A stretch of 64,000 bases of DNA from Apiotrichum sp. Y4204 (lineage: Eukaryota > Basidiomycota > Tremellomycetes > Trichosporonales > Trichosporonaceae): positions 1 through 64,000 of the forward strand of contig JAMYHL010000102.1 in NCBI GenBank assembly GCA_025531455.1. The letters run 5' to 3'. Position numbers and translations under genes: made by a program. Below are positions 1 to 64,000 of the stretch, in pieces; positions within the stretch are counted from its first letter, which is position 1, and each line of letters opens with the position of its first letter. Under the pieces are notes generated by a model that saw nothing but the letters and a program-made list of their open reading frames with translations, was not told the DNA's origin and searched no databases.

Positions 1-75
1 GTAGAGTAGCAGATTGCAACTCGGGAAGCAATCTCAAGTATCTGTTGGTCCCCGGTTCGAACCCGGGTCGTCACT
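1..75 (+). tRNA. tRNA-Cys (GCA), 5' end cut by window edge
   Basis: The anticodon arm, intron, variable loop, T arm and 3' acceptor strand of a cysteine tRNA are present; the 5' acceptor strand and part of the D arm lie outside the window. The anticodon GCA is at 16-18, followed by A37 and a 20-nt intron (20-39) at the canonical position, then A38 and the 3' half of the anticodon stem. The T arm has the GGTTCGA core. The discriminator base is T (75), the base expected for eukaryotic tRNA-Cys. Confidence 0.88.
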
Positions 76-303
76 AGTTGAAAAGTTCCAAAGAACAAAC
101 ATTTTGCGCATAATTTTTGTTGCAGAATTCCGATATCTCCCCTGAATCTTGAACCCTTGAGCGCGCTTTCGCCAATCCAGGCGTGTGTTCGAAATGGTGT
201 GGAGGAATGCAGATCCGCTGCTCTGTGTGTGTAGTTGTGGCACTTATCCGGACTGTGGCACTTTCGCTCCCGGACACCCACCACAATTTCGGCAGCTCTC
301 GTC

Positions 304-393
304 GTGGCAATAGCTCAGTGGTAGAGTAGCAGATTGCAATCTGTATAAAGGTGAAGCATCTGTTGGTCCCCGGTTCGATCCCGGGTTGTCACT
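304..393 (+). tRNA. tRNA-Cys (GCA) with 18-nt intron
   Basis: This is a complete cysteine tRNA gene. The acceptor strands GTGGCAA (304-310) and TTGTCAC (386-392) pair over seven positions with one G-T pair, and the discriminator is T393. The D arm, the anticodon GCA at 336-338 and the T arm with GGTTCGA are all in place. The anticodon stem GCAGA/TCTGT closes only when an 18-nt intron (340-357) directly after base 37 is removed. The gene lies about 230 bp downstream of another tRNA-Cys; the mature parts are nearly identical while the introns differ in length and sequence. Confidence 0.93.
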
Positions 394-1383
394 GGTCGCG
401 CGGGCGATGTCCTTGCGTCAACGTTTTGCTTTTTTCGGTCCGGGGAGTGGTCTCAGGCTGCAGGATGAGACTCTTGGGCCACCGGGGTAGTTATGTGCAT
501 AGTGGCCATAGTGGTGGCTTACCATGTCTTACCGTGTCTTGACTTGTAGACTGCAGCCGAAGTCGAGAATGCGAAGCGAGTGATTGAGACTCGGAATCAA
601 GGCCTCACAATTCCCCTCGCGTATTAATCCTCGACACGGTGCACCAACAGCAACCTGCCCTTTCCACTCCCTCTTCCTTTCACTACTCTTCCCCATCGCA
701 AGCTAAAGTCGCAATAGTGTGGCGCGGAGCTCAGATTGTGGCTCCTGTTGGAAATGAGAGACTGAAGCCGTAGAGTAATTGGCCGTTAACAGAGATGACA
801 ACTCGACTTGCATCCCTTCGATGATCGAAGCTACGAAGGCACGATCGTGGTATGTGCCTGGCCGGGCGGCATCCGCCCATCCTTCCAGCCCAACTGTCTG
901 TGCGTCGACAATCTCGCGGAATTCGTGGTCCACCAAGCACGAGAATGCATTTCAAGACATCGAAATGCGTGCGAGGGAGAGACTCTTAAGGGCCCAAGGA
1001 GACGTAGGCCAAAAAGTCGTGCTCGCACGCTGAGTCGAACAGCGGTCGGGTCGGGAGCGGTGAACCACAACGACCAGTGATAACCACCTACACTATACGA
1101 GCCACAAACATTTTTCTCAGCGCCCTTCCTGAAAACCCTACGCCCGAAAGTCGGGTATATGAGGAAGAAACGACTGGGTTTCTTGTCATCCGTTCGGAAC
1201 GAATCACCTCGTTCGCCAACAGACGGTGCTTCATTGTGCATCACAGCGCTGTGAATCATGATGTCTCAATAAATGAAGAAATAGCATGCAATGCGATTGT
1301 GAAATGGTGGTAATACAGATGTGAAGTGTGAATACAGAATGAGACGGGGAAACGTGAGAGGAGAAAAGAAATACCGCTCAAAA
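394..1383. other. intergenic, no supported gene
   Basis: Several overlapping open frames occur on both strands (for example 831-1259 minus) but none shows a recognisable domain, splice pattern or signal peptide. I see nothing I can support as a gene. Confidence 0.5.
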
Positions 1384-2335
1384 CTACTTGGTCTTGCGCC
1401 AGCAAGTGCGGTCCTCAGGGACCTTCCAGAGGTCGGTCTGGGCACCGTCCTGGAAGCCGTAGTCAGTGTTGTAGTACGGAGGGTCGTTTCCGTTGTCCTG
1501 GAAGTTGTTGTTGCCCTCGCGCTGAGACCAGTAGTGCGGCTGCTTGGCGCCGACTGTACAGTTTGACTTGTCCTGGGGACACCTGTTGGCCACGCGCGGG
1601 CGGGGGAGCGGCTTGCCGTTCGGGTCCGCGTTCGTGACCTTGCACTTGTAGCCGAGGAAGTACATCTCGTTCGGCTTGCCGCCCTTTGTGCCGTGGACCC
1701 AGCCCCACATGCAATGGCAGCCGCCGGGCGGACACTCGGGGAGGCCGGCGGGGATCTTGAACTCGGTGTATGTGTTCCACGGGGAGCTCTGGTTGGTTGA
1801 GATGATGACAAAGTCCTCGGGCTTGATTTTCTTGACATCGCTCTCGTAGACGATGCCGATGGCAGTACCCTTGACATCCTTGACCTGGTTAAGAGGGGTG
1901 TTCCAGTTGTCGGAGGAGTGGAGCGCACCAGACTGGTTGGGGTCCTGGGGATTCGGAGTGCAGCCACGCTCGGGGACGGTGTGGTTGGGGCCATGGACTC
2001 CATAGGTCGTGTGGACGCGATGGCAGGCGATCTGGCCCATGTAGGTGCCACCAGCGGGCAGCTCCATGAAGGCACCCTCGGGCGGAGGCTCGTTGATGTA
2101 ACCGTGAAACCACCAGTCTTTGAAGGACAGATCACTGAGAGGGTTGACACCCTTGTTGGTGTTGGCACCCTCGCCTTCCCAGCTGTATTTGTCAATGATT
2201 GTTCTGGATAGCAATGCCCGCCATGAGTACTCACCCGTACATGGATCGGTCGTAGAGCGCCATGTGTGCTAGGGCGGGAGTGGCCGCGAGAAGCGTGAGG
2301 AGCCCAAACATCTTGGGCGAAGTGGATGATGACAT
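1384..2335 (-). CDS. AA14-family lytic polysaccharide monooxygenase, secreted
   Basis: This is a secreted copper enzyme expected to cleave polysaccharide chains oxidatively; AA14 enzymes were described as acting on xylan coating cellulose. Two exons are joined across a 52-nt intron (2183-2234, GTGAGT..ACAG), which restores SMYG-W-EGEG. A shorter splice of 31 nt is possible but fits the family less well. Start 2335 gives a 23-residue signal peptide ending ATPALA, so mature protein begins with His (HMALYDRSMYG), the N-terminal ligand of the copper histidine brace. Other family traits are WWFHGYINEPPPEGAF, ELPAGG, ACHR, PEDFVIISTNQSSPWN, and the Cys-rich PECPPGGCHCMWGW followed by YKCKVTNA. An in-frame Met at 2311 would leave a very short signal peptide. 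The length, about 290 residues, is normal. A TATA-like box lies about 140 bp upstream. The substrate is inferred from the family. Confidence 0.85.
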
Positions 2336-2473
2336 GTGGGAGGCAATTGATGGCATTTGGCAGGCCGTAGCGGTCGAAAGTAGACGATGACGCCCTCAAG
2401 CCTGTGTCTGTGGTTGATTTGGTACGGATGAAAACGATTGAGGTCTGATATCTGTGAGGCAGTTCTTCTCGTG

Positions 2474-2481
2474 TTTATATA
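2474..2481 (-). promoter_or_regulatory. TATA box of the AA14 LPMO gene
   Basis: On the minus strand this reads TATATAAA, about 140 bp upstream of the chosen start codon at 2335. Its position suits a core promoter with a 5' leader of roughly 100 nt. The assignment rests on motif and distance only. Confidence 0.5.
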
Positions 2482-4194
2482 CGCCTCGCTCGTCGTTCCG
2501 ATCACACACAGTCGTGCGCGTCAGGGTCGATGGAGTGTTGCACCGACGTGCCGACGGCCGGCGATCTAGAAGACAAAGAGGTGACTCCTGATGCATGGCT
2601 GGCCCGCTTCGCTAGCCAAGCGCAGTGCCGTGTTTGTTATCGCCTGCATCGGTGTCCCTCCTCTGGATGGAACGGCGGTGACTTACACCGCCCCATGTTG
2701 CCACAAAGTGTCACATTGTCAGGAGCGTGTCAGAAATGTTGTGGGCTAAATATGCCAGTCGGGCCAGGGCCAGATCTGAAGGGCCAGATCTGAATCATGA
2801 GGATACAGGGGCCGGATGACACCTGAAACTCTGAAACACCGGCCACATACACATTATTTCGTGCATTTTCGTAACGACCGTGTTGGGCGGTGTTTTGGTT
2901 GTTCTTTTCTCGAATCTTTTGCTCCAGCTGCTGCTTTGACTATGCATTGGCTTTGCGATAACAGAGCCGCATGCTCTAGACAGACTTTATGCGGAGAACA
3001 CGTCGTCCTTTGGACCATCCGAGACAGTTAACAAGCCAGAGTTTTCAAAGCCTCAGTGCTGTTCTCATGTTAATGTCGCACTGCATTGTTTCAAGCCGTG
3101 CGGCCGACGTCTGCCAGCTGATCTCCCGTATCCCTTGCCCAGAGCGGGTGCCTGGCTGCCGGAGGTCAAATCTCCGCATCCACTCTGGGGTTTGATATGT
3201 ACGGTTTCGACCCGAAGCGACGATAGTCCGCAACGAAGGAGCATTGTCCGTAGTACTACGCTGCCATTCCGTTTTACATGTCGTACCAGAAGGGTCAAGC
3301 GTCGTCGCGTCCCGTCTGCAGAGTCCGTTTTCAAATGCGAAATAAGCTTCAAAAGCGGGTGAACAAGATTCTGTCCATCGCCTCGGTGCGCCGATACTAT
3401 CCAACTGGGACAGCCTTATCTGCAGCCCCATGAAGTAGATGCGGTTCTGTATATCTGGAGCAAAGGAGAGTTGTGCCTGCAGGAAACATCTGCGTCTCCA
3501 CACTTGCAAGTAACGTACATCCAGATCGCATGATGGTTTCAACAGCATCGTTGGATCCCTGGAACCGTCAGTATTGCTTCCTCCCCCATGTTACGCTCCT
3601 TTCGGTTGGTGGAGAGTTGCGGATCACGAGGTGGCGGGGGCCCGCGACCGGATCGTAACAAGAGAGATACCCTTGGAGAAGCTCGGCACCACCGAGGACC
3701 GACAAGACACAACGAATGCCGGCCTTCACTGGCACAGCTTACGACGACATTATCAAACCGCTGGCAATCTGATACAGAAAACTCTGTATCCTGACACAGT
3801 CTTCGCAGAGACCAGGCTTGCAGGCGTCCAAGTTGAGAAGTCCGGTCTACAGGGGAATTCCCCTCTCCGAGCGACACCACACTTCCGAACAACGGGTGCC
3901 TCATGCGAGATTCATTTATTTGGCTGTCCCCGGGGTTTGAATAGTTTGAGACCTGAGGGCAATCCAAGATTAGCTTGGTCCTTGAAAGGAGTGAAGAGGG
4001 ACTGAGGAATGAGGGCCAGGCGACCTCTTATAAGAACGCGTGTCGGGTTGACTTTGTCCAGGGACGAGGTTGAACTAGGCCACCATTTGACCAGTTCAGT
4101 TCGTCAGATGGTGACCCAATCTTGCAACGTCTCAGAGGGAGCCGCATTTCTGAACGGGACCACATGGTCCGCTGCAACCACAGCTGCATCTCAT
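2482..4194. other. intergenic, no supported gene
   Basis: Open frames of 140-170 codons occur here (3045-3548 minus, 3539-3967 minus, 3574-4005 plus), but they overlap each other in antisense and carry no domain I recognise. A small spliced gene cannot be excluded. Confidence 0.4.
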
Positions 4195-5246
4195 TTATCC
4201 CTGAATGGGCTTGTCGCGGCGGTAGATCCAGCAGCTCCCCTCGACCTTCAAGAGTGCGTAACCGAGTTTTTCCGCAAGGGAGAGGAAGATGGGGACCGCG
4301 AGAGACACATCAGAGTAGCGGTTGTCGCGCTTGATGATCAGGCGATCGTGCCCGCCAACACCCCAGATTGGGTGGCCCATCTCGATCTCAAACAGGAGCG
4401 CCTGGCGTGAGCTTTCTGCACCAGGAGGGCGGGTCTCAACTCTTTAGTCTTCGAGCAAACTCACTCGGTCAGACCGATTTGTATCAATCGCACACCACTT
4501 CTTCAAGTATCCCCTGAACAGCTCCAGCGTGGGTGCATGAGAGCCGTGAATTTCGACCCGGCTGCCTGATCCGATGATCATCAGGTGGTATGGCGGTGCG
4601 GCCATGAGCTTCTGCGGCCGCGGCAGCGCGTCGAGGCTGGGAAGATAGTCTGGTACCATGGCTGGGGAGGGAAGAGGCCCTGCGGCGACAGTGGCCGCGT
4701 TAACAGCTGGAGCCGCCTCAAGTACCGTGCCAGTCTGGTCGACCTCGGCCCAATCGTCGACAGGGGCAATCGCTGGCGAAGGCTTGGGATTGAACAGGTC
4801 TAGAAGAGCCTCTTCGTGTTCGTTCTCAAAGCTGCGGTTCACGAACTCCACTCGCGGCAGCTCAAGGACAAACTGGTTGGGCTCGCGGAACCTGGTCTTT
4901 GCGACCTGATCATCCGATACCTGGCATCAGCACTGGCTTGAACCGCACTCACATCTACAGCCACGAGCAAGCTTCCACCCTTCGACACTTTGTCCGTGAT
5001 CTTCATTGTCCAATCTTCATGCTTCGGGTCATCAAGGAGCTTCGCAAAAACCCGGCACCAGTCGGCAGCTACCGCCGCCGCAACTTCGACGACGCGCTGC
5101 TTGTCGCCAACTATGGGCGCGAGGACACCCTGAACCGCTTGCCACTCGGGAATGATGGAGACAGGTGCCCCGAGCACGTTCTTCAATGCCTCCAGCTCCT
5201 GCTGAAGCTTGCCATTTGGCGAGTCCCAGAAGTCGCGAATGCCCAT
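4195..5246 (-). CDS. hypothetical protein, three exons
   Basis: I do not recognise this protein. Three exons join in phase 0: 4953-5246, 4465-4905 and 4195-4401, separated by introns of 47 nt (4906-4952, ending ATCAG) and 63 nt (4402-4464, ending GCCAG). That two introns keep frame over about 310 codons is the main evidence for a real gene. The first part (MGIRDFWDSPNGKLQQ onward) is acidic and helical; the middle is an Ala/Pro-rich linker containing LFNPKPSPAIAPVDDW; the last exon holds a compact block (GHPIWGVGGHDRLIIKRD, then RYSDVSLAVPIFLSLAEKLG). There is no signal peptide or membrane segment. The start is uncertain: an upstream ATG at 5305 would join through a 32-nt intron, and the open frame continues to 5624. 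The product is probably intracellular. Confidence 0.55.
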
Positions 5247-5305
5247 GCGGGTCTTGAGGTCGCTGGTGTGAGCGTGATCCTCCTGGAGGCTCACAGTTGG
5301 GACAT

Positions 5306-6167
5306 GGTGATTATGTGCGAGACTTGGAGTTGTGAGGAGAGCAACAAGATAATCCTCCAGAATATGGGGAGGTCTTCTTATAGCGATTGTCGACGACACT
5401 GCCGCTGCTACCCTTTGCCGTTGAGTGGTTATGAAACAAGTGGCGTCAATGTCGTGGCATTGGCGCTTTCGACCAGCGATCAGCTTGTTGATCGTTGTGG
5501 TGATCATGGTCGATGTCGCGATGTGATTCTTGCTCCAGCTATCACGTTTCCTGTTAGTAGACCCATCCGCACACTGCTTCGCTTCCAAATCCCACCACTG
5601 CAAGAGGTACTGATCCCTTCTCAATGCTGCGTCCAGTTCTGATAGTAGCTGAGATTTTGAGGCTGTCAGGATTGTCGAAACTCACCCTCGGAATCGCCCT
5701 CGGGAACTGGGGAGGGGGTGTGGCCCGTGCATGCCGCGCAATCGAGGCACGGTCCGCCGTTAGGGAATCCCTGGTGCCCCAGTGCGCCAGTGCCCCAGTG
5801 CTTGCACCTTGCGTCTCCAAAGCAGGCCTCCGGCCTCTGCCTCTGGCTTCTGTCCGTCTGGCCGCTGGAAGATGGATGAACGCCAAGAAACGCGTCCGGC
5901 GGGTAACGGCGGTTCAGTCGCGTCTTGTAGACATTGCCCCTTTTACGTAAAATATTTGAGGTTCCCGGGAGATGTCCAAAAAATTGGAGGCGCCTAATTC
6001 AGCCAAGAGGTGGAAAGGCCCGCCAGGTCGTGTGCCCTTCAGGCCCCTCACCTCACGGGCTCACGGACCCCAAGCCAAAGCCCTGAAGATCTTTTCCTGA
6101 CCTTCAACGTCGTCAACGCATTCCCTTCCTCAACATCTTGCCTATAACAACCACACAAACACCAATA
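5306..6167. other. intergenic; upstream region of the fasciclin gene
   Basis: No gene is supported. The last 100 bases before 6168 are pyrimidine-rich and contain short C/A-rich stretches, as is usual for a fungal 5' leader. Confidence 0.45.
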
Positions 6168-6948
6168 ATGAAACGCATCGCAATCGTCCTTGCGCTTGGC
6201 GCAATTGTCGGCGCCTCCTTTGTCCGCCTTCCCGAGGCCGGCGACGCAGTGAACCCCCACTTGGTCGACGGCGAGCTCCAGGCCGTGTTCGCGCCACCGA
6301 GAACTAACCCCGGAGGGGGATTCGCCACCGGCGACGGAATCGATGCTGGTACCGCGACTGGCCTCAGCCTTGCGGATGCGCTGACTCTCGAGCGGAGGGC
6401 AAGCCTCTGGTGGGAATATGCCCGCGACATTGCGTCTGTGGTGAGTTACCGAGTGCAAGCAGGTATCGCTCCGCCGGTATCACCTGTAGTTAGCAAGGCT
6501 GCATCACTGCATGACGATGTAATGCTCATCTCAGACATCTCGCCTCACGCACAAGGGAGAGACGACACTGCTCGTTCCCGTCGACCGCGCGATTATGGCG
6601 CTCCCAAGGAAACCGTGCGTATTTCATCCAGCTTTGACTGCTTCTGCCAAGCTGGCACTCTCGCGCAGGTCGCAGATCGCCCTAACATCCAGCCACCAGA
6701 ACGCCGACGGAAGCGTCGCGAGCGAAAAGGAGGCGCGCGCAAACGTCGAGTCCTTCCTCTCTGCGCATATCGTTCCCGGCACTGTCAAGCCAGACAAGCC
6801 TGCGCAGACACTTCACGAGAACGTCGAGGTGACGGTCACTGGCGAGGACGGCGCGTGGATCGTGCAGCCGGGAGACATCAAGGTTCTTGGCGTCACTCAG
6901 GCGAGCAACGGGAAGATTTACTACCTCGATGGCGTTGTCTCTTTCTGA
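6168..6948 (+). CDS. small fasciclin (FAS1) domain protein
   Basis: This is a 202-residue protein with one FAS1 domain, a fold usually found in extracellular adhesion or cell-surface proteins. Exons are 6168-6440, 6535-6614 and 6693-6948; introns of 94 and 78 nt have GTGAGT/GTGCGT donors, and the second has a CTAAC branch site at 6682. Reading phase closes exactly. The FAS1 core is visible as TTLLVPVDRAIMALPRKP across exon 2, then HQNADGSV, NVESFLSAHIVPG (the conserved H-region), and the end NGKIYYLDGVV. The N-terminus (KRIAIVLALGAIVGASF) is a hydrophobic signal sequence or anchor. No GPI signal is present, so secretion or retention by the N-terminal anchor is likely. Start 6168 is preferred over the in-frame 6138 because it places the hydrophobic stretch at the very N-terminus. 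Confidence 0.85.
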
Positions 6949-8069
6949 GCTGCGTGATCTGTTCTGGGGTGGCAATCCGTGAGCGTCGAGCGGCCTCGCC
7001 GGTTGCATGTCGATGCCCGCGCGAGTAATCTCCCGTAACAGGCGGCGTGCTGGTATGCGCTCGTACTCCCACACCGGCTCTCTGGTTGAAGCAGCAGCTT
7101 TGCACAACCTCCAACGCTGTATCTAACCTTGAAGCGGCGCTACTCCATCTATCCTTAACGTCCGCGTTGTACAGTACTGTCTGTACTATAATATGTTATG
7201 CTTGAACTGCTGTCCCCGTATGCCATTAGCGCCAGGGACCCCAACAGCTCGCGCTGCGGACCAGGGTCCGTGATCCGTGGGCGAGATCTGCCCCTTGGTG
7301 GCAAGATGAATCGCATGTTGCCAACTAAAGGGAACATGGGGGCAGTACAACTGCAGGCTGAGATCTTGCCAGACATGCTGTATACAACCTTGCAGCTCAC
7401 AGCTTGCAGATTGCAGAGAGGCAAATCCGCTGCTTGCGATCAACAGATCAATGATCAATCTGCATAAGTGGCACAGCGGTACAGCGAGTAGGTGCTGCGC
7501 GTCACGTGCAGCAAGGCCCCGCCTGGCGCGCCTGGCCACCTGATTGCGCCTGATATCATAAGTGTAACACGGAATGTGGATCATGTGGAGCGTCAGCGTC
7601 AGGCCGAGACAGGACTTTGACCATTATACGTTGCCCTACCAAGGTGGACGGCGTCACGACATTAGCGTCGACGTTACGTCGTTATCTGTGCTTTCTTCAG
7701 CATAAAAGTCAGCTGCGCAGATTATCGTCTCTATCGACATCGCAACAATGGCAGTGCACCGAGTTTCTCTTTTGCACAGCGTTGGACGTTCTGGCCCGGC
7801 CCGACCGCCCCCACCCCCGCAACGCGTCAAGGGCAGGGTGCAATACCGTGCCTGATCCCCGCGATCGCCACCGTGCTTCTGAGCTTCTCAGCCAAGCTGG
7901 CACTGGAGAGCAACAACAGACGTCACAATGTGTCAGCTCGTGAAATCGTGGAACTTGGCAACTTGCAACTTGCAAGCTGTCCATTGCTGTGTACGCGCTG
8001 AACACGATACATCACCCATCGAAGCGGGTACGTTCGAACGAGTAGACTATCCCTCATCACAACACCATC
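6949..8069. other. intergenic, no supported gene
   Basis: Short open frames are present on both strands without recognisable content. Two places carry short CTTGCA-type repeats (about 7390-7420 and 7955-7980). An 11-mer TACAGTACTGT is at 7170-7180. The last 100 bases form the leader of the next gene. Confidence 0.45.
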
Positions 8070-9272
8070 ATGACGGCCACGAAATCCCTCTCCTCCGAAC
8101 AGGTCGACCGCGCTGTTGGCGCGCTGCTCGGCACGGTGTGTGGCGACACACTCACCAACACGGACGGCGGGTGGGGCGAGGGCGTGGCGCTCGCCATCCC
8201 AGTGCTGGAGAGCATCGGCGCCGGCCTCGACGTCCACAGCCCAGACACGCAGGGACGCATCGTGCGGCGCTGGATCGAGTGGTCCCTCTCCGTCCCCGAC
8301 GACCCTAATCCCTCCCCGGCACAAGAGGTGCTCACCCGCCTCTCTGGAAACGACTGGGACGAGCATGCGGACGATACCGTCGCCAATGCGTGTATCCACA
8401 CTGCGCGCACGGTCGCGAAGAAGCGCGCCAAGAGGAAGGACAAGGAAACGGAGAAGGAGGGCGAAACGACTATCGACTGCGGGGCGCTCCTCGGCGCAGG
8501 GATCCTGGCCATTGGCTTCCTGCACATTCCCGACGACTCGCCGTCTCTTGCGGGCGCTGCGCGCGCGCTCGCAGCCCTCACGGACCCGAGGGAGGAGGTG
8601 GCCGAGGCGTGCATCATGTGGGCGAGTGCCATCCGCCAGCAGATCCTCACCGGCCACGGCTCGATTACTGCCGGACTGCGGTTCATAGAGCCGCAGCGCG
8701 CGTCCAAGTGGTTCCAGATGTTCAAGACGGCGGGGATTGCGGAGGCGCTTGGCGCGAGCGGCGCGCCGACCGTGCAGACCGCTGTGCCGGACACGAACTC
8801 GTGTGCGGCCAACATGATCGCCGCGTGGATGAACGTTCTCGGCACGGACCGCCCCAACGTCCAGGCGTACCTCGACGAGGCGCTCAACATGAAGGGCAAG
8901 TACTACACTGCTGAGACGGTTGCTCTCACCGGCACGGTCGTTGGCGCGACGATGGGAGGGAGCAAGATCCCACACGACTGGAAGTCGATGATGCACGGCT
9001 GGCCCGGCATTGTTGATGACGCGCTCGAGCGTCTCGTCACGGAAGCGATCGATGCGTCGGCGACGGGAATGACCACGCATGCGGCTGCCGGCGCCGCGCC
9101 GGGATACGGAGATGCCCCGGCCTACGATGCCCCGCCGTACGACGAAGCCCCATGTTACAGCGCCGCGCCGGGCTACACTTGTCCTCCGCCTTCGGACGCG
9201 CCTGCCTACTACCGTTCCCCCACCCCGCCGACCGGACCACCTGTTTACGACGCCCCTCCGCCTAATTGCTAG
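8070..9272 (+). CDS. ADP-ribosylglycohydrolase-like protein with Pro/Tyr-rich tail
   Basis: This single-exon gene encodes 400 residues. The first 330 resemble the all-helical DraG/ARH fold: VGALLGTVCGDTL near residue 17, GALLGAGILAIGFL in the middle, and YYTAETVALTGTVVGA near residue 278 followed by GSKIPHDW. In active enzymes these blocks carry the magnesium-binding aspartates (TDDT early, GDTDT late). Here they read GGWGEGVALAI and TAETVALTG, so most metal ligands are missing and catalysis is doubtful. Residues about 340-400 form a repetitive tail rich in Pro, Tyr, Ala and Asp (APAYDAPPYDEAP, APAYYRSP). There is no signal peptide; it is probably cytosolic or nuclear. The fold assignment is from motif order alone. 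A role in recognising rather than cleaving ADP-ribose is speculation. Confidence 0.62.
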   Translation: MTATKSLSSEQVDRAVGALLGTVCGDTLTNTDGGWGEGVALAIPVLESIGAGLDVHSPDTQGRIVRRWIEWSLSVPDDPNPSPAQEVLTRLSGNDWDEHADDTVANACIHTARTVAKKRAKRKDKETEKEGETTIDCGALLGAGILAIGFLHIPDDSPSLAGAARALAALTDPREEVAEACIMWASAIRQQILTGHGSITAGLRFIEPQRASKWFQMFKTAGIAEALGASGAPTVQTAVPDTNSCAANMIAAWMNVLGTDRPNVQAYLDEALNMKGKYYTAETVALTGTVVGATMGGSKIPHDWKSMMHGWPGIVDDALERLVTEAIDASATGMTTHAAAGAAPGYGDAPAYDAPPYDEAPCYSAAPGYTCPPPSDAPAYYRSPTPPTGPPVYDAPPPNC

Positions 9273-9461
9273 AGTATGGGGCTGTACGGCAAAGTTGTTT
9301 GTAGTTCAATTACGATTTCATGATGATAGGACGCTTCATTCAGTCAAGCTCCTCACACCGCTCTTCCTCAGAACGATCCATAGTCATGTGGTATGTAATG
9401 CAGGGTATAGCGTCCGTCATATGCGAGTTCTCTTCTGACCGTGCCGCTCCAAACTTAGCTA

Positions 9462-10230
9462 CTACACATTCACTTCTGCGATCAAAGCCTGCAGCCGCGA
9501 GTCGAATAGCGATGAGTTGATGGGCATCTCGGGCGTCTGGAACGGGTTCTTCATGACCGCGTCCGCGTCTGAGTGAGCGTCAGCCGCATGCAACAAATAT
9601 CTCCGAGGGGGAGCAATCTGGGAGCCAAAGGATACCACCAGACCCGCGCTGGCGAGATGCGAAACCGTAGAATATCTCGCGGGCGGGTTTCATCAGACTC
9701 CCGGAGACCCTACTCACAGATCTCGTACACCTTCTTCAGCAGCTCGTCGAGGCCCGGATGCCCGAGTGAGTGGAGGACAACAAACTTGATTCCTGTGTGT
9801 AAGTCAATACGTCGGAGGTGAGGGGACGGCCAACTTCAGCTCGAGGTACACGTTTCCTGAGCTAGCAGAATCTGTCCGCCGACCATATCTCGCGCACTTA
9901 CCCGTCTGTGTGAGGAAGACGTGCCCGCCCCATCCCTCGGCCTCGAAGCTCTGCAGGCCCGCGGGCGGGGCGCCGGGCGGCGGAGCGGGCGAAAGACGTG
10001 CGGTGATCGCGTGAATACCGTGCAGCGTTCCTGCCAGAACGAGAATAGTGTTGAGCGGGAGCTGGGGGAGGACGTCTGTTGTGAAATGTGTCGAAAGTAC
10101 GGGTAGGTAAATTGGACGACACCCGTGTCAGCTAGGCGCCACATGAATATCGACGAGACTCACCGGAGTACGAGCGACTGTAGACCAGACCTCCGGCCTT
10201 GTTGATAACCCAGAGCGAGTGAATCGTCAT
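9462..10230 (-). CDS. TRS23: TRAPP complex subunit TRS23 (TRAPPC4, sybindin-like)
   Basis: This is a core subunit of the TRAPP vesicle-tethering complex, which activates the Rab GTPase Ypt1 at ER-Golgi and Golgi membranes. Four exons (10164-10230, 9902-10075, 9718-9792, 9462-9568) give 140 residues with exact phase. The longin-like N-terminus reads MTIHSLWVINKAGGLVYSRSY. The hallmark blocks follow: LVLAGTLHGIHAI, then TGIKFVVLHSLGHPGLDELL, KKVYEIYADAVMKNPFQ, and the C-terminal PEMPINSSLFDSRL, which closely matches the TRAPPC4 consensus. The introns are 88, 109 and 149 nt long. The length is normal for the family. It is unrelated in function to its neighbours. Confidence 0.92.
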
Positions 10231-10712
10231 AATTGCGATTGCGATTGCGGGCTGTGATGCGTGGGTGGAGTGGAAGACTTGAGAGGCGGTAGAAAGGAGA
10301 AGAGGGCGTCGTTCGCCATCATTTCATGGCTGGACGCGACTCATGCAACGTCACTGTGTCACTGCACTCCGCAGACAGGGCTCGAAAGCGGGATCAAAAT
10401 CGGGCCACCAAAGCACTTAAGAGAAGTGGACGAAATGTTGGCCACATTGAAGAGTTCGAATCCGGCCCTCCCCCTAATTTATTTTGTAAACGTCACCTAC
10501 GCCACGCTCACTGTTCAACGACTCTGCTGTTACATTCAATGTCCAATGTCCGTAGAATAACGACGAAGACCAGAGACTATATGAAGCTGACGAGTACGAC
10601 TATATAGATGAGAGAAGACAAATGTCCATTTATAAAAGCGATATTGTCCGTCATCGAATGAGTGGTGGGTGGTCGGATCGGACGAGTCGAACGCCGAGTC
10701 GGACGCCTGGTT
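10231..10712. other. intergenic between TRS23 and the CPL1-like gene
   Basis: This stretch holds the upstream region of TRS23 and the 3' side of the convergently placed minus-strand gene at 10713. I see no gene. A GTTCGAATCC string at 10454 looks like a tRNA T loop but is not flanked by a stem. Confidence 0.45.
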
Positions 10713-11288
10713 TCATTCGTCGACGTATTGTTCCTCATCGTCCTCATCGTCGTATGTGTCGACTTCGAGGTCGGTATCTGTATCTACGAGTTCAATCTCC
10801 TTATCCGCTTCCTCCACGAGCTCATGGTTGGCGATACACTGTCCCTTCTTTGCCGTCCACCCCTCCTCGCACTCGCGAATGACGCATCTGCCCTCTACGC
10901 ACTGTACGTCGACGGCGTTCTCGATCTGGGTGCAGTCCATGCCGATTTCCTCGAGCGAAAGCACGGGAGCCTCTTGGATGCGGAGGTCGCGCGCGCTTCC
11001 GACAATCATGTTGGTTTGACGTCCGCTCGCCGCGCGCCCGACGATGCACCCGCCACACGACTCGAGGTCGTTCATAATGTCCACGCACAGGTGCCGCCCG
11101 AGCCACGACCACTTGGTCGTCAGCGCGTCGCCGACGTACTCGTACACCGGGCACGCGGTCAGGCCGAAGGCGCACGGCCGCGCCGGACGGTGGAGCGCAC
11201 GCGGGCACACATGGGGCCCGTCATTGTGGGCTGATGCGAACGGAGTGAGGAGGGTCGCCAGAACGACGGTGAGAAAGGCGAACTGCAT
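10713..11288 (-). CDS. secreted cysteine-rich protein with CPL1/PriA-like domain
   Basis: The 191-residue product starts with a signal peptide (MQFAFLTVVLATLLTPFASA). The mature part carries the basidiomycete PriA/CPL1-like cysteine pattern: HVCPRALHR, AFGLTACPVYEYVG, LCVDIMNDLESCGGC, GMDCTQIENAVDVQCVEG, RCVIRECEEGW and KKGQC. The stretch NDLESCGGC followed by DCT...VQC..G.C is the signature. In Cryptococcus neoformans the Cpl1 protein is secreted and affects capsule and host macrophage signalling; whether this homologue has any such role is unknown. The C-terminus is an unusual acidic tail (VDTDTDLEVDTYDDEDDEEQ). The start at 11288 was chosen because it begins the signal peptide; the upstream open frame to 11447 probably reflects a spliced leader. 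Confidence 0.82.
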   Translation of the reverse strand: MQFAFLTVVLATLLTPFASAHNDGPHVCPRALHRPARPCAFGLTACPVYEYVGDALTTKWSWLGRHLCVDIMNDLESCGGCIVGRAASGRQTNMIVGSARDLRIQEAPVLSLEEIGMDCTQIENAVDVQCVEGRCVIRECEEGWTAKKGQCIANHELVEEADKEIELVDTDTDLEVDTYDDEDDEEQYVDE

Positions 11289-11325
11289 GGTGGTCGCGTC
11301 GAGAGGGGCACGAAGGCTCTTGTTG

Positions 11326-11392
11326 CTGGGGACACAAAGTTTCTTGAGGGGCACGGGTCTCAGAGACGATGGTCCATGGGTGTTATACTCAC
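11326..11392 (-). other. possible 5'-UTR intron of the CPL1-like gene
   Basis: On the minus strand a GTGAGTATAAC donor at 11392 and a TGTCCCCAG acceptor at 11326 define a 67-nt candidate intron ending 37 nt before the start codon. Removing it would delete an upstream ATG. This is inferred from splice consensus only. Confidence 0.4.
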
Positions 11393-12317
11393 CCTCCCCA
11401 TCCTCTCTTCCCTCTCGCTCCTCAAGGCCCCTCGCAGCTGTTCTCACGCTCGCAGCACCTTCCGTGACTCACCTTGGACTCTCTCGACATACCTTGAGCC
11501 CTCGCAGCTACCCACGCTCACTGTCTCTCACCAGCACATGTCCGAGTCGTTGTTGTGTAAGCAAACACTGATATTCACATGACCTCCAGCTCGCCCACAG
11601 CGCCAAGATGCTGAATGCGCCGAAGAGCACATAGCTCGCACACTTGAAGAGCCGAATTTCCCAATACGATGATAAACAACGACGAGCACAACGTCACCGG
11701 AATGACTAGTAGCACCGGTTTCACCATCTCGTGAGCTATTGTTGACATTAGATCGTCAGGTTGCATTCACTGCCCATCGGCTATCGACCCTCGGCGTTAC
11801 GCTGCGGTCTCCGGCCCGGCACGACCCTAACAAATGTCGCAAACACCAGTGCTCCGACGCCACACCCAATCCGGAGGGGTACCGGTACTTCACATCATTC
11901 AGCCGTGCATAACAGCCTGTAGTTCACTTTTACTCACCTTCTCGCTGTTACTGGAATGGGTACACTGCGCCAGCGGCTCTTTTCCGCGCTACTTGGTGAA
12001 TCCTGTGATCTTCATTTAGGCTAGCTGTATTGTCATGTTACTCACTCCAGGACTACATACAACACCTACGAATCTTGTCTAGTCACTCACCAGAACTACA
12101 TACCTCCACCCACGTCATCTTGTCGAAGTTGCCGTCTCTCACCGAGATCACTGCTCAGCCGGAAATGGAACCGGCAATGGGTCGGCGGTTCGGCATCTCT
12201 CAAAGGACTACATAACATCAGGGACTGCAAACTGCGCTGCCCAAACTGCGAACTGACACCACAGCCAGACGCTGCACTTCACAGCTCTCTACGTGGGTCT
12301 ACTTATTTACGGCCATC
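11393..12317. other. intergenic; possible small intron-rich membrane-protein gene (minus), unresolved
   Basis: The minus strand near 11575-11766 encodes a hydrophobic segment (KPVLLVIPVTLCSS and then LFIIVLGNSAL) that could span a membrane, preceded by splice-like strings (GTGAATG donor and AACAATAG acceptor; GTATGT..TCGTAG near 12085-12040). I could not assemble an uninterrupted reading frame with a start codon, so no gene is called. Confidence 0.25.
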
Positions 12318-13775
12318 TCACCTGTCAACCTCATCGAGACCAGCCACCCTCTCTCGTTCGTCGAGTTCGCGCTCACGGTCGGCCAAATGCTGGAACCAGA
12401 TATTAACCACCCATTGCCTCCTCTGGAGCAGCTCCCGCTGGGTTTCTGTGGCTTTCATGACATCGGCGAGGGCGTAGAGCGCATTCGATAGGCCCGAAAG
12501 CTGGCGCTTGACTTCGCGCTCAATCGTGCGCTCAGCCATTGCCGTGATCCGGTCCCGGACGAAAACAGACAGATATCCGACACTGGGGTTCCTCATCGGG
12601 CCGCCCCAGCGGAGCTGGTGCTCGACGTCTGCAAGCGCGACACGTACGTGCTGCTCGGTGCGGCGTTTGACTTGAAGTCTCAGGTTGTTGCGGTCCGTCG
12701 TGAGGTGGCGCTGGACTTCCTTCAGCTCTTTCTCCCGCTGCAGAACCTTGAACTCCAGCTTGCGGACGTCCTGTTCCATCTCCTGAACCTTGAGTTCCTG
12801 CTCGCGGACACGCTGTTCCTTGCGCTGAACCTCGAGCTCCCGGAGGCGGACCTGCTGCTCCCTCAGGCTGAGCTCTGCTTCGGTAGGGTAAAAGCGAAAT
12901 ACGTTTGAGGCGGGAGCGGAAGTCGGATTAACCATGACCTCAGGGACGTCGAAGCCCTCCATAACTGGAGAAGGAGGGTTGGCAGACTCGGCGATCACTG
13001 ATGGCGTAGGCAGGGGCGTCGAAATCGGGGACAGGGACGTGTCCGCAGTGGCCCCCGCGTCGAGGTTGGGGGCAGAAGTGGCCGGATACCGAAACGCGCG
13101 GTTGCGGCTGCGCTCGCGGATATCGGCAAGCGCAGTAAGAGCGGTGACACCGTTATACGGATGAGGAACGCCAGCCAGGTCCCACACGTCGTAGTTGGGG
13201 CTCAAGTACGAGGTGCTCAGGACATCACGATAGACGCTTGTGGGAACGTCGTCATACGAGATGTCGTTTGCTGTTAGGGAAAGGTACAGACGAAGAGCCA
13301 TCGGCTGCAGGTCCCTGGCCTGCAGGTTCCAGCAGTGCTCATTCCACACGTCCCGCATGTGCTCGTATACGACTTGAACAAACAAGGCCCAGGGGCTGTT
13401 TGGGTCGTCCGGTATGCCGTAGCGCTGATCGGCGGAAACGCGGGAGAGGGCAATAAATGCCTGCGCAATCAGAGGGGGGAGAGCACAGGTGATGGGGATG
13501 CCGTCCTTGATCATCGCGTCGGGCAGGAGCATGTCGAGCAGATCCATGGCGTCGGGGGGCGAATTGTCGATTGCCTCCGAAAGGAGCGGTTCAAGGAGAG
13601 GCACCAAGTTCCTCTCAGGGCTTGCAGCCGGAGCTGCGGGCGAAGAAAAATATTCGAGGAACGAAATGGCAATGACGGCGATAAGGACAATAGGGAACAG
13701 CAGGGGCATGACGACGGTGGCCAGGAAAACAAGAAGTGGCGCGAGAAGCACGAGCGTCACGACGCGCGACGACAT
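12318..13775 (-). CDS. tandem-array coiled-coil family member 1, membrane-anchored variant
   Basis: This intronless gene encodes 485 residues and is the most downstream member of a seven-gene minus-strand array. Residues about 6-42 are strongly hydrophobic (VVTLVLLAPLLVFLATVVM and then FPIVLIAVIAISFL), enough for a signal-anchor or a membrane hairpin; no other member has this. The shared domain follows: GIPITCALPPLIAQAFIAL, QRYGIPDDPNSPWALFVQVV, and VWDLAGVPHP, matching the family pattern of a TRY-like block, then PW..LV.I, then a W-containing block. Residues about 300-460 form long charged helices rich in Arg, Glu and Gln (REQQVRLRELEVQRKEQR), typical of a coiled coil. No enzyme motif is seen. 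Start 13775 follows a pyrimidine-rich leader; the frame remains open to 14006 but without family similarity. The function is unknown. Confidence 0.72.
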   Translation of the reverse strand: MSSRVVTLVLLAPLLVFLATVVMPLLFPIVLIAVIAISFLEYFSSPAAPAASPERNLVPLLEPLLSEAIDNSPPDAMDLLDMLLPDAMIKDGIPITCALPPLIAQAFIALSRVSADQRYGIPDDPNSPWALFVQVVYEHMRDVWNEHCWNLQARDLQPMALRLYLSLTANDISYDDVPTSVYRDVLSTSYLSPNYDVWDLAGVPHPYNGVTALTALADIRERSRNRAFRYPATSAPNLDAGATADTSLSPISTPLPTPSVIAESANPPSPVMEGFDVPEVMVNPTSAPASNVFRFYPTEAELSLREQQVRLRELEVQRKEQRVREQELKVQEMEQDVRKLEFKVLQREKELKEVQRHLTTDRNNLRLQVKRRTEQHVRVALADVEHQLRWGGPMRNPSVGYLSVFVRDRITAMAERTIEREVKRQLSGLSNALYALADVMKATETQRELLQRRQWVVNIWFQHLADRERELDERERVAGLDEVDR

Positions 13776-14765
13776 GATGAAGGAGGTGGGGATGCGAGTA
13801 CGGTGAGTGACCAGATTTGGTGCGGAAGACAAGGATACGGAGAAGAGAGAGGTAGTGATAGTGAAGAAGGATGAAGGGAGGGATATGGAGAGAAGAGAAG
13901 AGTGAGGAGCAAACATCATGTTGGGAGACCCACAACGCGAATAGCATGGCCGTCGAGGACAGATACCAACGGGCGCCCAGGATTCCATATGGCGAGACTG
14001 CCACACACAGACACAAGCTGGAGAGGAGACATGCTTGTGTATGTTTACTCCCTCAACCCCTCATGTGTATGTTTGCGCGCTCTCGCCTCGTGCTGTCCCC
14101 TCGGGGTGGCAGGCTGTCAAAGGTACTGCACCCGCGTTGGTCGCGCGTGATGCCCTCCCGCCCTGGTGATTGATGATTGCAACAGCTCTGATGGCAATGA
14201 CAGAGAATGTGATGCTGGGACCATCTCCTACAGTACCTCTTTTTGTTGAGAACGGTGCACTGGCTTCATTACTGTTGCGCTGAAGTCGCGCGTCTCAGAG
14301 GCAGAAGTCCGGGGGTGGACCTCGAGAGTGGAGGCGGACCAACAATACGTCACAAGACCGTACTGTATATCCTGGCTGGGAGCTTTATCCCGCCAGTGGT
14401 GTTTTCCGAAGTATCTGTTACCCAACCACCGTATCTTCATTACCTTTACAAATATTCCAAGTCTCGACGGCGAAGAACCTCAGACCTGAAATATTTGGCT
14501 TTCCCTGTTCGGAATCACGAGACCTCAACTGCAGCGTTTGCCTTCGACTGGGCCCATGACGCGTGATGAGGGGACGCTCAGGAGATCAGGAGAAAACGCT
14601 CGGATCTCCAAACACAGCAAAACAAAACCTGGGGGTAGCACCACGGTCCCACGAGGATACATACATGAGAGGGGACTTCTTGGTGTCAGTGGGAAATTTA
14701 CTCGTCTCTCTCGCCTTTACTAAATCTCTAATTTATCTTGAAAGCGTTCTACAGCCACGCTTTTC
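13776..14765. other. intergenic in the paralogue array
   Basis: This gap holds the pyrimidine-rich leader of the gene ending at 13775 and about 700 bp without a supported gene. It is the second-longest gap inside the array. Confidence 0.45.
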
Positions 14766-16304
14766 TCAGTCACTGTCGTCGGGGACGGTCGACTCTAGCG
14801 TCCGAACACGTTGAATCAGCTTCTTCTCCCTCTCATTCATCTTAAGGCGCTCCTCGTTCAGCTGGCGGCGCCCTTGGAGAGACTTGAGCTCGGCTTGCAA
14901 GTGTTCCTTCTCGGCTTCTAACAGCTTCTTCTCGTACTCGTTGCCGAGGAGCGCGTCCCGCACATCGATTTCCGCCTCGAGCCTGCGTTTGATGACAGCA
15001 ACGGCGGAAGCATCAATGCGCGACAGTTTTCGCCACGGGTCGTCGTCGAATTCGGCCTCGGTAGTCTCGCTCCTTGTGCGCTTAACGGACAGTCGATCCG
15101 GCTCGTCAGGGTCACCCAAGGATCGGTCCGAGACCGCATCGGATTGGGCAACTTCGAAGGTGAGAGAGTCGATGTCCAGACAATCTGTTTCGGTGGCTGC
15201 AGGTGATTCTTGCGATGATGTGGGGGATTTCTCGATGACGATTTCTTGAATGGCACCGGCATTCGGGATTGAGGAGGGCGGGGTACATGACCTGTCGATT
15301 GCTTGCTCGTCGTTCTCTTGACTAGCATCGCTGTTGGCAATCGCGTGGGGAGGGGCACTCGGGGAACATGATCCGTCGATCACTCCGATGTCGCTCTCTT
15401 GTGCGGAATTGATGTTGAGCAATCTCTGGCGAGAGGAACACGGGGTGCATGGCTGGGTAATTTCTGGATTGTCGCTCCCTTGAACGGCATCGATGTTGGC
15501 GATTGTCTGTAGAGAGGGACACGGGGTGCATAACCCGCCGATTACTGGGATGTCGCTTTTTTGGGCAGAATCCCTGTCGACGATTGCTTGGGGAGAGGGT
15601 TCCGGGGTACATGAACCGGCGATCACTTGAATAGAGCTCTCTTGAATGGCATCGATATTGGTGATTGTCTGGCCAGAGGAGTAACCGCTAGTCTCAGGCG
15701 GAGGAGGGGCAATTGTTATTTGTGACGAGGAAGGAGTCATTGCCGTCTGTGTTGGGGAAGAGGACGTTTGTGACAGGGCTGTAGTCGACTGGATGGTGAT
15801 CGGGCCAGTCTGAGAAGTGGATTTGGGAGTGGGAGTCGGGGAAGACCGTGAAACTTCCATCACAGATCGCAGATGCGTTTCCAGCCACTTTTCCGGTCCC
15901 CCAGCTGGCTTCCAGGTGAGACACCTTTGAGCTTGGTCGAGGTAGTCCCCCTCGCTACCCAAAATGGCCCCAAAGTCTTCTCTGCTGAAAAGAGAAGACA
16001 AGTGGTCAAACTTGGACTCGGACAGGACAAACTGCAAAGCGGCGTACTCGGCCCACTCGTGTAAGTCTGCAGTGGGGACGACCAAGAGCGGCGCGGCACA
16101 GCGGAATTTCTCCACGATAATCATAACGAGCGTCGTCCATGGATACCCTGGTTGGAGACCAGGACTGTAACGGGTTTCTCTGGGGCAGAGAATGAAGGAA
16201 ATGACGGAGTTTTTAAGGTCGGGAGGTAATAAACGGGCCTCAGACTTGAACCCGGGAGCGACGAGATTGACCAAGCAAATGATCTTGGGATCGGAAAGCA
16301 ACAT
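14766..16304 (-). CDS. tandem-array coiled-coil family member 2, with 27-residue repeats
   Basis: This intronless gene encodes 512 residues. The N-terminal family domain reads VNLVAPGFKSEARLLPPDLK, then SFILCPRETRYSPGLQPG, YPWTTLVMIIVEKF and WAEYAALQFVLS, with the W-block KPAGGPEKWLETHL. A Ser/Thr/Pro-rich linker leads to five tandem 27-residue repeats (encoded at 15264-15668) built on NIDA.QESDI.VI.GSCTP. A charged coiled coil closes the protein (KKLLEAEKEHLQAELKSLQG, then NEREKKLIQRVRTLE). There is no signal peptide from the chosen start, which begins the family similarity; the frame is open to 16493. It lies 169 bp downstream of the next member in the same direction. The function is unknown. 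Confidence 0.75.
   Translation of the reverse strand: MLLSDPKIICLVNLVAPGFKSEARLLPPDLKNSVISFILCPRETRYSPGLQPGYPWTTLVMIIVEKFRCAAPLLVVPTADLHEWAEYAALQFVLSESKFDHLSSLFSREDFGAILGSEGDYLDQAQRCLTWKPAGGPEKWLETHLRSVMEVSRSSPTPTPKSTSQTGPITIQSTTALSQTSSSPTQTAMTPSSSQITIAPPPPETSGYSSGQTITNIDAIQESSIQVIAGSCTPEPSPQAIVDRDSAQKSDIPVIGGLCTPCPSLQTIANIDAVQGSDNPEITQPCTPCSSRQRLLNINSAQESDIGVIDGSCSPSAPPHAIANSDASQENDEQAIDRSCTPPSSIPNAGAIQEIVIEKSPTSSQESPAATETDCLDIDSLTFEVAQSDAVSDRSLGDPDEPDRLSVKRTRSETTEAEFDDDPWRKLSRIDASAVAVIKRRLEAEIDVRDALLGNEYEKKLLEAEKEHLQAELKSLQGRRQLNEERLKMNEREKKLIQRVRTLESTVPDDSD
15264..15668 (-). repeat. five tandem 81-bp (27-aa) coding repeats
   Basis: Within array member 2, five in-frame copies of a 27-residue unit follow one another without gaps, and a sixth partial unit follows to about 15210. 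Each contains N.D/S.Q...I.VI....C[TS]P, so each unit contributes a cysteine. The copies differ at many positions, which indicates an old duplication. Confidence 0.85.
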
Positions 16305-16473
16305 TGTTGAGACGGTCCACGTTGTCTTGCGGCGGTCGGTCGTCTGGAACAATCGATAACAGGACGAAAGAAAAGAAGGGATGAGAGAAGGCAGCGAAGA
16401 GCTCCAGTGTGGAGGGTAAATGGTTGGTGGTGATAAGTGGAGAAGGAATGCACCTTCCTTGGCTCTTGCCACC

Positions 16474-17523
16474 TCAATCTTCACGCGCTTCACGCTGCAC
16501 CTCCATCCTTGGCCCCTCTAGATCACGTAGTGTCGCTTCCAGGTCCTCTCTCTCCTGCTGATTTCTCGTTAGCCGCTCAGTGATATCTCGAAGCATGAAA
16601 TTCAAGTGTCGGCACTCGACGTCGAGGGTCCTCCTCCTCTGCAAGGCTTCTTCATGGCGGTCGTCCTGCCTCCGATTTTGCTCGGTATTGACAACGCCGG
16701 GATTGTTACGTGGTAGGTTGGCAGACTCGATTTCGGCCTCTGGAGAGTCACTTTCCCGTTTTCTTTTCCTCTCCGGAGGGGGAGACGAGGAGGGTCGCGC
16801 AGGCTGCGTTGATGGCCCCGCCTCCTGGTTTTGGCTTATGGTCGAAGCAGACGTGCCCGCCTGAGGCTGGCTATCGGGCTCTTGTGTAGTCGAGGATGAT
16901 GGTTGCGAAACCGGCTCAGGAGCTGCTCCAGCAGCAGAAGGACCCGGAGCGGCGGCGGGTGGGATCGGCAACGTTCCAGAATTTTCCACAGCCTGCGGGG
17001 CACGCGGGGGAATAAAAGCTGATGGGGGAAAGGCCGGTGCTGTTTTCAACAAATCCAGGATGTTCCAAAGGCGGGCCTCGTTCCGGAGCTGCTCGATACT
17101 CCAAGCCTTCAAACCCCACTCAGCGAATTCAGGGGTAAGGTCTTGAGGGGCTTCGGCTCCGACAAACTCGTTGTAAACCGGTCGCTTCCAGGAGGGTTGG
17201 GGCAGATCCGGGGGGAGCGGGGGCCGACCACTTACGGCAAGCACGAGCTCGCAGGAAGCTCGCTCACCCCACTTTTCAAGTTCCTTCGTCGTATATTGTC
17301 CGCGATATCGCAATCTTGCATTGGTGAAGAGTTGGATAACGATTTTGACAAGCGCCGTCCATGGATACCCGTCCTCTAGGTAACGGCGATAGCGTGTGTG
17401 CTTGCTACACCAGAGGAACGAGACGATCGCCTCGCCTAAAGGCGTAGGTAGTCGCTTCGTGGCCTTGAAGTCGCCGGCTACGACGTTGAGAAAGTGCTGA
17501 TAATCATCTTGCTGAGACGACAT
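16474..17523 (-). CDS. tandem-array coiled-coil family member 3
   Basis: This intronless gene encodes 349 residues. The family domain covers residues 8-150: HFLNVVAGDFKATKRLPTPL, then AIVSFLWCSKHTRYRRYL, GYPWTALVKIVIQLF, WGERASCELVLAVSGRPPLP and EFAEWGLKAWSIEQL. A Pro/Ser/Gln-rich linker (residues about 185-265) carries a possible basic nuclear signal (PPERKRKRESD). The last 70 residues are a charged coiled coil (QRRRTLDVECRHLNFMLRD, ERLTRNQQEREDLEATLRD). There is no signal peptide, so an intracellular and perhaps nuclear product is inferred. The start is the first Met and coincides with the beginning of family similarity. The function is unknown. Confidence 0.75.
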   Translation of the reverse strand: MSSQQDDYQHFLNVVAGDFKATKRLPTPLGEAIVSFLWCSKHTRYRRYLEDGYPWTALVKIVIQLFTNARLRYRGQYTTKELEKWGERASCELVLAVSGRPPLPPDLPQPSWKRPVYNEFVGAEAPQDLTPEFAEWGLKAWSIEQLRNEARLWNILDLLKTAPAFPPSAFIPPRAPQAVENSGTLPIPPAAAPGPSAAGAAPEPVSQPSSSTTQEPDSQPQAGTSASTISQNQEAGPSTQPARPSSSPPPERKRKRESDSPEAEIESANLPRNNPGVVNTEQNRRQDDRHEEALQRRRTLDVECRHLNFMLRDITERLTRNQQEREDLEATLRDLEGPRMEVQREARED

Positions 17524-18444
17524 TCTATGGTGACTATCAGGGAGTGGAAGCCTCCGATAAAAGGTAGAGTGTAGAGTGAGTGGGTGATGAAGAAAAGGTC
17601 AATGGGGAGAGATCGTTTTTAGAGGAGATCACGGTGGAGGCACCAGGGTGAGGGTGCACGGTCACCATAAGGTTTTCGCATCTGACAGGTTTGATCTGAT
17701 CTCGGCGGACCTCAAGCATGGAACGTTATGGAATCTTTAACCAAGGGAACCTCCTGGCCTCCTGCGACCCGGCTTCGGTGTCGGGTGCGATTTGTGCGAT
17801 TTACAAGAGTTCTGTACTTTTTAGTTGTTCGCTCAACAAGGTGCTGATGTGTCCTGTGGGGTGCGTTTTTTGACAGGTCTGGAAAGTGATCGGCTTGGCG
17901 GTTTACAATACAAGACTGTACTGACCCAGTGACTGCAACGCGAGCAACTGGGCAGTGCTCCCCAACACCTGTGCACTTGTGACTGCACCTGACATCTGAG
18001 CCAGTGATGCAAGTGATTATGGCTTCCGTGACTGTGACTTCTTTGTGCACGTGAGGGCAAAAACACCAATGTGGCAGATTCCGAGTCAAAATGTGGCACT
18101 CATCTTTCACAGCTTTCACCATGCAGGGTGGGCTTGCAGCATCTGCTGCAGCATTGAGGACATGACTATGCCCATCATCAGTTGGAGTATACTTCAGCAT
18201 TTGTCTGACACGCATGGCTGTCACATCTTCCAACGACTATGTACAAAGGATCTGGGTTTCTCTTGTGGCCATCTTGGCTACGTACTGTATCTGGTGACTA
18301 CCGACTCTTACTCGTTGATTATGTGATTACTTTGGGTCGTATGGGAGTAACGTTTGCCTATCGGACGAGACATACGATGGGGCTGTGTGCAGGTGGCTCG
18401 AATCTTAGGCGCGGGCGACGACAACACTAGAATCTTCTTGACGC
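17524..18444. other. intergenic in the paralogue array
   Basis: A 173-codon open frame (17712-18233 minus) lies here but has none of the family blocks and no other recognisable domain. The plus strand shows scattered CAGTGACTGCA-like short repeats around 17925-18030. No gene is called. Confidence 0.4.
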
Positions 18445-19425
18445 TTACTCCTCCTCGCCCGCGAGCTCAGACTTGAAAGCCTTGATGCGATCCTTGAGCT
18501 CCTTCTCCTTCTCGAGGTGCATGACGCGCTGCTGGAAATTCTTGACTTCGGCGGTGAGGAGTTGCTGCTTGGCTTCCAGAAGACTCTCCTCAGCGTCAAG
18601 GAGTTTCTTTTCGTACGTGTGGCGGAGGAGATCGGTGGAGTCGACGCGGCGAAACTTGGATCGAGAAGCGTCCCCCTCGTCGCAATTGGGGTCCACATGT
18701 TTACGCTTCTTGGCATTCTTAGACGATTCGGGCTGGCGGTCCACAGCTTCCATGGGTGCAGAACTTATGGTGGAGGAGCTGCGCTCGGTCCGATTCGATG
18801 GTTGACATTTGTGAAGTTCAGAGCCTTGAGAGGCGGTGAAACGATAGGCGGCATTCGAGACGGTCGGCGAGCGTGTCAGGGCCAAAAGAGCGGTAGAGGC
18901 AGAAGTGCCAGGGGAAGAAGCCTTGTCCTTAAGGGACGATGAAAGGTCCTCAGCAGGTTCCGAGTTCTCCAGGAGCTGCCAAAAGTAGTCCAGGCAAAGT
19001 TTGGGGTCCCAACTCGTATTCCAGTATGGAGGGTAGAGCTTAGGAACGAGACGACGCACTGCATGTTCGTAGATAAGTGAGTCGATTTTGTGTCGCGTGT
19101 CGGTGGGGTCTGTGAGTGGAGGGAGCTTACAGACCGCCAGAATGAGGGTGCACATGGCCCACTGGACAGCAACATGGAAGTCGTCGACGAAGGGTGAATA
19201 AACAAGCTGATCAGGGTCATGCCCGGAGAGCTTCATCACAATGAGCCGCACAACAAACATTGGAGAGTGAGACTCTCCCGATGGAGCAGTAAATTCACTA
19301 TCAGGGGGACAGAGACAGTAGGCAACGACAGCGGTGTGGAGACCGAATGGAATTTTGTTGTCCTTCTCGAAATCGGGTGCCACGGCACGAAGCACAGTCT
19401 TGTGGTCGCTGAATGGATTGTCCAT
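18445..19425 (-). CDS. tandem-array coiled-coil family member 4
   Basis: This intronless gene encodes 326 residues. The family domain begins TVLRAVAPDFEKDNKIPFGL and continues AVVAYCLCPPDSEFTAPSGE, MFVVRLIVMKL and AVQWAMCTLILAVCKLPPL. The usual TRY and PWT residues are replaced here, so this copy is the most diverged within the array. A Lys/Arg-rich block with KNAKKRKHVDP is a likely nuclear signal. The C-terminus is a strong coiled coil (YEKKLLDAEESLLEAKQQL, then NFQQRVMHLEKEKELKDRI). The start at 19425 follows a long pyrimidine-rich leader, and the frame remains open to 19605 through that leader without similarity. The function is unknown. Confidence 0.75.
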   Translation of the reverse strand: MDNPFSDHKTVLRAVAPDFEKDNKIPFGLHTAVVAYCLCPPDSEFTAPSGESHSPMFVVRLIVMKLSGHDPDQLVYSPFVDDFHVAVQWAMCTLILAVCKLPPLTDPTDTRHKIDSLIYEHAVRRLVPKLYPPYWNTSWDPKLCLDYFWQLLENSEPAEDLSSSLKDKASSPGTSASTALLALTRSPTVSNAAYRFTASQGSELHKCQPSNRTERSSSTISSAPMEAVDRQPESSKNAKKRKHVDPNCDEGDASRSKFRRVDSTDLLRHTYEKKLLDAEESLLEAKQQLLTAEVKNFQQRVMHLEKEKELKDRIKAFKSELAGEEE

Positions 19426-19429
19426 TCTC

Positions 19430-19520
19430 GAAGCGTTGAGAGATGAGGAATTGAGAGAGACGATGAAAGAGAAGAAGAGAAGAAGAGAAAAAGAGAAGAA
19501 GAGAGAGAAGACAAGATGAA
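19430..19520 (-). promoter_or_regulatory. pyrimidine-rich leader of array member 4
   Basis: On the minus strand this is an almost pure C/T tract (TCTTCTTCTCTT-type) directly upstream of the start codon. Similar tracts precede most array members. Pyrimidine-rich stretches close to transcription starts are common in fungal promoters; a role here is inferred. Confidence 0.45.
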
Positions 19521-19788
19521 TGATTCTGCAATGGGGCTGTGTGTGTGTGTGTTTGTTTGATGAGTAGACTGGATGAGTGAGTGGCGGGCTCAGCTTACTT
19601 CTCATGCTGCTCAGAAGCCTCCACCGCTCACGGGTTTCCTAAGTATTATGCAGCGTGCGCCGTGCAAGGTACTTGTATGGATAGGCTGCAGGGCGTTGCA
19701 TAGCGTGCGCTACATGTCGCTATATATGCTCGTGCTTAGTTCCGAGCTGCTCTTGGCCCATATGTACTGCATGTATTGCAAGCTACAG

Positions 19789-21084
19789 TCACTGCTTCTG
19801 CAGTCTCGCTTCCAGCTCCTTGATGCGATCCGTGAGCTCCCTCTCCCTCTCGCGGAGTTTCATACGTAGCTCGGCTTTGTCGAACTCGGACTGCAGGCGC
19901 TGCTGTTCGGCCAGAGTAATCTTCTTCCTCGCTTCGACGAGTTTAGCCTCGAATTCACGGTGAATGTCGGACACGTCGACGGGGGGTTTCTTGGTCTGAT
20001 GGCTGTCGGAATTGCCGGGTTTAAGGACTTTGTACTTTGAAGGCTGCCATGAAGACTCTGGACCCACAAGCGGGCCCACAGGCGGGCGGCTGCTCTTAAA
20101 CGCGAATGAGTCTGAAACCCCGTTGCGCGGAGCTGGGGACGGGGAAGGGGGACTCGCACTTCGTAGGGCTTGAATGGGGGCGACGGGGGGAACTTCCGGG
20201 AGCTCTGGGATGATGTCGGTTTGGAGTTGCCACCCCGTGAAGAGTCGAGGTGTAACGACAAAACCAGTCGGGTCGCTAGAGAGACGCGATAAAACAACAG
20301 ACGGAGAGTTCCATGGGTCGGTCGCAAACGACAAGTAAAGGAGCAACGCGTATTCAGGATGAAGAGTCGTCGGGGCGCGGGGAGGCTGATAGTACACGAC
20401 GAGCTCCTCATCGGCTGAGGCCCCGATGATTTCATCAAAGCGCCAACTCGGAGGGACAAGGAGAGGCCGGCCGCATACTGCAAAGACGAAGGCGCACGCG
20501 ACGTGCTCCATCCTCTGCCAGTGTGTCTCCCAGGAAGGAGGGGCAGGGGGCGGATCGGGAGGGGAACTCTGGCGCGACTTCTCTGCGTCCAGGAAGACGT
20601 TCCAGATAATCAGCACCAGTTTGGTCCATGGGCGACTATGGGGGAGGCCGATGCGATAGCGAGTTTCCTTGGGACACTGGAGAAAATAGAAGACGGCCTT
20701 GTGCACGATGAGAGGGAATTCGTTGTGTTTTTCGAATCTCGGAGCGAGGGCACAGAGGATCTCCCACCACTCGCTGTAAAGGGGTTCGTGGTTCTTCGGC
20801 AGCGTCAGAGTATTTCGGGTGACGGTGACAGCTGTTTGTTTGGAGGCGCCTGTATTGTTGTTTGGCTGAGGTAGTTTGGGTGAAGCTTGTGTACGGATCG
20901 TCGCGTCCTTCAAGGAGTGGGTTGACGAGTCGCTCAAGGAGTCATTCGAGCAGCCGTCCGAGCAGCCCTTTGAGCAGTCGTTCGAGCAGTCGTCCGAGCA
21001 GTCGTCCGAGTAATCGTTTGAGGAGTCATTTGAGTCGTTCGAGCAGTTGATCGAGGTGTCGTTTGAAGGTCTTTCGAGAAGCAT
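19789..21084 (-). CDS. tandem-array coiled-coil family member 5, with Ser/Asn/Asp/Cys repeat N-terminus
   Basis: This intronless gene encodes 431 residues from the chosen start. It opens with a tract of about 45 residues built from S-N-D-C-S-D/N units. The family domain follows: EILCALAPRFEKHNEFPLI, VFYFLQCPKETRYRIGLP, RPWTKLVLIIWNVF and VACAFVFAVCGRPLLVPP. A Pro/Ser-rich linker precedes a basic stretch, and the C-terminus is a coiled coil (REFEAKLVEARKKITLAEQQ, then RERERELTDRIKELEARLQ). The frame is open upstream to 21273 and would add a hydrophobic segment (FWLFVGILLSLSWSFSVF), so a membrane-anchored longer form cannot be ruled out. The function is unknown. Confidence 0.73.
   Translation of the reverse strand: MLLERPSNDTSINCSNDSNDSSNDYSDDCSDDCSNDCSKGCSDGCSNDSLSDSSTHSLKDATIRTQASPKLPQPNNNTGASKQTAVTVTRNTLTLPKNHEPLYSEWWEILCALAPRFEKHNEFPLIVHKAVFYFLQCPKETRYRIGLPHSRPWTKLVLIIWNVFLDAEKSRQSSPPDPPPAPPSWETHWQRMEHVACAFVFAVCGRPLLVPPSWRFDEIIGASADEELVVYYQPPRAPTTLHPEYALLLYLSFATDPWNSPSVVLSRLSSDPTGFVVTPRLFTGWQLQTDIIPELPEVPPVAPIQALRSASPPSPSPAPRNGVSDSFAFKSSRPPVGPLVGPESSWQPSKYKVLKPGNSDSHQTKKPPVDVSDIHREFEAKLVEARKKITLAEQQRLQSEFDKAELRMKLRERERELTDRIKELEARLQKQ
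20920..21060 (-). repeat. 12/15-bp tandem repeat coding for S-N-D-C units
   Basis: Plus-strand units such as GAGCAGTCGTCC recur with small changes, encoding the Ser/Asn/Asp/Cys tract at the N-terminus of array member 5. Such a repeat is prone to length change by slippage. Confidence 0.75.
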
Positions 21085-21460
21085 TTTGAGGTGTCTGCAG
21101 TACAGAGTCGAGGAAGGCGTTTGAAGAAACTGTACAGTTGAGCAAGTGGTGGGGAAGGAAAAAATCATAAGGCGATAGGTAGAAGAAAAGACGCTGAAAG
21201 ACCAGGAGAGAGAAAGGAGAATGCCGACAAACAGCCAGAAACCAAAGTGTGTTTGCTTGTGTCGCCCATCCATCAGGCCATCAGGCCATCAACCGTCAGC
21301 GCTGAAGGCTTCCAGATTCATTTTTCCTGCTGTATTCCCGTACTTGTAGATCGGAATCCTCGCGCGTAGCGATATTGCATGCAGGGCATCTTTTGGTTAC
21401 AAGTATTTTGTACCAATGTGTGTAACAAGAACTGTATCGTCCGCTCCCATCAGCTACAAA

Positions 21461-22213
21461 CTATGCCGCGCCACCTTCGCCCTGCAACCTGTTCTCCAGC
21501 TCTTGAATTCGGTCCATGAGCTCCTTCTCGCGCTTCTCCTTCACAAGTTGCTCGACGCTCTCCAACTCGGAGCGAAGACGCTGCTGCTTCTTTTCGAGGG
21601 TTTCGTTCTCACGGCGGGCTTCCGTACGTGGCTGCTTGCGGCGACGGTTATCGGTGTTGTCATCGTCTCGTTCGCGCTTGACCCTAGAGGACGCGGTAGA
21701 AGTTGCTTCTTGTGACGCGGTAAGAGGGGCTTGAAGGTTTCCCGGAGGGGCCGACGACGACCCGGATGTATCGGGCTTGACGAGCCAGAGATACTTCTGC
21801 AGCCACTTCGCAGCGGTGCTGGGGCTCGTGGCGTCCATATTCCACGGTTGGTTCCTGGGCACCAGCTCGATGGCCGCCGAGTCGCCGAGAATCTTGCCGA
21901 AGCGCATCCTGTCCAGACGTGAGGGCGGGCGGTCGCACACGGAGAGAACGAGGGCAAAAGTGGCGTATTCGGCGCACTCGTGCAGCACGTCAGTGGGAAG
22001 TGGCTTGTGCTGATATGCGAGATAGTGCTCAGCGACGATCATGACGAGAGTCGTCCACGGGGTATCCGCTGGAAGGCCGGGTTGGTATCGAGTGTCCTTT
22101 GGACACTGGAGGAAGAAGACGATCGCCTTGGACAACGCGGGGGGAATAATCTTGTCTTTCTCGAACTGGGGAGCGACGGCCTTGACCATCTTCCACCATG
22201 TTTTCTTGAGCAT
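21461..22213 (-). CDS. tandem-array coiled-coil family member 6, shortest form
   Basis: This intronless gene encodes 250 residues and shows the family architecture in its simplest form. The domain reads MVKAVAPQFEKDKIIPPALS, then KAIVFFLQCPKDTRYQPGLP, TPWTTLVMIVAEHYL and CAEYATFALVLSVCDRPP, with a short acidic block (RFGKILGDSAAIELV) and the W-block NQPWNMDATSPSTAAKWLQ. A brief Ser/Ala linker is followed by a basic segment (NRRRKQPRTEARREN) and a coiled coil (ETLEKKQQRLRSELESVEQ, then KEKREKELMDRIQELENRLQ). There is no signal peptide. The start was chosen at the beginning of similarity; the frame is open to 22294. The function is unknown. Confidence 0.77.
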   Translation of the reverse strand: MLKKTWWKMVKAVAPQFEKDKIIPPALSKAIVFFLQCPKDTRYQPGLPADTPWTTLVMIVAEHYLAYQHKPLPTDVLHECAEYATFALVLSVCDRPPSRLDRMRFGKILGDSAAIELVPRNQPWNMDATSPSTAAKWLQKYLWLVKPDTSGSSSAPPGNLQAPLTASQEATSTASSRVKRERDDDNTDNRRRKQPRTEARRENETLEKKQQRLRSELESVEQLVKEKREKELMDRIQELENRLQGEGGAA

Positions 22214-22713
22214 TGTCGCGGTTATTGTGTTGTTGCGATGGACGGAGGAGTGGAGATGAGGTATGAATGAGAGACGAGAAATTACGGCAGACAAAAGACA
22301 GCGACGCGAGAACTAGAAAACTGGAAAGTGCCGATGTGCACGTATGTGTTTCTCGAGGGAGTCAGAAATCAGAGAATTGAAGGCGAAGTGAAGGAGAGGA
22401 AAGCAAAAGAGTGTCGTTGAAAGAATGCGAGACGAAAGGGTGGAAACGGGAGAATGAGATTCAATGATTGTTTGGACGAGACTGAGAGAAGCTGTCATAC
22501 AGTACACATGCACCTGCCTAGTCGGACAACGTCCAGGCAGGGTGGCAACTCGAGTGGAGCTCGTCGTCGAAAAGTCAACTGAGGAACAGGAGGTAATAGA
22601 GGTGATCCGACAGAAATGGTCTGGACGCGCCTAACTTTCTTTTGGGATTGCTTAGTGTGTTGCAGACAGACACTAGCCGGGCTTTTTTCGATCGGTGCGT
22701 CCCGATAAACAAA
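22214..22713. other. intergenic in the paralogue array
   Basis: The stretch contains the leader of member 6 and the 3' flank of member 7. No gene is supported. Confidence 0.45.
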
Positions 22714-23676
22714 TCATCCATCGAGGTCAGAACCATTCCTCCCGTCCTGCCCGTTCTTAAGCATACGCACCTTCTCCTCCAGCTCAGCCTTGTGCTCCAA
22801 CCACGCCCTCTCACGCTCGTTCATCTCCTTGGCGTGGCGCACGGCTTCTAGCTCCGTCTGAAGCTGCTTTTCGCGGACGACGAGAAGTTCCCTATCGTGC
22901 TTGTTCTGCATGTTCGCTTTGAGGCGCTCCATTTCAAAAGTAATGGATGGAAGGATCGAGCGGGACGGAGGGGACCGGGACGCAATACGGCGACGTTTGT
23001 GCCGATGGTTGTCGTGTCTATCAACGCTGGGAGCTACGCTGTGCATCGAGCCGGGAGGGGAAAGCGAGTCCTCTCCTTGGAGGTCTTGCCGGCTGAAAAA
23101 CTCTTCCCTCTCAGGAGCGAGAGAGGCTCCGAAAACGCCGTTCGCGCGTCCCCGGACGATCACCTGAGCATTGTCGGGATAGGCGAACGCGCCTGCTGGT
23201 GTATCCTTTATAAGATCCGCGAGGATACTCTCCAACGTGCCAGGTCCGCAGGGCATCGGACGCAGGCCCCACTTGGCGTACTGGGGCACGAGAGGCGCGA
23301 GGGGCGGAACGCCCGTCGTAGCCGGCTTGCGGGGGCCGAGGACGTGTTGGAGGGTGCGCGGGCCGCATTCCATCGGCGGGGGGATGGGATTGCCGCAGAT
23401 GCGGAGAAGGAGGGTGAAAGCCGCGCATTCTGCGCGCATGTCGAGGAGAAAGCCGAGTGGTGGCCCGCCCCCCTGGCGGTAGAGCTCCTTCAGGATGCGG
23501 ATCAGCGTCGTCCACTGCGTATCCCTCGGAAGGCCCGGGCGGTAGCGCGTCGTGGGATCACTCTGGAGGAAGGCGACGAGGGCCTTGCCGAGGATGTATG
23601 GGATGGAGTTTGAGTCCGGGGCGATCGTGGTGATAAAGGAGCCGGCTGAAAGGGCGGATGAAGATGGTGGTGGCAT
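22714..23676 (-). CDS. tandem-array coiled-coil family member 7a
   Basis: This intronless gene encodes 320 residues. The domain reads SFITTIAPDSNSIPYILGK, ALVAFLQSDPTTRYRPGLP, TQWTTLIRILKELY and AAFTLLLRICGNPIPPP, and the W-block is YAKWGLRPMPCGPGTLESIL. A basic stretch (HRHKRRRIASRSPPSR) is a likely nuclear signal. The coiled coil runs from NKHDRELLVVREKQLQTELE to ELEEKVRMLKNG. It is the closest relative of its upstream neighbour at 24063: the IPYILGK, RYRPGL and coiled-coil blocks (KQLQ.ELE.VR.A.EMN.RER.WL) are shared, so the pair looks like the most recent duplication in the array. The start is the Met after a pyrimidine-rich leader. The function is unknown. Confidence 0.77.
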   Translation of the reverse strand: MPPPSSSALSAGSFITTIAPDSNSIPYILGKALVAFLQSDPTTRYRPGLPRDTQWTTLIRILKELYRQGGGPPLGFLLDMRAECAAFTLLLRICGNPIPPPMECGPRTLQHVLGPRKPATTGVPPLAPLVPQYAKWGLRPMPCGPGTLESILADLIKDTPAGAFAYPDNAQVIVRGRANGVFGASLAPEREEFFSRQDLQGEDSLSPPGSMHSVAPSVDRHDNHRHKRRRIASRSPPSRSILPSITFEMERLKANMQNKHDRELLVVREKQLQTELEAVRHAKEMNERERAWLEHKAELEEKVRMLKNGQDGRNGSDLDG

Positions 23677-24062
23677 GGTCTGGCTCGGGTGTATGATTGT
23701 GAGGAGGGCGGAGAAGAAGAAGGAGTGACGATGTGGGAAGACAAGTAAACGAGTTACAGGCAAGCGAGGACATCTAGAGTGAGGAAAAGGACACACTGAT
23801 GGAGTGAGACAGCAGAAGATAGTGACGGAGTGAGAGGGCAACGAGTGATGAGTGATGAGACGAGACGTGCAAGGGTGTCATATTTTGATGATGGTTGATG
23901 ACTGTCGGGCGATCAGATATACCTCGTACCGTCACGTCAGTCCCGAGCGAATCACTCAAGATCACTCAATACCTAGAACGCGTTGTGCACGAGATACATC
24001 TCTTCTTGACTGTATGCTCATGGGATCAGTGTACTGTACTGTACATCACACCTAGCTCGGGG

Positions 24063-24995
24063 TCACTCGGCACGTGGCCGCTTCCTCAGGACCTCCACCA
24101 TCTCCTCCAGCTCCGCATTTCGCTTAAGCCACGTCCTCTCGCGCGCATTCATCTCCTGGGCGCGGCGCACGCCCTCGAGCTCGGATTGGAGCTGTTTCGC
24201 GCGGATGGCAAGGAGCGCCTCGTCGTGCGAGTTCTGCTCGCGTGCGATCGTGCGTTCGGCCTCGTATGAGCGAGATGGTCTACCGGCGTTTGCGGCCTGT
24301 CTGTCGGGTTCGGGAACGACTGGGTTGTACGCGCTGGGCGGCTGGATGCGTTCTTGGCCGCCACGGGAATCTCCCGACCGCACCACATCGGTGTCCGTGG
24401 GACGATACGGCGGGGGCGCAAGCGGAGGGCCGCCCGAAGGAGTAGCCGGGGCTGGGGCGTGGGAGTCGGGGCTGGCGGGCTCGGACTTGGGCTCGGGCTC
24501 GGGGCTGACGCCGCCTTCACGCTCAAAACGCATCCAGCCAGGGGCGTCCTCGGCGAGGTCTAGCAGAATCCGCTCGAGCGTCTCGTGGGAGTACGCCGCG
24601 GGGCGGAGGCCCCAAGTCTCGTTCTGCGGGCGGAGGTTACGCGCCGCCCCGCCGCCAATGACGAGTTCGTACGTTTCGGAATCGTACGTCGCCTGTGGGG
24701 GTGGGTGACCGCAGACGACGAGTGTGAGTGTGAATGCCGCTGCTTGGGCGCGGCGCGCGAGGCGGGAGATATCTGGCGGCGGGGGGGAAGTGAGGGCGTA
24801 AACGTGCTCGATGATGCGGACGAGGGCGGTCCATGGGGCTCCCGGGCGGAGACCGGGGCGATAGCGCGACGAAGGGTCGCATGCCAGGAAGGAGAGGAGG
24901 GACTTGCCGAGAATGTACGGCAGCTCGTTTGATTCCCAGGCTGGGGCGATGGTTGCGAGGAAGGTTGGGAGGGTGAGGAGGGGGTCGTCTGACAT
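24063..24995 (-). CDS. tandem-array coiled-coil family member 7b, first gene of the array
   Basis: This intronless gene encodes 310 residues. The domain reads TFLATIAPAWESNELPYILG, SLLSFLACDPSSRYRPGLRP, APWTALVRIIEHVY and AAAFTLTLVVCGHPPP, with the W-block NETWGLRPAAYSHETLERIL. A Pro/Ser/Glu-rich linker (PEPEPKSEPASPDSHAPAP) precedes the C-terminal coiled coil (NSHDEALLAIRAKQLQSELE, then NAELEEMVEVLRKRP). There is no signal peptide. It is the most upstream of the seven co-oriented genes; the next minus-strand gene upstream is an unrelated phosphatase regulator. The start follows a C/T-rich leader, and the frame remains open to 25184 without similarity. The function is unknown. Confidence 0.77.
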   Translation of the reverse strand: MSDDPLLTLPTFLATIAPAWESNELPYILGKSLLSFLACDPSSRYRPGLRPGAPWTALVRIIEHVYALTSPPPPDISRLARRAQAAAFTLTLVVCGHPPPQATYDSETYELVIGGGAARNLRPQNETWGLRPAAYSHETLERILLDLAEDAPGWMRFEREGGVSPEPEPKSEPASPDSHAPAPATPSGGPPLAPPPYRPTDTDVVRSGDSRGGQERIQPPSAYNPVVPEPDRQAANAGRPSRSYEAERTIAREQNSHDEALLAIRAKQLQSELEGVRRAQEMNARERTWLKRNAELEEMVEVLRKRPRAE

Positions 24996-25513
24996 TGTGA
25001 GTGAGGAGAGTGTGAAGGGAAGAGAAAGGAGTAAAGGTGAGAGTGTGTTAAGAGGAAGTGAGAGAGTGGGAACAAAATGTGCAATCTTGAGTGACGGCGA
25101 GTGCACGAGAGGAAGAGTGTCCACCGTGAGACTTGTAGATGAGGTGAGATAGCCTGTACGCTTCGAACTGGTCATTTTTCTCACGTTACCTGCTGATCTT
25201 TAGGTCGGGCGCACATGCTCTTGCCACCTTTGCGCCTCAATGTCAACGTCCTGCAGTGAGTTATCGGTCAGTACTCGCCCACAAGTGGGTGTCCAGCGCA
25301 GAAATGCCATTACTCTCCCCCCGCTGGCTCCCTCTTTCGCTACCCATACAGATACTGTAGATGCAATTAATACGTGATGGAGACGCTAGCTCGCAGGCGA
25401 TGCTCGTACATGCTGATGCAGTGACTGTCTGTGTCTGGTATCGAAGTCGGGGGTAATAGTAACGGTAACGGTAACACGCGCTGTGCGCTCATCTGGATCG
25501 GGATCGTCTACTC
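24996..25513. other. intergenic between the paralogue array and the SAPS gene
   Basis: This holds the leader of the first array gene and the 3' flank of the SAPS gene, with a GGTAAC triplet run near 25455-25475. No gene is supported. Confidence 0.45.
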
Positions 25514-28500
25514 CTACTCGTCCACGCGGCGGTCGATCGCCTCCTCGACGCCGCGCACAATGTCGTCCTCGGGCACGCGCACGACTGTGCCGTCCGGCAT
25601 TGTGCGCTCAAGCATGCCGTCTGCGTCGACGCGCGTGTTTGCGCTCACACCGGGGCCGAGAGGGTGCTGCTCCGAGGTGGCTTCCACGAGCACGTCGTCG
25701 CGCTCCTCCTCGGGAGAGAGGACATGTTCCGGTGTGGAGAGCGCCGTGGATGCTGAAGACGCCGAGGGCGCCTGGATGTTCAGACCAGCCGTGTCGCGCG
25801 TGACGTTTTCGAGGTTGGGAGCGGCTGGCGGCAGGTCTTCGCCTTGGTCGTCCGACTCATCGCCAGGGAACGACCAGGACGATGTCGGCGTGTTGACGAC
25901 ATCGACCTCTGTCTCGGGCGCATCGTCGTCGGGTACAACGATCGCAGGGACCTCCTCCGTCTCCGCGTCCTCATTCCAAGACTGCTGGGGTCCCGAGTCA
26001 AATTCCCGCTCAAACGCCTCTGCCCAGTCTCGCGGCGTCAACGGCTCAGCTGACCGAAAGGAGTCTACGCTGCTCGAGGATGGGGCGAATGCGTCGTCGC
26101 CAAAGGGGTTCTCGGGATTGCTGTCGTTGTTGACGGACGTAAACGATCCCCACGCGTCGTCGTCGTCAAAATCGACCTTGTTCGAGGACTGGAATGTCTA
26201 AAGTCAGCACTGGAAGACAAAACGCTAACTCACCCCGAAATCATCCTCGTCACCGTCCTTTGTCCGTCCAGCACTAGGACGCAGCCAGTCGGCATCGTCG
26301 TCGTCGTCATCCGACGAGTCCGTACCCGCTGCGCGCGTGGTGCGTGGCCGCCAGAACTGCTCCATCTGATGGTCATCATCCTCCGTCGCGTCGCCATACG
26401 CATCAGCCTGCTTGGCGGTCGTACGGCTGAGGGGCTCGCCAATGATGGGGCCATGGTGGTCGTCGTCGTCGCTTCCCGAGTCACTCCGCTCGCTGTGCGA
26501 CTCCATGCCGCCGCCAAGTCCGGAATGCGGCTTGCCACCGGCGAGTGGCTGGGTATCGCGGGCGCGTGTTTCCCGGAGCGAGCCATCCACGAACGCCTCC
26601 CACTGCGCCTGCGGGTATGAGTCGCGGATCAGATCCATGAGATCCGGGGGACAACGGGCAAAGAACTTGACCAGCTCCTCGGCAATCAGGCTGATATGGC
26701 CCATGTACGAGAGACGCGGCTTGCCTGCGGCGACCACCTCGTCGTTGCGCTTCTGCGCCTCGAGCACGCGGTACACCAGGCGGGCTTTTGAGAAGAGCTC
26801 AATTATCAGCTCGCGGTTGTATCCCTTCCCAAGCTGGCCGTTGAGAATCTGCTGAAGAATGTCGTATACGAGGTGGTGGAGGAAGTTGTTGTTCTCGTAC
26901 TCGAAGAAGAGATCGAGCAGTGTCGGGAGCACATTAAACTTGATGAACTGCGACTTGAGGTTCTCGCCGGTTGACAGCTCCTCTTCAGCACCAGGGGTCT
27001 TTGTTTCCGGCTCCTTCTCCATCACATCCCGCAACCGCTCCGCATTCTCAGGCGATGGTGGGGGCGGGTCCTCCTGAACGACAGGAGTCTTTGGCGAGGA
27101 CTGTAATGTCTTTGGCGGGGATGGTGTGTCGTCATCATCTGAGAGCGGAACATCATCGCTCTCGGTGAGCGAGTAGTCGGTGCTGCCAGAGGATACTGGC
27201 AGCTCGCGCGCCGGGGTGACCTGGTCCTCTGGGGTGTCCTCCACCTGCTCCTCTTCCGAGTTCTCGCTCGCCTGGAGCGCCTGTCCCAGTCGGTCCAGGC
27301 CGTCGAGGCCACCAGTGAGCGCGCCAGTGTCGTCGTACAATGGACCAGTTCCCGGAACGCGGTTCAAGGTGGACATGTTTGACGAGTGCAGGAGCTCGGC
27401 ATAAAGCTCGATCACACGGAAGCGCTCCATGGTGAGAGGCTTCTTGGTGAGCGCGCTCTTCACCCTCTCCTGGCTGCGTGGGGTGGCGAGAAGCTTGTGC
27501 AGCTCGCCGAACCGGTCGGCGATCGCGCCGACGAGGTTTCCAAGATGCACAATAGCGAGCTTCTCCGCAAGCTCGGGAAGCGCACCCTCAAGCTTCTTGC
27601 GGTGCTCCTCGCCCTCTGTGTCGGTGTCTGGATCGCTCTCCTCTGGCGCAACCTCCTTTGTCATCGACTCGCTCTGGATGGCCATGAGACGGTTGCGCAT
27701 CGTGTTGAAGAGATATGGCTCCGCAAGATCCGAGTTATTCCTCCGGATCACCTCGACGATGACGTTGCACACATAGCACAAGGAGCTGGTGGTCGACGCA
27801 ATCGAGGGGAGCGGGTGGACGACAAACGGATCAGCTGGATGGGGGTCGCCGGCGGCGAGGCCCTTCCAGTCCTTGTCGGTCAAGTCCGCGACACTGGTCA
27901 TGTATCCGAGGAGGGTGTTGATGCTCTCGCGCGACGTCAGCTCGCGCACCAGACGGTTGTCCTTGTGTCCAGGGCCGTTGGAACCCGTCTGGTCAACAAT
28001 GTTGCCGCCGTGTGGGTTGAAGCTCGAGTTGGGGGCGGAGACAGAGATGATGCCCTTGAGGAGGTCGGCGATGATGGCGTGCATGCTGGGCGGGTATTGC
28101 GGAGAAAGGTGGTGGAGGAGTTTGGGGATGAGGTGCTGCTCTCCGAGCCAGTTCATGACATCTGGCACCGAGTCCTCGGCCTGGATGATCCTGGCGAGCA
28201 TGTCCTGGATTGCGGGCGACTCAATCTGCGCCATCATGCGCTCGACAATATTCGGGAGCGACTGGATAAACCGAATCATCTAGTGGTTAGAGCGGTACAG
28301 TCCGCAATGTACGCACCTCTGTCGTCCTCCGCAAGAGGAAGCTGCCATTGACGCGCATCCACATTCCGCGAATCACCTCCCGCTGCCGCTCACGCTCCTC
28401 GTCCTCCTCTGTCCAGAACAGGAGCTTTGCCCGTTCCCGTTCGCTACGCTCTTCCGCGCTACGCGGCTTGTGTTCGAGGGGCGGGACGACCGCATCCCAG

Positions 28501-29328
28501 AATGGGCGGAGAAGCGACTCCTTGTGGTTCATGACAGTCTCGGGGATCGTCCACAGCTCGGACGTGAGGATCTCGGCCGCGACCTGGGGATACCTGAGCG
28601 TTAGATAAGTCTCGTAACTTCAACGCACCGAGACCGGTTGCCCTCCGACGACGACCCCTGATCCGGGCCCGTCAACCCCTCGCCGAGGCCGATCCCGAGC
28701 ATGGTCGGGAGGTTGGAGTTCCCCTCGTCGACGTCCATCTTATCTGCTGCGTCGTCGCCGTCCTTTGCGCTCAATTTCCGGAACGGCGGGTTAATGTCTG
28801 TGCTGTCCAGTGCCTTCTTGTACGCCTCGTTCTCGGCCCTTGCCGCCGCGGCATCGAGTTCGTCGAGGCCGCTGGTCACCCATCCAAGCAGCGACTTGAC
28901 GTTGTCGTCGCGCGACAGATATGTGACGAGTCTGGCGTGTCAGCGGCAACATGGCCGTCGGAGGGAGTGCGGGCATGGGAAGGGAAGAAACAGCCAAGGT
29001 ATGAGAGAGCGAGACGCCGAACTGATGAAGAAGCAGACGCGTGCCGCCATGCCCTGTCCGGACATGCGGCGTCCCAGTCCCACACACACGCCCTTGTCAA
29101 GTGGTCCCACCCGTCCCCGGCCTCGAACTGGTGTTCCAAGCAAGTGCGCCCGGAGCACGCTCACGCGCCCGCGCCCGTCCTCCTCTCGCGTACGCACTTT
29201 GTATTCTGCGCCTTGCACTCTGCGAGAATGTCCTGTTCGTCGAGCAGCTCCTCGACGCTGGGCGGGGTCTCGCGCGAGAGCAGCGTGTCGAGCGTCGAGC
29301 CCGACGCAAAGCTGAATTTCCACAGCAT
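25514..29328 (-). CDS. SIT4/PP6 phosphatase-associated protein (SAPS family)
   Basis: This is a regulatory subunit of the PP2A-like phosphatase Sit4 (PP6), which controls the G1/S transition and nutrient signalling. Five exons keep phase exactly: 29198-29328, 28629-28931, 28317-28593, 26234-28279 and 25514-26197, giving 1146 residues. Introns 2-4 are only 35-37 nt; the first is 266 nt. The N-terminus MLWKFSFASGSTLDTLLSRE, then EELLDEQDILAECKAQNTK and LVTYLSRDDNVKSLLGWV, is the SAPS signature. Later helical blocks include WMRVNGSFLLRRTTEMIRFI, NLKSQFIKFNVLPTLLDLFF, NNNFLHHLVYDILQQILNG and SYMGHISLIAEELVKFF. The C-terminal 400 residues are acidic and Ser/Asp-rich (SSDDDDDDADWLRP), as in yeast Sap155/Sap190. 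Family membership is clear; which yeast paralogue it matches is not. Confidence 0.92.
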
Positions 29329-30504
29329 GGTGAAATATGTCTAGCGGATGATGTGGAGGGGAGCTCGGGGGTGATAGATCGCTGTGCGCGAGATGCCGCA
29401 CCTAGTTCGCGCGACGGAAGCTCGGAAAGTGAGGTTCGGCGCGTTTCGAGGTCGGGTGGCTCGCTTGCTCGCTTTTTTGCGCCCAATGGGCGTGTTCGGC
29501 TCCGAGAACGGGGTGCGGTGTCTGCGCGCCGGCGTCTGAGGAGTGCCGCTTGGTGGTGAGGGTGGGGGTTGGATGTGGTGTGGTGTGGGTGGATGGAGTG
29601 GATGGAGTGTATCAATCAATGCAATGTAAGCGGAGCCCACAAGAACGAGTGGATGGTTTGTGTTGGCTGGCTGGCAGGAGGAGGGAAAAGGAAGGTTGGC
29701 TGGTGGTGAAAAAAGCAGGGACACACACACCGGATGTGGAGGGGAGAGAGCGCCAGAGCCCAGCCTCTCCTCCTTTCCCCCCAGCCAACCCCACCCACCA
29801 CCGTGATCCTGCAGTGACGCAAACGCACACGACCTCCCCCACCCGACTCGATGATGATGATCAATGCATGCATGCATGCGCGCATGCATCACAACGCAAC
29901 GCATGCGTGCATGCAGTCACCACCGTCGTACCGCCGGCGCACGAGCTGTTCAGAGATATGCCGTCTATGTCTGCTGAGCTACTACTGATCTATTGATCTA
30001 AAAACTGGATGCACGCACGCGAGTTGTGTGAGATGGCGATCTCCACTCCCCAGCTCCCTACTCGCAGATCCCAAGCGTATGCATCCCCGGCCTCCCGGTG
30101 TGGCTGATACATGCTACATGCTACACTTTGATTGCTTCAACCGGTCCGTTGTCCGAAGCTTTCTGAGCCTCTTTTTCCCTCTCTTTTCTCTGTTTCCCTC
30201 TCTCTCTCTCTCTCGTCTCTATCTACGCCCCCTCTAGCTCCATCTGGCCATCTGGCCATGCTGGATGGGCGCAAACCCAAAACCCGTCAAAGTGGCACCT
30301 GAATCCCTTGTCTTGGTGGGTTCACATCATGTTCCCACAATGTCATCTACCACCGTTGCTGTCCTCTTCTCTCCTGAACTCGTGATGTCGGCGCGTTCAC
30401 GGTGGCGTCCTGTGCGCCAAGATACAGAATCCTGCAATCCAGCAAGATCAGGATCAAGATCAAGATCAGACAGATACATACAAAAGCCAACTACAATCCC
30501 CCTC
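29329..30504. other. intergenic, low complexity
   Basis: Upstream region of the SAPS gene. It contains G/T- and C/A-rich stretches, a GCATGC microsatellite (29866-29915) and a CT dinucleotide run (30198-30212). Long open frames here are low-complexity and antisense to each other. Confidence 0.45.
29866..29915. repeat. GCATGC microsatellite
   Basis: The palindromic unit GCATGC recurs about six times over 50 bases with small interruptions. Confidence 0.7.
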
Positions 30505-32229
30505 TCAGAGCTTGCCCTTGTTCCGCTCAATCTCGCGGGTAGGTCGAATACCCTCCCCGAGGTCGGCGCGGATCACACCCTCTTGGGACGTTGCAGCGAG
30601 CAGATGGCCTTTCTCGGTGTACACGAGGCCGCGGACGAGGCCGCGCCCGGACGCGACGTCGACGGAAACGGCCTCCATGATGTGCAGGAGCGGGGCGTCG
30701 GCGTCAAAGTCGGACGGGAAGGGGTAGTAGTGCGTCGTGTGGTCGAGCGAGGCCTGCAGAGTTAGGAACTGGGGGGCAAGAGGGGAAGTCAAGCGGGGGT
30801 GTGTCAGGGAAGAGGGATGAACGAGAAGTGAGGAGGGAGAGAGAAGAATGGGGGAACACCCTCATTAGAATCGTAGAGAACCCATCATCAGAATGGGAAA
30901 GGACCCATCCCCCATCATCACTCACCATCATACCGAGACGCGGGGTCGACGTGCCCGAAAGACCTATCGCGCGCGCACCGGTACCGATAAACTGAAAGTC
31001 GGTCATGAATCCGAACAGTGCCTATCGTCAGCCTACCAACCACTTCTCAGCGCTCACCCTGACAGTGTTGTGATCCAGCACCTCGTTGGGGCCAAGACGC
31101 GGCTTGAGCCAGATACCACGACTGGTGCCCCACTGCCCGGCCTGCTGGCGCGCAATCGCAATAGTGACGGGGCTCTGGAGGCGCTCCTCGATATAATTCT
31201 GCACGGCGCGCTTCCTGCGTCCGAGGTGAATTCCCTTTTCTTTAATGACCGTCAGAAACTTTGTCCACGTCTCCTCCTCGATCCGCGCCGAACCCCACGG
31301 CGTAATGTCGGGCGGGAACTCGATCTGGAAGCTCGGCACGAACGGGCGCACGTCCGTCGGCCGCGGGAGCGCCGACCCGCCGCTGCTCGGAATCTCGAAC
31401 CGCAGCGAATGCGTGATCGGCGTGTCGTTCCGGTCGTCCTTGCCGTTTCCGTTGGTGGTGGTGGTGTTCTCGTCGCCGTTCACGCTGGGAGGGGCGCTCT
31501 CGCTCTTTGGCGCTGTTTCCGTCGCGGGCTTTGAAGGCTGCTGCTTTGCGGGGCGCGTAGGGATCGGAGGGAGCTTGCGCGGCGGCGCGGTAAACGACGC
31601 CATGAGGATGAACACCGTGTTCGAGTCCTGGAGCGCGTGTACCAGGCTGGGATATGAGCTCAGAACCCGAGGAGCGAAACTCACCGGGTCGCGTACGACT
31701 TGCCGTCGCGCAGGCGCTCGACGGTAAAGGTAATGGGCACCTGCGAGTTGGCGGGGAGGAGGAAGTAGCACTGCGAGTCAGCTGGGTGATACAGTGCGTC
31801 CCGTTAGGGAAGGAGCGAGGAGCGAGAAGCGCGTGGAGGCTGCACATCGTGATCCGCCGTTCAGCTTGGATGCATCTCTACTGCATCCTCAACTTCTCGT
31901 GGATCAGGAGGGATTTCGGAATCTCTGAATCTGGATCTCGACCTCAACCTCGGCCCCCATCATCTCCCCCTCTCCCTCCTTTCCTCTCCCCTCTCCCCTC
32001 TCCCCTCCCCCCATTTCAAACTCACATGCTGCGAGTGCAGATCCTTGCCCTCAACAGTCTTGCACGCCGCCATGATACTCTGCGCAATCACCTGTCCGCC
32101 AAAAACGCCCCTCGCGCCCGTCGGCGTCCACAAACGGCTCGACTTGAAGGCCTCCAGCCCCCGCACGCGCGGGATCGGCGTGACGGCCAGTGTTTCGGTA
32201 ACAGAGACGAGCGGGGCGGGGAGGGACAT
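30505..32229 (-). CDS. acyl-CoA thioesterase II (TesB/ACOT8-like, double hot-dog)
   Basis: The enzyme hydrolyses acyl-CoA to free fatty acid and CoA; fungal members act in peroxisomes. Exons 32026-32229, 31685-31770, 31058-31646, 30926-31021 and 30505-30753 give 407 residues with exact phase. The first hot-dog has RLWTPTGARGVFGGQVIAQS, LHSQHCYFLLPANSQVPITF and RLRDGKSYATR; the second has WLKPRLG, FGFMTDFQFIGTGAR, ASLDHTTHYYPFPSDF, GRGLVRGLVYTEKGHLLA and TSQEGVIRA. Between the domains sits a long Lys/Pro/Thr/Asn-rich insertion (about residues 115-170) that ordinary members lack. The protein ends NKGKL; GKL is a near-match to the peroxisomal SKL signal but not canonical. An upstream in-frame Met at 32361 would add 44 residues, possibly a mitochondrial presequence. 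Confidence 0.9.
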
Positions 32230-32921
32230 CGCGGCCTTGCGGAGTGGGGTGGGAAGGTGGGGAAGAGATTGGGAGTTCTGGAGATAGGAATAATTTCTAG
32301 CGATCGCACCCCCACTCCGGTCGCCCATTTTCCGGCCGGCCCGCAGCCCCAAACTCGCCACCTGCCCCGGCTAACTTGTCGCCTCCACCCGATTGCCCCT
32401 CGGGACGGGAACCGCTCCGCGGCCGTCATGCCCGAAGTGGCCGCCTCCACCCAGCTTTCTCCACCTCCTTGGGTATGCATGAAGGGACATGGGATATGGC
32501 CATATGCATTCCGTACGAGGTGGAGTTGGCGGGCTTGGCTGCGCGGATTTGATTGCGTGATGTGCTGCGTACGTGTGTACCACTGCTTTCTCGCTCGTAT
32601 CGGCTCGGGCCGTGTTTTATTATCTTGATGTTGGCGAAGCGTTTCATGCCTAGATTGACGAATGGGAGCCGGCTCGATTCACCTTGGCTCGTGGACATGT
32701 TGTCACGTAAACCAGACGAGTATGACAAGCTGTACGGAAAAACGAGCGATGCTCGCCGCCGCTGTCTCGTCCTCATTCACCATGCATCGTACGTCTGAAG
32801 TACGAGCGTTCGGCCGTCGGTAGATGCAGCCGTCAGCGAGATTCCGGATACCGCGACCGCGAACATTTGATCTCCCAGCCGGCGCCAACACAATCTCCCA
32901 TCACTGCATCCATCTATGCAT
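32230..32921. other. intergenic between the thioesterase and YebC/TACO1 genes
   Basis: Contains the thioesterase promoter and the 3' flank of the gene at 32922. I see no additional gene. Confidence 0.45.
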
Positions 32922-34273
32922 CTACTCTGTATCCGCGAGATTCGTCCAGACCTTGACGACATCCCCCTCGTCCTCGAGGGTATCCACGAGACGCGCAATG
33001 CCCTCGACTTTGTCCTCTGGCAGGCCGTCCTCTGCGCCCTCGGGGACGATCGGCACGGGTTCAATGGGAATAAACGCCAGCTCAGAGGTCTGGAGGACGT
33101 ACGCCGCGTCGTGGGGCGGCGAGGTGATCAGCGTCGTGAGCTTGCCCAGGTCCGCGACCGCTGTTGTTGCCTGCAGTCAGTACGAATCTAAAATGGTTCT
33201 CACCTCCCACATGACGCCATCTTCCGTCGTCACCTCCTGTACGTCCTCGGCGCCGCCGTCGAGCGCGGCCTCAAAGTACGAGTCAAACGTCGCCGAAGAG
33301 CCCTCCGCCGGCGTCACGCGCAGCACGCCCTTGCGCTCAAACAGAAACGAGACGTTTGCGACGCGTGCACTGCGATGAGTAACGAGGAGCGCGGGTAGAG
33401 TCATCATTGAGGAGTCCGTCAGAAGAGGCATGTCAGCATCCACCGGCATCGACACCGCACACGTACTCGCGCTTGTGCAGCAGCTCCTTGACGCGGCTGA
33501 GCGTCCGCGACTGGTTTTCCGTGATGCATTCGCTGTTGTCAGCACGGGGTAACAATGAGGGCGTTTCGAGCATCACCACCGGTTCCACACCCGGGAACTC
33601 CCACCCCCCATCTCTACTCACATCATCAGCGCGACCTTTCCCCCAGGCCCCATCGCCTCAAACACAACCTGCTTGCCGCTCCCGTCCGCAATCTTCGCCG
33701 CCTGGGGTAAGTATCCAAGTGAGAATAAGTAGTCGTGGCAATCACTCGTAGCTCATGACAATCGCCCTGTACTCGCTCTTTCCTCCTCCGGTTCTCCAGC
33801 CCATCACACCCACCCACCTCCGCGGTATTCCACACTCACCCTCGCAAAAGCACTCTCGATATTCGACTTTGGCACGCCCGCCTCCTTTGCCCGCGCGAGC
33901 GCGAGCGCCAGGCGGGGGTTCAGGTCCGGATCCGTGCTTCCTGGTGGGCGGAGCGCGGCGTATACTGCCTGTAGAGCGGAGCGAGACGAGAGGAAGCGGC
34001 GAAGGGGATCAGTATCGAGATCGACATCGAGCCAGATGAGAGAAGAGTCCAAAATAAAGCGCGTCAGCACACCACAGCCACTCTCAGTATACCACCCACC
34101 GTCATGAGTTTCGAAATGTGTGCGCTGCGCTGCGCGTCGGCCGCGCCCTTCTTGTGCCGGATCTTGGACCAGCGCGAGTGGCCTGATGCGACGGGTGGGG
34201 AGGACGCGATGCCGCGCGCGAGGCGCGGGAGCGGTACACTTGGCGTTCTCAGTAGTGTTCGGAGGAGCGACAT
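32922..34273 (-). CDS. TACO1: YebC/TACO1-family mitochondrial translational activator
   Basis: YebC-family proteins in mitochondria bind ribosomes or mRNA and support translation (human TACO1, yeast Dpc29). The gene has about six exons. Exon 1 (to about 34102) encodes an Arg-rich presequence (SLLRTLLRTPSVPLPRLARG) and the signature GHSRWSKIRHKKGAADAQRS. Later exons encode YAALRPPGSTDPDLNPRLA, RAKEAGVPKSNIESAFAR, KQVVFEAMGPGGKVALM, SRTLSRVKELLHKRE, VANVSFLFERKGVLRVTP, EAALDGGAEDVQEVTTEDG and the end DTLEDEGDVVKVWTNLADTE. The last two parts are the canonical YebC C-terminal blocks. The start is supported by the targeting sequence. Exact exon borders between 33100 and 34100 were not all fixed. 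Confidence 0.92.
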
Positions 34274-34737
34274 TGTAGCTTTGCGCGTGGAGCTGTGTGG
34301 TGTAGAATGTTCGTTTGACTGGACTGGACGAGTGGAGAGCTCAGCTCGACTTTATTTGGGTGGAGTGGAGGGCGGTGGTGGAGGGCGCGGGAAATCTAGG
34401 GATCTAAAAGATCTCAAGTGCGGCGCGGCGCGATTTTCATGACAAAAATAAGCATGGTTCAAAGGTGCGTCAGAATTACCGCACCTGCAAACACGATTCC
34501 ACTCATAATTCCCGCAACCAGTCTCGAGTCTCAAGTCGCAAGTTGCTCGTCTCTTGAATCATGTGCATCCATGTATCCCACCGCGCTCGGCCCGCTCTAC
34601 TCACAAGATGATTCATAACGTCATCTAAGGAAGACAAAGCTAACGCTACACGGCGGCTCTACCGCCCACATGACTACAATTAACCGCCAGCCTCCGCGCG
34701 GCACATCCTCCGCCTCTGATCCGTTGCAATAGACACA
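34274..34737. other. intergenic between TACO1-like gene and SKN7
   Basis: Upstream region of the TACO1-like gene and 3' flank of SKN7. No gene is seen. Confidence 0.45.
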
Positions 34738-37541
34738 CTACGCCATCTCGGTCAGTGTGCCGACCGGCATTGGCTGGTGCTTCTTTGCCTGTTCCTCCCA
34801 CTCGTCGCCGGAGACGGCCTCGATCGTGCGTTTGCGGCCCAGGCCGACAGAGTCCGGGAAGACGATGCTCGTAGCAGAGATGGTCGCCGAGCCGGACGCC
34901 ATGATCTCCTGGTCCGGGAGCGTGCCGGTGCTGAGGAACTGGTGCAGAACCAGCTGGTACGTGTCGTCGCTCCAGCCGCTGCCCGCGAGAGGGTTCCCGA
35001 GGGCATCGGCGTCGCCACCGTTCGCCCACTGGTGCGCCGAGGTCGTAATTGCGTCAACGACACCCTGGTCCGAGAGTGGGGGTACACCAAGGAAGCGAGG
35101 CACCTCCGCACTGAGCTGGATAGCCTTGAGATGAATAAGATGTTTGTCCAGGATACAGTACAGGTGCTGCTTGGTGAACGGTTTCGCGAGCACGTCGTTC
35201 ATTCCCGACTGCAGATACGAGTCGACGTCCTCTGGGCACGTCAGCTTACATCATCAGGCAGTAACTCACTCGTTTGCACATTCGAAGTCATGGAGATAAT
35301 CGGAGTCAACATGTCAAACTGGCGGATAAGGGACGTCGCCTTCCGGCCGTCCATACTGGGACCAAAGAAGATGTCCATGAGAACCAAGTCGTATTTCCCC
35401 TTGTTGATCATTTCAATACCCTGTTGAGCGTTTTCCGCGGTTTCAACAACACAACCAAACTTTTCGAGAAACTTGGATGAGAGCTGGCGATACACAACGT
35501 CGTCCTCGACGACGAGAATGCGTGGCGAGTGCGTCCAGGTCGGCTTGACGGCAGCCACCTGTCGCCCTGAGGTTCCGTTGGGCGTCGTGGCCTGCGTGCC
35601 AGACGCCGTGCCTTGTTGAGGAGAGGCCTTGCTCGACGGCTCCGACTTTACATTCGCAGCGGCGGCAGAGGCGGCAGCAGTAGACACGCCCGTTGCGGCA
35701 ACAGCCGCGGCATTCGCTACAGTCGCGTCGATGGAGTTGGTGGTGTCTTCAAGCGGCACCACCGTCGCGCCACCGGCCGGAATGGGATCTACCATAAACC
35801 GGAGCGACGTCCGGGCGGCGCCATTTGGGGTCTCGGGCATCCACTGGCCGTCTGACATCATCTGCTGCTGGGCCTGTTGCTGCTGGGCCTGCCGCTGAGC
35901 TTGCTGTTGAGCCTGCTGCTGAGCCTGCTGTTGTGCTTGCTGTTGGGCTTGCTGCTGAGCCTGCTGCTGGGCCTGTTGCTGAGCCTGCTGTTGGGCCTGT
36001 ATATCTATCGCGTCGTCGTTCGGAGGTCGATCCCGCCGCCGATTCTGAGAACCCCCGGCGGAGCGCATCGACGGACTCTGACGCTCCTTGGAAGCACGCG
36101 AACCATCCATCCGTGGAGACATCTGCGGAGGCCCCGGTTGTAGTGGCGAGACGAGCTGGGTCATCGGAAAAGAAGGCGCCGGTGCGGGAGGGTACGACAT
36201 CTGGCGAGGACCGTTGTACGCCTGATATCCACTCGGCGGAACTCCGCCGACGAATCCTTGGGGTGGCTGCGGGTGGAGCTTGGAATATGCCTGGTCGAAC
36301 TGCTGAATGATTTGGCGCATCCGCGCGCCCGAACCATCAGTCGGACGTTCTGTTCCGTTAGTGGTGACCCCAGCCCTGAAAACGAACCTTTGTCGACTGC
36401 GTTGAGATGCCCGACCACCTCGCGAAGGAGGCCCATGACGGTGCTCTCCCGACTTCTCGCCTCGTGCAGCTGCTCTTGCGTCTTGTAGAGCACGTCCTCG
36501 AGACCACTGATGCGGTTGAGCATATCCATCATGCGGGATTGGTCCTCGTTGGAGAGGCCGCGAGCGGGGGACGCCTCGGCCTCCTCTGTTGCGGCCTTCT
36601 TCGGCACGACCGCCTTGCGCTGGAATTGTCAGATTGGAACACGGCGCAGTCGCCTACCTTGATGCTGTCGAGATCCGCCTTGCCGCCCGCCTGGAAGCTG
36701 GGGTGCTGGAACTCCCACACATTCTCCTTGATCTGGCCAGTGTCGTCGTCGACGTGTTTGATCTGCGGGTCAGCTAATGGACCGCTAGCGCTCAACCCAC
36801 CTTCGAGAATCCATACTTGTTGAGCTGGCGCACAAACGAGGAAAAGTTGGAATGCCTAAAGGTTTGCGGACTGGATGTCAGACACGGGACGGTATTGTGA
36901 CACGCCGTGGGAGCTCACAGAATCTTGGTGGTAAAGTCGTTCATGTCCCAGACGACAAAACTGGTGCCGCCGCGCCCCCATCCGACACTGCCCCGCTCCC
37001 CTCTTGAGCGGTGGGCACCGGGGGGCTTGCCGCGGCCAAACTCTGCGCTCTCATCCTCGAGCATCTTGTACAGCTTCTTGATAAACTCGCTGGGCCCGGC
37101 CTGTTGTGTCGATGTCGACCCCGAGCCACCGCCGCCAGCGCTTGTCCCCGAAGAGATCTCCTTGCCGTTCTGGTCAAAGACATCGTTCTTGTGCCAAGAC
37201 GCATGACGGCTGGGCGGCTCCGCCTGGGGAACCACACCTCCCTTGTAGCCGTCTCCGGGACGCATTGACGGGGCATCGCTGCTTGCGGACCGGGGAACGG
37301 CCGAGCCCGGCCCCGAGGCGTACGGATCCCGGCTGGGGCCGGCGGCGGCATTATACCCTGCTGCCTCGGGGTGGGGGAACGACGGCGGCTGCGGAGGGAC
37401 GCCGCGATATGTGTACGGATCGACAAAGAGCCCCTGGGGTGCGCCATGGGGAGGAGGCACACCGTGCGGACCGCCGGCGTAGTAGACTGGAGGAAGGCCG
37501 TGCCCTCCTGGCCCAGATGGGCCCGACGGTAGGCGTGACAT
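34738..37541 (-). CDS. SKN7: SKN7 response-regulator transcription factor
   Basis: SKN7 is the nuclear transcription factor and response regulator of the fungal HOG/SLN1 phosphorelay, acting in oxidative, osmotic and cell-wall stress. Exon 1 (36919-37541) holds a Pro/Gly-rich N-terminus and the start of an HSF-type DNA-binding domain ([12 protein letters not shown], then [15 protein letters not shown]). Exon 2 (36801-36870) adds [20 protein letters not shown]; exon 3 continues [21 protein letters not shown] coiled coil follows ([20 protein letters not shown]), then a long Gln/Ala tract. The receiver domain reads [35 protein letters not shown] with the phosphoacceptor Asp, [10 protein letters not shown] and [13 protein letters not shown]. 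The DNA-binding domain has an insertion of about 16 residues after [10 protein letters not shown]. Upstream lies a very long gene-free region with a polypurine tract. Confidence 0.95.
35866..36000 (-). repeat. Gln/Ala repeat (12-bp microsatellite) inside SKN7
   Basis: A run of QAQQ units, about ten copies encoded by near-identical 12-bp blocks, separates the DNA-binding/coiled-coil half from the receiver domain. Confidence 0.9.
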
Positions 37542-40500
37542 GCGGTGAGGTGGGAAGTGTGTGCGGGGGAAGGCGGAGTGATGCGGTGGATGGGCCGAGG
37601 CTCCGAGCCGGGGTTAATGACAATGACAAGCAGCTGTTTAAGAGAGCTCTTTGGAGGTGTGTGTCGTTGTGTGGATGATGGCAGGCAGTGGATGAATGCA
37701 AATTCGGGGTCCAGTGGTGTGTCCGCCTGGTGGTCCCGCTTCCTGAGATGACCGGTATGTTTTTAATGCCGTCAAGGGGCTCGTTGGTTAGTCCGGGGTG
37801 GTGATGAGATGGAGGGGGGATGAGAGAAGATGTGTTGAGCGGGGTGTGCAAGATGGCGTTGGGGGTGGGGAGGATGGTGGTTGTGATGGTGGTGGTAATG
37901 ATGATGATGATGGTGATGATGTGGGAGGCGACGGTATGTGATGGTAGTCTGTGGTTTGTGGTTTGTGGTGGTTTGTGGAAAACAGGTGGCCAGATGGGGG
38001 TGGATGGGATATGGATGTGTGTGTGTAGCGGGCAGGCAGCGGGCAGCAAGAGGAGGAGGAGCACAAGGACAAGGCCGAGGGAGGGACGAGCTCGAGGACC
38101 GAAGAGGGGGACGGAGGAAGACGACCCGCTGATCAAAAAAGGTGTGTGCTAGTGTGGATCTAACAATCCCCTAGCGATTTTTGGCAGAGGGGATGGAGAA
38201 GAGGTGCATAGTGGGGTGGGGGAGGAGAGCGGCGCGTGGGCAAATGCCGAAGGTCGGTTGAACGGGGCACGGCCAGAGGAAAAGGGAGGAAAGGGCCAAC
38301 GATTTCGACAAGGGAAGCCGAGAGGGACGGAGCAAGGGGAGCAAGGGAGAAGGGAGCAGAGGGGAGGAACGAAAAAAGGGAAGAAGACGAGGGAGGGGAG
38401 TGGAGGGGAGAAAAGGTTTTTTTTTTTCGGCGGCACATCCAACACTCCTCACCTCTGTTGAAAACGAGGGACGGGGAGGAGCAGAAGGGAGAACACGGCC
38501 GAAAACTAATTATTAATATGACTGTGGATGGAGACTGGAAGCAACACTTTGCAGCAGCAGCAGCAGCAGCAAACAATGTTGGGAACAGGGTTTAGTTGCG
38601 GGCAAGAGAGAAGGGCCAAGACGTCCAAGATCCAAGACAAGACAGCAAAGAGAGGAGAGGTCAAAGGCGGACAGCGAGAGAGAGTATGCAGAGCGGAGAA
38701 GCGGGGAATGTAGAGGGAGCATCCAGGCACGTAGCAGCATGCAACCACAACTCTGTTTAGACTGCTCTCCGAACAGTACACCATCCATCGTCTACAGCTA
38801 TACAGCTTCATGTGGACTCTCCAGTACACGAATTCTATCTCTGGAATCGATACACGCTGCCTCATGCGCCCCAACCCCGCATCAACGATGATGTCGCCGC
38901 GGAGCGCGGAGTAATCGTGTGTCTCAGAGTCTTAATCATCGGGTCAAGTGGCGGCGCCTGATTTTTTCGATGCACGCATCCTAATCCCATCCTCCATGGC
39001 CCTGCCGTTCTCCCTACCGCCACATGAGCCACCTGCTCCGCCAGGGTGAGCCCTTGAGCGCGTGAGCGCGTGAGCGGCGACCGATGGGGATACCCAGTCT
39101 TCTTGTAGAGTCGCTCGACTGATTCACTCGATGGCGGTGTACTAAAACCTCCGCATGACGGAGGTTGTGTCACGGAGAGGGTGGGGAGGCGGCCGAGCAC
39201 GCCGGATGCACTGGAAGCTGTGCGGCGGGGACCACGGGCGGGCGGCGGGCGGCGGGACACGGGGTCGGGAGAGGAGCAGAGGTACCAGAGGTACCAGAGG
39301 CCAGAGGCCAGAGGCCAAAGGCCAAAGGATGTGGCGGCATTCTCATCCGGCACACCGATTCCGGGATTCCAGCACTAGCAGACAGCTAGCACGCCTCCCG
39401 CCCGACTATTATCGATCACTGGCAGTCGGAGGAACTACGGCGGTCTTGGCCTTGGCTATGAACTTGAGCTTTGGAGGCAGGCGGGCAGCGGCAGCATACA
39501 GCATACATCGTGCCGAGTGGCCGAGATATGCTCAGCGCTCAACGCTCAAAGCTCAGAGGACATGAATCATGGATGGGACGCGCCATCCTGAGCGGAGCCA
39601 GCACCGCGTTAAGGGGAGATGCTCATGTTAGGGATAAAAGGATAGGGATGCGGATGCGTGAAGCATGCAGCGTGCAGCGTGCTGCATAACTGCATGCTGT
39701 CGCGTCGGAGCAAAGATAGCGCGATAGCGCAGGCGGGCCGGCAGGCCGGCAGAACCCCCGGAGCGACCGATGCGCAGCCGAGGCGGCCGAGCACAGAAGC
39801 AGAAGCAGAACCAGAAGCAAGGATCGCACCTCACAATCTTGGCAGGTTCGCAGTACGCCGAAGCCGAGCCCACTCCCCTCCCATGCCGCCCGCCCCGTTG
39901 CCATCAAACAACCGCCGGCTGCAGCCGGCTGCCGGATGCCGAGTGCTTCTGAATGACGCAGTCGGTGCTGCACATGCATCACGCATCACGCATTATATAA
40001 ATATCAAACATTGCGGGAATCCAACTTCTATCAGGGGGGAGGGAATAGGCACCCGGTCTCAGCAGCGCAGGGACAGGCAGCGTCGGCTGTCTGTCTGCGC
40101 AGCACCCGGCGAGCGGGGGGTTGACGGGCAGCCGCGCTCGTCATCAGCGACAGTCCGCCAGCTCGGAGGCACGCGGTGACACGGGGCAAAATTCTCACCC
40201 TCTCATTTCTGGGGAGCCCGGAGCCCGGAGGTTGGACTCCGAGTCGGCGGTGCCTTACCCCCCCAATGTCATCGAGGACGCCGTGTCGGAGCCACCTTGC
40301 ACCTTGGCGTCTTGGGATCTTGGATGTGATCGGTCACGCATGCACGGATGCCACGGATACCGGGGATGTCTCAATTCTGGAGACAAAACACACCCGCCGT
40401 CAGTCAAAACACGACAGTAGTTGACAACAGCCAAAAAATATCCACAATAATCAATCGAGATCCTCCAAGCAAAGTATGCATACCCCCCTCTCCGCCCTTG

Positions 40501-42381
40501 CCCCTTGTGCTTCTACTTACAAAGTGCGCCACATTGCCAGGACAGCCAGGAGACACAGGAGACCAGGAGACTAGGAGAACGCCACCGCACAGCATGTGAC
40601 GTCGCTGTAATTAGCTGACGTCAGCGGCGGGGGATACCCCGTTTCAAACGGGGTGCCCACCCTCGTACGGTGTGGCGCTTGTTTGTTTGTGTTTGTGTGT
40701 CTGTGTGTGTGTGTGCGTGTGTGTGGCACATGGATCACACAACCATACATCTGGATAGGGATAGGGGCGATAGGGTTGACGAGAAGGAGGGTGTTATGTG
40801 TTAGAGTCGGAACGCGAAACGACTGTTCGCGGCATCTCGGACTCCCTTCCTGTAGGCCCTACGACAAACTACCAATGTCAGCAACATCGGGCAACATCGA
40901 CCGAGGTGGGAGGTATACAAGGTACCCCATACCATGAGCTCAGGGCGCGGATGGTACGACCCGACACTGACCTCTGCACCGAATACCACCACATGTGCGC
41001 ACGGATCCCTCCATGCTTTGCGCTGGTCGATGTCCGGCACTCGGTGCTCGGCGCTCAGCGGATCGGCGGCTCGGCATGCTCGGCACGCTGGGCAGACGCC
41101 ACGCGCACCGTGCGCAGGGATCAGCCGGAACAAAGGGGTCGAGCACGTCGAGTGGGAATCTTATGATCCCGTGATCAGATATTGTATAGATACATTTCCA
41201 AACTCGTCCCATAGTCGCATGGATCGCATGATCCTGTGGCTCATTCTATTGTGGCCTCTCAGGCTCCTGGCAGCCCATGCTCAATTCTGCCTGATGTCCC
41301 TACACAACATGAGCGTGAGAAGGGGAGGAAAGAGGCAGAGGCGGACATGAAGTTCCTATCTTGGCTGCGCGGCCCGTGCTCAGATTATGATACCGTGGCG
41401 TGCGGAAGTATGGAGTTGTGGACTTTGTACGATTGTGGGGTCGCAGGGTCGCACCTGGTTGTGGACGCGTGAGCTCAAAAAATGAAGTGTGAAGAGTGCG
41501 ATGTGAACTCGTAACGACGCGATCGGGGGACTGTCTCCGCTCAGCTTCTCCGCGTCCGGCTTTGAATGCTCGGCGGGGCTCCCTGCAGGGCGTGACGGGC
41601 GGCAGGGACACATCGCATCACCCATTCACGGGTTCCAAGCTTCGATACGGAGTACGGTCTTACACAAGCGAGAAGTGGGGGCGGGAGGGTGGGGCAGGAG
41701 GTGAAGGTTGCTATATTATGATGAACACAATGTGGATGTGGAATGGGCTGTTCGGCGTGCGCGCGGTCTTCCTCTTGTGGCGGGTCGCAAGCGGTCAACT
41801 GGTGTTTGTGGTCTTGCGGCCAGTGTTGTGACGTTATCTACATCGTATCGTGTATCATGTATCATGTATTATTTCTTCAAGATTGAGTGAGTCTCGGAAA
41901 TCTCTTGGCTGACTGACGTCTTATCTGCTGCGCGCAGCTTGGAATCTAGATCTCGGAGGCTCGGAGGTGCTTTTTGAGTTTATCTTCCGTGCTCATTAGC
42001 GTTTACCCACGACGGTCTCGGCTCGCGAGGGGCGCCCCAAGTGACGGCGTTGGTCCCGCTGGCCCAGGCGGGCCGCGGCCTCGAGGGTCGGAATGCCTTT
42101 GATGCCATATGCCAAATGCCGTAGAACGCAGATCATGGATCGGGGATCCGTGGATTCGTATACAACATGCATGTTATTACTTGCAAGGCCTGGAACGCCG
42201 GCGTCGGGTCTCGGTCCTCGGTCACGTCATCTCTGGCGTTTATCGGCCACTATCTCTATCTGATTAGCTGCTCGGGCCGGCGGTCTACCTGTCGACTATC
42301 TCTATCCCGTCGTTACTGCCCGTCGTCATTCCCTGCCCTTCTCCAGCCCACTTCGCTGCCTCCACACCATCCACTCATCCG
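37542..42381. other. 4.8-kb gene-poor region upstream of SKN7
   Basis: No gene is supported here on either strand despite many open frames; these are low-complexity or overlap in antisense. It contains GT-rich and ATG-rich microsatellites (37860-38030), a polypurine tract (38240-38420), a CAG run (38550-38571), GGCCAGA-type short tandem repeats (39280-39330) and a GT run (40683-40730). The part nearest SKN7 probably includes its long leader and promoter. Confidence 0.5.
38240..38420 (+). repeat. polypurine tract upstream of SKN7
   Basis: The plus strand is dominated by G and A for about 180 bases, ending in a T10 run near 38417. Read on the minus strand it is a pyrimidine tract about 700-880 bp upstream of the SKN7 start. 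Confidence 0.7.
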
Positions 42382-44170
42382 CTAGCGGCGCTTCTTCCGC
42401 GGCCGCGACTCCTTCGGCGTACTTGTCGGCGTGGCCTTGCGCCCGGTCCCGCCAGGCTTGCACGCGTCGCAAAGGAAGCTTCCTGTCGGCGCGGCGGACA
42501 TGCCGAGACACGCGAGGTGGAACCACTCGTAAGGGCAGTCCTCGTTCTGCGGTCAGCGAATGTTTTAAAAGGGTGGGAAATCGATGGGCTGAGAGTGAAG
42601 AGTCCGTAGCATCCTTCAGCCACACATGCCAGGAGCGATGTCTGCCACAGGTGCAGTGAACGAGGGGGCACCTTTGCAGCCGAGTAGCCATAGGAAATAC
42701 CCACATCACAGCCAACCATCTGCCGTCAGTGCCGTTTTCCTGCATCGCACCCACCTTGCCATACGAGACATTCTGGCAGTAACAATACCGCGGCTCATTC
42801 CTGCCATCAGCACAATCAAGGATAACACGCACGGATCAATCTCTATATCGGGGGGCAGCTCGGCCTCCGTCTCCGTCCGCTTCTTCCCGAGCCCCAAACT
42901 AGTCTCGTACGCGCCGAGCGCCGAGTCGAGCGCGCGGATATGCCGGTCAATCTGCGATCAGCCATGGTTCCGACTCTAAACCTACGGCATTGTACGCGCC
43001 AATCGCAATAGCGACCTTTTCTTCGCGATTGCGCACGAGCTCGCGCATCAGCTGCGCCATGTCGCCGAGCATCACCGTTGACGGCGGTGTCGCCTGGGGA
43101 GCCGGGGATCTCGATCGGAAAGGAACGGGCACCTTAGTCTCCTTGGTCTCCTTGGATTCGACAACAGCAGGAACCGAGGACTCAGCCGGTGGGGCGGTCA
43201 TAGCCGCCTCGGGCTCCTCGTCGTCGAATGCCACAGCATTCTCCACCGCCCCGAGCTCGGCGCTCGACTGCCGCGACATCGGGATGACGGCGTCTGCGGC
43301 AGCGTACGTGGCCGGCGTGGTGTAGTCCGGACTTCCGGCGGCGTCGATATCCGGACTGCCCGCTGCGTCGTCGTTGTCGTCGTGCATGTCAGGCTTTGGC
43401 CCTGAGGTATCACTTCGCGCAGGCGCTGACGGGCCAGGTGCGGGCGGGGTTGATGTAACCGGAGGAATGGTAAAGAGAGCCTCGGCAGGTCCAGGTGTCG
43501 TGGTCGCCGGTGGGGCATCACTTGACAGCGCGGGACCGGATGTCCCAGAGGCAACTGGCGCCGGCTCTGGCGCCTCGACCGGCGGATCACAAGACTTCAA
43601 AGGCGGGGCGCGGGTATCAGTCGATCCCTCAGCTGCAGGCGTGGGCGCAGCAGGCGCCGTCTCGATCTCGGTCTTGACCTCCGGCTCTCGTGTGGGACTC
43701 GCCACCGGCGCCCCCTCCGGCTCCTTACGCGCCAAACGCAGTCGGTGGGCAATATACTCGCGTACTCGCGCCTGCAGTCGTTCCTGCTGTACTGCACCGT
43801 CAGCACCATACCGCAATCATCAACTCGACTCAGCCCTTCGAGACTTACCCAAGCTCTCCTGGTCGAGTTCGCGCAACAGCCGTGAGTTACGGACCAGCTC
43901 GAGCGGGAGCTGCTCAACAATCTCATAGTGTTCCGCGGCGAAATCCGCCCACATCTCCGCGACCTTCTCCGTCCCCAGCTCCTCCTCCTTCTGCGCCGCG
44001 GTTGTAGTCGGCTTCTCCGCAGCCCGCGTACTTGCCGCCGCGCCGCGGTCGCGCAGGCTGCGGGTTATCGGCGCTTCGGGGGACACGCGCCGGCGCGGGC
44101 GGGAGGAGCGCGTGCTCATTGTTGTTGTGGTGGTGGATGTTGTTGTGGAGGATGGAGTTGGTCGCGTCAT
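42382..44170 (-). CDS. ING-family PHD-finger protein (Yng/Pho23-like)
   Basis: ING proteins read trimethylated histone H3 lysine 4 through a C-terminal PHD finger and belong to histone acetyltransferase or deacetylase complexes. The N-terminal exon (to about 43850) encodes a Ser/Thr-rich start and the ING helical region (WADFAAEHYEIVEQLPLELV, NSRLLRELDQES). The next exon continues QQERLQARVREYIAHRLRL and then a long Pro/Ala/Thr-rich acidic linker. DMAQLMRELVRNREEKVAIA and DRHIRALDSALGAYETSLG complete the helices. The PHD finger is NEPRYCYCQNVSYGK, MVGCD, then NEDCPYEWFHLACLG and GSFLCDACKP, split by a long intron of about 160 nt. It ends in a basic tail (PRKKRR). The linker is longer than in yeast homologues. 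The start at 44170 is the first Met in frame; 44119 is possible. Confidence 0.92.
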
Positions 44171-44559
44171 GGACTTTTTGGACAGGAGGCGCGTTTGTTG
44201 GTGTGGGAGTGAGTGTTGATGGGAATGAGTCACGTGACTTTGGCATGTTCGGCACACGTGTATTGAGCGTGAAAATTCGGCGTAGAGCCCTCGAGACCTG
44301 GCGGGTACAACTGCGATTAGCTTGGGGCAGTCGGCATGTCGATCGTCAAGGCAACTCTGAAAGCCCATCCAGAAATGCACATTGTCAAGAGCACAACCAA
44401 TCACTCTGTGCTGCAATACTGACCATTCTTCCAAGAGCCGCCTATACTCCAATGTACTAAGCACATTGGAGCCTGACATGATACTCATCGCGAGTTTCGA
44501 GCAGTCACATCTAGGTAACGGTTATGACAGTGGTACAGACTCCAACTCCCTCAGCGGCG
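44171..44559. other. intergenic upstream of the ING gene
   Basis: Promoter region of the ING gene. No gene is seen. Confidence 0.45.
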
Positions 44560-44859
44560 CTACCTATTAGCGACCCCCCTGGTAACCTGGCTGTCGCTAG
44601 TCATGGTACTGAAGCGCGGGGCGTTATCGCAGTTGAGCCAGAAGGTCTGCCGCTCGCCCCGGCAATACTGTTTCGTTCCCTTGAAGAGTGTGCCGCCCTT
44701 CATGCGCCACCACCAAGTAACCGGCCCCCAGTGGAAGTCCTTGAAGTCTGCGTTCTCTTCCAGTTTGATGCATGGCTGACACTCAAGCGGTGGAGTTTGA
44801 GTGCCTTCAAGGTACACAGAATCAAGAGTCGCGTCACGGCGAAACGCAAGCCTCCCCAA
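44560..44859 (-). pseudogene. degenerate paralogue of the small secreted cysteine protein family
   Basis: A 99-codon frame contains LECQPCIKLEENADFKDFHW, TWWWRMKGGTLFKGTKQYC and ERQTFWLNCDN. The spacing C..L.E...FK....G.....W......LF.....C matches the intact gene at 45297-45602, but no signal peptide or upstream cysteines are present, and the C-terminus continues past the usual final cysteine. It is either a decayed copy or a gene whose first exon I could not find. Confidence 0.4.
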
Positions 44860-45296
44860 CCTTGAACTTTCTTGTTGTGCCTTTCTATCCCCTTCGTCTC
44901 ATAGAGCTAGAGACACGCTGTGCCGTTTGCACTTGTAGTGCGATGTGTGTTTGGACGCCTCTGGACGGCTTCACTGTGTTACTGTGCTCTAAAGCTTCGC
45001 GTGGTGTTGATCCTCTGGAATCGAGCGATGCTCTCTGTGGCAAAAATGAACAGCAGTGCCTCACAATCGTCCCATATGCGCTGGTACATCTCTTACCCTC
45101 CGAGACGCCTTTTAACAAGATTGCTGTACAGGGTCGCCCAGCGATCCAGCGACAGGACACAGCACGCGTCGGCCTCGATGTCACATTGCTACTTCTAGTG
45201 AAACCTCGGCGGTGGCCTGAGGAAGGCCATGTCGTTTCAACGGGGTCCAACCGTACTTCGCCCAGTTACATTAATCGCTCAATACATGCCCACAAA
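44860..45296. other. intergenic, no supported gene
   Basis: A plus-strand frame of 203 codons (44772-45383) crosses this stretch but shows no domain and overlaps the secreted-protein gene in antisense. No gene is called. Confidence 0.4.
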
Positions 45297-45602
45297 CTAC
45301 ATGCACCCAATACCCTTTCCATCTTCCTGGGCCATACAAAACTCCAGATTTTCCCTAAACAGCTTCCCACTACTCTTATGTAGGTGCCAGTTCACCTTCG
45401 TGAGCTTGTCGCCACACAGCCACCCCTTGAACTGGTCCGTCTCGGCCAGCGCAACGCAGCGGTGCACGGTATCGAACGTCTCGTTCTTGCACAGAATCCC
45501 CTTGCCGCCGTCGCAGAAGGTGAAGACGCCGTCGGCGTCGCCGCGGGGCGCGTGCGGGGCGGCCATGACGGCGGCGGCGAGGATGAGGAGGGCGGCTTTC
45601 AT
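45297..45602 (-). CDS. small secreted cysteine-containing protein
   Basis: This intronless gene encodes 101 residues with a signal peptide (MKAALLILAAAVMAAPHA). The mature part has the pattern FTFCDGGKGILC, HRCVALAETDQFKGWLCGD and LEFCMAQEDGKGIGCM, i.e. six cysteines. The protein at 46832-47089 shares FK.C.GG...C, RA..SWHCGD and C.A.DDGNGV.C, so the two are paralogues. They are divergently oriented with 1.2 kb between them. I do not recognise the family; small secreted disulfide proteins of this size in fungi are often effector-like or antimicrobial, but nothing here shows that. The start is fixed by the signal peptide. Confidence 0.7.
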   Translation of the reverse strand: MKAALLILAAAVMAAPHAPRGDADGVFTFCDGGKGILCKNETFDTVHRCVALAETDQFKGWLCGDKLTKVNWHLHKSSGKLFRENLEFCMAQEDGKGIGCM

Positions 45603-46831
45603 TGAGGAATGGAGGAATGTTGGTCGTAAACTGCCGGAAGAGTGGGAGAGTGTTAACGTTGACGGTTTGTCCTCGTGTGGTTTTGATGGCGGTGACCGAC
45701 TTGGGATGTGTTGAATTTCGTTGTCCACTGAGATGCAGTGAGGAATGTCCGTCGAGCTTTGTGTCAAGTTGGGCGTTAGTCTCGTGAGTGTCGTGACTTG
45801 TCTGGTGATGACAGGCGGCAAGCAGTCTGATGTTAAAGGCTTCATCCTCATTCTCTCTCTCGCGAAGAGTTATTATGTATAAGGTTGAGATGCGGCCCTC
45901 ACGTCCGTCACGTCGCACAGCGATGGCAGCGGGCACAGGGTGAAACGACTCCTGCGAGCTATCGCATACCAGTGCGCGCAGTCTCGCGCCCCAAGCCCAG
46001 CCCGACGTTGGTATGCCACCACCTCCAACATAAATAGAGCGGTGCATCCCCAGGCAACAGTGTGAACATGGAACGCGTGCGGTGCAAGCCAGCAGCGCCT
46101 GTGCAACTCTTGCCCAGCCTTGGGGATGTGATACACCATACCACCGGTTTCGAGGCACGGTTTCCCTGGAGTTTCAGACTCTGGGATGACAGAGATCCGA
46201 CGTCTTTGGAGAAGGCATACCTCTTTTGTCACGAGCACTGTTCTGATGGCGATGGAGACAGCGCTGTTCCGGTGCACCGAGGCCAGTGACAGCTCACAGA
46301 TAGCGTCGATATTGGAAGAGAGAAAAGCTCAGAGGGAGTGGCGGGGGTGTAAGGTTTCGGGCATCTGGGGGTGGCAACAGTCTCAAAGTTTCAGAGCTTT
46401 CATCGCCTCCACACAACGGTGGGCGGTGATACAGAATGTGAAGTAGTGCTCACGGCGAGCGAGCAGTTTGGAGAAGGACGGCTCCACAACACCCACTCCA
46501 TCAGCACTTCAATGTTGGGAGATGCACGCCCCCAAGTCTCGTGACGCAGATTAAGCTCGGCACAGTGAGCGCGTTCCATCTAGAGGTCCGTCTGACGGGG
46601 ACGGTGTCGCGTCCAGCGGTGTAGCCGAACTTTGTCTCGGATGGCTGGGTGCCAGCGTGAAGTTTGAAGTGAGTGAGGATTGAAGAGAGGATGCGACGCG
46701 CGCCAGTCCTCTTGTGTATGCATGACTTTGTGGGTCCGTGATGCTATAAAATGAATACTCTAAACCAGCAACCGGGGTGTTCAACATAACAAACATTGAT
46801 CTTCTCCCCGTTTCTCGACTCCGCCCAAATC
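45603..46831. other. shared upstream region of two divergent secreted-protein genes
   Basis: No gene is supported; frames such as 45873-46277 (minus) have no recognisable content. A TATA box for the plus-strand gene is at 46745. Confidence 0.5.
46745..46751 (+). promoter_or_regulatory. TATA box of the plus-strand secreted-protein gene
   Basis: TATAAAA lies 81 bp upstream of the ATG at 46832, a typical distance for a strong, regulated fungal promoter. Confidence 0.6.
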
Positions 46832-47089
46832 ATGAAGCTCGCCCTCCTCCTCATCCTCACCGGCTCCGCGCTCGCCACCAAGTGGGACTTCAAGACGTGC
46901 AACGGCGGCCTGCAGTGTCCCGGCGGGGAATGCGCCCGCGTCGCTACCAACGGGGGCAACCGCGCTCTGCGAAGCTGGCACTGCGGTGACACGAGTTTTC
47001 TCCTGCACGGCCGGACGCACGCGCTGTTCGTTAATGGGAAGCGGGCGTGTACTGCCATCGACGACGGAAATGGCGTGCGCTGTCCTTGA
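46832..47089 (+). CDS. small secreted cysteine-containing protein (paralogue)
   Basis: This intronless gene encodes 85 residues with a signal peptide (MKLALLLILTGSALA). The mature part has six cysteines in FKTCNGGLQCPGGECARVA, RSWHCGDTSFLL and RACTAIDDGNGVRCP, the same order and ending as the divergent gene at 45297-45602. It is shorter in the central loop. A TATAAAA box sits 81 bp upstream. The upstream in-frame Met at 46796 is rejected because it would bury the signal peptide. The function is unknown. Confidence 0.72.
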   Translation: MKLALLLILTGSALATKWDFKTCNGGLQCPGGECARVATNGGNRALRSWHCGDTSFLLHGRTHALFVNGKRACTAIDDGNGVRCP

Positions 47090-47641
47090 GATGATAGGAG
47101 GATGAGATTGGGGTAGGCGTGTTCTGGCGCCGCGGGGTGTTTGTAGCGGTTCTTATGAAAGTGTGCTGAGGTAGTGTTTGTGAGACTTAGAAGCTGCAGG
47201 GCAGTCCGATGAAATAGACAAGACCAGGTTCTAGTAAACTCTATTTCAGAGCGTGGTATCAGCGTGGTATCAGCTGGATGTAGATGGTGCACATGAGCTG
47301 ACCTATTCAGATCTGTCGGCAGCGGGCATCTTCCATATCGTGCGACTTGACGTGAGAGTAAACAACTCCTTTCGCCAAAATGATGAGCAGAAAAGCCTGT
47401 CTGAGGGGAAGCTTTGGTGATGGAGCGTGTTTCGGTCAGTGGCAACCGTAGTCAGATGAGATACATTCCTCGTAACCGATTAAGCAGCCCTACCTCCCCA
47501 GAAACTGAGTCCCCAACAACGTTCGCTCAGCGCCCCACTCTCCGTATTGACAAAGGCGTTCATCTGCGCAATACACAAACAAACTATTACAGCGTAGTCT
47601 CGACCGGCGAGCCCTAGGAACCTGGCCTACTGGGTAGAAGC
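47090..47641. other. intergenic, 3' flank region
   Basis: This lies between the 3' ends of two convergent genes. No gene is seen. Confidence 0.45.
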
Positions 47642-48839
47642 CTAGTAGTGTCCGTGTGGTGCCTGGGCCTGGGGGAAGGTCATTGCGCCCGCACCCACAC
47701 CGGCCATCGTGGGGGAGGTCTGGCGGGTCATGCCGGCGTACCCATTCTCAGCAGAGTAGGTGCCATCAGACTCCCAGTCGTACGGCGCGCCATGGACGGG
47801 CGAGGGCTGGGGCTGAACGGGAGGCGGGTACGAAGTGTAGTCGTTGGTGTCGTCAAAGCCATAAGCCTGCTGGGGCACCGGCTGCTGAGTATAGGCGGGA
47901 GACTTCTCGTCGTAGTCGAGCATCGCGGCGGCACCGAATGACGAGCCACTGAGAGCCGAGGTGGCAGCGGGGTCCACGTCGTGACCATACGAGGAAGGCC
48001 CATCGAGCTCGTCACCAAGAGACATGCGGCGATCGCCGTCACTTGTCGACCGAGAGACGGGAACAGCGTGATGGGTCTGGGTGTCGCCGTGGTGGTTGAG
48101 CTCCGGCCAACGCATGGGCTCGTCATCGTTGTCACGCTTGCGGAGTAGGCAGAGAATGATAGCCGCAATGATAGCGAGGCCGGCCACAGCCGCGCCGACA
48201 GCGATACCGATAATGGCACCCTTGGAGAGTCCTTCCGACTTGGCGTGGGTGGGTTCGGCAGTGGGAGTCACAAACACCGTAACTGGCCTTCCCTCGACGG
48301 TCTTGATGGTAAACTCTGAGCTAACAGGTGCGGAGCTCGTGTCAGATGGAGAAGCCGACGAGCTGTCAGAAGTGGACTGCGGCTGCTCGGAAGTCGAGGT
48401 GGGCGTCGGAGTGCTGGACGTCGAGGGCAGCGCGCTGGTCGAGGAGGCCTCAGACGACGGCACAGTTGACGAGTTGGCAGTCGGCGGCTTCACAACAGAC
48501 GTGGTGCCGTTATTGCCACCAACAGGGGGCTTAACCTCAGTCGTACCCGAAGGCTCAGTCGAAGGAGGCGCAGGGGTCGATGGCTTGACGGGCCCAGTAG
48601 TGACGGGAGGTGTGGTCGGCTTCACAGTAGACTCGGCCGTGGATGTCTGAACGTCAGTTGTGCTTTGCATGTGGGGTCCTCACGGTCACTCCGGGCAGGC
48701 CCGGTAGCGTAATTCCAAGGTCGATCGGGTCGATGAGACGTTGCCGACGGACTAGCCGCATATGGGGGTGGCGGTCACCGGCGGCGGCAGCGACAACCAG
48801 TGGGACTGCAACGAGGGCGGAGAGGGTCGAAACACGCAT
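47642..48839 (-). CDS. Mid2/SKG6-like single-pass membrane protein
   Basis: The product of 386 residues resembles fungal cell-surface sensors: signal peptide, Ser/Thr/Pro-rich extracellular stalk, one transmembrane helix and a cytoplasmic tail. Exons 48684-48839 and 47642-48646 are joined across a 37-nt intron with exact phase. The signal peptide is VSTLSALVAVPLVVAAAAG; a dibasic site (RLVRRQR) follows and could be cut by a Kex2-type protease. The stalk carries VKPPVGGNNGTTSV and SSTPTPTSTSEQP and is likely O-glycosylated. The membrane helix (GAIIGIAVGAAVAGLAIIAA, then IILCLL) is followed by RKRDNDDE. The tail of about 165 residues is rich in Pro, Gln, Ser and Tyr. Family assignment rests on architecture, so a role in wall-stress sensing is inference. 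Confidence 0.75.
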
Positions 48840-51800
48840 GTTGATATTATGAATAAAATGCGCAGGGAGACCAAAGGAAACGAGAAAGAAGCGAAGAATG
48901 TAAGAAAGTTAGAGCGAGGAGAGGATCTTGCCGGGGCGTGCGCTGCACTGGGCGGGGTGGAAACAGCTGACTGTCACAAAGTGAACACGAAAACAGAGAC
49001 GATAGCAGGAGGATGAGCGATGCGCGATAGGCAACGGTCACTGAGTTACTATCCGTGGTTACTGTTGCGCAGTTCTGTTTACTCGGATACGCGTGTGGTC
49101 TCTGGGCACACAAGCTAGTGGCGTGTTGCGTCTAGCTGGGCGATGGGCTCAAGTCTGGTGGATCGCGATGACTCGAGGACAGGATACCCAACACTGATGT
49201 GTGCAAGTGTCCAAACGCGAAACTGCAGAAGTGACAAGCCGAAGAGGGAAGAGCGAGAGCGAACGGGGAAGACGAAGAACGAGTGTGCTTTGGCTGAAGG
49301 AGAGTCGAAGAATGGAGGGAAACAAAGCGGGGGCTTTGGTGGGTTGAAGCGGGGTCGAAGACGAGTGTCTGTGTGTATGTGTAGACGACGTGTGTTTGAG
49401 TGTCGAAGAGGGTGTCGTTTCGTGATGGCGCCGGGTCCTGCCGCGGTGTGACGAAAAAGAACTGTAAACACGACGAGATGGAGAGGATTCGAGAAGAGAA
49501 GAGAGAGGATTGAAGGATGAGAAGGATGCGAGGAATGGGAATGGGGAGTGGATGGATGGAATCGTGAACGAGGGACGCGCGGGACACACACTGGGGGTGG
49601 GGAGTGGGGAGCAGGGGAGGAACGAAACTCGCAGGCGCAGCACACGGCGCACAGGCACTCGGTCAGAGATCAGAGAGAGGACACTGTGCACTGTACACAG
49701 ACCGAAAGAAAGGATGGCAGACCCCGGAGGAAGGAACCCTCGAGCACCCCAGTTTCTACAGTCCCAGCTGAGAGGCGACTGCGCAAACGCCCCCGAGCGG
49801 GTCAGCGCGGCTGTCTCACTGTGCGCCGCCTGCACTTTGGTTCTGCGTGCATCCTCTTCTAGTCGAAGTAGCGCGTTTGGATGGATTCGTGGAACCAAGG
49901 GGTTACAACACAGACCCATGCAGACAGGCAAAGTCAAAGGAGACGAGGGAGGAGAGCAGAGGCGGACGTGTACTGCACGCGTGAATGGTGAATGGGGTCT
50001 CCAACGGTCAACGGCCCAGGCACCTCAGCGAGGGGCGCCCATGCCAATCATGCCAATCATGGACCCTTTCAATGGGTCGCTAACACCCTGGGGACCACCC
50101 AGGGCCCACCCTGGATGTTCAACTGGCGGGAGGCGGCAGAGGGCGGAGAGGGCGGAGAGCTGGGCAGAGGGGCAGCGGCCGGAGGCTACGGCAAACCGGC
50201 AGTGAACAGCGCGAACAGTGTCCGTCGTGACTCCTGAGTGAACTCCTGAACCAATGGGTGAAGCCACCCGGGCCCTCGTCCCGTTCGCTGCTCCGCGTCT
50301 TCGCGTTCAGGCACCCAAAGAAGAAATCGAGTCCTGACCGAACCCTGACCCAGCGTGTCGCAGACAAGGCCAGGGCGTGAGGGGGAGAGGGGTACGCCAC
50401 CAGGGGAGAAAGTATCAAATAGCCTGGACTGTCATGGAACTCCAGTAGTTTTCGCCTTCTTTTCGGCTCGACGCGTTTGTTATTACGTGTCTAGTTGGAA
50501 TGCGTCGCTTTCGGTCTGTTTCTAATTGCAGATTGGGCAAGCGGCCAACAGTGCGATCTGGGGACTAACAGTAAAAAAGCGTAAACCTTCCATTGGAGAG
50601 CGCGTGTTGCATACATCGTAACCGGGGGACCCGCGAATTCGGTTTCCTTGCCATGCACCCCAAAATCAGGTCTAGGCCGTCAAGGAGACTGGGCCAATAA
50701 TGCTGACAATTGACGGTCGTTAGTAGTCAGTCGCCGGTAAAGCATCTGGCTCCACCACCGTTGGGTTGGAAACCTCATGAGCTGGCTGTTTAACTGTGGC
50801 GTTGTGGTGCATCGAGTTGCCATCCCGTCCGATCGTGCGCGGCATTGTGTACTGCGTCACGGAGATGGCGCCGTTGCTGTGCAGAATGAGACTACGGAGT
50901 CCAGTAACGCAGGCCAAGTGATACATGATATCATCTCCGCGGTCATGACTCCGGTCTGTACAACTCTGCTAGCTGATTACTCTCGGGATCGCGGGGTTTG
51001 GTTCTCACGTACTCACCGGCCCGCAGCTCCCATTCCGGTCGCTTCACCGATGCGATAAGCCCGTAATTTCCTCAATGGGCGACTGTCGATTGGGGTCGTC
51101 CCTGGATACTGGGACCTGCAAGGACATGGAATGGGTTCATGATGCCTCCTTGCACTTGCATCCCGAAGCCGTATGGCCTGTGTTTCATCCTCTCGATAGT
51201 ACACTCTTGGCTTTGCTGTTGGAATCGAAGACCTTTTTCGGCCGTGGTTAGTTGTTCGTTAGTGTTAGAGCCTGGCAGCTTTGAATCTCCGGAGCGCTGA
51301 AGCTTTGAGTCAGGAGATGACTACTGCATGCGGTTGATTCTCCGGCTTTACCTGCTAGCGGCTCACAGTCTATGCCACTGGCCACTGGCTGCCTTTCCGA
51401 TATCCCGGCCGACAACGATGCTGGGTACGATCGGATACAATATTGTCAGGAAGCAGATGCAGGAAGCAGGATCCAGGAAGCAGGTAGCAGGAAGCGAGGG
51501 AGCGCGCAGTCCATCGTGTACACGCATGTGCAGGGATCGAGCACTCGTTACGCTGCATTGTTGCTCCCACATTACGCGTTTCAGATTGAATCAATCACCT
51601 GATCAGCTGCACTGTACTCGACCTTGACGCCCTTGACGCGGAGGATGGTGCGCGATCGTAGCTTCACAGGCGCAGGGGAGAGGGCAACATGTCGACGAGG
51701 TGGCCTGGTGGCCTGGTGACCTGTTGGCTTGGTGGAATCGGCTCCGATCAACGTACGGCGCCGGGAGTCTAATTACTGACCCCCAGTACCCCCGTTCCTT

Positions 51801-52242
51801 GTTCTATATGCGTCCTCATTGACATGAGATATCCACGCGCTGAATTGTTCGGTGGCCACACCTCAAACCTTCTGTCAACTGTATCCTGCGGGTCGTGATT
51901 CGAGCGGCTCTACAGTCACCGACAGTGCGCTCGAGCGGCTAATAGTAGAGTGCCAGAAGGCCAGAGTGCCAAAGTGCCACAGACATCGCGGCACCTGCTG
52001 CTGATATCCAGATCCCAGACCAATCAGAGCATGAACGGCTTCGACACGGCGAGCAGCGGATTTACGGATGTAGGGCATCACGTGATGCAAAAGCAATAAT
52101 GACGTGTAAAGCTCTCCCACGTCCCTCACTTCCGCCACCAGTACCACTTTGCTGATAACGGATGACCAGATGGCGCAGTGCCAGTGACATTGAATCACAA
52201 CAATCCAGAAGTTTCCAACTACACACTCACCCAGTCCCAGCA
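48840..52242. other. 3.4-kb gene-poor region
   Basis: The first 700 bp are the pyrimidine-rich (minus strand) leader and promoter of the membrane-protein gene. Beyond it, open frames overlap in antisense and carry no domains. A short GCAGGAAGCAG repeat occurs at 51448-51505. No gene is supported. Confidence 0.5.
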
Positions 52243-53169
52243 ATGCCGCCGAAAAAATCCAAGTCCAAGGCGAAGAAGGGGGCCGCGCCGCCGCTACCGG
52301 ACGAAGCGCCGCCGCTGCCGAACGAACAGCCGCCGCTACCTGATGAGGCCCCGCCGCTACCCGATGAGCAGCCTCCACTCCCGAGCGATGCCGAGCAGCC
52401 GCCGTTGCCGAAGGAGCAGCCGCCGCTCCCGGATGAGGCGCCTCCGCTCCCCAAAGAGCCTGTTCCAGAGAAGGAGGGAGATGAAGCGAGCGGTGGCGAG
52501 GAAAAGGGAGACGAGAAGGACAAGGACAAGGAGGAGAAGGCGCCGGACCCCGCGGCATGGCAGGCTGTCTGGGCACCAGAGCAGAATGGTGAGTGTAGAT
52601 GGCAAAGCTTGGTTTCATCTGCGTATACTCACTGCAGCGTACTACTTCTGGAACAAGGACACGGGCGAAGTGACATGGACGAACCCGCTTGCGCCGCCGC
52701 TGCCCTCTGAGCCTGCGCCGGAGGCGGATGCCAATGCCGCCGCTGGACCGTCACGCGCGGTGCGGCCCGTCCCCTCCGCGATCCCCGACATTGACCCGGC
52801 ACTCGCGCACCTCCTCCCGCCCGAACAGCGTGGGGCCGACGGCGCGCCCCTCGCCGGACTCAAGTACGCTCCGCAGGACTACAACTACTCATTCACACAT
52901 CTCGACGAGTACAATCGCGCGAAACGGTTCTCGGAGCACTACTTCAACGTCGACGAGTGGGAGAAACAGAAGGCGGCCGAGTCGTACAAGCGCAAGGCGG
53001 AGGAGGAGGCGGGTATCGTGAGCAATAAGAAGATTACGAAGAAGGATATGGTGAGTGTCGATGACCGGGAGGGCGGACGTGTGTTTGATTGGTTGCTGAC
53101 TTTTAGGAACGCTTCCGGGCAAAGAAGGCCGAGCAGAAGGCGCGCAGACAGGCGTGGCTTTACGACTAG
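52243..53169 (+). CDS. WW-domain protein with PPLP repeats
   Basis: The product is 273 residues from three exons (52243-52588, 52638-53050, 53107-53169; introns 49 and 56 nt). The basic start (MPPKKSKSKAKKG) leads into a repetitive region of seven-residue units of the type APPLPDE/QPPLPKE (residues about 13-72), then an acidic Lys/Glu stretch. A WW domain follows: AAWQAVWAPEQNAYYFWNKD and TGEVTWTNPLAPPLP, with both tryptophans and the YYF core. The C-terminal part has DYNYSFTHLDEYNRAKRF and a basic helix (RFRAKKAEQKARRQAW). PPLP is the known ligand of group II WW domains, so the protein carries its own potential ligand. It is probably nuclear; many such proteins are splicing-associated, but that is inference. 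Confidence 0.83.
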
Positions 53170-53589
53170 GCGAGAGGCTCGGGACTCCGTTTCCCAGTGA
53201 ATGTTGTTCGCCATGTATCCGAGTGTGGTGGGCGAGACGATGACCAGAGATGATCGATTGGGGATAGACATGCAGCTATTAACACAGATGACTACATAAA
53301 TATGCTGCTGACGGATCTTGGGTGCAACTAATATATACAATGTCTCGAGCTGCACAACAAAATCATTGAAGGGGATACGCCTCAAAAAGCTGGAGATATT
53401 GTTGCCGCGCGTACTGTGCTCCCTCCACTAGAGGGCGACTCACTCGTGACTCTGACTCACGTAGAATATGCGCCCTAGCCAGCTCCTTGGTTGGTGTAGA
53501 AGGGAGTGGCGAATGGTGCTGTATGGCGAGTTGTCGTCGTACATTATGCCACCAGTGCGAGTACTGTCAATTCGTTACTCGAGTGGTCT

Positions 53590-54010
53590 CGCCACTGTAT
53601 TGACAGAATCCGGCTCTGACTTGCCACCGCACATCCTGAACTGAGTGGAGATCTCAACTAAGTCTGGCACCTTCACAAGATTGACTGGCGAGTGTGGATT
53701 GCCAAGGACTCACTCTGCCCGTCTCACCGTGAGACACTGTGATTGTAAGAAACAAGGTCAGACACCCACCAAGTCTCACGGATTGGTAAACACTGTTTTC
53801 TGAAGATGTGTGCCGAATGTGACTCTCTCGCCACTGTGCATCCTATGAGTGAGTGCTGCACTGCAGGAGATTGACTCACTGGTGTGAATTGCCCAGCGCT
53901 CTGGGCGTCTCACCACGAAACACCCGCGATCGTCGATGGTAAAAGACAATGTCAGACACCAAGTGTTAAGGATTGGTAAACACCGTTTTTAAAGATGCGT
54001 GCCGACTGTA
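53590..54010 (+). repeat. imperfect direct repeat, about 190-bp period
   Basis: Two copies are clear: about 53676-53820 and 53868-54008, sharing GATTGACT, GTCTCACC, GTCAGACACC, GGATTGGTAAACAC and GATG.GTGCCGA in the same order. A third, more diverged copy seems to start near 53588 (TCTCGCCACTGT). No open frame or terminal repeat is associated. Confidence 0.6.
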
Positions 54011-54088
54011 AATCCCTCATTCACAACCCACTATCTGGTTGACGGTCATCACTACAGTCGGTCTCACACCGAGTGGTAACTAGAAAGG

Positions 54089-54107
54089 CTCGGTCGGGGA
54101 CCGAGCT
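54089..54107. other. perfect hairpin
   Basis: GCTCGGTC, a GGG loop and GACCGAGC form a perfect 8-bp stem immediately downstream of the direct repeats. No function is known. Confidence 0.55.
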
Positions 54108-55832
54108 TCACATCCGCCACTGTGGGGCCACGGTGGAGTTGGCACCACTGTCGGGCAACGGCTTTGTTTTGAATGTGAGTTTTTCTTCTTACAAGTTACG
54201 ACGGGCGTGGTTCTACTGATACACGGATTATGTTCGGCGTCAATCGTGTAGATAAACCAAGGTACGCCGATAACAGAAAATTGATAACCTTGTTAGTCAC
54301 TCCATCATCATGGGGCATGAGAATACCGTACAGTACATTGCGGACCGCAGGACCGGAATGGCCGGCATCCAGGGATGATGGGCAAAGATGGATTCCTGCG
54401 GATCATAATCTTGCCGTCCCCTCCCCCGCTCCGTTGTTTGTGTTTTCTGCAACGTTGTGATCTGTGAGCTGTGTGGGTTAGAAGGTGGAACTCGTGGTAT
54501 ACCGCATGATCGCGCATGAGGTCATCCACCCACCTGTCATCGCGGAACGCAGATCGCGTAGTGGGATTTCTAGCATCCGTAGATTCCACATAGAGCAGTA
54601 TTCGTAGTTTGTCGTTTTTGCCCTCGCCGTTGGAAGAGTGGATATGCAGACGTCGTAGTGGTTATAAGCCAGACTTTGACAGATCAGACTGGAGTTGCCA
54701 AAACATCATCATCGTTTACACCAGCAAGAGTAACGACGGCTAGAGTACCCCGCGGGCGGAACAGTGAGTTTTGTGTTGTATGTTTGTGCACCAGTCAGAT
54801 TCCCCTGCCGGAGTTGTCCAATGAGACCCACCCCCAATGGGTCCGGTTCAAGGTGTCGTACTGTGGTCTCATTACCGTTTATTGGCCAAGGTGCAACACC
54901 TTGCAACATCTCTGTGCAGCATCATTGTTTTGCTGCACACATATTTTTGCATTGTTCGCACGCATACTGTCAGACAACGAGACTGGTAAGAAACCCCAAT
55001 GCTCTACGGTGTATGTGTGAGTGGACAAGAGTCCCTGACGGAGGTTGTAGCTGGTCCCCGCACCAACGACACATCCGCCAGTTGTGCCACTTGCTTGCTG
55101 CCTCCCGCCCTTACTACGACCCGCCCCAGCGTACCCACCGTGAACCCAACTCTGTATCACCAGCCCTCGCAACCAAACGGGGTGGGATCAGTGCCACAGC
55201 AGCAATAATAATGCACCACACAATCGCCTGTTGTCATTATTGTACTTTGTTTGCTCCGTACCAACAACCTCGCCATTGGTGGCATCTGGGACATTGCAGT
55301 GCGAGCGCCATTTGTCATTGTTCCACCGTCGGCCACTTCGACCAACATCACTTTCTGCACACTTCCCTTCATTATCCTTTATCCCCCATCTCCCATCTCG
55401 CCTCGCGCCCCGTTAGTGCGAGACATTGCCGCGTGACGCGTATTATCAGCCGCCTTTAGAAGCACCATTGTGTGCTCGTGTGCGTGTTGGCGCACACACT
55501 AGTCTGTGTCACATTACTCGCCACCATCCCAATGACCGGTTGCGGAATGGGTTCCACTTGGATGTGGAATGCTGGATGATGTGTGTGTCTGCTGTCGTCC
55601 ACAAAAGGTGCGTGTTTGTACATGCGCTGCAGCTAGAAATTGTACGTCAAAGTAAAGCCACACACCTCTCTGCATTCTCTTCCTTCACTCGCTCACTCTT
55701 CGCTCTAGTGTTTTTCCACCCATTCTTTTCTCGTCTCTCCAACTTTCTTCCTCTCTTCATTACCAACTTCGATAATCCCCGCCCAATTTTTATCGCCGCC
55801 TCCACTTCTTCTGCCGATCGTGCACATTCACG

Positions 55833-57713
55833 ATGTCCGGCCCCATTCCACCCCATCCCAGGTTCGCTAGCGGGCTTCCCAGCCCCCAGGACGCCGACGG
55901 CGACGAGCCAAACAGTGGGCCAAACCCCGAGACCTACGCTTCGAGCCACAATTCGCAGTCTAGTGCCGGAGAGCCCAGTAGTCTGAGGGCCCACTCCGAC
56001 GAGACGAACGTAAGCGAGCCCCATCATAATGCCCCACGCCCCACTTCGGCTACCTTCCAAGCCCCACCCCTCGCCGGATCCTCATCGGCAACCTCAACAG
56101 TCCGTGGCCGTGGCCGCCCGCGTAAAATTCCCAAGCCCGCCCATATCCTTGATGTAGTCCTCGGCACCACTGAGCGGCCCTGTCAACTTCCAAAGCCCAT
56201 CGCCGACACGCTCGCCCAGCTGTACGCCCACCACCCCACGCACCGCCTTGTTGCCGACCCCGCCGGCCGCCAGCTCGGCCCGTGGAACGACTTCACCCGC
56301 CTCCTGCACGGGACCTACATCCGCTCCTTGTCTGGCGAACAGTCTCAGGAGCTCACAAAGGAGCCCGCCCTCCTCCGCCGCGGTATTGTACCTGCCGCAC
56401 TGCTGTTGTATTACCAGGTGGCCGGGCAGGAGCCGCCCCCGTACGAGTCGAAAAACGATCGCACGACGCAGGCCTACATGCAAGTCATCAACGTCGATCT
56501 CAAGCCCGATTTCTACGCCTGGGGCATCCGTCCACTCTCATTGATGGTTTCCGGTTCAACCGTCGTCATGTGCCGTAATCTTGTCGGATACCACCAGTCG
56601 CCATTGCTGCCAGTGTCGAGGCCCGAGATTCCGCCACAGTTCTCGACATCTTCAGCCGCGGCTAATCAAGATACTGTCATCCCTGGCGATAACGCGGAAA
56701 TGACATCCGAGTACAGGGCGCCAAATCGCAAGCGGCGTCGCTCAGAAAGTGGCGGCGCCTCGAGCGAACCGGAACCCCTGGAAAACGGTTGCCGCTCGTA
56801 CCACCCCGCCCCCAATTGCCATTCACCGCTCCACTCATCCAACGGCAACGGTACCTCGATATTCCCCAAACAGATCGCAGTCCACCCAGGGACGGGATTG
56901 ATGTCTGCCCCGTTGGAACGGAGGAACGATGGCAGAGGTAACGATTTGCGTCCCAGGGACTGGAATGGGATTTGGAACGAGCGCGAATTCTCAATCGAGG
57001 AGCAGAAAGCCAAGCTGGCAAAGCGGGAAGAACTTGTCTTGAAGCGTGAATCTCAAGTTGAGAAGCGCGAAGCCCGCCTGTCAGAAGCCGAGGACAATTT
57101 TAAACGGAGTCAAGCCCTCCAGAACGAGCGTCAAGAACGTCAAGACGAGCGACATGTCTTCCAGCAAAACGAACTGAAGCGCATTCAGGCTCTCCTTGCC
57201 GAGCGCCAAATTCGTCAAGATGCGCGGCACAGGCTGCAGGAAAAACGAGAGGAGCAGCAGAAAAGGCTGCAGTTCGAGCAAGACGAGATTCGCGTCCGCC
57301 AAAATGCCAGGGAGGACGGACAGGACGAGCGCGCTCGCCGCCTGGTCGACTGGGAATCCGACCTGCGCTCCTTTCACGACGAGGTGGTCCGCAAGGGGAA
57401 TGAGGGGCTCGACCCCCGCCGTCGCATCCCAATTTTTGAGGACGGCTTTAATTGCCTCGAGCGCGAGCAGCAGCAGGCACAACGCGAGCGCTTGGATGCT
57501 GCCAACGCACTTGCCGATATCCAGCGCCGCCGCGAAGTTCTGAAGCGCTGGGAAGCCGAGCTGGCGCAGAACGAGGACGCGTATCGTGCCCGCCACGCGG
57601 AACTCGAACGCCGCGAGCAATTCAACCACGAATGGAGCTTGCGGCTCAGTGGCCAGGCGGAAGATCTTGCCTTGCAGCGGGCCCAGCAAGTTGTCGACCA
57701 TTGTGATCAATAG
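55833..57713 (+). CDS. diverged coiled-coil family member with AT-hook, outside the array
   Basis: This intronless gene encodes 626 residues. A disordered N-terminus carries an AT-hook-like motif at residues 91-98 (RGRGRPRK). The next block looks like a distant copy of the array domain: QLPKPIADTLAQLY, PTHRLVADPAGRQLGPWNDF, LLHGTYIRSL and FYAWGIRPLSLMV, mirroring TRY..GL, PWT.LV.I and the WG[LI][RK]P block. A Ser/Pro linker with a basic signal (NRKRRRSES) leads to a coiled coil of about 240 residues with repeated QERQDERH-like units, much longer than in the array genes. It is preceded by a C/T-rich leader as they are. DNA binding through the AT-hook is inferred. Family membership is probable, not certain. 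Confidence 0.72.
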   Translation: MSGPIPPHPRFASGLPSPQDADGDEPNSGPNPETYASSHNSQSSAGEPSSLRAHSDETNVSEPHHNAPRPTSATFQAPPLAGSSSATSTVRGRGRPRKIPKPAHILDVVLGTTERPCQLPKPIADTLAQLYAHHPTHRLVADPAGRQLGPWNDFTRLLHGTYIRSLSGEQSQELTKEPALLRRGIVPAALLLYYQVAGQEPPPYESKNDRTTQAYMQVINVDLKPDFYAWGIRPLSLMVSGSTVVMCRNLVGYHQSPLLPVSRPEIPPQFSTSSAAANQDTVIPGDNAEMTSEYRAPNRKRRRSESGGASSEPEPLENGCRSYHPAPNCHSPLHSSNGNGTSIFPKQIAVHPGTGLMSAPLERRNDGRGNDLRPRDWNGIWNEREFSIEEQKAKLAKREELVLKRESQVEKREARLSEAEDNFKRSQALQNERQERQDERHVFQQNELKRIQALLAERQIRQDARHRLQEKREEQQKRLQFEQDEIRVRQNAREDGQDERARRLVDWESDLRSFHDEVVRKGNEGLDPRRRIPIFEDGFNCLEREQQQAQRERLDAANALADIQRRREVLKRWEAELAQNEDAYRARHAELERREQFNHEWSLRLSGQAEDLALQRAQQVVDHCDQ

Positions 57714-58270
57714 AACCGTCCGACAGCACTGTATATTCATCCGAAGATTGCCCGCGTTAGACCCGAAACCACTGGGTAATTGTACATAGAGATAGTCCCC
57801 ATCATTAGCATCCAGGGCGCGTTGTTGTTTGTCGCCACCATTTGTTTGTAGCTGCCCACTGTCATGCGCTTGATGTAGTTGGTTAGGGCGCTGGCACCGT
57901 GCTGGCATGACAGTGAGTCAGCTAGTCGGTCAGTCCTGGACAAGATTCTCTCTCGGCAAATCGATGCCTTCACGTTTCTGTTATTTCAGTGCGCTTACTT
58001 GTTCTGCTCTGAATCCTAAACCAACCACTAAGTCTTCAGAGCGTCTGATCTTCAGTTATTTTACCATACAAGGTCCGATTGAAAAGCATACATGATGTGT
58101 CACCTCGAGTAACCAAGAAAGAAGAGCTGTCTAAATTTTGCTGGCTGTCGGTGTCAACCCGCCCAAAGAGATCAGAGATGGAGAGAAATTTATACTGTAT
58201 TACAATGCTGTATTTTCGCCTTCAACAATACACCGTCCTTAGATTCAAGATTCGCGTCGTCGCCCCTCTA
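57714..58270. other. intergenic between convergent genes
   Basis: This lies between two convergent 3' ends. No gene is seen. Confidence 0.45.
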
Positions 58271-61200
58271 CTAAGCCTCGGCGACAAAGTAGTTGAAGTT
58301 GTAGTCACGAGGGGTGTTGGTGTAGGAGAACTGGCCGTTTGAGTCGTAGCTCTTGACGGTGTTTCCATTCCGCGTAATCGACGCCTTGATCGTGCCCGCT
58401 GCGCTGCCGACCGAGAGCTTGCTCAGTCCAGCTGGGAGGTTCCACGTCGCCTGGTTGCCTCCGCTCTCGATCTTGACCGTCGACGGCGCCGAGAGCGTAA
58501 CTACCACATAGAGGTTGTCGTCGGTAAAGTCGGCCTTGTCGGGGCGCGCGTTGGTCGGGTTTGTGGGCCGTGCGTTCTTCGGGTGCGGGCGCGACCAGAG
58601 CCACAGTTTGTCCGAGTACGAAGAGGGGAAATTGCCAGAGCGGAAGACGTCGGCATACAGCTTTATCAGGGACTGGAGGGCCGTGTGCGGCATGCCGTTC
58701 GTCCACCCTGTTGACATTGGCTGGTCTGAGGCGACCGCCAGGCTGCCGACATAGTGCGACTCTCCAAAGTCTGCGGTGTCAGCTGGAAGCAACGAGTTTT
58801 CAGCACTGGTACTGTACTCACCGTTCCAGGTGATGAGCTCGACGTGGTCAAACCTGTTGCGCATGGAGATGAGCTGCTCGAACCGGGTGGCGAGCATCCA
58901 GTTGTCGGAACGGTAGATCCAGTTCTTGTTGCTAAGGGTTAGTAATGATCTCTCTCCTCCCCGCTGCATGTGCTCACTATGTGTTCGGGCCGTAGTAAGT
59001 GAAGAAGAAAGGCGAGACTCCAGCCATGTAGCTCTTGCCCTTAAGCCCGTTCATGTAGGCGTTATCCGTGCCCGTGTTGATGTCATAGTTGCCCATGGGC
59101 CACGCCGAGTTCCAGGCAAACGCGCCGTCGAGCCAGTTGGCGCTGCCGAGCGAGTTGGGGTCTGCAAACGACGCGGGGAGGAAGAACATGTTGACGCCGC
59201 CCTGGGTGAGAAGGTTGCGGACGTAGTTCCAGCCATTTTGCGTCGAGCCCTGTCCGAACTGGCAGTTGTCCCCGGCAAAGGTGGACACCAGGACACGGTT
59301 GTTGTACTTGACCTGCGCCGGGCTGGACGCGAAGCGCTTCACAAAGTTGGCGACCGTGTTTGCGTCGTTGGCGGAGCCGCAGGGCTGGACGTTCATGTCC
59401 AGAGAGAGAAAGAGCTTGAAGCCCATACTGGCGGCAACGGTGTAGGCGTCCGCGGCGCGGTCAACAATCCATCCCTCAGGGCCCATGTTAAGCGCAAAAC
59501 CGTCAATACCGGCCGCCTTGGCTGCGTTCATCTGCTGCCTCCAGCTGTCCTGGGTGTACGTGTACGTCTGTTTGTTAGTCGGGAGCAGGTTGAAACCGCG
59601 GATCTCCAGCAGGTACCCAGTACTCACGTTGCCAACCATGAAGTGCGCCCACACATACTTGGTGCTCGCGGATCCAGGGCCATTCTGTGTTCCGCTAATG
59701 GCCTTGTTGGGGGCATTCGAGTTGATGAGGATAGGGCCAGTGGATGCGGGAGGCTGCAGGGTCGTGGTCGTGGTAGGCGAGTTGGTCGTGGTCGTCGTGG
59801 TCGTCGTGGTCGTCGTCGTCGTCGTCGGGGGGTTGCTCGAGCCGCCCCCACCGGCGCCTCCACCAAGGGAGTAGAGGTTGAGGAGGTAGCCGCCTCCACA
59901 GACTTTGCTGCGGTCTCCCTGGCAGGCCATCGAGCACTGGTTGTCGGCGACCTTGTTGGTCGGCTTGTTGGATCCACAGTAACATTCACCGCCGTACTCG
60001 ACTCCAGCGTACGCGAATCCGCCCTGCGCGCAGAAGCTCACACACACCTGGGGCGACATGTTGCTGCCCTTGAGCTGGGCACCGGGGAGAACGCGCGGAT
60101 TGCCGTCACGGTAGCACCCATCGCTGACGAGAGCCGAAGGGTTGGCGAACACTGCGGGTCAGCGCGTCCCTTTTCTTCTCAGGGTGGAGCGCGACGCTGG
60201 CTGTATCCGAACAAGACGCTGGTTGAATCCGAACAAGCACCCGTGAGAGAGGACTGTGCACCGGCTGTAGACTTTGTTGAGTGGAACAGTGGATGGAGGT
60301 GCGACGTGACGGCTGTTTTGGAGGCGGCAGGGAGAGTCAATGCCCTGGTTTTCCTTCCCGGAGCTCCGGGGTAATTTACCGCGCCAAACATTCCGCAGCT
60401 TTGTGCAGAACAAGCACAAACATTTAATTCCCCTGTAGCCCAGAAAATCCATCAAGGTTTGCTCGGAATCGGAATATCCACCACAATCGAGAATACTCAC
60501 AGTTTGCGATCCAGGCCCCACCGCACTTCTGGCCGTTGTTGGCGGCGCAGTTGGTCTGGCACTGGCTCTGCGGAAGCACCTTGCCGGCGCCGCCGCTCGT
60601 GTTGATCGTGTTACCGCACCAGCACTCCTTTCCGTCTGTGCGGGTCAGCAAGTGGAGATTCTGGATTGATGCCGAGAGAATGCGGGATATTTTCAGCCAG
60701 GCAGTGGCGCAGCTGGCACAGCGGGCACAGCGGGCACAGATGGCGCAGTCTCGCTTCTTGCGCATTGCTCGCCAGAGAACGTGTCAAGTGATCACAGTGT
60801 GTCAGAGTGACAACCGCCAGGCGTCTGGCCGCAAATGGGAGCGGGTGTTCTGCGACATCTTTGTCCGTGCGCCACAGCCAGACGCCACAGTGGGTATTCT
60901 GCAACATTCTGCGGCCCCCAAAAGAACAAGCTTCGGGAGAGAACGTGAGTGTCACTGAGATCCTCGGATCTCTGGCACTGAATGCAATTCACAGCGGCGA
61001 GGAGGACTTATCATACAGCGGATAAGAGAATCATGGGACCAAGGTCGAGGCCTTTCCCGGCCATTCACAGATCAATGTCCAATGATCAACATGAGCTCAG
61101 AGCCGGTAGTCGTACTCTTTGGAGCATGGTTCCAGATCAACTAGCCTCCCCGGGCCCATCCATGCTGCCCGGTTCCGCTCTACTAGCTTCTGAACTGCCG

Positions 61201-61572
61201 CTAGAGTGCGGTAGATACGGCCTGCGGTTTACCCCGCACCACACCTCCTCATCATTTACACAGAAGAAGAAGACACAGCGAGAACGTGTAGATTGTGGAA
61301 GAGAACGGAGTCACCACTGCCGGGTACTCACACTCGACAGAGGCATACTTGAATCCCTTGCTCGCACAGGTGTCGACACAGTAGTCGCGCGAGTTCAAGT
61401 TGCCATTGTAGACCTGGGCCTGCAGAAGACGGCTTTGCGCGTCACTCACGCACCCGAGGTCGGCCCACTGCGAGGCGGAGACGGCGCGGGCTGCGAGGGG
61501 CGCGGCGTTCTCCGCAGTGGGGAGGGCTTTTGCCGACAGAGCGGTGAGGAGGAGGGTGGCCGCTATTCTCAT
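58271..61572 (-). CDS. GH71 alpha-1,3-glucanase with two WSC domains, secreted
   Basis: The enzyme is expected to hydrolyse alpha-1,3-glucan of the fungal cell wall or capsule layer. Six exons (61332-61572, 60501-60635, 59628-60151, 58978-59567, 58822-58931, 58271-58770) give 699 residues with exact phase. Residues 1-16 are a signal peptide (MRIAATLLLTALSAKA). WSC domain 1 spans exons 1-2 (DLGCVSDAQSRLL, KYASVEYGKECWCGNT, CQTNCAANNGQKCGGAW) and WSC domain 2 opens exon 3 (VSDGCYRDGNPRVLPG, AGVEYGGECYCGSN, CQGDRSKVCGGG). A Thr-rich linker (residues about 231-250) connects to the GH71 domain: YVWAHFMVGNTYTYTQDSW, AAKAAGIDGFALNMGPEGW, LFLSLDMN, YYGPNTYNKNWIYRSDNW and LITWNDFGESHYVG. WSC domains bind wall glycans. 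Intron 1 is unusually long at 696 nt. Confidence 0.93.
59775..59830 (-). repeat. Thr-codon microsatellite in GH71 linker
   Basis: A GTCGTC-type run on the plus strand encodes the poly-Thr linker between WSC and glucanase domains. Confidence 0.8.
60636..61331 (-). other. 696-nt first intron of the GH71 gene
   Basis: The donor GTGAGTACC at 61331 and acceptor CCGCACAG at 60636 keep frame within WSC domain 1. The intron contains a GCGGGCACA short repeat (60715-60740) and a duplicated block of about 45 bp around 60825-60915 (GCGTCTGGC and GCCAGACGC arms). No separate gene is evident. Confidence 0.6.
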
Positions 61573-64000
61573 ACTGAAGGGCTCTCTAGATTACAAGAAA
61601 GGAAGATGGAGAGGCAAGAGGGGGGGGGGAACCGCGAAAGGAGATGTGGGGAAGATCTCCCTCGACACGACGACTCTTCCTTTATGTAGACAAGCTTGCG
61701 CGATCTCGCGAGCTGCTGAGCGCTCTGCTGTTCGCGGTTCATCTCCCAAAGAGGGGGTGGTGGAAGGGCGCAGGAAATGCCGTTACACATCAAGCCGAGC
61801 AGCACAGACGGCAGAAAAGATTGCGCTCGCGAGCTGTGGAGTGTGAAGCAGAGCTGCAAGACAAACTGAAATAGAAAGCCCCGCGGCGGGGGGAGCCCGA
61901 GCGGAGCGCAGGCGCAGAGAGGCGCTGATTCAGCCGCTGCCCCCAGCTCGCACAGGCGCACGCCCACAAACAGTTCTGTTAGACGACTGCGTCCAACGTC
62001 AGCCAGTCCCACTGAGCCGCGGCACGGTTCATCTGAAACGTGCACCGGAAGAGAGGCAGCGACTACAGTGGGTCTGAGAAGAAGAGGAACGTGTGGCTCA
62101 AGAGCCGAGATACTCCGAGTTCCTCGATCCCTCGTCCTTTCATGTCCTTCCACTATTTCTTGTCTCCACTGTCTTGGAATAGCGACAGACAATTCGGACG
62201 CACGCCAAACAGGAACGATACAGTACTGTATGTAGCGGCGCGAACCTGCATCTCGCAGCCGCACCCTCCTCTCACCTAACGTACACTCCGGGCACCAGCT
62301 TGGCAGATGTGGCATTCATTACGCAACGCGGCGCTCTCAGCAAAGGGGTTCGGATCCAACGTTCAGTGGGTCTCGCTCGATAAGGTTCGCAGGGCTTGAT
62401 CGTCGGTGACTCCAGAGATCCCAGACGGGCATTTGGAACCTGAGATTGCCTTTCCAGCTTGCCAGATGTGCCGCGCCAGAAACGACAGAATTACAAAAGC
62501 ACAGTAACCTGCCCTACGCCGGTCCTGTCGGATTCCGTATCGGCCCCTATTCCTGGAACGTGATGCGATCTCTCGAACCGAACATGGTTAACAAGGAGAG
62601 AGTACGCAGTATGGGGGACCTTGTGCCTCGAATACTTAAAGTGTGCCTCGCGCCCGACCAGGGTTACATCTCCAGACCCACCTGATCGTCCTTGTGATGT
62701 CTCTCGACAAGGTTTGAAAGTGGAGATTCACAAAGGTAACTCTGCAGGTACCACCGATTCCTTATCTCCGCCTCGAGCCCGTTATCCTCCCTGATACTAT
62801 GCGGGTCGTGTCACAGCAGCGGCCCCTCTCCAAGCTCTGCACACGCCTCCGTGACTAATGAAACTCAGGTCCGGATTCTGGAGTCCTTCTGAACTCTGCG
62901 CCTATTGCGCCTTGTTTCTTCGGACATCACACGGCCTTTTTGATGTCTATTGAAGCCAGGTTCTATCTTCGGCCAGGCCCCAAAGCTTGTGACGCCGCTG
63001 CAGCTCTCGGTGTCGCCCGATGCGATCAACTAAGAGGGAGGGAGGGTGAGATCTACAGTACACCGTTACAAGTGCAAGGCGGGAGTCGGCCCAAGCACGC
63101 GGAAGGTTGTGCCTCGCGCTCAACAGGAATCAACCAACGATCGCCGTCGAGGAAAATAACACGCCGAGACAAGGGCCGCCTGGAACGCAGGAACGCATCC
63201 CTACTTGGCCCATGCGTGTTCGGACACTTTGAGTTGCTGCGAGATTGTGGGTAGGGGGTCGCCCGTCCCGACGGGATGTCCCGACCAACAGTGCTGCGCG
63301 CCGTACTGTGCGCTGTGCCGTTGTTGGTTTTTTGCTGGAATCACATATTCAGTCTGAATTGGGAAGATTTTCGAGGATCTACCAGTACACAACCACGGGG
63401 AGTTGCCTGAGTGCTGGCTCACCAGGCTTGTATCGACTAATTTGCGGGATTATGCACCGCCGAGACGCTGTGCGAGCCAGCTGGGCCCCCCTCTTCAACC
63501 TCTTTCTCCCCTTTAAACCACCTTTTCAGAGTACACTGCCTCGTACAGTACTGTGGCAGCCTGTAGAAGCCGCTGATCGACTGTGGCAAAAGAATCCCGC
63601 CAGTGACAGGGTGGTACTTCTGAGCGACAGTGCTTGCCGTCGGCTTAGAATTGAAGTTGTTGACTGCCGTTTATCGCTTACGACAGGTGTGCGTCATGTC
63701 TCTAACCCAATCGCCGAGGGCCGTACGAGAAAACTGAGGTTTCGTCGTCGAGTAATACAGTAAGCGGTCGTCAAGGACCACTTTCATGGCTGTCTCCTGC
63801 CGTTGCCACAAACATACGGTACTGTATACAGTACAGTGCAGGTGCTTCCGGTATGCTTATTCTGATCCAGCTTAATCTTACACTTTGCTCCTGCATCGTG
63901 ATGCAGAATTAGTATCGTTGCAGACGTAGGGTGCCACGAAGGGTGCCACGGAACGTACATCTCGGTGAACACTGTCACAGACAATCGACTATAGCCACAC
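61573..64000. other. 2.4-kb gene-poor right end
   Basis: The first 150 bp are the leader of the GH71 gene, with a G10 run near 61621. Open frames at 62446-62685 and 63245-63763 have no recognisable content. Palindromes of the TACAGTACTGT type occur at 62219, 63544 and 63821. No gene is supported. Confidence 0.5.

Follow-up and report, generated by a model that had tools for sequence, protein, structure and literature searches.

The window analysed here is a stretch of 64,000 nucleotides, bases 1-64000 of contig C5 in a genome of 48.9 Mb and 182 contigs. Positions 12318 to 24995 hold eight single-exon open reading frames of one family, all on the minus strand (g1 to g8; the gene models are ORF-based, with a chosen ATG as the start codon of each gene). 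The family architecture consists of a roughly 140-residue N-terminal domain (the N-domain), followed by a low-complexity linker rich in S, T and P and then by a charged helical tail poor in P and G. The first gene, g1 (12318-13775, 485 aa), is a remote member with a hydrophobic N-terminus (residues about 5-44, 13644-13763), an N-domain located by profile comparison (13086-13553), a linker and a long coiled coil. It is followed by g2 (14766-16304, 512 aa), with the N-domain, a long S/T/P-rich linker and a charged C-terminal helix, and by g3 (16474-17523, 349 aa), in which the N-domain leads into a linker with an RKRKR cluster and a coiled coil. The fastest-changing copy, g4 (18445-19425, 326 aa), has lost part of the motif residues, and g5 (19789-21084, 431 aa) has about 100 additional S/N/D-rich residues at its N-terminus, ahead of the domain. 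The shortest and most constrained copy is g6 (21461-22213, 250 aa; N-domain 21734-22213, from an AlphaFold2 model), and g7 (22714-23676, 320 aa) resembles g8 (24063-24995, 310 aa) over its whole length.

A probable remote ninth member, g9 (55833-57713, plus strand, 626 aa), lies 31 kb from the array in the opposite orientation and has the same layout as the array genes, with a long charged helical tail. Its N-domain (56121-56618) was placed by profile, genome search and model, and an AT-hook-like motif, RGRGRPRKIPK (residues 91-101, 56103-56135), was recognized as a sub-threshold match to PF02178. An earlier sequence-only reading had described seven genes in 12318-24995. The tandem minus-strand array stands, as do the common N-terminal domain and its recurring motif blocks, which are seen in alignments of consecutive genes; the count has to be raised to eight, and the probable ninth member falls beyond that interval. 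The reading had also called the neighbours unrelated, and the flanking CPL1-like and SAPS genes indeed have no relation to the family.

The genome looks hybrid or duplicated, with the array region present twice. Segment C1:724001-774000 matches the window colinearly, with an identity of about 88-90% (90.6% in the 20 kb that hold the array), and further weak side-matches also came as contig pairs (C132/C155, C106/C150, C35/C133 and C46/C109). Natural hybrids of Trichosporon figure in published work (PMC6642101, PMC12820176), the first of which also describes RNA-seq data from hybrid Trichosporon. Both homeologs keep an open frame for every one of the nine genes (18 of 18 copies), with g1 to g8 colinear on C1, where the g1 homeolog ends at C1:727302 and the g9 homeolog occupies C1:771399-773339; copy number and order are the same in both subgenomes, one to one. 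The protein identity between homeologs ranges from 67 to 93%, the lowest value being that of g4 (67%), whose two homeologs also differ in their C-termini, and the g9 N-domain is 94% identical to its homeolog. Within this genome, six of the nine genes served as protein queries (whole g8, g9, g6 and g1 and the domains of g9, g3, g7 and g1; introns ignored). Besides this locus and its homeolog, the matches at E <= 1e-3 were confined to broken, partial g1 copies at C132:198855-199353 and C155:191250-191667.

The kinship of g2 to g8 was evident in all-against-all BLASTP (database size set to 1e7 residues), in which 16 of 21 pairs reached E <= 1e-3, mostly over the N-domain. The best pair, g7-g8, gave 2.3e-42 with 36% identity over 323 columns, and the five pairs failing the threshold were g2-g4, g2-g7, g3-g4, g4-g7 and g4-g8. 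Neither g1 nor g9 had any pairwise BLASTP partner at E <= 1e-3. A profile of g2 to g8, which contains these seven by construction since their sequences built it, matched g1 at E 9e-4 and the g1 homeolog at 4e-4 when scaled to 2133 six-frame segments; within the six-frame set itself the two values were 8e-4 and 3e-4. Full-length g9 was not significant with this profile alone (E 0.18; homeolog 0.47), and in the six-frame set it scored 0.71 (homeolog 2.5) beside 0.85 for the best shuffled segment. With g1 added to the profile, g9 reached 3e-5 and its homeolog 8e-5. The score of the cut-out domain was reached by none of 2000 shuffles in each of six tests with either profile, 1472-1556 of the 2000 giving any score. 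In the reverse search, the g9 profile exceeded 5 bits only for g8 (15.6 and 8.1), and the sole other genome-wide match of the g9 domain up to E 10 was the g8 homeolog on C1, at E 0.0099. Profile-profile alignments spanned the whole domain and were singly weak (P 0.0016 for g1, 0.01 for g9 and 0.04 for g1 versus g9). From these sequence comparisons we assign g1 to the family with confidence and regard g9 as a probable member. The proposal that the array is one family thus holds for g2 to g8 directly and for g1 as a remote relative, significant by profile only. Divergence extends to the motif itself in g4, whose window copy lacks the R and the W at the aligned positions and whose C1 copy lacks the W.

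In a tree of the domain (midpoint root), the homeologs formed their own fork in seven of the nine genes, and the two copies of g6, like those of g8, were neighbours at forks that the tree left unresolved. Stem lengths in the seven genes were 1.01-2.57 changes per site, against at most 0.27 for the homeolog tips. Outside the core, g1 and g9 grouped together (95/97); the program gave a long-branch warning on other joins. The nine genes predate the subgenome split, and since the stems dwarf the homeolog tips, the duplications long precede the parents' separation. The long stems, together with the retention of all nine genes in both subgenomes, indicated that the local expansion is old. The expansion noted earlier, which the searches with those six genes trace within this genome to this locus, its homeolog and the broken g1 copies, is not a recent one.

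We then compared the homeologs by the Nei-Gojobori method. The dN/dS values were 0.31 (g1), 0.61 (g2), 0.42 (g3), 0.65 (g4), 0.28 (g5), 0.15 (g6), 0.28 (g7), 0.37 (g8) and 0.43 (g9), with dN from 0.034 to 0.207, whereas dN in neighbouring genes was 0.003 (SAPS), 0.009 (response regulator), 0.021 (CPL1-like gene), 0.013 (a mucin-like ORF with one stop in its homeolog's frame) and 0.010 (an ADP-ribosylglycohydrolase-like gene, over 90 codons). An ORF of doubtful frame at 52343-53200 had a dN of 0.043 and a dN/dS of 0.49. These results indicated that the nine genes, which are maintained coding genes, are under purifying selection and yet change much faster than their neighbours. No gene reached a gene-wide dN/dS above 1. 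Sliding windows of 60 codons with dN above dS numbered 15 over the nine genes, mostly by small margins and counted without a significance test: 5 of 15 in g4, 4 of 24 in g2, 2 of 23 in g1, 2 of 30 in g9, 1 of 20 in g5, 1 of 14 in g8 and none in g3, g6 or g7. The largest excess, 0.17 versus 0.09 and likewise without such a test, was in the extension of g5. The diversifying function suggested earlier is thus not borne out by gene-wide ratios of 0.15-0.65, with dN only slightly above dS in scattered windows.

The common N-domain is predicted to be compact and all-helical. The AlphaFold2 model of the g6 N-domain, built from an alignment of 13 sequences, was of fair confidence (pLDDT 83.1, pTM 0.82), with helices at residues 2-13, 17-20, 25-35, 52-67, 74-92, 102-109 and 131-145 and a pLDDT below 50 at residues 150-160. 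The g9 N-domain model (pLDDT 74.1) reproduced the order of the main helices, although from an input alignment that included the family. Searches of the domain models against PDB structures and viral folds yielded no significant match and no neighbour hinting at function. The JBP1 DNA-binding domain (PDB 2xse, 8bbm) appeared at E 1.3 and 2.2 with an rmsd of 4.9-5.5 Å and a Z score at noise level; it was absent from the match lists of the g9 model, and we see no evidence of kinship.

The C-terminal tails had been read as charged coiled coils in all genes. In a test comparing the best window of each protein (window copies only) with 1000 shuffles, in which the window was picked first and the coiled-coil claim thereby favoured, heptad periodicity was clear in g1 (1 of 1000 shuffles) and g3 (3 of 1000), borderline in g9 (50), g2 (63), g4 (66) and g5 (75), and no better than shuffles in g6 to g8 (123-228). 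The coiled coil is thus retained for g1 and g3, and the other tails are charged helices of weaker periodicity. Basic clusters follow the N-domain in most copies and are conserved between homeologs; compared with composition-preserving shuffles, they were in excess in g3 (p about 0.02), marginally so in g7 (about 0.06) and not in the other seven genes.

Two copies carry putative tethers. The N-terminus of g1 is probably membrane-spanning, as judged from a maximum Kyte-Doolittle mean over 19 residues of 2.84 (2.78 in the C1 copy), the next highest gene reaching 1.78. The AT-hook-like motif of g9 is unchanged in its homeolog and scored 14.2 bits against PF02178 as a 33-residue piece and 9.4 bits in the whole protein (cutoff 17.4); its RGRGRPRK corresponds to the AT-hook core. 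Elsewhere, GRP occurred in g3 and g5 only within the CGRP/SGRP block of the domain and in g8 as AGRPSR in the linker, none with a basic flank, and it was absent from g1, g2, g4, g6 and g7 (window copies).

The searched databases returned no relatives. Nothing exceeded the curated Pfam cutoffs for the eight array proteins, g9 or 18 domain sequences, and NCBIfam, PHROGs and PDB sequences gave no significant match, which accords with the earlier statement that no named domain shows this pattern and leaves the N-terminal block unplaced in any Pfam family. Against 5.8 billion proteins, g8 drew 7106 candidates, none at E <= 0.01, and a 14-row family alignment had none at E <= 1 among the best 7995 candidates by common words. 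A control search with SAPS gave ten best matches of 66-71% identity, including Cutaneotrichosporon (67-69%) and Vanrija (66%), so the database holds proteins of both genera; no row named Trichosporon was among its 86 matches. These two named genera rank below unnamed matches at up to 71%, and they fit the Trichosporonales origin assumed by the earlier reading.

The family may be an older, ordinary fungal one whose relatives in other genera have passed beyond sequence recognition, a reading to which we give slightly better than even chances. The general argument for such homology-detection failure has been made (PMC7660931). The contrast in dN between the nine genes and SAPS, the response regulator and the CPL1-like gene is in keeping with it, and SAPS itself falls to 66-71% in its ten best matches, Cutaneotrichosporon and Vanrija among them; at the rate of the array, we estimate that orthologs there would probably lie beyond a search by 5-residue words. 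Neither g8 nor the alignment found a relative among its candidates, which counts against this account. The genes change so fast that absence outside the genus is indistinguishable from detection failure. This account concerns origin and is compatible with the function proposed below.

These data look like a real, unclassified family and not a chance pattern. A folded domain with a flexible linker, a charged associating tail and an optional tether is the layout of scaffold and adaptor proteins, and because the family has this layout we tentatively propose that its members could be intracellular scaffolds or adaptors, with the helical domain binding a partner and the tail self-associating. The domain would bind a protein partner through its conserved loop (P / RY..GL / PWT) and its hydrophobic helix (VCG.P), the linker would provide reach, and the charged tail would drive homo- or hetero-association into mixed complexes of related copies; g1 would be tethered to a membrane and g9 possibly to AT-rich DNA. 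The array itself would go back to tandem duplication long ago, after which the copies diverged; recent or ongoing gene birth would not account for it. The putative membrane tether of g1 and the possible DNA tether of g9 suggest that the proteins act close to chromatin or the nuclear envelope; nuclear or chromatin-side action, for which the AT-hook-like motif of g9 and the conserved basic clusters are weak hints, is the favoured site. The open homeologs, the family links, the folded domain, the heptads of g1 and g3, the putative tethers of g1 and g9 and the old duplication lend this possible role some plausibility; the sub-cutoff AT-hook, the mostly unexceptional basic clusters, the weak heptads in seven of the nine genes, the non-significant score of g9 with the g2-g8 profile alone, the g9 profile's reach above 5 bits to g8 only and the absence of a fold neighbour hinting at function detract from it, and it stays below an even chance. 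It is a long shot that the N-domain is a new fold and the family a lineage-built nuclear scaffold analogous to the lamina, in which g1 would be membrane-anchored, g9 DNA-tethered and the other seven co-assembling soluble adaptors; fungi are not known to have lamins.

It is unlikely that the genes are instead loosely constrained, largely dispensable duplicates drifting to loss. The dN/dS values of g2 (0.61) and g4 (0.65), the missing conserved residues and differing homeolog ends of g4 and the broken g1 copies elsewhere in the genome would fit such decay, but all 18 copies are open and g6 has a dN/dS of 0.15. A little less likely again is a system of self/non-self recognition or genomic conflict (allorecognition, a selfish element or its suppressor), in which an arms race with variable partners would drive change. 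The tandem array, the fast protein change, the orphan status and the especially diverged g4 and g2 linker would suit it, as would a report on Neurospora describing lineage-specific genes clustered with HET-domain genes (PMC10684091); every gene has a dN/dS below 1, however, copy number and order are the same in both subgenomes, and Pfam searches found no HET, NLR, NTPase or toxin domain in the family proteins. Descent from a transposon or retroelement protein that was domesticated and duplicated in tandem, for instance one with a capsid/Gag-like helical domain, is highly improbable.

Returning to the scaffold proposal, the locus would encode a lineage-specific scaffold system if chromatin or the nuclear envelope is where the tethered copies act; otherwise it would be one more fast-changing fungal orphan array. 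It provides a defined, testable family of eight to nine genes in two subgenomes, with a usable model, where the searched databases show nothing, and hence a good test case for true gene novelty versus homology-detection failure.

Among known systems, the JBP1 fold (2xse, 8bbm) compares with the N-domain at match statistics that are not significant. Several copies resemble bZIP-like proteins in having a basic cluster ahead of a charged helical tail, but the nine proteins have no Pfam bZIP match and heptads are weak in most of them. With AT-hook proteins (PF02178), g9 shares the RGRGRPRK core, kept in its homeolog, but differs in scoring below the Pfam cutoff. Clustered, fast-changing and without relatives found, the family resembles the tandem arrays that lineage-specific (orphan) genes form in fungi; it differs from them in that the model of its common fold is of fair confidence and its old copies have been kept one-to-one by both subgenomes.

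The genome under study looks hybrid or duplicated, since the loci met in the analysis occur as contig pairs. The window's own contig, C5, and its counterpart, C1, share a DNA identity of about 90%, and paired matches were also encountered on C132/C155, C106/C150, C35/C133, and C46/C109.

Within the array family, the homeologs of g4 (18445-19425, minus strand, versus C1:733344-734363) showed only 67% identity and differing ends, representing the most diverged homeolog pair, followed by g2 at 81% identity. Furthermore, a conserved R and a conserved W are gone from the window copy of g4.

The array is adjoined by a gene for a CPL1-like protein (PF21671; 10713-11288, minus strand). Elsewhere in the window, an ORF at 1384-2067 (minus strand) has a match, at E 3e-59, to the greater part of the AA14 lytic polysaccharide monooxygenase family (PF22810), and the stretch at 58977-60059 (minus strand) encodes a WSC domain (PF01822) with a glycosyl hydrolase family 71 domain (PF03659) after it. 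Among the window's 32 2-kb steps, AT skew was highest, at 0.25, in 38001-40000.

Broken partial copies of the N-terminal domain of g1, a remote family member, were present in both subgenomes, at C132:198855-199353, where MRDVWDEH forms a short threefold tandem repeat inside the copy, and at C155:191250-191667. The ORF adjoining these broken copies presumably resembles saccharopine reductase.
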